Shown: one piece after another, positions 1 to 40,115 of the stretch
Layout of the letters: every line of letters starts with the position of its first letter
Position numbering within the stretch: the stretch's first letter is position 1
From: Pseudomonadota bacterium
GTDB lineage: Bacteria > Pseudomonadota > Alphaproteobacteria > Rhizobiales > Hyphomicrobiaceae
Direction of reading: 5' to 3'
Length of the DNA: 40,115 nucleotides
Assembly (NCBI GenBank): GCA_003242645.1
Contig: QGVC01000001.1
Coordinates: 1 to 40,115, forward strand
The notes under the pieces: model-generated
What the model saw: only the letters and a program-made list of their open reading frames with translations
The model's database searches: none
Told to the model about the DNA's origin: nothing
Program-made: the position numbers and the translations under genes

Positions 1-63
1 TAAGGGTAGGGAAACCCTGTTTTCTCTGTCGGCAACGGGCAGGGGACGGGAAGGCGGTTCGTT

Positions 64-621
64 ATGGCATGGCCGGACGGTGGGGGCGTTCGGACGGTGG
101 AAGACATCCGCCGCCTGCTGGAAGCCGGCGCGGACAAGGTGTCGATCAACACGGCCGCCGTGAAAAACCGGCAGCTGGTGCGCGAGGCCTCCGAGAAGTT
201 CGGCGCACAGTGCATCGTTGTCGCGATCGATGCAAAGAAGGTCTCACAGCCGGGCGAGGCGAATCGCTGGGAGATCTTTACGCACGGGGGCCGCAATCCG
301 ACGGGGATCGATGCGGTCGAATATGCTCAGGAGGTGGTGGAGCTTGGCGCCGGAGAAATCCTTCTCACCTCCATGGATCGCGACGGCACGAAGAGCGGCT
401 TCGATGTGGAGCTGACCCGGGCCGTGGCTGATTCGGTCAGTGTTCCGGTGATCGCGTCGGGCGGCGTCGGAACCCTGGACCATCTCGTGGAGGGCGTGAA
501 GCTAGGGCACGCGAGCGCGGTCCTGGCGGCTTCGATTTTCCACTTCGGGACCTACACCATCGGGGAAGCCAAGCGGTACATGGCAGGGGCGGGTATTCCG
601 GTCAGGCTCGATATCGCGTAA
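64..621 (+). pseudogene. hisF: HisF (imidazole glycerol phosphate synthase cyclase subunit), N-terminus missing
   Basis: HisF uses ammonia from HisH to convert PRFAR to imidazole glycerol phosphate and AICAR in histidine synthesis. From GGGVRT (about residue 6 here) to the end the protein is a clear HisF: it has the IDAK strand carrying the second catalytic aspartate, the phosphate-binding ASGGVG loop and the AASIFHFG ending. About 80 N-terminal residues are absent, including strand beta-1 with the first catalytic aspartate. The same frame runs back to stops at 1-3 and 7-9 through sequence that does not resemble HisF, so this is not just a cut by the window edge. No other his gene is visible. 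The start at 64 is only the first ATG in the frame. It is either a decayed or rearranged gene, or an assembly or sequencing fault at a contig end. Identity is secure; the cause is not. Confidence 0.85.
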
Positions 622-713
622 ATTCACCGATCGGGTGTGGCGAAACGGTGAGCAACTTCGCTCTAAAGCTGTGCTATCCACAATCTGCACGCTGATAATC
701 CGTATTGCCAGTA

Positions 714-732
714 TTTCGATTCGTGTTCGAAA
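714..732. promoter_or_regulatory. Inverted repeat upstream of marR-type gene, possible operator
   Basis: TTTCGA (714-719) and TCGAAA (727-732) form a perfect 6-bp inverted repeat with a 7-bp spacer, about 54 bp before the MarR-family start codon. MarR proteins usually bind short palindromes in their own promoters, so an autoregulatory operator is possible. A 6-bp arm is weak evidence and could be chance. Confidence 0.25.
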
Positions 733-785
733 GGCGTAACATCGGTCTTGCAATTTTGGGATAGCGGGCGAGCGGACTTATTTCC

Positions 786-1295
786 ATGTCCTTTAATGAT
801 CAGGCGGATATCGGCTACATCATCGCCGATATAGCGCGTCTCCTGCGCACGGTCTGCGACCGGCGCGTGCGCAAATTGGGTCTCACACGAGCTCAGTGGC
901 TGGCTGTTACACGGCTTCATCGCCGTCCTGGCCTCAGCCAGTCAGAGGTAGCCGAGCTTCTCGAGATCGAAAAAGCTACGGCATGCCGTCTTCTCGATCG
1001 GCTCGAGGCCAAGAAGTGGATCGAAAGGCGACCAGACAAGAAGGATCGCCGGGTTAAGCGCATCTTCCTTACGCCACGTGCGAACCGCGTTTATGCATCT
1101 ATTTGGCCTGTCGCGGAAAGCACGGTCGATGAGGCTCTCGCTGATATGTCGATTCCCGAGCGGAAGCAGCTGCTCCAGATGTTGCTGCGGATGAAGAGCA
1201 AGCTTCAGAGCCTCGCCGGCCAGGATTGTGTGATCGCTCTGGAAAGCCTGAAGCCCCAAAATGGGGGCGAGGCTCGAACGCAGGCCTCCGCGTAG
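786..1295 (+). CDS. MarR-family transcriptional regulator
   Basis: A 169-residue winged-helix regulator. The dimerisation helix is at roughly residues 5-30. It is followed by LTRAQWLAVTRL, then the helix-turn-helix (about 48-72, LSQSEVAELLEIEKATACRL), then the basic wing DKKDRRVKRIFLT (about 84-96) characteristic of MarR proteins. The C-terminal tail (about 145-169) is likely disordered. MarR proteins act as dimeric repressors relieved by small, often phenolic, ligands. The ATG has only a weak ribosome site. The next gene downstream on the same strand is an FMN reductase, which is a plausible target, but 111 bp separate them. The ligand is unknown. Confidence 0.9.
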   Translation: MSFNDQADIGYIIADIARLLRTVCDRRVRKLGLTRAQWLAVTRLHRRPGLSQSEVAELLEIEKATACRLLDRLEAKKWIERRPDKKDRRVKRIFLTPRANRVYASIWPVAESTVDEALADMSIPERKQLLQMLLRMKSKLQSLAGQDCVIALESLKPQNGGEARTQASA

Positions 1296-1406
1296 CTGAT
1301 TCTGCGAACGAGGTGGCTTGGCACTCTTAGGACGCTAGGGGCCTCGACAGGCCGGACCGGGCATGGATAATCCGTAGGGTCACCGACAGCGACGGGCCCC
1401 GGACGT

Positions 1407-1997
1407 ATGCCCCATAGGCAGAAGCTCTTATTCTTTGCAGGCTCCGCCCGCGAAGGCTCCCACAACAAGAAGCTGGCTCGGCTTGCAGCCCAAATCGCAG
1501 AAGCGAACGGCATCGCGGCGACCTTTGCCGATCTCGGCGATTATCCGATGCCCTTGTACGACGGTGACTTGGAACGCGGGGATGGCGTGCCCGAGAACGC
1601 GCGCAAGCTGCGTGCGCTCATGGAGGTTCACGATGGCATCCTGATCGCGGCGCCGGAGTACAACGCTTCGATCACCCCGCTTCTCAAGAATACCCTCGAC
1701 TGGGTTTCGCGGGTGCGATTTGAGGGGGAGCCGCCGCTCCAGGTCTTCAAGACACGCGTCTTTGCGATCGTTTCCGCCTCGCCAGGACGGTTCGGCGGTG
1801 TACGGGCGTTGCTTGCCCTACGGCAGGTCCTGTCCGTTGGCCTGCAGGCCCTGGTGCTGCCGGACCAGCTCTCCGTGCCCTACGCGGCTGACGCCTTCGA
1901 TGAGAAGGGGCATTTGAAGGACAAGGCCTTACAAGAGCAGCTGAAGAGCATCGTCGGCAAACTTGCGCGGGCCGCCAAGGTTTTGCATGGGGCCTAG
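1407..1997 (+). CDS. NADPH-dependent FMN reductase family protein
   Basis: A 196-residue flavodoxin-fold protein of the SsuE/ChrR/azoreductase type. The phosphate-binding loop GSAREGSHNKKLA (about residues 12-24) holds the FMN phosphate. The family motif PEYNASITPLLKNTLDW (about 83-99) packs on the flavin. These enzymes transfer electrons from NAD(P)H through FMN to quinones, azo dyes, metals or a partner monooxygenase; the acceptor here cannot be deduced. The N-terminal MPHRQKLLFFAGS is a normal first strand, so the ATG is credible although its ribosome site is weak. It lies between the MarR gene and pyrF with gaps over 100 bp on each side, so it is probably its own unit or controlled by MarR. 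Confidence 0.88.
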   Translation: MPHRQKLLFFAGSAREGSHNKKLARLAAQIAEANGIAATFADLGDYPMPLYDGDLERGDGVPENARKLRALMEVHDGILIAAPEYNASITPLLKNTLDWVSRVRFEGEPPLQVFKTRVFAIVSASPGRFGGVRALLALRQVLSVGLQALVLPDQLSVPYAADAFDEKGHLKDKALQEQLKSIVGKLARAAKVLHGA

Positions 1998-2104
1998 CTC
2001 ACACGCTCGGGCGCGCCTTGTGAGCGTCCCGGCACCGTGTTAGAGCGGCCGAACTTTGCAGCGCAGCAAAACAGCGATGGCAAGAGGCATAGGAAGGGAC
2101 GTTT

Positions 2105-2836
2105 ATGCAGGACCGTGACGCAGACGTTGATGTCTCCCGTGCTCTGATCGTAGCGCTCGATGTTCCCTCCTATGACGAGGCGGCTGCAATTGTTGGCGAG
2201 CTCGGCGACGCCGTTGCTTTCTACAAAATTGGTCTCGAGCTGCTTTTCAACGGCGGCTTACGCCTGGCGCGAGAGCTGCGCGACGACGGCAAGCTCGTAT
2301 TCTTGGACATGAAGTTTCTCGACATTGGCAATACCGTCGAGAAAGCCGTGCGGAACGTGGCCAAGTTGGGCGTCAATTTCCTAACCATTCATGCTGTCGA
2401 TCGGAAGACGCTGCAGGCTGCGCAGGAAGGTAAGGGGTCGAGCGCGCTCAAGCTCCTTGGTGTGACGGTTCTCACGAATCTCACTGAGGAGGATTTGGCG
2501 GAGCAGGGAATATCAGAGAGCCCCCATGATCTCGCCCTACGGCGGGCGAGGATGGCTTACGGTGTGGGAATCGACGGTGTGGTTGCTTCCGGCTTGGAGG
2601 CGCGCGCCATACGGGAGGCGACCGACGAATCGTTCATCATCGTTACGCCGGGAATTCGTCCGAGCGGGAGTGCGGCTAACGATCAGGCGCGCGCAATGAC
2701 TCCGCGGGAAGCCATTCTGGCGGGGGCCAATCATCTCGTTGTCGGAAGGCCAATTCTCTCGGCGCCGGATCGAAGGAAAGCCGCCCTCGACATTCAAGAC
2801 GAGATCACGGCGGCATTAGCGGAACGAAAAAGCTAG
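2105..2836 (+). CDS. pyrF: Orotidine 5'-phosphate decarboxylase
   Basis: It catalyses the last step of UMP synthesis, OMP to UMP plus CO2. The protein is 243 residues, normal for bacterial PyrF. The catalytic D-x-K-x-x-D tetrad region is present as LDMKFLDIGNT, giving Asp68, Lys70 and Asp73. Further family landmarks are ALDVPS (about 17-22), FYKIGLELL (about 39-47), TPGIRP near residue 180 and the phosphate-binding VVGRPI near 220. AAGGGACG upstream is a good ribosome site for the ATG. It is a housekeeping gene with no pyrimidine genes beside it. The C-terminus faces mmsA convergently, with a hairpin in the gap. Confidence 0.97.
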   Translation: MQDRDADVDVSRALIVALDVPSYDEAAAIVGELGDAVAFYKIGLELLFNGGLRLARELRDDGKLVFLDMKFLDIGNTVEKAVRNVAKLGVNFLTIHAVDRKTLQAAQEGKGSSALKLLGVTVLTNLTEEDLAEQGISESPHDLALRRARMAYGVGIDGVVASGLEARAIREATDESFIIVTPGIRPSGSAANDQARAMTPREAILAGANHLVVGRPILSAPDRRKAALDIQDEITAALAERKS

Positions 2837-2862
2837 AAAAGCTCCAAGACACTGAAATGCCA

Positions 2863-2884
2863 CGAGCCGCCGAGTGGCGGCTCG
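2863..2884. terminator. Hairpin between convergent pyrF and mmsA
   Basis: CGAGCCGCC (2863-2871) and GGCGGCTCG (2876-2884) form a perfect 9-bp GC-rich stem with a 4-nt loop, 27 bp after the pyrF stop and 40 bp beyond the mmsA stop. Neither side has a clear U-tract, so it may be a weak terminator for either gene or only an RNA-stabilising hairpin. Confidence 0.45.
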
Positions 2885-2923
2885 CGTCCGGTGAAGCCTT
2901 ACGCGGCTCAGATGCCGCCGTGT

Positions 2924-4423
2924 TTATTTCATTATCGGCATCACGAACTCCGCACCCTCCTTCACGCCCGAGGGCCAGCGGGAGGTGACGGTCTTGGTTT
3001 TGGTATAGAAGCGAATGCTATCCGGGCCGTGCTGGTTGAGGTCGCCGAACGCTGAGCGCTTCCAGCCGCCGAAGGTGTAGTAGGCAAGGGGCACTGGGAT
3101 CGGGACGTTGATCCCAACCATGCCGACGTTCACCTTGCTTGCGAAGTCGCGCGCCGTGTCACCGTCGCGTGTGAAGATGGCAACGCCGTTGCCGTACTCG
3201 TGCTCGGAAGGAAGCCTCAGTGCCTCCTCGTAGTTCTTCGCGCGTACCACCGAGAGAACCGGCCCGAAGATCTCCTCCTTATAGATCCGCATGTTCGGCG
3301 TCACCTCGTCGAAGAGGCAGCCGCCCATGTAGAAGCCGTTCTCGTAGCCCTGCAGCTTGAAGTTGCGGCCATCCACCAACAGCTTGGCGCCTTCCTCGAC
3401 GCCGAGAGCGACGTAATCCTTGACCCGCTGGAGGTGCTCCTTCGTAACGAGTGGACCGAAGTCGGCATCCTCCGACGTGGAGGGGCCGATCTTAAGATTC
3501 TCGACTCGCGGAATAAGCCGCTCGACCAGCAGGTCCGCGGTCTTCTGGCCGACGGGGACGGCGACCGAAACGGCCATGCAACGCTCGCCGGCAGAGCCGT
3601 AGCCTGCCCCGATGAGCGCGTTGACGGCCTGGTCCATATCGGCGTCCGGCATGATGATCATGTGGTTCTTGGCGCCGCCGAAGCACTGGACCCGCTTACC
3701 AGCCGCGCAACCGCGGGCGTAGACGTACTCCGCAATTTTCGTGGAGCCGACAAAGCCCACCGCCATGATGTCCGGATCGTCGAGGATCGCGTCAACAGCC
3801 TCCTTGTCGCCATTGACGACGTTGAGGATGCCTGGCGGCAGGCCAGCCTCCATCATCAGCTCGGCCAGCATCAGCGGCACGGAGGGGTCGCGCTCCGAGG
3901 GCTTCAGAATGAATGCGTTGCCGCAGGCGATCGCCGGCGCAAACTTCCACATCGGGATCATGGCCGGGAAGTTGAACGGCGTAATGCCAGCCACGACGCC
4001 CAGCGGCTGGCGCATGGAGTAGATGTCGATCCCCGGCCCGGCACCTTCCGTGAACTCGCCCTTCATGAGGTGGGGAATGCCAATCGCGAACTCGACCACC
4101 TCGATGCCGCGCTGGATGTCACCCCGGGCGTCAGCGATCGTCTTTCCATGCTCGCGGGCCAGCTTGTCGGCAATCTTGTCGTTGTCACGGGCCACGAGCT
4201 CGATGAACTTCATCAGCACACGGGCGCGGCGCTGCGGGTTGGTCGCTGCCCAGGCCGGCTGGGCCGCCTTGGCATTCTCGACCGCGGCGCGAACCTCCTC
4301 CCTCGACGCAAGTGGCACGCGGGCCGCCACCTCGCCCGTCATCGGCCAGTAGACGTCGCCATACCGTCCGCTCGTTCCCTTGACCCTCTTTCCACCGATG
4401 AAGTGATAGAGCTCTTCCGCCAT
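2924..4423 (-). CDS. mmsA: CoA-acylating methylmalonate-semialdehyde dehydrogenase
   Basis: MmsA oxidises methylmalonate semialdehyde (or malonate semialdehyde) with NAD+ and CoA, releasing CO2 to give propionyl-CoA (or acetyl-CoA). It works in valine, myo-inositol and beta-alanine breakdown. From the start chosen here it has 499 residues, the family length. Landmarks are PFNFPAMIPMW (NAD site, about 149), GSTKIAEYV (about 226), the catalytic Cys282 in AGERCMAVSVAV, and EIFGPVL near the C-terminus. The frame stays open 62 codons further upstream, but that part is low-complexity and unlike the family; MAEELYHFIGGK at 4423, preceded by GAGACGAGGAC, is the natural start. It is divergent from the acyl-CoA ligase operon. 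Confidence 0.96.
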   Translation of the reverse strand: MAEELYHFIGGKRVKGTSGRYGDVYWPMTGEVAARVPLASREEVRAAVENAKAAQPAWAATNPQRRARVLMKFIELVARDNDKIADKLAREHGKTIADARGDIQRGIEVVEFAIGIPHLMKGEFTEGAGPGIDIYSMRQPLGVVAGITPFNFPAMIPMWKFAPAIACGNAFILKPSERDPSVPLMLAELMMEAGLPPGILNVVNGDKEAVDAILDDPDIMAVGFVGSTKIAEYVYARGCAAGKRVQCFGGAKNHMIIMPDADMDQAVNALIGAGYGSAGERCMAVSVAVPVGQKTADLLVERLIPRVENLKIGPSTSEDADFGPLVTKEHLQRVKDYVALGVEEGAKLLVDGRNFKLQGYENGFYMGGCLFDEVTPNMRIYKEEIFGPVLSVVRAKNYEEALRLPSEHEYGNGVAIFTRDGDTARDFASKVNVGMVGINVPIPVPLAYYTFGGWKRSAFGDLNQHGPDSIRFYTKTKTVTSRWPSGVKEGAEFVMPIMK

Positions 4424-4612
4424 TGTCCTCGTCTCCGGTGCCGGAAAGTGTTTGTTTGGCCGGCATCCTAGGAGCGGCGCGGCTGATAATCCAGCCGGTT
4501 GTCGCCGCATGCTCCTCCCTGATCCGGGATGTCCTACCCAACCATAAGCCCCGCGGCAACTCTTCGTCAGCCTATTCGAAAGCCGCGCTTGCATCCTGAG
4601 CCGCGCCAATAT

Positions 4613-4647
4613 TTACTGGCAGCCAGATACTTACCGGCAGCAGATAC
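4613..4647. repeat. Tandem direct repeat in mmsA/ligase divergent promoter region
   Basis: Two head-to-tail copies of a 17-18 bp unit: TTACTGGCAGCCAGATAC (4613-4630) and TTACCGGCAGCAGATAC (4631-4647). They differ by one substitution and one single-base gap. They lie 38 bp before the GTG of the acyl-CoA ligase gene and about 190 bp before the mmsA start on the other strand. Such a pair could be a two-site regulator target or a slipped duplication in the promoter. The regulator is unknown. Confidence 0.7.
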
Positions 4648-4684
4648 AAGAACAACTGCTGGTGTTTAGGGAGGGTATGCTCAC

Positions 4685-6679
4685 GTGAAGGGGACGAGCG
4701 CGTCTCTCGCGTCGCTAGGCGAGTACGACACTATGCCGAAGCTTTTGCTTCGGAATTCAGTAAAGTACGCCTCTCGCCCAGCCTATCGGGAAAAGGATCT
4801 TGGGATCTGGCAGACCTGGACCTGGTCGCAGACGTGCGACGAGATCCAGGCCTTTGCCATCGGCCTCTATATGCTCGGCCTGAAGCGGGGTGAGACCGTC
4901 GCCATCATCGGCGACAACCGGCCGCAGCTTTACTGGACTTTCGCAGCGGCTCAGAGCATCGGCGCCATCCCGGTTCCCGTATATCAGGACTCGGTGGCGG
5001 CCGAGATGGCCTTCGTCCTGAGCCACGCCGGCATCACGTTCGCCGTCGTCGAGAACCAGGAGCAGGTCGATAAGATTCTATCCTTGTCGGATCAGCTCCC
5101 GACTCTGCGCCACATCATCTACGAGGATCCGCGTGGTCTGAATAAGTATGACCATACGCGGCTACACTCGTTCGCCCACGTGCAGAAGCTTGGGCGCGAG
5201 GAGCTGAAATCGAATCCAGGCACGGCCCAGTGGTGGCTTGACGAGATTGCCAAGGGTAAAGGCAGCGACGACAGCGTCATCCTCTACACGTCGGGCACAA
5301 CCGGTAACCCGAAGGGCGTCGTCCTCAGCCACGAGAACCTGATCCGCACGGCAATCAACGCGAACGCCTTCGATAATCTCACTGAGAAAGAAGAGATCAT
5401 TGCCTACCTCCCGATGGCCTGGGTGGGCGATCACATCTTCTCCTACGCCCAGGCTTACGCTGCTGGGTTCTGCGTTTCGTGCCCGGAAAGTCTGGAGACG
5501 ATCGTCGAGGACCGCCGGGAGATCGGGCCGACATTCTTCTTTGGACCGCCCCGCCGGTTCGAAGCGGGTCTGACCGACATTTTCGTTCGGATGGAGGATG
5601 CCGGCCGGCTCAAGCGGTGGATGTTCGACCGGTTCATGGAGGTCGCGCGCCGGTGCGGAGAGCCCATCCTGGAGGGCAAGCCCGTTCCGTTTAAGGATCG
5701 AGTGCTCTACTGGATTGGTGACAAGCTCGTTTACGGACCGCTGCGCAATCGGCTCGGATTGAGCCGGCTCAGGATCGGATACACGGCCGGCGAGGCAATC
5801 GGGCCTGAGATCTTCAAGTTTTATCGGTCGCTCGGAATCAATCTGAAGCAGCTATACGGGCAGACGGAAGCAACCGTTTACGTCACCATGCAGCCGGACG
5901 GCGAAATTTACGCCGATACGGTTGGCCCGCCCGCGCCAGACGTGGAGATCAAGATCCTCGACAACGGTGAGGTCCTCTATCGCAGCCCAGGCGTATTCCA
6001 GCGCTATTTCAAGAATGAAGAGGCGACCGCCCAGGCAAAGACGCCGGATGGCTGGGTCCGCAGCGGTGATGCCGGCTTTATCGATAGCCGCGGCCACCTT
6101 GTGATTATTGATCGTGCCAAGGATGTCGGACGGCTGAAGGACGGTTCACTGTTCGCGCCCAAGTATCTCGAGAACAAGCTGAAGTTCTTTCCCGAGATCA
6201 AGGAGGCAGTGGCCTTCGGTCATGGGCGCGATTTCGTAACGGCATTTGTCAATATCGATCTGGTTTCCGTCGGTAGCTGGGCTGAGCGAAACAACGTCGT
6301 TTACGCGAGCTATCAGGAGCTGGCGGCGCACCCCGAGGTCTACGCGATGATCGAACGGCGCGTAAATGAAGTGAATGCCGCGCTGGCGAAAGAGCCAAAA
6401 ATGGCCAGCTCGCAGATTCGGCGTTTCCTCGTTCTGCCGAAAGAGCTCGATGCTGATGACGGCGAGCTGACCCGCACTCAGAAAGTCCGTCGTAGCTTTA
6501 TCGCGGAACGCTACGCCCCGTTGATTCGCGCGCTCTATGACGGCTCAAAGGAGTGCCACATCCGAATGGAGGTCACTTTCGAAGATGGTCGCAAGGGTAT
6601 GATTGAGGGCAACGTCAGGATTGTGGACATGAAACTCCATGAACCGGCCGTTCCGGCCCTCAAGGAGGCGGCTGAGTGA
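4685..6679 (+). CDS. Long-chain acyl-CoA ligase (AMP-forming), first gene of LIV-type operon
   Basis: A 664-residue ANL-superfamily enzyme of the FadD15/long-chain type, which activates a carboxylic acid with ATP to acyl-AMP and then acyl-CoA. The phosphate-binding loop YTSGTTGNPKG is at residues 201-211. The acyl/AMP motif YGQTEATVY is near 393, the ribose-binding RSGDAGF near 457, and the hinge and C-terminal domain follow with RLKDGSLFAPKYLE. The start is GTG at 4685 with GGGAGGG upstream; an internal ATG at 4733 is less likely. It overlaps the downstream ATPase by 4 bp, so the ligase and transporter are translationally coupled. This suggests that an imported acid is activated at once. The substrate (fatty, aromatic or dicarboxylic) is not readable from the sequence. 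Confidence 0.92.
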   Translation: MKGTSASLASLGEYDTMPKLLLRNSVKYASRPAYREKDLGIWQTWTWSQTCDEIQAFAIGLYMLGLKRGETVAIIGDNRPQLYWTFAAAQSIGAIPVPVYQDSVAAEMAFVLSHAGITFAVVENQEQVDKILSLSDQLPTLRHIIYEDPRGLNKYDHTRLHSFAHVQKLGREELKSNPGTAQWWLDEIAKGKGSDDSVILYTSGTTGNPKGVVLSHENLIRTAINANAFDNLTEKEEIIAYLPMAWVGDHIFSYAQAYAAGFCVSCPESLETIVEDRREIGPTFFFGPPRRFEAGLTDIFVRMEDAGRLKRWMFDRFMEVARRCGEPILEGKPVPFKDRVLYWIGDKLVYGPLRNRLGLSRLRIGYTAGEAIGPEIFKFYRSLGINLKQLYGQTEATVYVTMQPDGEIYADTVGPPAPDVEIKILDNGEVLYRSPGVFQRYFKNEEATAQAKTPDGWVRSGDAGFIDSRGHLVIIDRAKDVGRLKDGSLFAPKYLENKLKFFPEIKEAVAFGHGRDFVTAFVNIDLVSVGSWAERNNVVYASYQELAAHPEVYAMIERRVNEVNAALAKEPKMASSQIRRFLVLPKELDADDGELTRTQKVRRSFIAERYAPLIRALYDGSKECHIRMEVTFEDGRKGMIEGNVRIVDMKLHEPAVPALKEAAE

Positions 6680-7503
6680 CAGCAGTTGCTTCCCAAGTTC
6701 TCGAGCGGCCCTCCGCGCCGCCGCGTTCGATGGAGCGCGAGGTTCTGCTCTCCGTCGAAAATGTTTCACTCCGGTTCGGCGGTGTGACGGCAATCCGAAA
6801 TGTCTCTTTCGACATTCGGAAGGGCGAGATCCGCGCCATTATCGGCCCGAATGGCGCTGGCAAGACGTCGATGCTCAACGTCATCAACGGTTTCTACCAT
6901 CCGCAAGAGGGTACGATCACGTTCAAGGGCCAACGCCGTAGGCAAATGCGGCCGTACATCGCCGCTAGCCAGGGTATCGCCCGCACCTTCCAGAACGTCG
7001 CCTTGTTCAAAGGCATGTCGACGCTCGACAACATCATGACGGGGCGGACGCTGAAAATGCGAACCGGCCTTCTCGGCCAGGCCGTCTATTGGGGATGGTC
7101 GCAGAAGGAGGAGATCCGCCACCGGGAGGTCGTTGAGCGCATCATCGATTTCCTTGAGATCGAGCACATCCGAAAAACGCCCGTAGGTAAGCTGCCATAC
7201 GGTCTGCAAAAGCGCGTCGAGCTCGGGCGGGCGCTCGCGATGGAGCCGGAGCTTTTGCTGCTGGACGAACCGATGGCGGGCATGAATCTCGAAGAGAAGC
7301 AGGACATGTGCCGCTTCATCCTCGATGTTAACGATCAGTTTGGAACGACAATCGCGCTGATCGAGCATGACATGGGAGTTGTGATGGATATTTCGGATCG
7401 CGTGGTTGTGTTGGACTACGGTGTGAAGATTGCCGACGGCACGCCGGAAGAGGTTCAAAACGACCAGAAGGTCATAGACGCCTACCTCGGTGTGGCCCAC
7501 TGA
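6676..7503 (+). CDS. LIV-type ABC transporter ATP-binding protein (LivG-like), system 1
   Basis: One of two ATPases that drive a branched-chain-amino-acid-type (HAAT) importer. Residues 57-64 GPNGAGKT are Walker A. The signature is LPYGLQKR (173-180), the usual LivG variant of LSGGQ. Walker B LLLLDEP is at about 193-199, and the C-terminal SDRVVVLDYGVKIADGTPEEV is LivG-like. It starts with GTG inside the stop of the ligase gene (4-bp overlap). The first 20 residues are unlike the family, so an ATG at 6730 is an alternative start. HAAT importers carry amino acids, aromatic acids, amides or urea, and the linked ligase points to an organic acid rather than leucine. Confidence 0.93.
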   Translation: MTAVASQVLERPSAPPRSMEREVLLSVENVSLRFGGVTAIRNVSFDIRKGEIRAIIGPNGAGKTSMLNVINGFYHPQEGTITFKGQRRRQMRPYIAASQGIARTFQNVALFKGMSTLDNIMTGRTLKMRTGLLGQAVYWGWSQKEEIRHREVVERIIDFLEIEHIRKTPVGKLPYGLQKRVELGRALAMEPELLLLDEPMAGMNLEEKQDMCRFILDVNDQFGTTIALIEHDMGVVMDISDRVVVLDYGVKIADGTPEEVQNDQKVIDAYLGVAH

Positions 7504-7605
7504 ATGCTGTTTCACGCAAACAGACGCGGATCCATCTCTCCTGTTTTCTCGGCGGAATCTCAGCAGATTGGCGCGTCCCAAATTGAGCAATCGTGGGGGA
7601 ATTGA

Positions 7606-8535
7606 GTGGAAGGGCTAGGTCCATTTGTCGAGGTGTTAATCGGCGGGCTGCTGTCCGGCATGCTCTACTCGCTGGTTGCACTCGGCTTCGTCTTGATTTT
7701 CAAAGCCTCAGGCGTCTTCAATTTTGCGCAAGGCGCGATGGTGCTGCTTGCCGGCCTTGCGCTTGTCCGATCCCTCGATCTGCTCACAGCGAAAGGCCTG
7801 CAGTTTGAAATCGCCGTTGTTGGCGCTCTACTTTTTGCCGGCGCAATCATGGCGATCACTGCCTGGCTTATTGAGCGCTACGTCCTCGGCCCGCTTGTGA
7901 ACCAAAACGAGCTCACGCTTTTCATGTCGACCATCGGCGCGACCTTCATCATCGAAGGTGCGGCGCAGATGCTGTTCGGCTCTGACGTCTACCCGCTCCA
8001 GCTCTATCCGACAGACGCCTGGATCGTGCTCGAAGAGGTTTTCCCGGGCGGGCTTTTGATCAGCAAGCTTGACGTGTGGGGTGGAGTCATTGCCGGCGTG
8101 CTGGTGGTGGCGCTCGCCGTGTTCTTCCAATGGACAAAAACGGGCCGCGCCCTTCGCGCTGTGGCTGACGATCACGCAGCCGCGCAGTCAGTCGGTATTC
8201 CGATCAGCTGGATCTGGTTCGTTGTTTGGCTCGCTGCCGGTCTCGTGGCGCTAGTTGCTGCAACCGTTTGGGGAACGAAGCTCGGCGTTCAGTTCTCGAT
8301 CACTTTTCTGGCCCTCAAGGCCCTGCCTGTTCTGATCATTGGCGGTTTTACATCTATTCCCGGTGCCATCGTCGGCGGGCTCATCATTGGTGCGGGCGAG
8401 AAGCTGGCTGAGATCTATCTCGGTCCGCTTATCGGCGGCGGCATCGAGTATTGGTTTGCATATGTTCTCGCTCTCCTTGTGTTGTTGGTAAGGCCGCAGG
8501 GGCTGTTTGGCGAGCGCATCATAGAACGGATTTAG
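7606..8535 (+). CDS. LIV-type ABC transporter permease (LivH-like), system 1
   Basis: A 309-residue integral membrane protein with about eight hydrophobic helices. The family openings LIGGLLSGMLYSLVALGFVLIF and FNFAQGAMVLL are present. The ATPase-contacting loop TKTGRALRAVADDHAAAQSVGI (about residues 176-197) is typical of LivH. The start is GTG with GGGGGA just upstream; no ATG in this frame fits better. A 102-bp gap follows the ATPase gene, larger than elsewhere in this operon, and no terminator is visible in it. It forms the channel with the LivM-like protein encoded next. Confidence 0.93.
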   Translation: MEGLGPFVEVLIGGLLSGMLYSLVALGFVLIFKASGVFNFAQGAMVLLAGLALVRSLDLLTAKGLQFEIAVVGALLFAGAIMAITAWLIERYVLGPLVNQNELTLFMSTIGATFIIEGAAQMLFGSDVYPLQLYPTDAWIVLEEVFPGGLLISKLDVWGGVIAGVLVVALAVFFQWTKTGRALRAVADDHAAAQSVGIPISWIWFVVWLAAGLVALVAATVWGTKLGVQFSITFLALKALPVLIIGGFTSIPGAIVGGLIIGAGEKLAEIYLGPLIGGGIEYWFAYVLALLVLLVRPQGLFGERIIERI

Positions 8536-8551
8536 GGGAGGTAGGGGCGTC

Positions 8552-9640
8552 GTGCTTTATCGCGAAGCCGGACAATTCAAATCGAGCTACGCCGCCGACA
8601 TGGCTATATTCCCGATCCGACAAGATCGGATCGCGTTCGGCGTGCTCTTGGCGTTTGCGTTCATCGGCGTTCCGCTCTTGGCGTACTTTGAAATTGGCCC
8701 GTTTGGACACGACTACATCTTCAAGGCTATCCTGATTCCGTTTCTGATCCTGTCCCTGGCCGCAATAGGGCTGAACATCCTCACAGGATATTGCGGACAG
8801 ATATCTCTCGGTGGCGGCGCCTTCATGGCTATCGGCGCCTATGCGGCCTATAATTTTTCCTTACGCATTCCTGAGCTGCCGCTGCTCGTTTCCATCCTGC
8901 TCGGCGGTGGCATGGCGGCGCTCGTCGGTATCTTGTTCGGAGCTCCGAGCCTAAGAATCAAAGGTCTATATCTCGCGGTCGCGACCCTTGCCGCGCAGTT
9001 CTTCTTCGATTGGCTTTTCCTGCGCGTGCCGTGGTTCACGAACTACACGCCGTCTGGCTCTGTGAATGCCCCGGAGCTCAACTTTTTCGGCTGGGTCGTG
9101 AATACGCCGGCAGAGCGGTACATGCTGGCGCTCATATTCGTCACGGTTTTCGCTGTCGTCGCTAAGAACTTGACGCGCGGGAATATCGGGCGCCAATGGA
9201 TGGCGATCCGCGATATGGATATTGCCGCGGAGCTGATGGGCATTCGGCCGCTTTACGCGAAGCTATCGGCCTTTGCTATTTCGTCCTTCATCATCGGGGT
9301 GGCCGGGGCCTTGTGGGCCTTTGTACACCTAGGCTCTTGGGAGCCGCTCACATTCAATATCGACCGCTCCTTCCAGCTGCTGTTTATGGTGATCATCGGT
9401 GGTTTGGGCTCGATCCTAGGCTGTTTTTTGGGAGCGGCGTTCATTCTCATCCTACCCATTTTTCTGGATCAGGTGCCCCACGCGATGGGTGTTCCCTTGT
9501 CCGTTGAGACCGTGTCGCACCTCGTGTTCATCATCACCGGTGCGCTGATTTGTTTTCTTCTGATCGTGGAGCCACATGGGTTCGCCCGGCTGTGGGCTAT
9601 CGCGAAGGAGAAACTGAGACTCTGGCCGTTCCCCTATTAG
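8552..9640 (+). CDS. LIV-type ABC transporter permease (LivM-like), system 1
   Basis: A 362-residue multi-pass membrane protein. Typical LivM sequences are LNILTGYCGQISLGGGAFMAIGAYA (about residues 73-97), LRIKGLYLAVATLAAQ (about 133-148) and the cytoplasmic loop RQWMAIRDMDIAAELMGI (about 214-231). The proposed start is GTG at 8552 with GGGGAGG upstream; the first 16 residues are not family-like, so ATG at 8600 is possible. It begins 16 bp after the LivH-like gene. LivM pairs with LivH to form the translocation pore. Confidence 0.93.
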   Translation: MLYREAGQFKSSYAADMAIFPIRQDRIAFGVLLAFAFIGVPLLAYFEIGPFGHDYIFKAILIPFLILSLAAIGLNILTGYCGQISLGGGAFMAIGAYAAYNFSLRIPELPLLVSILLGGGMAALVGILFGAPSLRIKGLYLAVATLAAQFFFDWLFLRVPWFTNYTPSGSVNAPELNFFGWVVNTPAERYMLALIFVTVFAVVAKNLTRGNIGRQWMAIRDMDIAAELMGIRPLYAKLSAFAISSFIIGVAGALWAFVHLGSWEPLTFNIDRSFQLLFMVIIGGLGSILGCFLGAAFILILPIFLDQVPHAMGVPLSVETVSHLVFIITGALICFLLIVEPHGFARLWAIAKEKLRLWPFPY

Positions 9641-9759
9641 GGCGGCTCGAGAAAAGGGCGAGGCCTGCAGGGCGGAGCGGCAGGCCGGAGCCTGAAGAAC
9701 AACAAGGCCCGCATGGAGGGGTCCGGTTACTCCGGGCCAAACCAAGGAGGAGAAGAAGT

Positions 9760-11079
9760 ATGGCTCGCAAGAGTTGGGCTTTGGCAGCGGCTGCCGTGGT
9801 AGCTGCGGCGGCAGCCGTTCCGGCAGAAGCACAGAATGAGCAGTTCATCCCGAGGCTCGTCTACCGTACAGGTCCATACGCACCCAACGGCATTCCATTT
9901 GCCAACGGCGCCGCTGATTATCTCAACCTGATTAATGAGCGAGATGGCGGTATCAACGGCGTCAAGATCATTATGGAGGAGTGCGAGACGGGTTACGCCA
10001 CGGACAAAGGCGTGGAGTGCTACGAGCGTCTCAAGAATAAAGGTCCAACGGGTGCTGCTTACTTCTCACCTCTTTCGACGGGCATTACCTTCGCGCTGAC
10101 GGAAAAGGCGCCGGGTGACAAAATCCCGCTGCTGACGACGGGATACGGTCGCTCCGATAGCCGCGATGGATCGGTATTTACTTGGAATTTCATCGCCCTT
10201 GGCACGTACTGGACTGCCGCCGATGTGGCCATCCAGCATATCGCCCACGAGCTGGGCGGCATGGATAAGCTCAAGGGCAAAAAGATCGCTCTTGTTTACC
10301 ACGATAGCCCGTACGGCAAGGAGCCGATTCCGCTTCTGCAGAAGCGCTCGCAGCTGAACGGTTTTCAGCTTCTGTTGATTCCTGTCACGCACCCGGGTGT
10401 CGAGCAAAAGTCCCAATGGTTACAGGTTCGCCAGAACCGCCCCGACTACGTGATACTGTGGGGCTGGGGCGTGATGAACTCGACTGCCATCAAGGAGGCT
10501 GCCGCCGTTGCTTATCCGCGTGACAAGATCATCGGCGCCTGGTGGTCCGGCGCGGAGCCGGATGTGATGCCCGCTGGCGATCAAGCGAAAGGCTACAAAG
10601 CTCTGATGCTGCAGCATGGGGCTGGCAAGTTTCCAGTTCATGCTGAAATCGAGAAGTACGTCTACGCCAAGGGGTTGGGTATGGCTCGGCCCGAGGACAT
10701 TGGACATGTCCTATATAACCGGGGTGTGATCGACTCCATGATTGGCGTAGAGGCGATCCGCACCGCGCAAGAAAAGTTCGGTAAGAAGCCGCTCACCGGT
10801 GAGCAAATTCGCTGGGGCTTCGAGAACCTCAATTTGACCGAGGAGCGCTTAAAGGAGCTCGGCTTCGAAGGCATGATGCGGCCGTTGAAGTTCTCGTGTG
10901 AGGATCACGAAGGCGCGCGCTTTTCACGCGTCCACCAGTGGGATGGGAAGCAGTGGAATGTAATCTCCGACTGGTACGAAGCCGATGACTCGATCCTAGC
11001 TCCGTTGGTCAAGGAGACCGCCGCGGCTTACGCCAAAGAAAAAGGCATTACGCCGCGTGAATGCTCGAAAGAGAGCTAA
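9760..11079 (+). CDS. ABC transporter substrate-binding protein (LIV/HAAT type), system 1
   Basis: A periplasmic type-1 binding protein of 439 residues. A classic Sec signal peptide ends at AEA before Gln25. The mature part begins with a strand and then FANGAADYLNLINERDGGINGVKI, the usual opening of the family. Long alpha/beta lobes follow, and a pair of cysteines in the CETG...GVEC stretch (about residues 76-90) is notable. The frame is open 70 codons upstream, but the ATG at 9760 is preceded by AAGGAGGAG and begins the signal peptide, so it is the start. The gene sits between the LivM-like permease and the LivF-like ATPase. A long hairpin follows the stop. The ligand is unknown; the neighbouring ligases argue for a carboxylic acid. 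Confidence 0.93.
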   Translation: MARKSWALAAAAVVAAAAAVPAEAQNEQFIPRLVYRTGPYAPNGIPFANGAADYLNLINERDGGINGVKIIMEECETGYATDKGVECYERLKNKGPTGAAYFSPLSTGITFALTEKAPGDKIPLLTTGYGRSDSRDGSVFTWNFIALGTYWTAADVAIQHIAHELGGMDKLKGKKIALVYHDSPYGKEPIPLLQKRSQLNGFQLLLIPVTHPGVEQKSQWLQVRQNRPDYVILWGWGVMNSTAIKEAAAVAYPRDKIIGAWWSGAEPDVMPAGDQAKGYKALMLQHGAGKFPVHAEIEKYVYAKGLGMARPEDIGHVLYNRGVIDSMIGVEAIRTAQEKFGKKPLTGEQIRWGFENLNLTEERLKELGFEGMMRPLKFSCEDHEGARFSRVHQWDGKQWNVISDWYEADDSILAPLVKETAAAYAKEKGITPRECSKES

Positions 11080-11102
11080 GAGGAGCGGATAGTTAATTGA
11101 GG

Positions 11103-11141
11103 GAATAGGGACGTCATTCTCTGAACGAGGCGTCCCTATTC
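11103..11141 (+). promoter_or_regulatory. Long stem-loop after binding-protein gene
   Basis: GAATAGGGACG (11103-11113) and CGTCCCTATTC (11131-11141) are a perfect 11-bp inverted repeat with a 17-nt loop, 24 bp after the stop of the binding-protein gene and 36 bp before the next ATPase gene. There is no run of T after it, so it is unlikely to be a full terminator. In transport operons such hairpins commonly protect the 3' end of the binding-protein message, so that the binding protein is made in excess over the membrane parts. Confidence 0.7.
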
Positions 11142-11177
11142 GCCACCCTTCGGTTTTCTGTTCGCTTTGGTGGACAT

Positions 11178-11990
11178 ATGACATCTCCTGCCCCGATCCT
11201 TTCCGTCAACAACATCGAGGTGATCTACGATCACGTCATTCTCGTATTGAAGGGCGTGTCGTTGAACGTGCCGGAGGGTGGGATTGTCGCTCTTCTAGGT
11301 GCCAACGGGGCGGGCAAATCGACGACTCTGAAGGCAATATCGAACCTCATCCGCTCCGAGCGTGGCGAGGTCACAAAAGGGACGATCGAATTCCGCGGCG
11401 AGCGGGTCGACGGCCTTACCCCCAACGATCTTGTCCGGCGCGGCTGCATCCAGGTGATGGAGGGCCGCCACTGCTTCGGGCACCTCACGGTGGAAGAGAA
11501 CTTGCTGACGGGAGCGTTCACCCGCCGCGATGGCAGCGGAGCCATCGCCGAGGACCTGGAGAAGGTCTATACCTATTTCCCGCGGTTGAAAGAGCGCCGG
11601 AACAGCATCGCCGGCTATACCTCCGGCGGTGAGCAGCAGATGACGGCGATCGGCCGCGCTCTGATGTCTCGGCCTAAGATGATCCTTCTCGACGAGCCCT
11701 CTATGGGTCTTGCACCCCAAATCGTGGAAGAAATTTTCGAGATCGTTCGAAATCTGAACGAGCGAGAGGGTGTCAGTTTCTTGCTCGCCGAGCAAAATAC
11801 GAACATCGCGCTGAAATACGCTACATACGGCTACATTCTTGAAAGTGGACGGATCGTGCTCGATGGCAAGGCGGAGGAGCTGCGCGAGAACGAAGATGTG
11901 AAGGAGTTCTACCTCGGCATCGGGGGCGGTCATCGCAGGAGCTTCCGCGAGGCGAAATCCTACAAAAGGCGGAAGCGTTGGCTTGCTTGA
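11178..11990 (+). CDS. LIV-type ABC transporter ATP-binding protein (LivF-like), system 1
   Basis: The second ATPase of system 1, 270 residues. Walker A is GANGAGKS (41-48), the signature TSGGEQQM (148-155) and Walker B MILLDEPSMGLAP (about 168-180). The switch region LLAEQNTN matches LivF. The C-terminal tail after EFYLG (about residues 240-270) is about 25 residues longer than usual and very basic, ending in KSYKRRKRWLA. This is unusual for LivF and might touch the membrane or RNA, but could be simple drift. The ATG follows a weak ribosome site. It pairs with the LivG-like ATPase encoded 4.5 kb upstream. Confidence 0.93.
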   Translation: MTSPAPILSVNNIEVIYDHVILVLKGVSLNVPEGGIVALLGANGAGKSTTLKAISNLIRSERGEVTKGTIEFRGERVDGLTPNDLVRRGCIQVMEGRHCFGHLTVEENLLTGAFTRRDGSGAIAEDLEKVYTYFPRLKERRNSIAGYTSGGEQQMTAIGRALMSRPKMILLDEPSMGLAPQIVEEIFEIVRNLNEREGVSFLLAEQNTNIALKYATYGYILESGRIVLDGKAEELRENEDVKEFYLGIGGGHRRSFREAKSYKRRKRWLA

Positions 11991-12123
11991 TCGGTGGCGT
12001 GCTATTGATAACTTTAGCAGCGTAGCTTTGTGAAATGGCAGGTCTGGTGATCTGCCGCAACACATTCTCGCTCGCCGGATGGGATAATTCGTTTGCCTGT
12101 GATTCCCACCTTCCGAGGAGATC

Positions 12124-13362
12124 ATGACGTCTGCGCACTTCGATCAGCTCGAGACCCGCGACCCAGAGCAGCGGGAGATTGCTCTGTTCAATCTCTTGCC
12201 GAGCCTAATCCAGCGTGCGAAGGACCTGTCGCCTGGGTGGGCCCGGCATCTTGCCGATGTTGATCCGATGGCCATCACCAGCCGCGAAGCGCTGGCCACC
12301 GTTCCGATCCTGCGCAAGTCGTCCCTCCCCGAGCTTCAGGCAGCGCAGCTGCCGTTCGGCGGTTTCGCCACCGCGGCTCCATCGGAGATGGCCCGCATCT
12401 ACATGTCACCAGGCCCGATCTTCGAGCCGGAAGGGTTCGGCACGGATTGGTGGCGCTCGGCTCGCGCGCTCTTCGCGGCCGGATTCCGTAAGGGTGACAT
12501 CGTTCACAATACGTTTTCCTACCACTTGACCCCCGGCGCCTGGATCATGGACGCTGGGGCGCGGGCATTGGGCTGCACCGTGATCGCAGCTGGTCCGGGA
12601 AACACCGAGCAGCAGATTGAAGCCATCACAAGGCTCAAACCGACGGCCTATGTCGGAGTGCCGGACTATCTCAAGATCCTGCTCGACAAGGCTAGGGATG
12701 CAGGACGGGAAATCAATTCCTTCCAAAAGGCCGTCGTGTCCGGTGGCGCGCTTTATCCATCGCTGCGGCAGGAATACAAGGAGCGCGGCATCTCCGTATA
12801 CCAGGTTTATGCGACGGCAGACGTTGGTGTGATTGCTTACGAGAGCTGGGCTCTCGAGGGAATGATCGTTGAGGAAGGCGTTATTGTCGAAATTGTCCAG
12901 CCGGGTACGGGGGATCCGCTGCCACCGGGTGAGGTGGGCGAAGTGGTGGTCACGTGCTTCAACCGCGACTACCCGATGATCCGCTTGGCCACGGGTGATC
13001 TCTCAGCCGTTATGGAGGGAGTCAGTCCGTGCGGCCGCACGAATATGCGGATCAGGGGTTGGCTTGGGCGCGCCGATCAAACCACCAAGGTCAAAGGCAT
13101 GTTCGTTCACCCGAGCCAGGTGGTCGCGGTAGCGAAGCGGCACCCGGAGCTCGGCCGTGTGCGGCTGGTCGTCGGTCGCAGCGGCGAGCAGGACACAATG
13201 ACGCTGAAGGCAGAAGCAGCCACTCAAGATCCGGCGCTGGCCGCTCGTGTAGCCGAAACCCTCCAGCAGATAACGAAGCTGAGGGGCACAGTCGAGCTGA
13301 CTCCGCCAGGCAGCTTGCCCAACGATGGCAAGATTATTGCCGACGAACGGACCTACGGCTAA
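12124..13362 (+). CDS. PaaK-like AMP-dependent ligase with altered phosphate-binding loop
   Basis: A 412-residue member of the phenylacetate-CoA ligase branch of the ANL superfamily, which normally makes aryl-acetyl-CoA. The family frame is intact: the N-terminal helical region with REALATVPILRKS (about 54-66), the VVSGGAL strand (204-210), VYATADVG (228-235, in place of YGLTE), LATGDL (288-293) and C-terminal GKIIADERTYG with the putative catalytic Lys403. However, the glycine-rich SSGTTGxP loop that grips ATP phosphates is replaced by MSPGPIFEPEG at about 94-104. It is either a ligase with an unusual loop or a protein that has lost adenylation. It is the last gene before the operon terminator, starting at an ATG with GAGGAG upstream. 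Confidence 0.85.
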   Translation: MTSAHFDQLETRDPEQREIALFNLLPSLIQRAKDLSPGWARHLADVDPMAITSREALATVPILRKSSLPELQAAQLPFGGFATAAPSEMARIYMSPGPIFEPEGFGTDWWRSARALFAAGFRKGDIVHNTFSYHLTPGAWIMDAGARALGCTVIAAGPGNTEQQIEAITRLKPTAYVGVPDYLKILLDKARDAGREINSFQKAVVSGGALYPSLRQEYKERGISVYQVYATADVGVIAYESWALEGMIVEEGVIVEIVQPGTGDPLPPGEVGEVVVTCFNRDYPMIRLATGDLSAVMEGVSPCGRTNMRIRGWLGRADQTTKVKGMFVHPSQVVAVAKRHPELGRVRLVVGRSGEQDTMTLKAEAATQDPALAARVAETLQQITKLRGTVELTPPGSLPNDGKIIADERTYG

Positions 13363-13381
13363 AGGGCTGAGCCGCGCGGAT

Positions 13382-13395
13382 TTGATACAGATCAA
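13382..13395. promoter_or_regulatory. Perfect FNR/FixK/AadR-type box
   Basis: TTGAT-ACAG-ATCAA matches the consensus TTGAT-N4-ATCAA of FNR/Anr/FixK/AadR regulators exactly. It lies 20 bp after the PaaK-like stop and 43 bp before the terminator hairpin. It is the only exact match noticed in the window. If it activated from the standard -41.5 position to the right, transcription would start near 13430, just before the terminator; the gene at 13664 lies beyond that terminator. Its target is therefore unclear. Confidence 0.6.
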
Positions 13396-13437
13396 ACGAA
13401 AGAGAGCGCAATTCGGCGGTTAAGAACGTCGCTGAGT

Positions 13438-13474
13438 AAGGCGCCGGCGGACATTGCCGGCGCCTTTCGTTTTT
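13438..13474 (+). terminator. Rho-independent terminator of first LIV-type operon
   Basis: AAGGCGCCGGC (13438-13448) pairs perfectly with GCCGGCGCCTT (13456-13466) around a 7-nt loop, followed by TCGTTTTT. This is a strong intrinsic terminator for the operon ending at 13362. It separates that operon from the second one and accounts for part of the 301-bp gene-free stretch 13363-13663. Confidence 0.9.
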
Positions 13475-13595
13475 CCTTTCCTCTCGATTCAGAGGAAGTC
13501 GGTCATCCCCTCCCGCATTCTTGTGACATCAGAAGCCGGACTCCTCGCAATGCTGATCCGTTACGCATGATGATTAGTCTGTGTGCGCGAAGCGC

Positions 13596-13624
13596 TTGTC
13601 TCCTCCGCGAGACCTTGCTACAAA
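13596..13624 (+). promoter_or_regulatory. Candidate sigma-70 promoter of second operon
   Basis: TTGTCT (13596-13601) and TACAAA (13619-13624) are separated by 17 bp, each matching 4 of 6 consensus bases, about 40 bp before the TTG start at 13664. Downstream, TTCTG and CAGAA (13635-13649) form a short inverted repeat around CTGTACAG that might be an operator. This is a plausible promoter only; the rest of the 13475-13595 gap shows nothing definite. Confidence 0.3.
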
Positions 13625-13663
13625 TAGAACGCCATTCTGTACAGCAGAACGGGAGGGGTCGCG

Positions 13664-14092
13664 TTGGCGCCCAGCCAAGAACCATTTGGAAATATTACAC
13701 TAAAAGCGGAAGACCTCGCCGCGACGTTCGAGAAACTGCCAACCCTCATGGTCGAGGACTTGCATCGTCGCGGAGCTTGGTTTTCTGCCTGTTTTCGCGT
13801 GGGCATAGGCTCGATACCTTTTGACCTGGAGATACTTCGAGGGCGCCTCACGAAACTGGAACGGGGGCCGTTTCTCATGCGGTCCTGCCAGTTTTCTATT
13901 TCTGCTACAGAGGAAGCATGGCTCCGTTTCTGGAAGCCAATTCCCGAGCCTGGTTGGCACGATATTTTCGCCCTCACTAAGCGGGGTGTGGCGCGAATCG
14001 AGGGCGATTTGCAACCCCTCATGGCCAATCTTCAATACGTAAAGGATCTGCTGGCGCTGCCGCGCCGACTTGCAATCTCAGCGGAAAAATGA
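13664..14092 (+). CDS. Small protein resembling SCP2-type sterol-carrier domains
   Basis: A 142-residue protein with no signal peptide or membrane segment. The second half (residues about 70-135: GPFLMRSCQFSIS, then AWLRFWKPIPEPGWHDIFA, then IEGDLQPLMANLQYVKDLLALPR) has the rhythm of SCP2-like lipid-binding domains. In these a strand is followed by a Trp-rich turn, a GD-containing loop and a final helix. This is a tentative family call. The start is TTG with GGGAGGGG five bases upstream, a very strong ribosome site; no ATG or GTG fits. Its stop overlaps the ATG of the alpha/beta hydrolase by 4 bp, so the two are translationally coupled and probably act together. A role as acyl or substrate carrier is inference. 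Confidence 0.72.
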   Translation: MAPSQEPFGNITLKAEDLAATFEKLPTLMVEDLHRRGAWFSACFRVGIGSIPFDLEILRGRLTKLERGPFLMRSCQFSISATEEAWLRFWKPIPEPGWHDIFALTKRGVARIEGDLQPLMANLQYVKDLLALPRRLAISAEK

Positions 14093-14961
14093 GCGAACTC
14101 GAGCCTATCATTGGCCGCTATTTGACCCTTGAGCTGAGCGGGCGGCGAAATCGCATTTATTTCGAAGAAGCAGGCGAGGGTATTCCACTGGTGTGCCTGC
14201 ACACGGCTGGCGCCGATGGACGCCAGTTCCGGCACATAATGGTCGATGAAGCGATTACGCGCCATTATCGCGTTCTCGCCTTCGATATGCCTTGGCACGG
14301 AAAGTCTTTGCCGCCGGAAGGCTGGGAAAACGAGGAATACAAGCTGACAACCGCCGCTTACACGGAAATGGTTGTCGCGTTCTGCCACGCTCTGAAGCTC
14401 GAGCGCCCTGTCGTCATGGGCTGTTCGATCGGCGGCCGTATCGTCCTAAATCTCGCAATCGAGCACGCGAGCATGTTTCGTGCTCTGATTGGCCTCGAAG
14501 CAGCTGACTTTCAAACACCTTGGTACGATACGGCTTGGCTGAACCGGCCTGATGTACACGGCGGAGAAGTCTGCGCTGCTCTTGTTTCCGGTTTGATTGC
14601 GCCACAAAGCCCGCCCGCTCGGCGACATGAGACGCTTTGGATGTACAAACAGAGTGGTCCTGGCGTCTTTAAGGGCGACCTCTATTTCTATCGCGTCGAT
14701 GGAGATCTCAGACCGAAAATAGGCAAGATCGACACCTCGGTCTGCCCGTTATACCTGCTCACTGGGGAGTACGATTTTTCCTGCACTCCAGAGGATACGC
14801 TCCGAACCGCCGAGTCCATTCCCGGCGCAGAAGTGATCATCATGAAGGAGCTCGGTCACTTTCCAATGAGCGAGAACCCCGAGAAATTCCGAAAATACAT
14901 TCTTCCGATCCTCGATCGCATCAGAGGTGAAACGGAAAAGAACCAGCCGGCAGCAAAATGA
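14089..14961 (+). CDS. Alpha/beta-fold hydrolase
   Basis: A 290-residue cytoplasmic hydrolase. The oxyanion region is VCLHTAGADGRQF (35-47). The nucleophile elbow is GCSIGG with Ser113, the acid is probably Asp229 in TGEYDFSCTPE, and the base is His257 in ELGHFPMSENPEKF. The triad is complete, so it should be active on an ester, thioester, lactone or C-C bond of a ring-cleavage product. It is coupled by overlap to the SCP2-like gene before it and followed after 19 bp by a binding-protein gene. The substrate therefore probably enters through transporter system 2. Meta-cleavage hydrolases and enol-lactonases are alternatives that cannot be separated by reading alone. Confidence 0.9.
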   Translation: MSELEPIIGRYLTLELSGRRNRIYFEEAGEGIPLVCLHTAGADGRQFRHIMVDEAITRHYRVLAFDMPWHGKSLPPEGWENEEYKLTTAAYTEMVVAFCHALKLERPVVMGCSIGGRIVLNLAIEHASMFRALIGLEAADFQTPWYDTAWLNRPDVHGGEVCAALVSGLIAPQSPPARRHETLWMYKQSGPGVFKGDLYFYRVDGDLRPKIGKIDTSVCPLYLLTGEYDFSCTPEDTLRTAESIPGAEVIIMKELGHFPMSENPEKFRKYILPILDRIRGETEKNQPAAK

Positions 14962-14980
14962 AAATTGTAAGGAGGAACCC

Positions 14981-16156
14981 ATGAAAGGCGTGAATTGGCG
15001 GGTGGGAGCGGCGGCAGCCGTTCTGGCGAGCATGGCGGCGACATCTGCTTCAGCTCAAGAGGAGCTGAAGATTGGCGCGCTCGTGACGCTTTCCGGACCG
15101 GGGGCGGCTTGGGGAGAAGGCATGATGCGGGCCGCGGAGCTTGCGGCCGAAGATGTCAACGAGAAGGGCGGTCTTGAGGTCGGAGGGAAGAAGTACCGCG
15201 TGACCGTCGTCCCTTACGATGACAAATATCAGGCAAATGAAGCGGTAACCGCCGCCAACCGTCTCGTCTTCGAAGATCACATCAAATACATTGTCGGTCC
15301 GGTCGGGTCGGCGCCTGTGCTGGCGATACAGCCCATTACGGAAAAGAACAAGGTGATCGTCCTCACCCTTGGTTTTACGGCCAAGGCCCTGGGCGCCGAC
15401 AAACCGTTTACATTCCGGCCGAATATCACGACCGGGGAGATGTCCCAGCCGCAGATCAACTGGGTCGTGAAGACGAGAGGCGTCAAGAAAGTCGGTGGTT
15501 TGTTCCCGAAGGACGAAACGGGTGAGCAGATCGCCAAAGATGTCGAGGCGGCCTATGCAAGAGCTGGCGCGGAGCTTTCGAGCAAAGAGTTTTTTGAGCG
15601 GGATCGAGTCGACTTCGTTCCGTTGTTGACACGGATCATGGCGAGCGGCGTAGATGCGATCGAGCTCGACGGGAACTCGCCAACGACAGCGGGTCTCATC
15701 GTGAAGCAAGCACGTGAGATCGGGTACACCGGTCTGATCATCCGCACGGGCGGCCCGGCAACACAGGAGATCGTGAACGTCGCCGGGAAAGACGCCGCTG
15801 AGGGCCTGATCGTCCACACGCCGATCGACCCGCAACTGGCATCTCTCAAGGGCTACATCGATCGCTACGAGACGAAGTACAAACAGCCGATGAACGGCTT
15901 TAGCCCGTTTTTCTATGACGGTGTGCACATGCTGTTCCGCGCCATGCAGAAAGCCGGGACAGTCAACGACACCGACAAAGTGCGTGCAGCGCTGGAAGAG
16001 ATTGACGAGTACGACGGCGTCCTCGGTAAGCTTAGGTGGACAGGGAAGGAAGTCTACGGAATAAATCATCAGGTCGATGCGCCATTCTATGTCGCTGAGG
16101 TGAAGAATGGCGAAGAAGTCATCATCGCTCGGTGCACTGTAGCTGGCTGCGAATAG
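14981..16156 (+). CDS. ABC transporter substrate-binding protein (LIV/HAAT type), system 2
   Basis: A periplasmic type-1 binding protein of 391 residues. A signal peptide (about 1-25) ends ASA before QEELKIG. The mature start KIGALVTLSGPGAAWGEGMMRAAELAAEDVNEKGG is the family hallmark, with a ligand-binding Ser/Gly loop. The acidic ELDGNSP segment and VHTPIDPQ follow in the second lobe. The frame continues 18 codons upstream, but TAAGGAGGAACCC precedes the ATG at 14981 and fixes the start. It is the first transporter gene of the second operon and lies directly after the alpha/beta hydrolase. It is clearly diverged from the binding protein of system 1, so the two systems probably carry different ligands. 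Confidence 0.94.
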   Translation: MKGVNWRVGAAAAVLASMAATSASAQEELKIGALVTLSGPGAAWGEGMMRAAELAAEDVNEKGGLEVGGKKYRVTVVPYDDKYQANEAVTAANRLVFEDHIKYIVGPVGSAPVLAIQPITEKNKVIVLTLGFTAKALGADKPFTFRPNITTGEMSQPQINWVVKTRGVKKVGGLFPKDETGEQIAKDVEAAYARAGAELSSKEFFERDRVDFVPLLTRIMASGVDAIELDGNSPTTAGLIVKQAREIGYTGLIIRTGGPATQEIVNVAGKDAAEGLIVHTPIDPQLASLKGYIDRYETKYKQPMNGFSPFFYDGVHMLFRAMQKAGTVNDTDKVRAALEEIDEYDGVLGKLRWTGKEVYGINHQVDAPFYVAEVKNGEEVIIARCTVAGCE

Positions 16157-16178
16157 TCGCGGTTAAGGGGCGATCCGC

Positions 16179-17048
16179 ATGAGAATGGAGCTGTTGCTAG
16201 CACAGGCCGTCGTCAACGGCATAGTGGTTGGCATGCTGTACCTGCTGATGGCGATCGGCTTTACGCTTGCTTTCGGCATCATGCGGATCGTCAATTTTGC
16301 CCACGGTGAGTTTTACATGGTGGGCGCGTTCATTCTTTACGTCTGCGTGGTCATACTGGAACTCCCCTTCATTGCTGCCACAGTGATTGCCTTCATTTCG
16401 GCTTTAGCTCTGGGTGCATTTCTCGAGCGCGCTGCCCTTGCGCCATTCAGAACGGACGAGCTCAACGGTATGATCACGACCATCGGGCTCGGGATGATCA
16501 TCCAAAACACCGCTCTCTGGATATTTGGACCCAATCCGCTGTCGCTTCCCTCAGTCGTGTCAGGCGTGGTTCGTCTTGGTCCGTTTGTGTTTCCGGCGGC
16601 GCGGCTGTTCGCTATCGGACTTTCGGCAATTGTTCTTGTACTCTTTCTCGTGTTCATGCTGTACACCCGAACGGGCCGAGCGATCAGAGCCGTGGTCCAG
16701 GATCGTGAAATGGCCGAGGTTAGCGGTATTCGGGCCGATGTCATTTATCCGTTAGGATTTGGTCTAGCGGTAGCGCTTGCGGCAGTAGCCGGTGCGCTTA
16801 TGGCCCCGCTTTTCTCGGTGTCCCCATTCATCGGCACCACCCCTCTTTTGAAAGCGTTCATCGTTGTAATTCTGGGCGGGTTGGGGAGCATTCCGGGCGC
16901 GACGCTGGCGAGCATGTTGCTCGGTATTACGGAAAGCGTAACGAGTACATTTTTCAGCGGCAGCACCGCCGACATACTATTGTTCTTATTGGTTGTGCTG
17001 GTCATGATCGTGCGGCCTGGCGGGCTGCTTGGTCAGAAAGAGGCCTGA
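16179..17048 (+). CDS. LIV-type ABC transporter permease (LivH-like), system 2
   Basis: A 289-residue membrane protein. The opening VVNGIVVGMLYLLMAIGFTL and FGIMRIVNFAHGEFYMVGAF (about residues 31-50) are diagnostic of LivH. The loop TRTGRAIRAVVQDREMAEVSGI (about 163-184) contacts the ATPases. It ends MIVRPGGLLGQKEA, the normal LivH terminus. AAGGGG precedes the ATG. It begins 22 bp after the binding-protein gene, with no large hairpin between them, in contrast to system 1. Confidence 0.94.
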   Translation: MRMELLLAQAVVNGIVVGMLYLLMAIGFTLAFGIMRIVNFAHGEFYMVGAFILYVCVVILELPFIAATVIAFISALALGAFLERAALAPFRTDELNGMITTIGLGMIIQNTALWIFGPNPLSLPSVVSGVVRLGPFVFPAARLFAIGLSAIVLVLFLVFMLYTRTGRAIRAVVQDREMAEVSGIRADVIYPLGFGLAVALAAVAGALMAPLFSVSPFIGTTPLLKAFIVVILGGLGSIPGATLASMLLGITESVTSTFFSGSTADILLFLLVVLVMIVRPGGLLGQKEA

Positions 17049-17051
17049 GCC

Positions 17052-18047
17052 ATGACGCACTCTGCGCTCGGGTCGACGAAGGCGGCAGAACTACGCTCGA
17101 CGCGGGATTTACGGTCGAGCGGCAGCGTTCTGGTGCTGGTTGCCGCGGCCGGCTTGGTCCCGCTGCTGACGCAAAACCCGTTTTATCTTCACCTCGGGGT
17201 CCTGATCTACCTCAATGCGATCTTCGTTATGGGGCTCGGGATCATCGCCCGGGTCGGACAGTTGTCCTTCGCGCATGGGGCTTTTGCAGCGATCGGAGCC
17301 TATAGCTCGGTGCACGCGGTCATGGGGCTGGGGATGCCATATCTGGCCGGCGTTGCGCTTGGGGCTGCCGTGGCAGGGATGCTCGCGGCGGCAATCGGCT
17401 GGATCATTTTGCGGCTCCGCGGTGTGTATTTCGTTCTGGTGACCTTTTCGATCGGGGAGCTGACACGGCTCCTTCTACTGGACTTCCCAGCGATTTCGGG
17501 CGGCGCCAATGGGCTCACCGGCGTTCCACCGGCAAGCTTCCTCGGCTTCGAGCTAGCGAGTAAGACAAGCGCGTATTACTACGCACTCATCGCGGCCGCC
17601 CTGGTGTTCGTCTTTGCGTACGCGCTTGTGCGATCGCCCGTTGGCCGCGCGTTTGCAGCCATTGAGGAGAACGCCGCCCTGGCTGAGGGATCGGGTATCG
17701 ACACTCGCAGTTTTCAAGTGCTCGCATTTGTCATCGGTAGCGCGGTCGCCGGCGGGGGCGGCGCAATGCTGGCGCATTACATAGGGTTCATTTCTCCTGA
17801 GACATTCAACCTGCATTTTTCGATCGCGATCATCATCATGCTGGTGGTCGGAGGCCGGAAGAGCTTGGCCGGACCGATCGTGGGAGCGCTTTTCCTCACA
17901 CCGTTACCTGAGCTCCTACGGGCAACAGTTGCTCTGCAGCACATTCTATTCGGTTTCATCCTCATTCTGGCGCTGAGGTTCTTGCCGGAAGGGTTGGCAG
18001 GCATCCGAGTTTACAGGCGTAAGTCAACGGGGGTCGAGAACAAATGA
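17052..18047 (+). CDS. LIV-type ABC transporter permease (LivM-like), system 2
   Basis: A 331-residue multi-pass permease. After a polar N-terminal tail of about 25 residues come the typical LivM segments: GLGIIARVGQLSFAHGAFAAIGAY (about residues 61-84), LRLRGVYFVLVTFSIGELTRLL (about 120-141) and the cytoplasmic loop SPVGRAFAAIEENAALAEGSGI (about 193-214). It starts 3 bp after the LivH-like stop, and its own stop overlaps the next ATG by 4 bp. With the LivH-like protein it forms the pore of system 2. Confidence 0.94.
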   Translation: MTHSALGSTKAAELRSTRDLRSSGSVLVLVAAAGLVPLLTQNPFYLHLGVLIYLNAIFVMGLGIIARVGQLSFAHGAFAAIGAYSSVHAVMGLGMPYLAGVALGAAVAGMLAAAIGWIILRLRGVYFVLVTFSIGELTRLLLLDFPAISGGANGLTGVPPASFLGFELASKTSAYYYALIAAALVFVFAYALVRSPVGRAFAAIEENAALAEGSGIDTRSFQVLAFVIGSAVAGGGGAMLAHYIGFISPETFNLHFSIAIIIMLVVGGRKSLAGPIVGALFLTPLPELLRATVALQHILFGFILILALRFLPEGLAGIRVYRRKSTGVENK

Positions 18048-18826
18048 TCGAGCCAGTCCTGCAGCTCGAGAACGTGACCCGGCGCTTCGGCGGACTGGTA
18101 GCGCTGCGAGATGTATCGTTCTCGGTGAACCGCGGGGAAATTCTAGGTCTGATTGGCCCCAACGGTGCCGGCAAGACGACATGCTTCAATGTCATAGCCG
18201 GTGTCTTTCCGCCGACTTCGGGAAGGGTCGTGTTCGAAGGGAGAACGATTTCCGGACTCCGGCCAAATCAAATTGTGAAACTCGGGATCGGGCGCACCTT
18301 CCAGGCCGCAACCGTTTTTGGAACCGCGACCGTTCTCGAGAACGTCTTGCGCGGCGCCTTCGTTCGAACACCTCACCCGTTTTTCGATGGGCTCGTAAAC
18401 GGGGCGCGTACGCGCGAGGCAACGGCGGAGGCGATCCGTAAAGCCGATGCGATCCTTGAGGAGCTGGGCCTTCAGGAATATCGCAATGAGCTGGCCGGTA
18501 GCCTCGCTTATGGCCACCAGAAGCGAGTAGGCGTTGCTATTGCGCTGGCATCAGAGCCCAAGTTGCTCTTGCTCGATGAGCCTGCTGCAGGACTCAATCC
18601 CGAAGAATCAGCCGAGTTTGGCGAGTTGATCCGGAAGATTCATCGGCAACGCGGGCTGTCAATTCTGCTCGTGGAGCACCACATGCAGCTCATTATGGGG
18701 ATTTGTGACAGGATTATCGTGCTGGATCGCGGTGAAAAAATCGCGGAAGGCACGCCTTCAGAGGTGCGGGCTGATCCAAAGGTGATCGAAGCCTACCTAG
18801 GGCAAGAGGCTCATGCCGGCGCTTGA
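18044..18826 (+). CDS. LIV-type ABC transporter ATP-binding protein (LivG-like), system 2
   Basis: A 260-residue ATPase. Walker A is GPNGAGKT (38-45). The LivG signature variant LAYGHQKR is near 160 and Walker B LLLLDEPAAGLNP near 175-187. The H-loop is in LLVEHHMQLIMGICDRIIVLDRG, and GTPSEVRADPKVIEAYLG is the standard LivG ending. It overlaps the permease gene before it by 4 bp and the second ATPase gene after it by 14 bp, so the transporter genes form one tightly coupled block. Confidence 0.95.
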   Translation: MIEPVLQLENVTRRFGGLVALRDVSFSVNRGEILGLIGPNGAGKTTCFNVIAGVFPPTSGRVVFEGRTISGLRPNQIVKLGIGRTFQAATVFGTATVLENVLRGAFVRTPHPFFDGLVNGARTREATAEAIRKADAILEELGLQEYRNELAGSLAYGHQKRVGVAIALASEPKLLLLDEPAAGLNPEESAEFGELIRKIHRQRGLSILLVEHHMQLIMGICDRIIVLDRGEKIAEGTPSEVRADPKVIEAYLGQEAHAGA

Positions 18827-19526
18827 GGTTCGGTCAGTCTCCGTTTTCTACGGTCACGTTGGTGCGCTGCACGACGTTTCGCTGGACGTACCTGAATCGT
18901 CTGTCGTGGCGCTGATCGGGTCCAACGGCGCGGGCAAGACGACGATGATGCGCGCGATCACGAATCTTGTGCGCGTATCAACGGGGGAAATCCGGTTCGG
19001 CGGCAAACGGATAGATCATCTCCGTCCTTCCCAGGTCGCTGAAATGGGAATTGCGCTGTCGCCGGAGGGCCGACGCCTATTCCCGCGCATGACTGTCCTG
19101 GACAATCTGCTTGTCGGCGCGCATTGCGTCCGCGATCAAGGCGTCATAAAAGAATCCATCGAGCGCATTTTCCGACATTTTCCACGCCTTGCGGAGCGCA
19201 GGCGACAGCTTGCTGGCTCGCTTTCGGGGGGTGAACAGCAGATGGTGGCCATCGGACGTGCTCTGATGGCGCAGCCGAAGCTCCTTCTTCTCGACGAGCC
19301 CTCCCTCGGCCTCGCCCCGAAAATGGTGGAAGAGATTGCACGGATCGTGACGGAGATTAGCCGCGCGGGTGGGCTTTCGATATTGCTGGTGGAGCAGAAT
19401 GCGCGGATGGCTCTCAAACTCTGCGATTTCGCCTACGTGCTCGAACGCGGCCGCATTGTGCTGTCTGGCCCAGGATCGGAGCTCTTGGCCAGCGAATTTG
19501 TGCAAAGAGCTTACCTTGGCGTGTGA
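18813..19526 (+). CDS. LIV-type ABC transporter ATP-binding protein (LivF-like), system 2
   Basis: A 237-residue ATPase of normal LivF length. Walker A is GSNGAGKT (36-43). SPEGRRLFPRMTVLDNLLVGA is the typical LivF Q-loop region, LSGGEQQM the signature and LLLLDEPSLGLAPK Walker B. LLVEQNARMAL and a short ending EFVQRAYLGV complete it. It overlaps the LivG-like gene by 14 bp. Unlike the LivF-like protein of system 1 it has no basic tail. It closes the transporter block; metabolic genes follow after 86 bp. Confidence 0.95.
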   Translation: MPALEVRSVSVFYGHVGALHDVSLDVPESSVVALIGSNGAGKTTMMRAITNLVRVSTGEIRFGGKRIDHLRPSQVAEMGIALSPEGRRLFPRMTVLDNLLVGAHCVRDQGVIKESIERIFRHFPRLAERRRQLAGSLSGGEQQMVAIGRALMAQPKLLLLDEPSLGLAPKMVEEIARIVTEISRAGGLSILLVEQNARMALKLCDFAYVLERGRIVLSGPGSELLASEFVQRAYLGV

Positions 19527-19612
19527 ACTGACGGTGATGGCGACTTGGTCAAGATGTAACGGCGTTGTGAACGCGCAAATGACCAGTGACCCGGTTGTCG
19601 ATGAGGTAGACC

Positions 19613-20512
19613 ATGGCTAATGGGAGAGCAATCGCGTTCATCGGGTTGGGCGTAATGGGTGAGCCCATTTGCCATAACTTGGTTCGGAAGAGTGGACGCC
19701 GGGTGATTGCATTTGATTTATCTCCAGATCCTTTGAAGCGGATCAAAGAAGCCGGCGCCGAGATTGCGGGGTCTGCTCGGGAAGCGGCAAATGAGGCCGA
19801 GTTCGTCTTCCTGTGTCTTCCGAGCGGCGCGCACGTGAGGCAGGTCTTCAGAGAGGGCGGTCTCATTGAGGCTGCGCGAACCGGACAGACATATGTCGAC
19901 CTTGGGACATCTCCGGTCGCCTTGGCCCGGGAGCTAGCTGAGGAATTGGCGAAAAAGGGTGCGGATTTCGCGGATGCGCCAATTGCCCGTACTCGCACTG
20001 CCGCGCAAACTGGAACTTTGAGCGTAATGGTTGGTGCGCGGCCAGAGGTTTACAGTCGCCTCGAACCGCTGATTAGCTGCTTTGCGACGGATATCACACA
20101 TTGTGGGGATGTCGGGTCAGGTCAGATCGTCAAGATCCTCAACAACATGGTTTTGTTTCAAACGGTCAATGCGCTCGCGGAGGCTCTGGCCATTGGTAGG
20201 CGCTCTGGCCTGGATCCCGAAAAGCTGTTCTTGACGCTTGCGAAAGGATCAGCAAACAGCTTTGCACTGAATAACCACGGCCTCAAGGCCATGGTGCCGG
20301 GCGTCTATCCGGAACGAGCATTCTCTACCGAATATGCGCTTAAAGACTTGGGCTACGCATTGGAGCTGGCTGAAGAGCTTGGCCTGCGCCTACGGGGTGC
20401 AGAGCTGGTGGGAAAAGTGATGCGAGAAGCTGTTGAAGCCGGTTACGGCAAGCAATACTTCCCGGTGCTTGCTAAGGTCGTCGACCGTCCGAAGGAAGAA
20501 GTAGGGTCATAA
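19613..20512 (+). CDS. 3-hydroxyisobutyrate-dehydrogenase-family NAD(P) oxidoreductase
   Basis: A 299-residue beta-hydroxyacid dehydrogenase. The Rossmann motif is GLGVMGEPICHNL (11-23), and an acidic Asp35 at the end of strand 2 favours NAD+. The catalytic lysine is Lys174 in GSGQIVKILNNM. The substrate loop is unusual: where family members such as HIBADH, GarR and GLYR have DAPVSGG, this protein has DAPIART followed by RTAA. That points to a substrate other than hydroxyisobutyrate or tartronate semialdehyde. GAGGT precedes the ATG. The next genes are an IclR regulator (3-bp gap) and an aldehyde dehydrogenase, so it probably interconverts a hydroxyacid and a semialdehyde that the next enzyme oxidises further. 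Confidence 0.9.
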   Translation: MANGRAIAFIGLGVMGEPICHNLVRKSGRRVIAFDLSPDPLKRIKEAGAEIAGSAREAANEAEFVFLCLPSGAHVRQVFREGGLIEAARTGQTYVDLGTSPVALARELAEELAKKGADFADAPIARTRTAAQTGTLSVMVGARPEVYSRLEPLISCFATDITHCGDVGSGQIVKILNNMVLFQTVNALAEALAIGRRSGLDPEKLFLTLAKGSANSFALNNHGLKAMVPGVYPERAFSTEYALKDLGYALELAEELGLRLRGAELVGKVMREAVEAGYGKQYFPVLAKVVDRPKEEVGS

Positions 20513-20515
20513 CCC

Positions 20516-21292
20516 TTGCCTGAGAATGCTGAGACTCCAACTCAAGGTGTTGCTGCAGTAGATCGGGCCCTTTCTATTCTTAGTGCGTTCGAGGAGAACC
20601 CAGAGCCGCTGACGCTTGCTGCTCTTTCGAAAAAGACAGGGCTCTACAAAAGCACGCTGCTCCGGCTCATCGCATCTCTGCAGGCATACGGCTACATCAC
20701 GCGAAACCCAGATGGCCGCTATTTTCTAGGTCCTACGCTGTTGCGCCTGGGAGCGGCTTATCAGCGAGCGAGCAGCTTGCACGATCGTGTGATGCCCGTG
20801 TTGCGGGAGCTTGTTGCACAAGGTACGGAGAGCCCGTCGTTTCACGTTCGGCATGACGCGAAACAGCGGCTTTGCCTGTTTCGCCTGGACTCCCATCACT
20901 CGACTCTCGATGCTGTGAGCGCAGGGATGCTACTGCCGCTCGACCGGGGAGCTGCCGGAAAAGTCATCCTGGCATTCTCGGGTCAGCAAGGTAAGGAGTT
21001 CGACCGGATTCGGGAGCGCTTTATTGCTGTCTCTTACGGTGAGCGCGATCCGCATTGTGCGGGTTTGGCGTGCCCGGTCTTCGGGGCAGACGGAAATCTA
21101 ATCGGCGCGCTTTCGGTTTCTGGCCCTCGCGAGCGCTTCGATGACAAAAACGTCGCGCGCATGGCGGAATTAGTTATGGAAGCAGCGGTGCGCCTGACGC
21201 GGGATTTCGGCGGGCAGCCGCAAGCTATGCTGAAAGCCAGAGAGATACTGCGCGGATCCTTCGATAGTCCGAAGCGAAAACGCGCGAGCTAG
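20516..21292 (+). CDS. IclR-family transcriptional regulator
   Basis: A 258-residue regulator. An N-terminal winged helix (about residues 12-75: AVDRALSILSAFEENPEPLTLAALSKKTGLYKSTLLRLIASL in outline) is followed by the C-terminal effector domain with LDAVSAGMLLPLDRGAAGKVILAF and CPVFGADGNLIGALSVSGPRERF. IclR proteins bind small organic acids and control catabolic operons. The start appears to be TTG at 20516; no in-frame ATG or GTG precedes the DNA-binding domain and AGGG lies about 10 bases upstream. It sits inside the operon, 3 bp after the dehydrogenase gene and 13 bp before the aldehyde dehydrogenase gene. It probably regulates this operon and is autoregulated. Confidence 0.92.
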   Translation: MPENAETPTQGVAAVDRALSILSAFEENPEPLTLAALSKKTGLYKSTLLRLIASLQAYGYITRNPDGRYFLGPTLLRLGAAYQRASSLHDRVMPVLRELVAQGTESPSFHVRHDAKQRLCLFRLDSHHSTLDAVSAGMLLPLDRGAAGKVILAFSGQQGKEFDRIRERFIAVSYGERDPHCAGLACPVFGADGNLIGALSVSGPRERFDDKNVARMAELVMEAAVRLTRDFGGQPQAMLKAREILRGSFDSPKRKRAS

Positions 21293-21305
21293 AGCGGGAG
21301 AAATC

Positions 21306-22733
21306 ATGGCTGATTATCCGAAACTCAAGTTGTTAATCGGCGGAGAGTGGATTGAGCGGGAAGGCGAACCCGTAATCAATCCGGCGGATGAGTCGATCCT
21401 TGGGACCGTCCCACACGCGTCGCAGCGAGATTTGGAGGCTGCACTCGCCGCGGCGGTCGAAGGGTTTCGTGTCTGGCGGCGTACCTCTCCGGCGAAACGC
21501 TGCGAGATCCTGACTAAGGCTGCAGCGTTGATGCGGGAGCGGGTCGAGGAGTTCGCGGTCACGATGACCCTGGAACAGGGTAAGCCGATTGCTCAGTCTC
21601 GGCTCGAGGTCTTGCGCGCAGCGGATATCATTGAGTGGGATGCGAACGAAGGTCGGCGGACGTATGGACGCGTTATCCCCGCAGAGCCCGGCATGCGGCA
21701 CATTGTTCTGCGCCAGCCCATCGGTCCCGTAGCCGCTTTCTCACCATGGAATTTCCCGGTTAGCTCGCCAGCGCGCAAGGTCGGTGGAGCGCTTGCTGCG
21801 GGATGCTCGATTATTCTTAAAGCATCGGAGGAAACGCCTGGCGGCGCTGTGCAGCTCGCGCGCGCGTTTGTCGATGCCGGGGTGCCGCCGGGTGTGCTTA
21901 ATCTCGTTTTTGGGAAGCCGGCGGCTATTTCGGAATATCTTATCCCGCAGCCTGCTATTCGGCTTGTAACGTTCACCGGATCGATCGCGGTTGGCAAGCA
22001 TCTCGCCGCTATGGCTGGCCAGCACATGAAGCCGGCCATTATGGAGCTCGGCGGGCACGCTCCTGTCATTGTCTGCGAGGATGCGGATCCCGTTGCAGCA
22101 GCCGCAGCATCGGTGGCAGGCAAGTCGCGGAACGCGGGCCAAGTTTGTGTTTCCCCCACGCGCTGGTTCGTTCACGAGCGGGTTTACCGCCAATTCCTGG
22201 ATGCATTTGTGGAGAAGGCAGCCCAGGTAAAGCTTGGGAACGGCCTGGATCCCGCGACGGAGATGGGCCCGCTTGCAAACGAACGGCGACTCGATGCCAT
22301 GATAGATTTCGTGCGCGATGCGAAGTCACGCGGAGCAAAGGTGCTCACTGGTGGCAGTAGGGTTGGTAATCGAGGATACTATTTTCCGCTGACCATTCTG
22401 GCGGAGGTTCCAGAGGATGCCCGGGCCATGCGCGAGGAGCCCTTCGGTCCACTGGCGCTCGTCAACCCCGTAAAGTCGATCGAGGAGGCGATCGAGAAAG
22501 CCAACGCGCTTCCCTACGGTCTTGCGGCATATGCGTTCACTCAATCAGCGCGCAATGCGGATTTGCTGAGCGAAAACATCGAGGCCGGCAACCTGTCGAT
22601 CAACCATTTCGTTGCTTCGGTTGCGGAAACGCCGTTTGGCGGCGTGAAGGAAAGTGGCTACGGGCGCGAGGGCGGCACTGAAGGCCTCAGCTATTACACC
22701 GTCGTGAAAAACGTTTCTCACCGGGTGTCTTGA
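21306..22733 (+). CDS. NAD(P)-dependent aldehyde dehydrogenase (succinate-semialdehyde-dehydrogenase-like)
   Basis: A 475-residue aldehyde dehydrogenase. FSPWNFPVSSPARKVGGALAAG (about 145-166) lines the cofactor site, FTGSIAVGK (223-231) is the nucleotide turn, Glu247 in MELGGHAP is the general base and Cys281 in NAGQVCVSPTR the nucleophile. EEPFGPLALV and SVAETPFGGVKESGYGREGG complete the family pattern. It most resembles GabD-type enzymes that oxidise semialdehydes to dicarboxylates, without CoA. GGGAG precedes the ATG. It is the last gene of the operon. The substrate is likely the semialdehyde produced by the dehydrogenase encoded two genes upstream. The exact substrate cannot be fixed by reading. 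Confidence 0.93.
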   Translation: MADYPKLKLLIGGEWIEREGEPVINPADESILGTVPHASQRDLEAALAAAVEGFRVWRRTSPAKRCEILTKAAALMRERVEEFAVTMTLEQGKPIAQSRLEVLRAADIIEWDANEGRRTYGRVIPAEPGMRHIVLRQPIGPVAAFSPWNFPVSSPARKVGGALAAGCSIILKASEETPGGAVQLARAFVDAGVPPGVLNLVFGKPAAISEYLIPQPAIRLVTFTGSIAVGKHLAAMAGQHMKPAIMELGGHAPVIVCEDADPVAAAAASVAGKSRNAGQVCVSPTRWFVHERVYRQFLDAFVEKAAQVKLGNGLDPATEMGPLANERRLDAMIDFVRDAKSRGAKVLTGGSRVGNRGYYFPLTILAEVPEDARAMREEPFGPLALVNPVKSIEEAIEKANALPYGLAAYAFTQSARNADLLSENIEAGNLSINHFVASVAETPFGGVKESGYGREGGTEGLSYYTVVKNVSHRVS

Positions 22734-22776
22734 GGCTCTGGAATTGGTGGCGTGGATGGCTTACGGAAGCGGCCGA

Positions 22777-23466
22777 TTAGGTGCGCTTCTTCTGAATGCC
22801 GTACAGAAAATTCGTCACGATTGTATTCACGACGGCTGGAATGTCAGCGCAGACGGGCACCCCGTGCACCTCGCGGCGGATCAAGTAATAGATGAGTGTT
22901 GAATGGAGGTGCCAGACAAGCTCGAGCTCGAGGGCGCTGAGCGGGCCCGATGTCCTCAATCCTTGCTCATGGCGCAGCTCACGCGCGATGACCTGTAAGA
23001 GTCGATCGATATAGGTCATAATGTAACGCCGTGTCAGACGGTGACCGGCTAGGCTGGATCTCAAGGCGATCCGAATCCAAATCTTGTCGTTAACCACGGA
23101 CGCGTAGTCCAAATAGAATCTTCGCAGTCGCTCCTCCAGGGGAATTGAGCGGTCACGGAGCAGGGGCTCCCAGCTCTCCTTCCAACGCGATACGAACGTT
23201 TCCTCATAAACTCTATTCAGCAGCTCCTGCTTGTTGCTGAAATACTTATAGATCAGTGATTGAGAGACGCCGAGCCCGCGTGCTAGCTCGCGCGTGTCAG
23301 CGGCGAACCCGCGTTCCGCGAAAAATTGCATCGCCCCTTTGAGGATCATGCGCTCGCGTTCCTCGGGCGACATGCGGATGCGTTTGCTGCGCTTGCGCCC
23401 AGGCCCATCAACTGGTGTAGACTTCGTTTCTTGCAACTTCGCGGGGATATCGCTCCGTTCAGTCAA
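22777..23466 (-). CDS. TetR-family transcriptional regulator
   Basis: A dimeric repressor. The basic linker RKRSKRIRMSPEERERMI leads into the TetR helix-turn-helix GAMQFFAERGFAADTRELARGLGVSQ and SLIYKYFSNKQELLNRVYEE, followed by an all-helical ligand domain. The frame stays open to a GTG at 23532 (251 residues), but that GTG has almost no ribosome site and its first 22 residues are unlike TetR. The TTG at 23466 (229 residues) has GGAG six bases upstream and is preferred. It is divergent from the BKACE/TRAP operon, with a TetR-style palindrome between them, and convergent with the aldehyde dehydrogenase gene. It most likely represses the BKACE operon and itself. Confidence 0.9.
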   Translation of the reverse strand: MTERSDIPAKLQETKSTPVDGPGRKRSKRIRMSPEERERMILKGAMQFFAERGFAADTRELARGLGVSQSLIYKYFSNKQELLNRVYEETFVSRWKESWEPLLRDRSIPLEERLRRFYLDYASVVNDKIWIRIALRSSLAGHRLTRRYIMTYIDRLLQVIARELRHEQGLRTSGPLSALELELVWHLHSTLIYYLIRREVHGVPVCADIPAVVNTIVTNFLYGIQKKRT

Positions 23467-23542
23467 AGTACTCTCCGCCGTTGGCCCATCGTAGCTGAGA
23501 AAGAAAATAATCCCGTCAGAGGCGATTGACACCTTCGTAAAA

Positions 23543-23562
23543 TAGTGAACAATTGCTCACTA
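23543..23562. promoter_or_regulatory. Predicted TetR operator in divergent gap
   Basis: TAGTGAAC (23543-23550) and GCTCACTA (23555-23562) flank a palindromic AATT centre, giving a 20-bp palindrome with one mismatched pair. Length and symmetry fit a TetR-family dimer site. It lies 56 bp before the BKACE start codon and upstream of the preferred tetR start, so one bound repressor could control both directions. No second copy was noticed in the window. Confidence 0.8.
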
Positions 23563-23617
23563 GCGCAAGCGGACGTCGGGGTCTTGCGGAAGCGGAAGTT
23601 CGGTTAGGAGCAAGGCG

Positions 23618-24550
23618 ATGGCAAAGGCACGAAAAGCCATAATCACGTGTGCGGTTACGGGCGCGATCCATACGCCCTCGATGTCGGAGTATCTTCCTAT
23701 AACGCCGGATCAAATCGTGGAGCAGGCGCTGGAAGCGGCGGCGGCCGGCGCAGCCATCCTGCACTTGCACGCGCGAGACCCGGAAACGGGCAAGCCCGAT
23801 CAGACCCCTGAGGCGTTCGCACGCTTTCTGCCGCGCATCAAGCAGCAAACAAATGCCGTCATCAATCTTACGACAGGCGGTAGCCCCTATATGAGGGTCG
23901 AGGAACGCGTCAAGCCGGCTGCACAATTCAAGCCGGAAGTAGCCTCGCTCAATATGGGCTCCATAAACTTCGGCCTGTATCATCTGCTTAATCGGTATAA
24001 GACTTTCAAGTTCGATTGGGAGCGACAGCACCTTGAGGCAACGCGCGACCTCGTTTTCCGCAACAGCTTCCAGGACATCGAGTACATCCTAAAGACCTGT
24101 TACGGAAACGATACGCGTTTCGAGTTCGAGTGCTACGACATCGCCCACCTCTATAACGTCAAGCATTTCCTGGATCGTGGCCTGGTGAAGCCGCCTCTGT
24201 TCATCCAGTCGGTGTTCGGCATTCTTGGCGGGATCGGCACGCATCCAGAAGACGTGATGCATATGAAGCGGACCGCGGATCGACTGTTCGGCGATCTTTA
24301 TCAGTGGTCCGTGCTAGGCGCCGGCGCAGCGCAAATGCGCATTGCTGCAATGGCGGCTGCGATGGGGGCTCACGTCCGCGTCGGGCTCGAGGACTCGCTT
24401 TGGGCTGGTCCCGGCAAGCTCGCGACATCGAACGCCGAGCAGGTTCGCATGGTGCGGGGGATTCTCGAAAATATGGGCATCGAGATTGCAACGCCTGACG
24501 AAGCACGGGAAATCCTCGCGCTTAAGGGTGCCGATAAGGTCGCGTTCTAA
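23618..24550 (+). CDS. Beta-keto acid cleavage enzyme (BKACE, 3-keto-5-aminohexanoate cleavage protein family)
   Basis: BKACE enzymes condense a beta-keto acid with acetyl-CoA to give acetoacetate and a new acyl-CoA. The TIM-barrel protein here has 310 residues, about 35 more than the lysine-fermentation enzyme Kce. Zinc ligands are seen as His49 and His51 (HLHAR) and Glu258 (VGLED). Arg254, Asp259 and Glu171 align with catalytic Arg226, Asp231 and Glu143 of Kce. The extra length lies mainly around residues 125-155 (YKTFKFDWERQHLE...). AGGAG precedes the ATG. It is the first gene of an operon with a TRAP importer and a cyclase-family hydrolase, and no lysine-fermentation genes are nearby. The keto acid is therefore probably not 3-keto-5-aminohexanoate. 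Confidence 0.93.
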   Translation: MAKARKAIITCAVTGAIHTPSMSEYLPITPDQIVEQALEAAAAGAAILHLHARDPETGKPDQTPEAFARFLPRIKQQTNAVINLTTGGSPYMRVEERVKPAAQFKPEVASLNMGSINFGLYHLLNRYKTFKFDWERQHLEATRDLVFRNSFQDIEYILKTCYGNDTRFEFECYDIAHLYNVKHFLDRGLVKPPLFIQSVFGILGGIGTHPEDVMHMKRTADRLFGDLYQWSVLGAGAAQMRIAAMAAAMGAHVRVGLEDSLWAGPGKLATSNAEQVRMVRGILENMGIEIATPDEAREILALKGADKVAF

Positions 24551-24581
24551 ACGAGAAAACGTCAACTAGGGAGGAAAAGTC

Positions 24582-25655
24582 ATGAGAGCAAAGGCTGCAG
24601 CCGCTGCCGGCGCGCTGGGCTTGGCATTGTTGGCAACACCAGGGCCGGTCGGGGCTGCCGAGACCATTTCTTTGCGAATTGGCGCCGGGCATCCGGCGGC
24701 GTCGACGTGGATCACGACGATCCGTGAGATTTTCATGCCGCGCTTTGCTGAGCGGGTAAAGGCCGAGACAAATTACGAAATACAATGGACGGAAGCGTGG
24801 GGCGGCTCGGTCTGTAAGCTCGGTGAGTGCCTTGAGGCAGTGGAATCCGGCTTGCTCGACATGGGGGAGCTGCAAACGCCTTTCGAGCCAGCGAAACTGA
24901 TGGCTCAAAACTTCTCCTACTTCGTGCCATTCGGTACTGGAGATCCGATCCTCGCTGCGGAGCTAAATCGTCGTACCTATGAGGAAGTGCCAGCTCTTAA
25001 GCAGATGCTTGAGGAGCGTTACAACCAGGTTTTCGTGGGAGTCGGCATCCTGAGCAACTACGGCCTGGTGACAACCTTCCAATGGGATAAGGTGGAGGAT
25101 CTCAAGGGCCAGAAAATTGCAGCCGCAGGGCCCAATATCCCGTGGGTCCAGTCGGTCGGCGTGGTGCCGGTGCAATCGAATCTCAATGAAGCTTATACGT
25201 CATTCCAGACGGGAGTCTATCACGGCTGGGTGATGTTTCCGGACGGCGTGACATCATTCCGTCTCGAGGAAGTCACCAAGCAGTTCACCATTACCGGATT
25301 CGGCGCCATCGCAACGCCGCTGCTGACGATCAACAAAGACACTTGGGACAGCCTACCGCCCGAAGTACAAAAGATCATGTTGGAGGTCGGCGCCGAGTGG
25401 AACAAGCGCGCTGGCGAATTCACGGCCGAACGGCAGAAGCAAGCTCTTGCCAAAATGAAGGAGGCGGGTCTCCGGATCAAGGAGCTTACCTTCGAAGAAA
25501 AGAAGGCTTGGGCTGCGAAGCTTCCCAACATTCCGAAAGAGCGTTACGAAGAAATGAAGAAATTGGGCCAGCCCGGAGAAGCCGTTTATCACTACATAAA
25601 GCTCCTCAAAGAAGCCGGTCATGAATTCCCGAGAGATTGGGAAGCCGAACGTTGA
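24582..25655 (+). CDS. TRAP transporter substrate-binding protein (DctP family)
   Basis: A periplasmic binding protein of 357 residues. A signal peptide ends near GAA before ETISLRIG. The DctP fold is evident from WTEAWGGSVCKLGECLEAVESGLLDMG, then YGLVTTFQWDKVEDLKGQKI, NEAYTSFQTGVYHGW and INKDTWDSLPPEVQKIM. Most family members have an arginine after DLKGLK (as in DLKGLKIR) that clamps the ligand carboxylate. Here the sequence is DLKGQKIAAAG, with Ala180 at that place, so ligand recognition must differ. Cys78 and Cys83 could form a small disulfide loop. It is the second gene of the BKACE operon, after a 31-bp gap, and a stem-loop follows its stop. Confidence 0.92.
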   Translation: MRAKAAAAAGALGLALLATPGPVGAAETISLRIGAGHPAASTWITTIREIFMPRFAERVKAETNYEIQWTEAWGGSVCKLGECLEAVESGLLDMGELQTPFEPAKLMAQNFSYFVPFGTGDPILAAELNRRTYEEVPALKQMLEERYNQVFVGVGILSNYGLVTTFQWDKVEDLKGQKIAAAGPNIPWVQSVGVVPVQSNLNEAYTSFQTGVYHGWVMFPDGVTSFRLEEVTKQFTITGFGAIATPLLTINKDTWDSLPPEVQKIMLEVGAEWNKRAGEFTAERQKQALAKMKEAGLRIKELTFEEKKAWAAKLPNIPKERYEEMKKLGQPGEAVYHYIKLLKEAGHEFPRDWEAER

Positions 25656-25667
25656 TCGGTAATAAAT

Positions 25668-25691
25668 GGCCGCGCCAATGACGGCGCGGCC
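25668..25691 (+). promoter_or_regulatory. Stem-loop between TRAP binding-protein and small-permease genes
   Basis: GGCCGCGCC (25668-25676) and GGCGCGGCC (25683-25691) form a perfect 9-bp stem with a 6-nt loop, 12 bp after the binding-protein stop. No T-run follows. It is positioned to stabilise the binding-protein message or partly block readthrough into the permease genes. It also covers an ATG at 25666 that might otherwise be taken as the permease start. Confidence 0.75.
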
Positions 25692-25710
25692 TTCCTCGGG
25701 AGAAACTGCC

Positions 25711-26205
25711 TTGAATCCGTACCACCGATTGCTTTCGACGCTGGATCTCGCCGCGAGCATCCTCGTTGCTGCTCTCATGGTGATAATTACCGCCGATGTG
25801 GCGGGAAGGGCTTTCTTTGGCCACCCCCTACATGGGATTCCCGAGCTGACGAAGTTTTCCGTCGTGTGCATGGTATGGCTGCAGATGGCGTATACGCTGC
25901 GGACGGGCAAGCATCTCCGCTCGACGCTGCTCCTGGACATGATGGGTGACACCGGTAGGCGTGCTATTCTTTTTCTGAATTGCGCGGTGGGCGCAATATT
26001 GATGGTGCTGATCGCGTATTACAGCTATCCCGAGATGCTGCGGTCTTGGCGCATCGGTGCCTTTGAAGGCGAGCATCCCGTGCGGATTCCGACGTGGCCA
26101 ATTTGGGCTATCGTTGTGGGCGGGTCGGCGCTGACGGCCTTTGAGTATGCGCGGCAGGCAATCAGTCTCCTCCTCGGCCGTGATGATGTGGAAGTAGATG
26201 CGTAA
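25711..26205 (+). CDS. TRAP transporter small permease (DctQ family)
   Basis: A four-helix membrane subunit of a TRAP importer, 164 residues from the chosen start. Hydrophobic helices begin at LDLAASILVAALMVIITADV, near FSVVCMVWLQMAY, at AILFLNCAVGAILMVLIAYY and at WPIWAIVVGGSALTAFEY. The DctQ-typical charged segment TGKHLRSTLLLDMM lies between helices 2 and 3. The frame opens at ATG 25666, but that codon lies just outside a perfect hairpin and lacks a ribosome site. TTG at 25711 has GGGAG eight bases upstream and begins with the natural LNPYHRLLS, so it is preferred. It holds the binding protein interface together with the large permease encoded next. Confidence 0.88.
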   Translation: MNPYHRLLSTLDLAASILVAALMVIITADVAGRAFFGHPLHGIPELTKFSVVCMVWLQMAYTLRTGKHLRSTLLLDMMGDTGRRAILFLNCAVGAILMVLIAYYSYPEMLRSWRIGAFEGEHPVRIPTWPIWAIVVGGSALTAFEYARQAISLLLGRDDVEVDA

Positions 26206-26236
26206 TCCGCATTGATGTAAGGACTAGGCGCCTACC

Positions 26237-27556
26237 ATGGATCCAACTGTAATTGGCCTGATTTCGATCGCCGCGCTCTTTGCGCTGATCCTCATCGGGT
26301 TCCACATCGGCATCGCACTGATGCTGACTAGCTTCGCTGGTGTATATTTCATTACCGGGCGCCTCACTGTCGGGGCCAATCTCCTTAAAACGACAGCATA
26401 CAGCGCAATTGCTGATTATGTATTCGCCATAATTCCGCTTTTCATATTTATGGGACTACTTACAACTGCTGCGGGAGCAACACGAGAGCTCTTTACATCG
26501 GCTGAACAGTTATTGAGACGGGTGCGCGGGGGCGTTGGTGTCGCGACTGTTGTTGCCAATGCCGTATTTGCGGCGATCACTGGAGTGTCAGTAGCGTCAG
26601 CTGCTGTATTCTCCAAACTGGCAGTGCCCGAAATGGAGCGGCTGAACTACGACCGGCGGTTTAGCCTGGGCATTGTTGCTTCCAGCGCCCTTTTGGGGAT
26701 GCTGATTCCGCCATCCATTCTTATGATCGTCTATGCCGTCCTTACCGAACAGTCGGTCGGCAAGTTGTTCGCGGCGGGTTTAGTTCCTGGCCTCCTGGTG
26801 GCCGGCGCCCTCTCGGCCGCCATTTGGGGAATGGTCACGCTCTGGCCGCGGCTTGGAGGAGTGGGTATCGAACGTCAGGAGGTTCCCGCGAGGGATCGGT
26901 ATTTGGCTATTGTGAAGCCGTGGCCGATTTATCTCTTGATTGCTTTGGTTTTGGGCGGGATTTACGGGGGGTTTTTTACACCTACGGAAGCTGGCGCAGT
27001 GGGCGCGTTCGGAGCTTTGTGCTTGCTGATTGCCCGGGGAAAGTTTTCGACGCGCGGAATGATTGACTTGCTGCTCGAAACGGGTAAGGCGAGCGCAAGC
27101 ATATTTTTCCTGCTGATCGCGGCCTCAATGTACAGCCGTATGCTAACACTTTCGAGGCTGCCGGCAGAGCTTACCGAGTGGATCATTCACCTGCAGGTGC
27201 ATCCGGCCGTAGTATTTCTTGCACTGATCGTCCTACTATTGATTCTCGGAATGATCCTCGACTCGGTCTCGATTCTGCTGTTGACGGTCCCGATCATCGC
27301 GCCTGTCGCAAGCGCGCTGGGATATGACCTCATCTGGCTCGGGATCGTCGTGATCATCACGGTGGAGCTCGGTTTGCTGACGCCGCCGTTCGGGATGGTG
27401 GTTTTCGCGATGAAAGCGGCACTGCCGGATTCCGTGAAGCTGGAAGACATCTACGCTGGCTCAGCTCCTTTCCTGATAGTGCTGCTGCTGATGCTGGCAG
27501 TGATCATCATGTTCCCGCAATTAACGCTGTTCGTGCCGAACCTGCTCTTCGGCTGA
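26237..27556 (+). CDS. TRAP transporter large permease (DctM family)
   Basis: The 439-residue ion-coupled transport channel. It has about 12 hydrophobic segments, with family landmarks FHIGIALMLTSFAGVYF, then FAIIPLFIFMGLLTTAAGATRELF, the GVSVASAAVFSKLAVPEM region, ASSALLGMLIPPSILMIVYA and FFTPTEAGAVGAFGAL. MILDSVSILLLTVPIIAP and ELGLLTPPFGMVVFAMKA follow near the end. The TRAP importer uses a sodium gradient, not ATP. It begins 31 bp after the small-permease gene. It completes the only full TRAP system in this window; the second TRAP-type binding protein at 35959-37002 has no permeases here. Confidence 0.95.
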   Translation: MDPTVIGLISIAALFALILIGFHIGIALMLTSFAGVYFITGRLTVGANLLKTTAYSAIADYVFAIIPLFIFMGLLTTAAGATRELFTSAEQLLRRVRGGVGVATVVANAVFAAITGVSVASAAVFSKLAVPEMERLNYDRRFSLGIVASSALLGMLIPPSILMIVYAVLTEQSVGKLFAAGLVPGLLVAGALSAAIWGMVTLWPRLGGVGIERQEVPARDRYLAIVKPWPIYLLIALVLGGIYGGFFTPTEAGAVGAFGALCLLIARGKFSTRGMIDLLLETGKASASIFFLLIAASMYSRMLTLSRLPAELTEWIIHLQVHPAVVFLALIVLLLILGMILDSVSILLLTVPIIAPVASALGYDLIWLGIVVIITVELGLLTPPFGMVVFAMKAALPDSVKLEDIYAGSAPFLIVLLLMLAVIIMFPQLTLFVPNLLFG

Positions 27557-27596
27557 ACCAAGTATCTCGTTCAACGCAAAAGAAAAGAGGATGAGT

Positions 27597-28550
27597 ATGG
27601 ACATAAAAGTCGGATTAGAAGCCATTGCAGAGGCGAGCAAGAAGCTGTCGAATTGGGGTCGCTGGGGCAAGGATGACCAGATCGGCACGCTTAACTTCGT
27701 TACGCCCGAGATGATCGTCGAGGCAGCGAAGCTCGTCCGCAAAGGCAAAGTTTTCGCACTTGGAATTCCGCTCGACTCCAACGGGCCACAAAACGGTCTT
27801 TTCGGCAGACGGTTCAATCCCATTCACCAGATGCTGGCGACGGGTACGGATGCGGTAGCCGGTCAGCAGGACTGGAATAAGATCCGCTACGCCGACGACA
27901 CCCTCATGCTTTGCGTGCAGGGCGCCACGCACTGGGATGCTCTCGGCCACGTCTTCTACGAGGACAAGGCGTATAATGGCCACGATGCCAGGCTGATCGA
28001 CTCGAGTGGCCTGAAGGTCCTAGGAATCGAGCATTCCAAGGACAAGATGGTTGGGCGCGGTGTGCTTCTCGATATTGCCCGCTTCCGCGGCGTCGATTGG
28101 CTGGAGGATGGCGAAGGCATATCGAACGACGAGCTCGATGCATGCGCCAAGGCCCAAGGCGTTGAGATCCGGCGGGGCGACTTCGTCATCATCCGGACCG
28201 GGCAGATGGAACGGTGCCTCAAGGAGGGCAACTGGGGCGGTTACGCTGGTGGCGATGCGCCCGGCGTGAAGTTCGAGAACTGCTACTGGTGCTATGAGAA
28301 GGAAATCGCGGCGATCTGCTCCGACACGTGGGGTGTGGAGGTTCGGCCGAACGAGACGACGGAAGCGAACCAGCCTTGGCACTGGGTCGTCATTCCGGCC
28401 ATGGGGCTCTGCATGGGAGAAATCTTCTATGTGAAGGAGCTTGCTGAGGATTGCGCGCAGGATGGCGTTTACGAGTTCTTCTTCGTTGGACCGCCGCTGA
28501 TCATCACGGGTGGCACCGGATCGCCGATCAATCCGCAGGCAATAAAGTAA
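27597..28550 (+). CDS. Cyclase-family metal-dependent hydrolase (kynurenine-formamidase-like)
   Basis: A 317-residue member of the cyclase family (PF04199 type), which includes bacterial kynurenine formamidase and isatin hydrolase and usually opens amides or strained rings with Zn or Mn. The metal motif HxGTHxDxxxH appears as GATHWDALGH, giving His112, Asp114 and His118. RRGDFVIIRTGQ and the Trp-His pair in EANQPWHWVVIPAMGL are further family regions. Two ATGs lie close together; the second, 27597, is six bases from AAAGAGG, the first touches it, so the second is preferred. It is the last gene of the BKACE/TRAP operon. It probably hydrolyses the imported compound, or a product of it, to the acid used by the cleavage enzyme; this is inference. 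Confidence 0.9.
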   Translation: MDIKVGLEAIAEASKKLSNWGRWGKDDQIGTLNFVTPEMIVEAAKLVRKGKVFALGIPLDSNGPQNGLFGRRFNPIHQMLATGTDAVAGQQDWNKIRYADDTLMLCVQGATHWDALGHVFYEDKAYNGHDARLIDSSGLKVLGIEHSKDKMVGRGVLLDIARFRGVDWLEDGEGISNDELDACAKAQGVEIRRGDFVIIRTGQMERCLKEGNWGGYAGGDAPGVKFENCYWCYEKEIAAICSDTWGVEVRPNETTEANQPWHWVVIPAMGLCMGEIFYVKELAEDCAQDGVYEFFFVGPPLIITGGTGSPINPQAIK

Positions 28551-28603
28551 GCGTTCAATTCGCAGGCACTCGGTGGCGTCTCGAAAAAACGCCATCCCTT
28601 CCT

Positions 28604-28647
28604 GAAAAAGATGGCCAAGGGTCAAGCTATTCCCTTGGCCAATTTTG
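28604..28647. terminator. Bidirectional terminator between BKACE operon and matB
   Basis: GGCCAAGGG (28613-28621) and CCCTTGGCC (28632-28640) make a perfect 9-bp stem. To the right it is followed by AATTTTG. On the opposite strand the stem is followed by ATCTTTTTC. It therefore has a T-run on both sides and can end transcription of the cyclase operon from the left and of matB from the right. Confidence 0.85.
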
Positions 28648-28749
28648 TTGAGCGTTCGTTCGAGAGCCGCAGATATCGCGGCTTTCCATCAGTCAGTTTC
28701 TCAAAGGCAGGGCGAGCTTGATTTTTTCAGCCCGACCGAAAAAGCTCCG

Positions 28750-30279
28750 CTATCCCGTAAACGTCTTTGCGAATTGGGCTCGGAGCTCGCCTTTTTGCAC
28801 CTTCCCCATCGCATTGCGCGGCAGCTCGTCTAGCACGAAAACCCGTTTCGGCAGCTTGAACTTGGCTAACCGATTGGAGAGGGCAGAGATGACTTCGGCT
28901 TCGCTGGGAACCTTGGCTCCGGGTTCAGGTGTCAGGATAGCGATCACGCCTTCCCCAAAATCCGGATGAGGAACGCCGACCACGGCCGACTCGTTAACGC
29001 CCGGCAGAGCGTTCAGCTCTTCCTCGATCTCTTTGGGATAGACGTTGAACCCGCCGGAAATGATGAGATCTTTCGCGCGGCCCACAATCGTTACTCGGCC
29101 ATCCTCTGCCATGGTGGCAAGGTCGCCGGTAATGAAATAGCCGTCGGGCCGAAACTCCTCCTTCGTCTTCTCGGGATTGCGCCAGTACCCTTTGAAGACG
29201 TTTGGCCCTTTGACCTCCAGAACGCCGACCTCGTTTGGAGGAAGAATCTTGCCGTCCTGAGAGGCGACCCGCACTGAGATCCCGGGCAGAGCATAACCCA
29301 CCGTGCCAGCAATCCTCTCGCCGCCCCTGTACGGGTTCGAGGTGATCATGCCGGCTTCGGTCATACCGTACCGCTCGAGGATCTTGTGCCCGGTGCGGGC
29401 CTCGAACTCCTTGTGAGTTTCAGCAAGGAGCGGCGCCGAGCCGGAGATAATCAGCCGCATGCGAGCGCAGTGCTCCCTGCCGAACGCCGGGTTACCGAGA
29501 AGTCGTGTGTAGAAGGTCGGCACGCCCATCATCACCGTGGCTTCCGGCATGTGCCGCATGACGGCTTCAAGATCGAATTTTGGAAGCCAGATCACTCGCG
29601 AGGTGTTGAGAAACGTCGTATTGAGCGCGACGAACAGCCCGTGCGTGTGGAAGATGGGGAGCGCATGGAGCAACACGTCACCGGGCTCGAAGCCCCAGTA
29701 CTCGTGCAGGACCTCTGCATTCGAGGACAAATTGCGGTGGGTGATCATGGCGCCCTTGGAGCGCCCCGTCGTCCCAGAGGTGTAAAGCAGGGCTGCCAGG
29801 TCGTCCGAATCCCGCTCGACGGTACGATGCTCTGTGCTCTGGCCGCGGGCTAGATCGGTCAGCGATCCGGAACCGTCCGCCTCCATTGTCGCGATCTTGG
29901 CAGTGCCTAGCTCAGCAGCAATCGGCTCCACGTGCGGAAGCTTCTCGCCTGGCACGACGATGAGGGCTGGCTCGGCGTCTCTGATGAAATAGTCAAGCTC
30001 TGCAGCGGTATAGGCTGTGTTGAGCGGGTTATAGACTGCGCCAATCTTCAGCGTAGCAAGATACAGGTGGACGTTAGAAATCGATTTTTCGACCTGAACC
30101 AGAACGCGATCGCCCGGCTTGACGCCAAGTGCTGTCAGCGCGTTCGCCATGCGGGCAACGTCATCGAGCAGCTGGGAATAGGTCACGTCGGCGCCACCCG
30201 GTATCGAGAACGCTATAGTTGAGCCGGCGGCGCGGAACCGCTCTTCGAATGCCGCGTAGAGATTTCCTTCGATCGCCAT
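28750..30279 (-). CDS. matB: Malonyl-CoA synthetase
   Basis: MatB activates malonate (and often methylmalonate) with ATP and CoA to malonyl-CoA. It has 509 residues, the rhizobial MatB length. The phosphate loop YTSGTTGRSKG is near residue 166. The substrate and motif-5 region is YGMTEAGMITSNPYRG followed by GTVGYALPG, matching MatB closely. ITGDLA lies near 373, and the C-terminal catalytic lysine is in RNAMGKVQKG. No matA or matC is present. It is downstream of an MFS transporter on the same strand, which might supply malonate or another acid, and ends at a bidirectional terminator. A related short dicarboxylate or aryl acid is possible, but MatB is the best fit. Confidence 0.88.
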   Translation of the reverse strand: MAIEGNLYAAFEERFRAAGSTIAFSIPGGADVTYSQLLDDVARMANALTALGVKPGDRVLVQVEKSISNVHLYLATLKIGAVYNPLNTAYTAAELDYFIRDAEPALIVVPGEKLPHVEPIAAELGTAKIATMEADGSGSLTDLARGQSTEHRTVERDSDDLAALLYTSGTTGRSKGAMITHRNLSSNAEVLHEYWGFEPGDVLLHALPIFHTHGLFVALNTTFLNTSRVIWLPKFDLEAVMRHMPEATVMMGVPTFYTRLLGNPAFGREHCARMRLIISGSAPLLAETHKEFEARTGHKILERYGMTEAGMITSNPYRGGERIAGTVGYALPGISVRVASQDGKILPPNEVGVLEVKGPNVFKGYWRNPEKTKEEFRPDGYFITGDLATMAEDGRVTIVGRAKDLIISGGFNVYPKEIEEELNALPGVNESAVVGVPHPDFGEGVIAILTPEPGAKVPSEAEVISALSNRLAKFKLPKRVFVLDELPRNAMGKVQKGELRAQFAKTFTG

Positions 30280-30408
30280 GAGCTTTGCCGTCTTGGTTCA
30301 GAACTTCCAGATCACCAGCCGAGGGCAGGCGGATAAAACGCTTTTTGGCCGCGATAGGCAAGGCCAGGGCGTCAATTAGAAGTCGCGTCGATCCCCCGGC
30401 GGACGGGA

Positions 30409-31704
30409 TCACGCTCGCTGCTGGGCGGCAAAATCTTGCGTCGATGGCTCGGGTACGACGTCGCTCGCACTTGGGGGCGCACCTTCCGCACGCGGATCGA
30501 GCTCGAAGACGAGGGGGGTGGTCTTGGGCACTGCGACAAAGACTTCCTTGTGCTCCACCGGCAATGTCGGTCGCAGTCTGGCCCGGACCACCATGATGAG
30601 CGTGATCAGCAGGTGCGCTGCTGCCGTGTGCAGGAAGAGCGCGCCATGACCCGCTACGCTCATGATGTAGCCGGCAACGAGCGGACCGAGCACGGCGCCG
30701 ATCGAAAAGGTGAGCAGCAAGCCGCTTGAAACCTCGATGGCGCGCTTCTTGTGCACCAGATCGTTCGCGTGTGCCACGCAGAGGGTATAGATCGGGAAGG
30801 CGCTGCAGCCCCAGAGCACCGCAAGTGGCATGATGGCGATCGGGCTGCTGGTGCTCAGCACGTAAAGCCCAATCCCTGCTATCGCCCCGGTGGCGCCGAG
30901 GATCACCAACAACGGCCGCCGGCCGACCCGGTCAGACAAGTAGCCGATCGGCCAGAGGCTGGCAGCTCCGCCGAGAACCGCCAACGCCATGAACATCGCA
31001 ACCTCGGCGACAGAAAAGCCTGCGCTGCGCCCGTAAAGCGGAGCGAGCGCCCAGAATGCGCCGTTGACGACTCCGTTGAAGAAGCAGCCAGCAACAGCCG
31101 CCGGCGAGACGCCGATGAGCCAGGCCAGCCGCAACTTGGCGGTCCGCGAGGGAACGGGTGCGTTTGTTCTGGTGAGTGCAACAGGTACGGCGGCCAGCGA
31201 ATAGAGAATTGCGACCAGCGAGAAGAGCTGGAAATCGCTGGGGCTTCCAACCGCCATCAACTGCATGCCCAGCGTCACCACCGTCAGGTTCAGGACCGTG
31301 TACGACGCAAGCACGCGGCCCCGCGTTTCGATGGTCGATGCACCGCTCAACCAACTCTCGATGCTCATGAAGAGGCCAGCGAAGCAGAGGCCATTGAGGG
31401 CCCGGAGAGCGGACCACGAAATAGGCTCCGTCAGGATAGCGTGCAGCAACGGCGTGATCGTCACGATCGCCGTGAACGCGACGAAAGCGCGGATGTGGCC
31501 GACGCGGGCAATCACTGAGGGACCCACAAAACAACCCGCAACCAAGCCGGCATAATAGGCTGACCCAAGAAGACCGATTTCGAGCCGGGAGAACTGCTCG
31601 ACGTCGGCGCGCACGGGAATGAGCACGTTGAGCAGACCGTTCCCCATCAGAAGAATGGCCGCGGCTATGAGAAGTGCGGTTACGGGTCTGAGAACGCCGG
31701 CCAT
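30409..31704 (-). CDS. MFS transporter (YcaD-like)
   Basis: A 431-residue major-facilitator protein with 12 predicted hydrophobic helices. Segments resembling the E. coli YcaD group include NGLLNVLIPVRADVEQFS, LGSAYYAGLVAGCFVGP, then GLFMSIESWLSGAS with the ESWL motif, and a MFS signature loop SDRVGRRPLLVILG after helix 6. The soluble C-terminal tail (about 395-431) is not conserved. AGGGAC precedes the ATG. It lies 45 bp after the NUDIX gene and 129 bp before matB on the same strand. The substrate and even the direction of transport are unknown. Confidence 0.9.
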   Translation of the reverse strand: MAGVLRPVTALLIAAAILLMGNGLLNVLIPVRADVEQFSRLEIGLLGSAYYAGLVAGCFVGPSVIARVGHIRAFVAFTAIVTITPLLHAILTEPISWSALRALNGLCFAGLFMSIESWLSGASTIETRGRVLASYTVLNLTVVTLGMQLMAVGSPSDFQLFSLVAILYSLAAVPVALTRTNAPVPSRTAKLRLAWLIGVSPAAVAGCFFNGVVNGAFWALAPLYGRSAGFSVAEVAMFMALAVLGGAASLWPIGYLSDRVGRRPLLVILGATGAIAGIGLYVLSTSSPIAIMPLAVLWGCSAFPIYTLCVAHANDLVHKKRAIEVSSGLLLTFSIGAVLGPLVAGYIMSVAGHGALFLHTAAAHLLITLIMVVRARLRPTLPVEHKEVFVAVPKTTPLVFELDPRAEGAPPSASDVVPEPSTQDFAAQQRA

Positions 31705-31749
31705 GTCCCTGCGGTGGTCTGCGCGATGTGCGATATTGAGGCGACTCGA

Positions 31750-32160
31750 TCAGCTTTTGGACATACGAGTCACATCCGCCAGGATTTTGGCGTGATCAAA
31801 GGCCAGCGGCAATCTGCGCCAGTTTGCAACCCACTGGGCGGATGCCGCGTCGTCCCCCGCCTCCAGCTTAGTGGAGCGTACGCGTGTGAGGAACACGACG
31901 GAAGCTGTGTGACCGCGGGGATCGCGATTGGGATCCGAGTAGACGCCGACAAGTTTTAGCCGACCGGCTTTGACGCCGGTTTCCTCCAGCAGCTCCCGCC
32001 GGCAGGCGTCTTCTACCGTCTCTCCAATGTCTACGAAGCCTCCGGGAAGAGCGAAGTGGCCTTTGAACGGCTCATTCTTGCGCTGAATAAGGAGCACCTC
32101 GCCACGGGGGTTGAGAACGACGCAGTCGACCGTCAGCAACGGCGTTTTGGGAGGAGGCAC
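31750..32160 (-). CDS. NUDIX hydrolase
   Basis: A 136-residue enzyme that cleaves nucleoside diphosphates linked to another group. The complete NUDIX box G-x5-E-x7-REUxEExGU is at residues 41-63, with the metal-binding Glu56, Glu59 and Glu60, preceded by WGHFALPG-like GHFALPGG. ADP-ribose, oxidised nucleotides or NAD(H) are typical substrates; the sequence does not choose between them. The start is GTG, supported by the VDCVVLN first strand nearby. It lies between the IOR gene and the MFS gene in the same direction and may be a housekeeping passenger in the run. Confidence 0.92.
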   Translation of the reverse strand: MPPPKTPLLTVDCVVLNPRGEVLLIQRKNEPFKGHFALPGGFVDIGETVEDACRRELLEETGVKAGRLKLVGVYSDPNRDPRGHTASVVFLTRVRSTKLEAGDDAASAQWVANWRRLPLAFDHAKILADVTRMSKS

Positions 32161-32268
32161 GGGCGATCTCCAAGGCTTGGGTTATCGCGCCAATATTCAC
32201 CCGATGTCCTTGGGAGAGAAAAGCGGCTGCCGATGTGTATTTTTCCGCTGCCGTAGAGTTCGCGTGAG

Positions 32269-35200
32269 CTACTCTGCTGCCACCTTCACTGGAGCCGGGT
32301 TGAGGAAAGCCTGCAGCAGATCGGCCTCGCGGGATTTCGCAGCTTTGTAGTTCGCCATTTTCACGTGGCCGAAGCCTCTGATTTCTAAAGGCAACTCGGC
32401 CAAAGCTACGGCTGTCTCGTAATTGCTTTGGTCAAGCCGGCTAGCAATAACGTCCAGCAACCGCTCATAGTCGGCAATCATCTGGCGTTCGAGCTTGCGC
32501 TCCGCTGAATAGCCGAACACATCCCATTTTGTTCCGCGGAGCTTCTTGCCCTTGGCCAGCAGCCGAAACACGGGAAGCATCCAGCTTCCAAGGCGAATCT
32601 TTCGCGGATGGCCCGTGGTCTTGTCCTTGAAGAAACGGGAGAGAATCGGCGGGGCGAGATAGAACTCCATCGCCCGCACACCTTCGAACTGCTCATTGAT
32701 CTCGCGCTGGAATGCTTCGACGGCAAACAATCGCGCGACTTCGTATTCGTCCTTGTAGGCCAATAGCTTATGGTAACCGCGCGCGACGGCGAGCGCCAAT
32801 CCGGTGCGGCCGGGAGCTTTGGCTTTTTCCACTCCGGCGATCCAAGCAACCTTTGAGCGGTACCGCGACGCCAACTCCTCGTCCTGGTAGTCGGTGAGGT
32901 GGCGGGCGCGAAGGGCAATGATCTCGTCGAGCGTCTCAGGCTCGCCCGCGTGCTCATCCTGCAGCTTCACCACCCGATCAACGGCTGCCTTGTCGTGAGC
33001 AGTGAGGCGACCGAAGCGGAACGCCGCGCGATTCATTCCGACAGCGGCGCCATTCAATTCAATTGCCTGCTCGATGGCGGCAGCCCCAATCGGCACGAAG
33101 CCGAGTTGGTACGCATAGCCCAGCAGGAACATGTTGGCGGCAATCGAGTCGCCGAAGAGTTTCACCGCGTAGTCGTGCGCATCCAGGGTGTGAAACGGCC
33201 CTTTGCGCACCCGATCTGCAATGGCTTGCAACAGCCGGTCCCCCGGCACTACGAGTTTCGGATTCCTCGTGAATTCGCCGGTGATCAACTCGTGGGTCGA
33301 GACGACCACCGCTGTGTGATCCGGTCGGATCGTCTCGAGGATCTTGTTCGACGCCGTGACGACGAGATCGCCGCCAAGGATAAGGTCAGCATTGGCCACA
33401 CCGACGCGGATGGCGTGAATGGCCTCAGAGTTGCGCGCCACGCGTATGTGGCAAGCGACAGCGCCGCCCTTCTGGGCAAGGCCGGTCATGTCGATGCTGC
33501 CGAAGCCTTTGCCCTCGATATGGGCCGCCTGACCGAGCACGGCACTGATCGTGACGACGCCTGTGCCGCCGACGCCCGTCACCAGCATCGCGTAAGGTTC
33601 ATCGAGGCTTGGAAGCGCAGGCTCAGGGAGATTAGCAGCGAGCTGATCAAGATCGGCAGTGCCGGAAGCGTTTTTTGACGCCTTCACCTTGGCGCCGCGC
33701 AGCATTACGAAGCTGGGACAGAAGCCCTCGATGCAGGAGAAATCCTTGTTGCACGCGGACTGATCAATCGCCCGCTTGCGGCCGAACGGCGTATCTAGAG
33801 GCACGACCGCGACGCAATTGGATTTCTTTCCGCAGTCGCCGCAGCCTTCGCAAACATCCGGGTGGATGAAGACCCGCTTGTCAGGATCAGGGAACTCGCC
33901 GCGCTTCCGGCGGCGGCGTTTTTCGGCGGCGCAGGTCTGATCGTAGATCAGCGCAGTAACACCTTCGGTTTCGGCGAGGGATTTCTGCACCGCCATAAGA
34001 TCGCGGCGGTGATGGACGGTTACTCCGGCGGGAAGACGGTTGGCACCAGTGTACTTGCGCGGCTCGTCCGTTACGACCTCTACGCGGCGTACGCCCTCGG
34101 CGAGAAGCTGGGCCGCGATCTGCGGTACTGTGATGCCCCCGTCGAGCTTCTGTCCGCCGGTCATGGCGACGGCGTCGTTGTAGAGGATCTTGAAAGTGAT
34201 GTTCACGCCGGCCGCTAGCGCAGCCCTGATAGCGAGGCTGCCGGAGTGAATGTAGGTGCCGTCGCCAAGGTTCTGGAAAACGTGCTTGCGCTTTGAGAAG
34301 GGCGCCTCGCCGATCCAGTTGGCGCCCTCGCCGCCCATCTGCGTGAAGCCTTCGGTGGAGCGGTCCATCCACTGGACCATGTAATGGCAGCCGATGCCCG
34401 CGTAGGCGCGCATGCCCTCGGGCACGACCGTCGAGGAATTGTGCGGGCAGCCGGGGCAGAAGTATGGGGTTCTCAGGAAAATCTCGGGCTCGACCGGCCG
34501 GTTGCCCTTGAGCTGCTTCAGTTCGGCTACCTTCGCCTTCAGAGCCTCGCCGCCGACGTTCTGGCGGATAAGCCGCTCACCGATGGCAATGGCGATGTCG
34601 GTCGGCTCGAGCGCGCCCTTGGCCGGGAAGAGCCACTGCTCGTTTTCATCCTTCTTGCCGATGACCCGCGGACGATTCGGCGTGTCGAAGAGCTGCTCTT
34701 TGACTTGAGTCTCAATGAGCGACCGCTTTTCCTCGACGACGATGATCGTCTCGAGACCATCGGCAAAAGCAGCAACACCACGCGGCTCGAGCGGCCAAAC
34801 CATTCCGACCTTGTAGAGCCGGATTCCGAACTGGTTGGCCTTCACTTCGTCGATGCCGAGCTCATCGAGGGCCTGGCGGACGTCGAGGTAGCTCTTGCCC
34901 GTGGTGATGATGCCCAGCTTTGGCGACGGGCCGCCGCTCATGATGATGCGGTCGAGCTTATTGGCCCGCGCAAATGCCAGCATTGCGGGGCGCTTGAAGT
35001 CATGCAGCCGCGCTTCCTTCGCCAGGGGCGGGTCGTTAAGTCGGATGTTGAGCCCACCCGGAGGCATCCGGAACTCATCTTCGCTCGGGATGACGATCTT
35101 CACCCGATCGATCCGGCCATCGACCGTCGCGGTGCTTTCGATGTTGTCCTTGACGCACTTCAGCGCGACCCACACGCCGGCATACCGCGACAGCGCGAAG

Positions 35201-35757
35201 CCCAGCAGACCGAAATCCAGAATTTCCTGTACGCCAGCTGGGTTCAGCACGGGGATCATGTAGTCCACCATCGCGAACTCGGACTGGTGCGCGGAGGTGG
35301 AGCTTTCGCAGGTGTGATCGTCGCCGAGCAGCGCTAGCACGCCGCCGTGCTTGGATGTGCCGGCATGGTTGGCATGGCGGAAGACGTCGCCGGTGCGGTC
35401 GACGCCAGGCCCCTTGCCGTACCAGATCCCGAAGACGCCATCGTATTTGCCTTCGCCCCGCAGCTCTGCCTGCTGCGATCCCCAAAGCGCAGTGGCTGCG
35501 AGGTCCTCGTTGAGGCCAGGATGGAAGAGGATGTTGTGCTTCGCCAGAATGGGCTGCGCCCGGAGAAAGGCGCCTTCCAGGCCTGCGATCGGGGATCCGC
35601 GATAGCCGGTGACGTATCCCGCGGTGTTCAGACCCGCCTGCTTGTCCCGGACCTGTTGCATCAGCGCGAGCCGGACGATGGCCTGGGTACCTGTCAGGAT
35701 CTGGCGCGGCTCGTTGAGGTCGAACTTGTCGTCCAGACTGACGGCGCGCTTCGGCAT
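32269..35757 (-). CDS. Fused indolepyruvate ferredoxin oxidoreductase (2-oxoacid:acceptor oxidoreductase)
   Basis: A 1162-residue single-chain enzyme that decarboxylates aryl-pyruvates or similar 2-oxo acids to acyl-CoA, passing electrons to ferredoxin or another carrier. Domains in order: pyrimidine-binding/CoA-type region (about 10-400); TPP domain with CPGCPHNSS near 434 and the Mg-TPP motif NLGDGTYIHSG...YND (about 496-527); a ferredoxin-like cluster region with CEGCGDC and SNC (636-648) plus three more cysteines (669, 675, 680); a gamma domain with TGVGGTGVVT and MTGLAQKGGAV (about 735-780); and a C-terminal extension typical of the bacterial fused form. An ATG 15 bp further out at 35772 exists, but GAGGTG fits the ATG at 35757. 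Bacterial members act on phenylpyruvate and indolepyruvate, which would suit an aromatic catabolic region. Confidence 0.94.
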   Translation of the reverse strand: MPKRAVSLDDKFDLNEPRQILTGTQAIVRLALMQQVRDKQAGLNTAGYVTGYRGSPIAGLEGAFLRAQPILAKHNILFHPGLNEDLAATALWGSQQAELRGEGKYDGVFGIWYGKGPGVDRTGDVFRHANHAGTSKHGGVLALLGDDHTCESSTSAHQSEFAMVDYMIPVLNPAGVQEILDFGLLGFALSRYAGVWVALKCVKDNIESTATVDGRIDRVKIVIPSEDEFRMPPGGLNIRLNDPPLAKEARLHDFKRPAMLAFARANKLDRIIMSGGPSPKLGIITTGKSYLDVRQALDELGIDEVKANQFGIRLYKVGMVWPLEPRGVAAFADGLETIIVVEEKRSLIETQVKEQLFDTPNRPRVIGKKDENEQWLFPAKGALEPTDIAIAIGERLIRQNVGGEALKAKVAELKQLKGNRPVEPEIFLRTPYFCPGCPHNSSTVVPEGMRAYAGIGCHYMVQWMDRSTEGFTQMGGEGANWIGEAPFSKRKHVFQNLGDGTYIHSGSLAIRAALAAGVNITFKILYNDAVAMTGGQKLDGGITVPQIAAQLLAEGVRRVEVVTDEPRKYTGANRLPAGVTVHHRRDLMAVQKSLAETEGVTALIYDQTCAAEKRRRRKRGEFPDPDKRVFIHPDVCEGCGDCGKKSNCVAVVPLDTPFGRKRAIDQSACNKDFSCIEGFCPSFVMLRGAKVKASKNASGTADLDQLAANLPEPALPSLDEPYAMLVTGVGGTGVVTISAVLGQAAHIEGKGFGSIDMTGLAQKGGAVACHIRVARNSEAIHAIRVGVANADLILGGDLVVTASNKILETIRPDHTAVVVSTHELITGEFTRNPKLVVPGDRLLQAIADRVRKGPFHTLDAHDYAVKLFGDSIAANMFLLGYAYQLGFVPIGAAAIEQAIELNGAAVGMNRAAFRFGRLTAHDKAAVDRVVKLQDEHAGEPETLDEIIALRARHLTDYQDEELASRYRSKVAWIAGVEKAKAPGRTGLALAVARGYHKLLAYKDEYEVARLFAVEAFQREINEQFEGVRAMEFYLAPPILSRFFKDKTTGHPRKIRLGSWMLPVFRLLAKGKKLRGTKWDVFGYSAERKLERQMIADYERLLDVIASRLDQSNYETAVALAELPLEIRGFGHVKMANYKAAKSREADLLQAFLNPAPVKVAAE

Positions 35758-35809
35758 GGGACACCTCGGCATTAGGCTCGACGCTGCTCGCGTAAAGAGC
35801 CGGTCCGAC

Positions 35810-35830
35810 TAGGTCAGCATTGCTGACATA
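35810..35830. promoter_or_regulatory. Palindromic operator candidate upstream of IOR gene
   Basis: GTCAGCA-T-TGCTGAC (35813-35827) is a perfect 7-bp inverted repeat about one central base, with a further matching TA pair outside each arm. It lies 56-70 bp before the IOR start codon on the minus strand, in a 201-bp gap. The position fits a regulator binding over or near the promoter. The cognate regulator is not in this window or not recognisable. Confidence 0.55.
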
Positions 35831-35958
35831 ATCCATACGCGAGAAACGCCGAATCAGCAAACGTTGGCAGGGTGCCGGCGTTCTCTTTCCAGAATGTTGG
35901 TTGCGAATGACCTGGGTGCAACCAAATGGGTGTGCGCTGCAACGTAAGCGCGCATGCC

Positions 35959-37002
35959 TCAGCTCGAGAGATGGGGAGCAGCCAAATGCCTGCGGAATGC
36001 CAAGTAGCTGTCGCGAATGCGGGCCGCATCCGGTGAGCCGGTCGCAATCTCGTGAATGAGTTCCGTCACAGCTTGGTCGATTGCTGTGGAGATTGATGGA
36101 GGAAAGGCGGCGACCTCCAGATCTGGCATGTTGGCAATCGCCTCCGCGGCAAATTGTGCATGCGCAAGCGATTCGGCCACTGCCACTGAAAACTCCCGCG
36201 CCGACAAATCCTCTATGGCGAGGCGGGCAGCAGTGTCCAAGCGCTCCCAGGCGGCGCGACGCACATTGAGCGATAAGGCCATGCCATTTCGATGGATGCC
36301 GCCGGTGTAGAAGCGGGTTGCTGATTGGGGCAGGCAAAGAACGAGGGCGGCCACCGCATTCCCCCATTCCACCGCAGCAACCTGCCCGCTCGTTAGCGCG
36401 CCACCGAGTTCCCGCGGGTGGATATTCAGGGCCTGAAATCCGAACTTTTGTGCAAGATGTTGGCCCATTCCGGCCAGCACGATAGGCTCGCCCGACAAAT
36501 CGGCGGCACTCCACAGTGGACGATTTGTCCACAACCCGGGGTTCGGGCCCGTATGTCCCGCGAGAAAAGGTTTGAAGCCATGCTGCGCCGCCAAATCGTC
36601 CCAGAGCATCTGGCCGCCGCCGACAGCGACCCAGGCTTGGAGACTGTGAGGCTCCAGGCCATGCGATCCCGGCAGTCCGGCGAAGAAAGCGAAGGCTGAG
36701 TGCTGATCCGCGGAAATGGGGCCGAAATGGAGGTCTGCCTCATCCCCAGGTCCGGCCGGAACAATCCGATATCGATCGTGCAGGACCTGCCCTAGTCTCT
36801 GCTGAATGCGGTGAGCGGCATCGCCGAAAACCGGCACGTCTGGCCTCCACGCTGCCGCAAACGACAACTCGATCGTGCCGCGCGAAATCGCTGGCGCCGC
36901 CAGTGCATCAGCTTCGGCCTGGGCGAGTGCGGAGGTAGACGACAGTGCGAGGCCTGTGCCGGCCGCCACGGTCGTCGTTTTCAGAAATGTTCTGCGGTCC
37001 AT
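35959..37002 (-). CDS. Orphan Tat-exported TRAP-type substrate-binding protein
   Basis: A 347-residue periplasmic protein with a twin-arginine signal (DRRTFLK at 2-8, hydrophobic stretch, ALA cleavage near 27). Homology to TRAP binding proteins of the TEWVGP group is clear in WTNRPLWSAADLSGEPIVLAGMG (in outline), VEWGNAVAALVLC and FYTGGIHRNGMALSLNVRRAAWERLD. The arginine that normally follows DLxGLK and clamps a carboxylate is replaced by Val175. No TRAP permeases are nearby. GGGGAGG precedes the ATG. It lies 119 bp after the molybdenum hydroxylase large-subunit gene in the same direction. It may serve permeases encoded elsewhere or act as a sensor or carrier for the hydroxylase substrate. 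Confidence 0.85.
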   Translation of the reverse strand: MDRRTFLKTTTVAAGTGLALSSTSALAQAEADALAAPAISRGTIELSFAAAWRPDVPVFGDAAHRIQQRLGQVLHDRYRIVPAGPGDEADLHFGPISADQHSAFAFFAGLPGSHGLEPHSLQAWVAVGGGQMLWDDLAAQHGFKPFLAGHTGPNPGLWTNRPLWSAADLSGEPIVLAGMGQHLAQKFGFQALNIHPRELGGALTSGQVAAVEWGNAVAALVLCLPQSATRFYTGGIHRNGMALSLNVRRAAWERLDTAARLAIEDLSAREFSVAVAESLAHAQFAAEAIANMPDLEVAAFPPSISTAIDQAVTELIHEIATGSPDAARIRDSYLAFRRHLAAPHLSS

Positions 37003-37121
37003 GCCAGCGCCTCCCCACTGCCCGACTGCCTGAGCCTTCGCCGGATGAAACCCGAATGGCTGTCGTCTGACAATGCCCCTTGCGAGGAGGTTTCACACGG
37101 GAGTGGGTGAGCCGCCATGCA

Positions 37122-39431
37122 TCAGACCTTCAAATTCTTGTCTCCGCGGGCTCGCGCTGCCTCGATAGCTGCCAACACCCTCGGTGGCGACATCGGCAGT
37201 TCCGTGAAACGCAATCCCGTGGCGTTCTCAACTGCGTTCGCGATGGCTGCCAGAGGTGGTACGATCGGTGTCTCGCCCACTCCCCGCACACCATAGGGAT
37301 GCCTTGGGTTCGGCACCTCGATGATGACCGTGTCGATCATGGGCAGATCCGATGCAACGGGCATGCGGTAGTCGAGGAAGCTCGGATTCTGCAAACGTCC
37401 GTCTTCGCCATAGATGTATTCCTCGTTGAGGGCCCACCCGATGCCCTGCGCGGCGCCGCCTTGGTACTGCCCCTCCACATAGCTTGGATGAATGGCGCGC
37501 CCCGCGTCCTGGATCACCGTGTAGCGGAGAACGCTGATACGGCCCGTCTCGGGGTCCACCTCCACGTCGGCGATGTGAACGCCGAAGCTCGGTGCGGCTC
37601 CGTGAGCCGTGATCGAAGCATTGCCCACGATCGGCCCGCCAGTCTTACCGGAGAGTCGTCCGAGATCGGCGAAACTGAGCGGTTCGTGCTTGCCCGCATT
37701 ATCGCCAGCCGGCTTCACCTTACCGTCCTCGAACGTGACGGCATCGACCGGCAGCTCCCAAAGCTTGGCGGCGCGGGCGCAGGCTTGCGCAATTACTTGC
37801 CGCGCAGCTTCCACAACCGCCATGCCGCCGGAGAACGTCGATCGGCTGCCGCCGGTCAGGAAATTGTAGCCGAGAGACGCCGTATCGCCGATCAAAGCGC
37901 GAATGCGCGATGGCTCGATGCCGAGCTCCTCGGCGGCCATCATGCACAGCGACGCGCGCAGACCACCAATGTCCGGCGTTCCTGCAACCAGGTTGAAAGT
38001 GCCGTCCTCGTTGAGCTGAAGCTGGACGGTGGTCTCGCCACCGATATTGAACCAGAATCCCGCGGCGAAGCCGCGCCCTTGGTTCGGCCCAAGCGGTGCC
38101 GACCAGTGCGGATGGGCTTTCGCGGCTTCCAGGCACTCGATCAATCCGATCGGCCCAAACTTCGGCCCGTAGGCAGACCTCGTCCCTTCCTTGGCGGCAT
38201 TCTTGAGCCGGAAGTCGATCGGGTCCATGCCGATCGCCTTCGCAACTTCATCGATGACGCTTTCGACCGCAAACTCGGAAATCGGAGCGCCCGGTGCACG
38301 ATAGGCGGCAACCTTGGGACGGTTCGTCACGACGTCGTAACCGACGCTCCTGAAGTTCTCGAGGTCGTACGGCGCGAAGGCGCACATCGCCCCCTGAGCG
38401 ACTGGCGATCCTTGAAATGCTCCGGCCTGATACTTGAGGAGTGCCTCGGCAGCAGTGATCCGACCGTCCCGCTTCGCGCCAATCTTCACTTTCATGCTGG
38501 CGCCGGAGGTTGGACCGGTCGCGCGGAAGACCTCATCCCGCGTCATCACCATCTTCACCGGCCGCTTGGCCTTTGCAGCCAGCGCCAAGGCCACTGGTTC
38601 GAGATAGACCACCGTCTTGCCGCCGAACCCGCCGCCAATCTCGGTCGCTGTCACGCGAATTTTCGAGACATCCCAGCCGAGCAGCCGGGCGCAGTGGGCG
38701 CGCACAACCCAATGACCTTGCGTCGTCACCCACAGCTCCGCCTGTCCGTCTTCGGAGACATTGGCGAGGCAAGCGTGAGGCTCGATGTAGCCTTGATGAA
38801 CGGGTTTGGTCTTGAACTCCCGCTCGATGATGACGTCGGCCTCGGCGAAGCCCTTCTCCAAGTCGCCGCGCCCGAACTCCACTCGCTTGGCGATGTTGGA
38901 GGGCGTGTTGGGAGCCGGGCTGACGCCTGAAGTGATCAAATCCTCATGCAGCAGCGGTGCGTTCGGCTGCATGGCCTCATCGACGTCGATGACGTGCGGC
39001 AAGACCTCGTATTCGACTTCGATGAGCTTCAGAGCCTGCTTCGCGATGCTCGCACTGGTGGCCGCAACAGCGGCGACTGCGTGGCCTTCGTAGAGCACCT
39101 TCTCGCGCGCCATGATGTTGCGCACGAGATCGCGGTAATTGACCAGCAGCTCACCTGCGGGCACGAATTCCGATGGCTGATCGGGAAAGTCCGCACTGGT
39201 GACAATGGCCTTCACGCCCGGCAGCTTTTCGGCCTTGGAGGTGTCGATGCGCTTGATGCGTGCGTGCGGATACGGGCTGCGCAGCACCTTTCCGATCAGC
39301 TGACCGGGGAGGTTGTAATCGGCGCCGAACCGGGCCCGGCCAGTCACTTTGTCCACACCGTCCGGGCGAATAGGACGCGTACCGATGATCTTGAACTCGG
39401 CGGCCTCGGTATTCTGGACACGTTCCTGCAT
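37122..39431 (-). CDS. Xanthine-dehydrogenase-family molybdopterin-binding (large) subunit
   Basis: A 769-residue catalytic subunit of a molybdenum hydroxylase. GGGFGGK (266-272) binds the molybdopterin, QGGAAQGIGWALNE (about 657-670) is a cofactor segment, and the catalytic glutamate is Glu720 in RGVGETPIVPP. The active-site loop reads AYRAPGAP (376-383). Form I CO dehydrogenase has AYRCSFR and form II AYRGAGR, so this is not a CO dehydrogenase. It should hydroxylate an aldehyde, N-heterocycle or acyl-CoA. It has no signal peptide, so it is cytoplasmic. It follows the iron-sulfur subunit gene by 3 bp and begins with ATG. The long open frame on the opposite strand is a compositional shadow. 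Confidence 0.94.
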   Translation of the reverse strand: MQERVQNTEAAEFKIIGTRPIRPDGVDKVTGRARFGADYNLPGQLIGKVLRSPYPHARIKRIDTSKAEKLPGVKAIVTSADFPDQPSEFVPAGELLVNYRDLVRNIMAREKVLYEGHAVAAVAATSASIAKQALKLIEVEYEVLPHVIDVDEAMQPNAPLLHEDLITSGVSPAPNTPSNIAKRVEFGRGDLEKGFAEADVIIEREFKTKPVHQGYIEPHACLANVSEDGQAELWVTTQGHWVVRAHCARLLGWDVSKIRVTATEIGGGFGGKTVVYLEPVALALAAKAKRPVKMVMTRDEVFRATGPTSGASMKVKIGAKRDGRITAAEALLKYQAGAFQGSPVAQGAMCAFAPYDLENFRSVGYDVVTNRPKVAAYRAPGAPISEFAVESVIDEVAKAIGMDPIDFRLKNAAKEGTRSAYGPKFGPIGLIECLEAAKAHPHWSAPLGPNQGRGFAAGFWFNIGGETTVQLQLNEDGTFNLVAGTPDIGGLRASLCMMAAEELGIEPSRIRALIGDTASLGYNFLTGGSRSTFSGGMAVVEAARQVIAQACARAAKLWELPVDAVTFEDGKVKPAGDNAGKHEPLSFADLGRLSGKTGGPIVGNASITAHGAAPSFGVHIADVEVDPETGRISVLRYTVIQDAGRAIHPSYVEGQYQGGAAQGIGWALNEEYIYGEDGRLQNPSFLDYRMPVASDLPMIDTVIIEVPNPRHPYGVRGVGETPIVPPLAAIANAVENATGLRFTELPMSPPRVLAAIEAARARGDKNLKV

Positions 39432-39434
39432 GGC

Positions 39435-39911
39435 TCAGGCCCTCCTCATCTCGGCCGCAGCATCCATCACGGCACGCACGATCTTGTCGTAGCCGGTGCA
39501 CCGGCAGAGGTTGCCGGCCAGCCAGTAACGCACCTCGGTCTCGGTCGGATTGGGATTGCGATCGAGAAGCGCCTTGGCGGCTACAAGGAATCCCGGAGTG
39601 CAGATCCCGCATTGAAGCGCGGCATGCTCGAGGAACTTCCGTTGCAGCGGGTGCAGTTCATCTCCGCGTGCCATACCCTCGATTGTCTCGATCGATTTCC
39701 CGTTCACTTCGACGCCGAGGACGAGGCAGGAGCAGACAAGGCGACCGTCAAGGATCACGCTGCAGGCGCCGCAATCGCCAGTGCCGCAGCCTTCCTTTGT
39801 GCCGGTGAGGCCCAACCCGTTGCGAAGCACATCGAGCAGCGTCTCTTCTGTCTCACACAGGGCCTCAACCGGATCGCCGTTGACGGTGAATGCGATGTGA
39901 TGCTTCGCCAT
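39435..39911 (-). CDS. (2Fe-2S)-binding small subunit of molybdenum hydroxylase
   Basis: A 158-residue electron-transfer subunit with two [2Fe-2S] clusters. The N-terminal plant-type ferredoxin domain has Cys42, Cys47, Cys50 and Cys62. The C-terminal helical domain has Cys101, Cys104, Cys136 and Cys138 (CGICTPG and CRCTGY). The spacing is the same as in CoxS of CO dehydrogenase. Electrons pass from the molybdenum site through these clusters to FAD on the medium subunit. Its ATG overlaps the stop of the FAD subunit gene by one base (TAATG), so the two are translationally coupled. Confidence 0.97.
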   Translation of the reverse strand: MAKHHIAFTVNGDPVEALCETEETLLDVLRNGLGLTGTKEGCGTGDCGACSVILDGRLVCSCLVLGVEVNGKSIETIEGMARGDELHPLQRKFLEHAALQCGICTPGFLVAAKALLDRNPNPTETEVRYWLAGNLCRCTGYDKIVRAVMDAAAEMRRA

Positions 39912-40115
39912 TATCGAGACCTCGCCCGCTCATAAGCCCTCAGTGCCGCGCGGCGCGCCATCACGCCGGCAACCTTGATCCGAAACTCGCGCGTGCCCCG
40001 CTTGTCGTCGATCGGTTGGCATGCAGCACGTACTGCTTCTTCGAACTTGGCCAATGCCGTAGCCTCAAGCGCGCTGCCGATCAGCGCCTCCGCCGCAGCG
40101 GGCACGAGCAAAGGC
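39911..40115 (-). CDS. FAD-binding (medium) subunit of molybdenum hydroxylase, C-terminal part
   Basis: Only the last 67 or so residues are in the window; the gene runs past the right edge. The visible part (ending KFEEAVRAACQPIDDKRGTREFRIKVAGVMARRAALRAYERA, in outline) is the C-terminal domain of CoxM/XDH-B-type FAD subunits, with the typical R-x-EFR-x-x-VAGV-x-ARRAL pattern. The medium-small-large gene order is that of cox-type operons. No cysteines are seen in this portion, but the region where 4-hydroxybenzoyl-CoA reductases carry an extra [4Fe-4S] loop lies outside the window, so that possibility is untested. Confidence 0.85.
   Translation of the reverse strand, partial: PLLVPAAAEALIGSALEATALAKFEEAVRAACQPIDDKRGTREFRIKVAGVMARRAALRAYERARSR

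Follow-up and report, generated by a model that had tools for sequence, protein, structure and literature searches.

The BKACE enzymes, whose primary family paper is reportedly that of Bastard and colleagues, and the PF04199 ("cyclase") hydrolases are both large families in which many members have no known substrate. The two families meet in Clostridium scatologenes, where a single phloroglucinol pathway employs DPGC, from the cyclase family, together with TAL, from the BKACE family, and the described pathway that makes 3,5-dioxohexanoate uses a cyclase-family hydrolase (PMC10470551). Glu14 of Kce, the lysine-fermentation enzyme, binds the 5-amino group of its substrate (PMC10470551), and BKACE15, the physiological role of which is given as unknown, has been tested with substrates that include 3,5-dioxohexanoate and beta-ketohexanoate (PMC11961710). 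Isatin hydrolase is characterised, in the accessible part of its description, by the metal motif HxG[T/A]HxDxPxH and the signature GLQC/GLAS (PMC6117287). In TRAP binding proteins, the accessible part of PMC4646407 ties a selectivity arginine to carboxylate ligands and reports that 3% of these proteins (199/6142) lack it. A small recurrent operon that pairs both enzyme families with a transporter and a regulator limits the chemistry to few steps and would allow both enzymes to be assayed with a short substrate panel.

Six genes in the window (the whole analysed stretch of 40,115 nucleotides) form a genuine unit that comprises a divergent TetR gene, a BKACE gene, TRAP genes P, Q and M, and a PF04199 cyclase gene, with a terminator-like hairpin at its end (Table 1). 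The initial annotation had described five co-directional genes, a divergent regulator and a terminator, and all of these were recovered at the positions given there, with every gene above its Pfam cut-off. The adjoining P, Q and M genes make up a DctPQM system. The TetR start codon is uncertain (GTG 23532 or 23373); a simple coding-score caller selects 23373, so the TetR reading frame may begin downstream of GTG 23532. HisD-, SDR-, 3HCDH-, SMP-30- and glycerate-kinase-like genes were not detected in the window by tblastn with eight relatives as queries (E <= 1e-3), which leaves the cassette without a dehydrogenase of the kinds seen at other loci, and a profile scan of the 22 window ORFs likewise returned neither a PGR-type SDR nor a TfD-type 3HCDH. 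The window also contains a molybdenum hydroxylase, 8.6 kb from the cassette on the opposite strand.

Table 1. Genes and candidate regulatory signals of the cassette (positions in the window)
Feature	Position	Strand	Evidence
TetR-family regulator	22777-23532	-	TetR_N 51 bits, cut-off 24 (Pfam); divergent
Sigma-70-like promoter, TTGACA-16-AACAAT	23526-23553	+	Consensus match only; points to BKACE; overlaps palindrome
Probable TetR operator, TAGTGAACAATTGCTCACTA	23543-23562	.	20-bp palindrome, TAkTGA-N8-TCAmTA
BKACE, NF053538 group, 310 aa	23618-24550	+	PF05853 361.6 bits, cut-off 24.8
TRAP substrate-binding protein, DctP type (P)	24582-25655	+	PF03480 92.9 bits, cut-off 23.4
TRAP small permease DctQ (Q)	25666-26205	+	PF04290 86.7 bits, cut-off 28.3
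TRAP large permease DctM (M)	26237-27556	+	PF06808 296 bits, cut-off 23.8; TIGR00786 306.6, cut-off 268.45
PF04199 cyclase-family hydrolase (predicted), 5ibz type, 319 aa	27591-28550	+	Cyclase 75.7 bits, cut-off 23.1
Terminator-like hairpin, 9-bp GGCCAAGGG stem	28613-28640	+	Inverted repeat and consensus scan

The BKACE passes the NF053538 profile (560.9 against a cut-off of 430 bits), the curated name of which is 3,5-dioxohexanoate:acetyl-CoA acetone transferase, and scores 227.5 against the Kce profile NF052387, below its cut-off of 382; Kce identity is thereby ruled out, in agreement with the earlier view that lysine fermentation is not involved. It is 63% identical to the characterised BKACE15 over 305 residues, and it aligns gap-free from end to end with 3e49 and 3e02 and with single-residue gaps with 8rio, whereas against Kce (2y7d) the alignment is shifted by 22 residues. 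A segment near residues 125-155 that had been singled out as extra is therefore ordinary for the subgroup. Ile17, which comes directly after TGA, occupies what we take to be the place of Kce Glu14 and CsTAL Trp16, and argues against an amino-keto acid as substrate. The substrate class, left blank in the initial annotation, thus has a candidate in 3,5-dioxohexanoate; because BKACE15 is active on several acids, the natural substrate may differ from that in the curated name. Placement in a subgroup of known substrate that needs no hydrolase had been named as evidence against a new pathway; the subgroup is indeed curated, but its described pathway employs a cyclase-family hydrolase (PMC10470551), so the objection does not apply cleanly. 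Residue 265 was considered as a marker of cyclase-adjacent BKACEs (Pro in 17/17 such rows, Lys in BKACE15) and rejected because Pro also occurs in 7/28 lactonase/3HCDH-type rows and 3/6 other rows.

Among solved structures, the cyclase has a single match at E <= 0.001, the uncharacterised protein 5ibz (E=1.9e-68). Residues 110-120 read QGATHWDALGH (Q110-x3-H114-x-D116-x3-H120), in which the His-x-Asp-x3-His part of the isatin hydrolase metal motif is kept and the first metal-ligand His is Gln, so that even hydrolysis is a predicted activity. The GLQC/GLAS signature is absent from the protein sequence, and with Gln at the first metal position this sets the protein outside the isatin hydrolases. 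Amide opening, part of the earlier proposal, is just one option, since the cyclase-family relative DPGC cleaves a C-C bond. An AlphaFold model had a mean pLDDT of 42.9 and nothing was drawn from it. In the TRAP binding protein, Ala180 lies opposite Arg177 of 8t9t and a gap lies opposite Arg156, although similarity to solved DctP proteins is distant (best E 4.7e-12). The carboxylate-selecting position holds Ala in all 41 aligned rows, and a second alignment has no Arg there in 27/27 rows. Replacement of this arginine by alanine suggests that the TRAP cargo may be uncharged.

The palindrome TAkTGA-N8-TCAmTA lies between TetR and BKACE in the window and in two further genomes, L143 and L145 (3/3 loci, with two sites in L145), which makes it a probable operator. 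The same form occurs upstream of the L012 TetR gene and, with one mismatch, in L023; no site within two mismatches was found in L083 or L084, and no exact site in L146. The promoter scan reports three such sites in the region against 2.5 expected from shuffles and is weak by itself. Past the cyclase stop, an inverted repeat (GGCCAAGGG at 28613-28621 and CCCTTGGCC at 28632-28640) is followed by AATTTTG; a consensus terminator scan also reports 28620-28640, and with 12 such sites in the region against 5.9 expected, that scan alone is weak.

L143 and L145 repeat the order TetR / BKACE - TRAP P,Q,M - cyclase, each with its own regulator, which bears out the description of the cassette as self-contained. 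Identities to the window are 80-81% for BKACE, 79-83% for cyclase, 61-65% for TRAP P and M, 49-50% for TRAP Q and 47-49% for TetR (41-49% when the TetR gene of L146 is included). Conservation of the cyclase beside the BKACE, on which the initial annotation relied, holds in part: a BKACE lies near the cyclase in 12/80 cyclase loci, while a cyclase adjoins only 1/30 BKACE relatives (short loci kept by a BKACE search in a draw of 397 genomes), the other 29 having none within about 1.5 kb. The absence of BKACE from 68/80 cyclase loci, and from 26/34 of those with both 10-kb flanks, points to a cyclase reaction that is not confined to partnership with BKACE. Genes of high-GC loci were called with the coding-score caller, which replaced longest-ORF lists. 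TRAP genes are not part of the wider cyclase neighbourhood (0/80 loci at E <= 1e-10 over half of the query). Cyclase adjacency changes five times on the BKACE tree, with at least four changes forced, and a single origin of all cyclase-adjacent BKACEs is not supported. Most cyclase-adjacent rows, including the window, fall together in a weakly supported group that excludes most SMP-30/3HCDH rows, and the L143/L145 BKACEs group with a 3HCDH-adjacent row; neither the BKACE nor the cyclase of the window groups with its L143/L145 counterparts. Genome G438 carries a second cyclase elsewhere that is 86.5% identical to that of the window, against 82.7% for its cassette copy. Together with the tree placement, this suggests that the substrate may differ between the three cassettes.

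From the gene content, recurring order, palindrome, missing arginine and BKACE subgroup we infer the reactions, the substrate class and TetR control of a catabolic operon in which a neutral cyclic compound would be imported, opened by hydrolysis and cleaved by BKACE with acetyl-CoA; this is our leading reading, held tentatively. The TRAP system would take in a small, probably uncharged ring (a lactone, cyclic 1,3-dicarbonyl or lactam), which the cyclase-family enzyme would open with water to a beta-keto acid, or alternatively to a beta-hydroxy acid, to be oxidised by a dehydrogenase whose gene lies elsewhere. BKACE would then join the terminal acetyl unit to acetyl-CoA, yielding acetoacetate with an acyl-CoA as the second product. 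Our first guess at the beta-keto acid is 3,5-dioxohexanoate or one of its close analogues, from which acetoacetate and acetoacetyl-CoA would result. If this acid came from a cyclic compound such as triacetic acid lactone or a triketone of the phloroglucinol type, only the cyclase and BKACE would be needed. The component proteins are of known kinds; a description of their combination was not found, and no TRAP + BKACE + cyclase system appears in the titles and abstract openings of the papers listed by the literature searches, in which subscription papers were mostly outside reach. The main texts of papers on isoflavone and riboflavin catabolism, also considered, do not contain the terms cyclase or 3-keto-5-aminohexanoate.

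A lactone route like deoxyribonate catabolism is unlikely. The imported compound would here be a neutral lactone, derived from a deoxy-sugar acid or a comparable hydroxy acid, with the cyclase as its lactonase; after oxidation at C3 by a dehydrogenase, BKACE would split the 3-keto acid into acetoacetate and a hydroxyacyl-CoA. This agrees with the 25/30 BKACE-search loci (71-82% identity) that have 3HCDH- and/or SMP-30-like genes, two of them by 28-29% matches only. It also agrees with two of four plasmid loci, L081 and L086, which carry SMP-30, 3HCDH and SDR (L086 also glycerate kinase) in a layout that resembles the pathway in the accessible part of PMC6365646. An SDR directly after the cyclase in L143 agrees with it as well. 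This SDR and the HisD-like dehydrogenase near 53/87 cyclase rows count against the leading reading, since an oxidation step, absent from the cassette, may sit between ring opening and BKACE. Against this route, the window has none of the SMP-30-, 3HCDH-, SDR- or glycerate-kinase-like genes sought, its BKACE falls in a weak group separate from most SMP-30/3HCDH rows (although those of L143/L145 group with a 3HCDH-adjacent row), and the partly accessible literature offered no PF04199 member acting as a sugar lactonase.

An N-heterocycle route is judged rather improbable: a molybdenum hydroxylase would convert an N-heteroaromatic to a lactam or imide, the cyclase would serve as cyclic-amide hydrolase, and the cassette would import or finish the lactam, with BKACE taking the keto acid. 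Isatin hydrolase and KynB, of the cyclase fold, are amidohydrolases in the accessible parts of PMC6117287 and PMC4243253. A xanthine-dehydrogenase-type (XDH) large subunit lies within 6 kb in 36/87 cyclase rows, and L146 has BKACE, cyclase and XDH subunits in a row and, close by, an FAD monooxygenase that carries PF22607. The TRAP type of the window adjoins, in L144, HyuA/HyuB-type genes where cyclase and BKACE would be, an arrangement that also favours the leading reading; their best NCBIfam matches, caprolactamase and acetophenone carboxylase, are both below cut-off. The route is opposed by Ile17, by the missing isatin hydrolase signature and by the separation of the window's one molybdenum hydroxylase from the cassette.

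The leading reading has a narrower, redox-free form with two enzymes, which we consider quite doubtful: the arginine-less TRAP system would import a neutral ring of polyketide type, either triacetic acid lactone or the tautomer of a 1,3,5-triketone. Lactone or retro-Claisen cleavage by the Gln-variant PF04199 enzyme would turn this ring in one step into 3,5-dioxohexanoate, which BKACE would convert to acetoacetate and acetoacetyl-CoA. A reduced form of the known phloroglucinol pathway (PGR - DPGC - TfD - TAL) likewise has both enzyme families in one operon; it is very unlikely given that no SDR or 3HCDH was found by tblastn with relatives or by profiling the 22 ORFs, that Ile lies at the residue read as the CsTAL Trp16 place, and that the uncharacterised 5ibz is the cyclase's only solved relative found. 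Chance association without a common pathway, which the many cyclase loci lacking BKACE (68/80) and short BKACE loci lacking cyclase (29/30) might suggest, is most improbable in view of the identical six-gene order in three genomes, the palindrome at the same place and a pairing that changed several separate times on the tree.

Compared with known systems, the cassette resembles the phloroglucinol cluster in uniting a cyclase-family hydrolase with a BKACE-family enzyme, and the TAL step there gives acetoacetate and an acyl-CoA, as proposed for the window BKACE (PMC10470551). That cluster has a 'major family transporter' where the window has TRAP genes (PMC10470551). By analogy, the cassette may operate as DPGC and TAL do in their half of the phloroglucinol pathway. 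PGR and TfD genes belong to the phloroglucinol cluster, whereas tblastn of the window with three SDR and two 3HCDH relatives (E <= 1e-3), in place of the PGR and TfD sequences themselves, detected neither type. The enzymes differ further in Ile17 at the presumed CsTAL Trp16 place and in Gln at the first His of the cyclase metal motif. BKACE15 of Paracoccus denitrificans (8RIO/8RIP/9HNF; PMC11961710) belongs to the same long subgroup as the window BKACE. The deoxyribonate pathway, in the accessible part of PMC6365646, shares a BKACE and lactone/hydroxy acid chemistry, and two of the four plasmid relatives (81 and 74.5% identical to the window BKACE) sit in similar operons; its lactonase and dehydrogenase beside BKACE have no SMP-30-, SDR-, 3HCDH- or glycerate-kinase-like counterpart in the window by tblastn. 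Isatin hydrolase and the KynB fold share the PF04199 family and His-x-Asp-x3-His with the cyclase, as far as the accessible parts of PMC6117287 and PMC4243253 show. Tp0957 and Csal_0678 likewise lack the selectivity arginine and are likened by description in the accessible part of PMC4646407, where Tp0957 has Ala at the Arg-147 place, as does the binding protein of the window. If tied to a catabolic operon, such an arginine-less TRAP carrier would help to show what these carriers transport.

The cassette is a real, recurrent operon of known enzyme kinds. Its six genes lie where the initial annotation placed them, each scores above its curated Pfam cut-off, and the gaps between the plus-strand genes are 10–34 bases. 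An inverted repeat 3' of the cyclase stop codon (9-bp GGCCAAGGG stem, then a short T run) coincides with one of 12 terminator-like sites in a consensus scan, compared with 5.9 expected. None of the papers listed by literature searches describes the combination.

Features of the cassette and of neighbouring parts of the window
Feature	Position	Strand	Remarks
Alpha/beta hydrolase, ABC transporter, HIBADH-like dehydrogenase, IclR regulator, aldehyde dehydrogenase	14089–22733	plus	in a row
TetR	22777–23532	minus	divergent from BKACE
20-bp palindrome TAGTGAACAATTGCTCACTA	23543–23562		between TetR and BKACE; 9/10 arm bases paired
BKACE, DctP, DctQ, DctM, PF04199 cyclase, in order	23618–28550	plus	
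Malonyl-CoA synthase	28750–30279	minus	next gene, convergent with cassette; NF005702, 791.4 bits (cut-off 558)
Large protein with POR, TPP_enzyme_C and DUF6537 domains	32269–35757	minus	
Exported-looking 347-aa protein	35959–37002	minus	adjoins xanthine-dehydrogenase-type genes
Xanthine-dehydrogenase-type genes	37122–39911		

A DctM search (E ≤ 1e-120) gave three matches in 198 genomes of the family of genome G001, and a DctP search (E ≤ 1e-100) of the G438 family (391 genomes) found the same three genomes. Two of these, G450 (locus L143) and G438 (locus L145), have TetR divergent from BKACE, TRAP P, Q, M and cyclase in the window's order, with identities to the window (L143/L145) of 80/81% for BKACE, 65/64% for TRAP P, 49/50% for Q, 65/61% for M, 79/83% for the cyclase and 49/47% for TetR. 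An SDR gene lies immediately 3' of the cyclase in L143, and no malonyl-CoA synthase gene was called in the 19 kb of either L143 or L145. In the third genome, G407 (L144, 4911–12386, minus strand), the same TRAP type adjoins a HyuA/HyuB-type pair that replaces the cyclase and BKACE, neither of which occurs within the 19 kb read; a cyclase relative (83.6%) is on a different contig. The best NCBIfam matches of this pair are both below cut-off (caprolactamase alpha, 575.9 against 1000 bits; acetophenone carboxylase delta, 235.2 against 1500). DctP matches at E ≤ 1e-60 occur in 21 of 297 genomes drawn from the order, the best being 40% identical, and none of 23 DctP loci of ~4 kb from that draw has BKACE or cyclase. 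The cassette is therefore rare within the genomes sampled. In L146 (genome G219), the genes of a three-subunit xanthine-dehydrogenase-type enzyme cluster with those of TetR, BKACE and cyclase, and an ABC transporter replaces TRAP. For four pairs of BKACE and TRAP binding-protein clusters (P0141/P0248, P0172/P0256, P0171/P0259 and P0236/P0264), the longest contigs, compared by eye, are equally long (7537, 5575, 25491 and 9379), hinting at further such cassettes in metagenomes.

Cyclase–BKACE pairing extends beyond the full cassette. A scan of contigs from genomes with the cyclase as query yielded 472 relatives, the best 80 of which (L001–L080) are 83–89% identical and include marine OCS116 and Rhodobiaceae. 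BKACE occurs in 12 of these 80 loci (L001, L002, L006, L008, L009, L016, L017, L018, L021, L036, L059 and L069) and a TRAP gene in none; both 10-kb flanks are present in only 34, eight of them with BKACE. Eight of the 12 BKACE-bearing loci share one common Ancylobacter-type arrangement and are therefore not independent. When the 80 are combined with L083, L084, L110, L143, L145, L146 and the window (87 rows; L110 and L146 are from the same genome), BKACE lies within 6 kb of the cyclase in 17, a HisD-like gene in 53 and a xanthine-dehydrogenase-type large subunit in 36. Nine of the 53 HisD-adjacent rows are also near a PuuE-like deacetylase, and cyclase clusters in L012 and L023 (2700–9940) lie beside homoprotocatechuate meta-cleavage-like genes (FAA hydrolase, VOC dioxygenase, isomerase; named partly by eye). 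A BKACE tree of 54 rows requires five changes for cyclase adjacency, at least four of them forced by well supported branches; L143 and L145 fall apart from the window, with the 3HCDH-adjacent BKACE of L115. In a quick cyclase tree, L143, L145 and L110/L146 lie outside the well supported group containing the window, and G438 has a second cyclase at another site (L170) that is 86.5% identical to the window's versus 82.7% for its cassette copy. The pairing has been made, lost or reshuffled several times, with the caution that the rows are a biased sample (cyclase loci chosen by likeness to the window cyclase, BKACE rows from several different searches); this repetition speaks for function and against a single inherited block.

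The window BKACE passes NF053538 (named 3,5-dioxohexanoate:acetyl-CoA acetone transferase; 560.9 bits, cut-off 430). In the tree its group is weak (82/70) and comprises 14 cyclase-adjacent rows and two others. It scores below the cut-off of the lysine-fermentation Kce model (227.5 against 382) and of the 3-oxoadipate model (158.8 against 350). The segment near residues 125–155 that the initial annotation regarded as extra is common to 3e49, 8rio and 3e02 and is not peculiar to the window BKACE; 3lot matches over almost its whole length. Identity to the characterised Paracoccus denitrificans BKACE15 is 63% (192/305). Ile17 occupies the position read as that of Kce Glu14 and CsTAL Trp16 (PMC10470551). 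In a BKACE search of 397 genomes, 86 had matches reaching E ≤ 1e-130; in 25 of the 30 loci kept, 3HCDH- and/or SMP-30-like genes adjoin BKACE (two by matches of only 28–29%), and the cyclase does so in only one. These neighbours argue against a special BKACE role. Two of the four plasmid relatives read (L081, L086) resemble deoxyribonate operons (PMC6365646). The L085 locus includes 3HCDH and SDRs but lacks SMP-30, and in L082 there are an SDR and an aldehyde dehydrogenase.

The operon is probably under TetR control. The palindrome between TetR and BKACE shares bases with the second hexamer of a sigma-70-like site; an equally good palindrome occurs in 6 of 143 window tiles of 280 bases, so that alone it is modest evidence. 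The form TAkTGA-N8-TCAmTA, derived after inspection of the window, L143 and L145 regions, has one exact site in L143 and two in L145, all between TetR and BKACE (L148 and L149 duplicate L145 and L143 in this search). The sole other exact site in 1,751,484 bases of loci plus window is at L012 18193, upstream of the TetR relative there. L023 has the form with one mismatch and L146 has no exact site; in L083 and L084, where a TetR relative adjoins the cyclase, allowing two mismatches still gave no site. Simple shuffling of the window, L143 and L145 sequences produced 0.01 exact matches on average; since the form was fitted to its own sites, the evidence is their position, not the shuffle figure.

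Elsewhere in the window, the genes preceding TetR are probably a second catabolic unit; their ABC transporter resembles the branched-chain amino acid type by eye. The large POR-domain protein resembles indolepyruvate ferredoxin oxidoreductase. The exported-looking protein has no Pfam match at E ≤ 0.001 and no NCBIfam match at E ≤ 1e-15.

The sole solved relative found for the window cyclase is 5ibz, an uncharacterised protein. Isatin hydrolase has the metal motif HxG[T/A]HxDxPxH, in which Mn is bound by His69, His73 and Asp75 (PMC6117287); the window cyclase has the same spacing as Q110, H114, D116 and H120, but the first ligand is Gln and Pro is replaced by Leu. In a 14-row alignment, column 110 is Gln in 13 and Arg in one, column 114 is His in 12 and Gln in two plasmid rows, and D116 and H120 are conserved in all; the distant relatives L158 (32%) and L165 (31%) have His at the first ligand position. 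Family membership thus makes hydrolysis likely, but the mode of metal binding may differ. For TRAP binding proteins, PMC4646407 describes Arg-147 of SiaP as selecting carboxylates and 3% of the family (199/6142) as having no such Arg, including Tp0957 (Ala) and Csal_0678, which bound ethanolamine. Aligned to the isethionate protein 8t9t, window DctP places Ala180 at the position of Arg177 and is gapped at that of Arg156 (residues as named in PMC11668362). Ala holds this position in all 41 rows made up of the window and 40 aligned among the 120 relatives listed; when a crude pattern was applied to the full 120, 93 had Ala, 1 had Met and 26 did not match, and a wider alignment of 27 rows has no Arg at this position. 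Ala in place of the selecting Arg suggests that the cargo is likely neutral or at least non-carboxylate.

We infer each cassette reaction, with a putative substrate: in the most likely reading, a neutral ring compound would be taken up and opened by the cyclase-family enzyme, and the opened product would be cleaved by BKACE with acetyl-CoA. A tblastn search of the window (E ≤ 1e-3) gave no match to three SDR, two 3HCDH, one SMP-30, one glycerate kinase and one HisD relative; therefore, the ring compound may have the required oxidation level from the start, or a dehydrogenase may be encoded elsewhere. A published model is the phloroglucinol pathway of Clostridium scatologenes (PMC10470551), in which cyclase-family DPGC carries out retro-Claisen opening of dihydrophloroglucinol and BKACE-family TAL cleaves triacetate.
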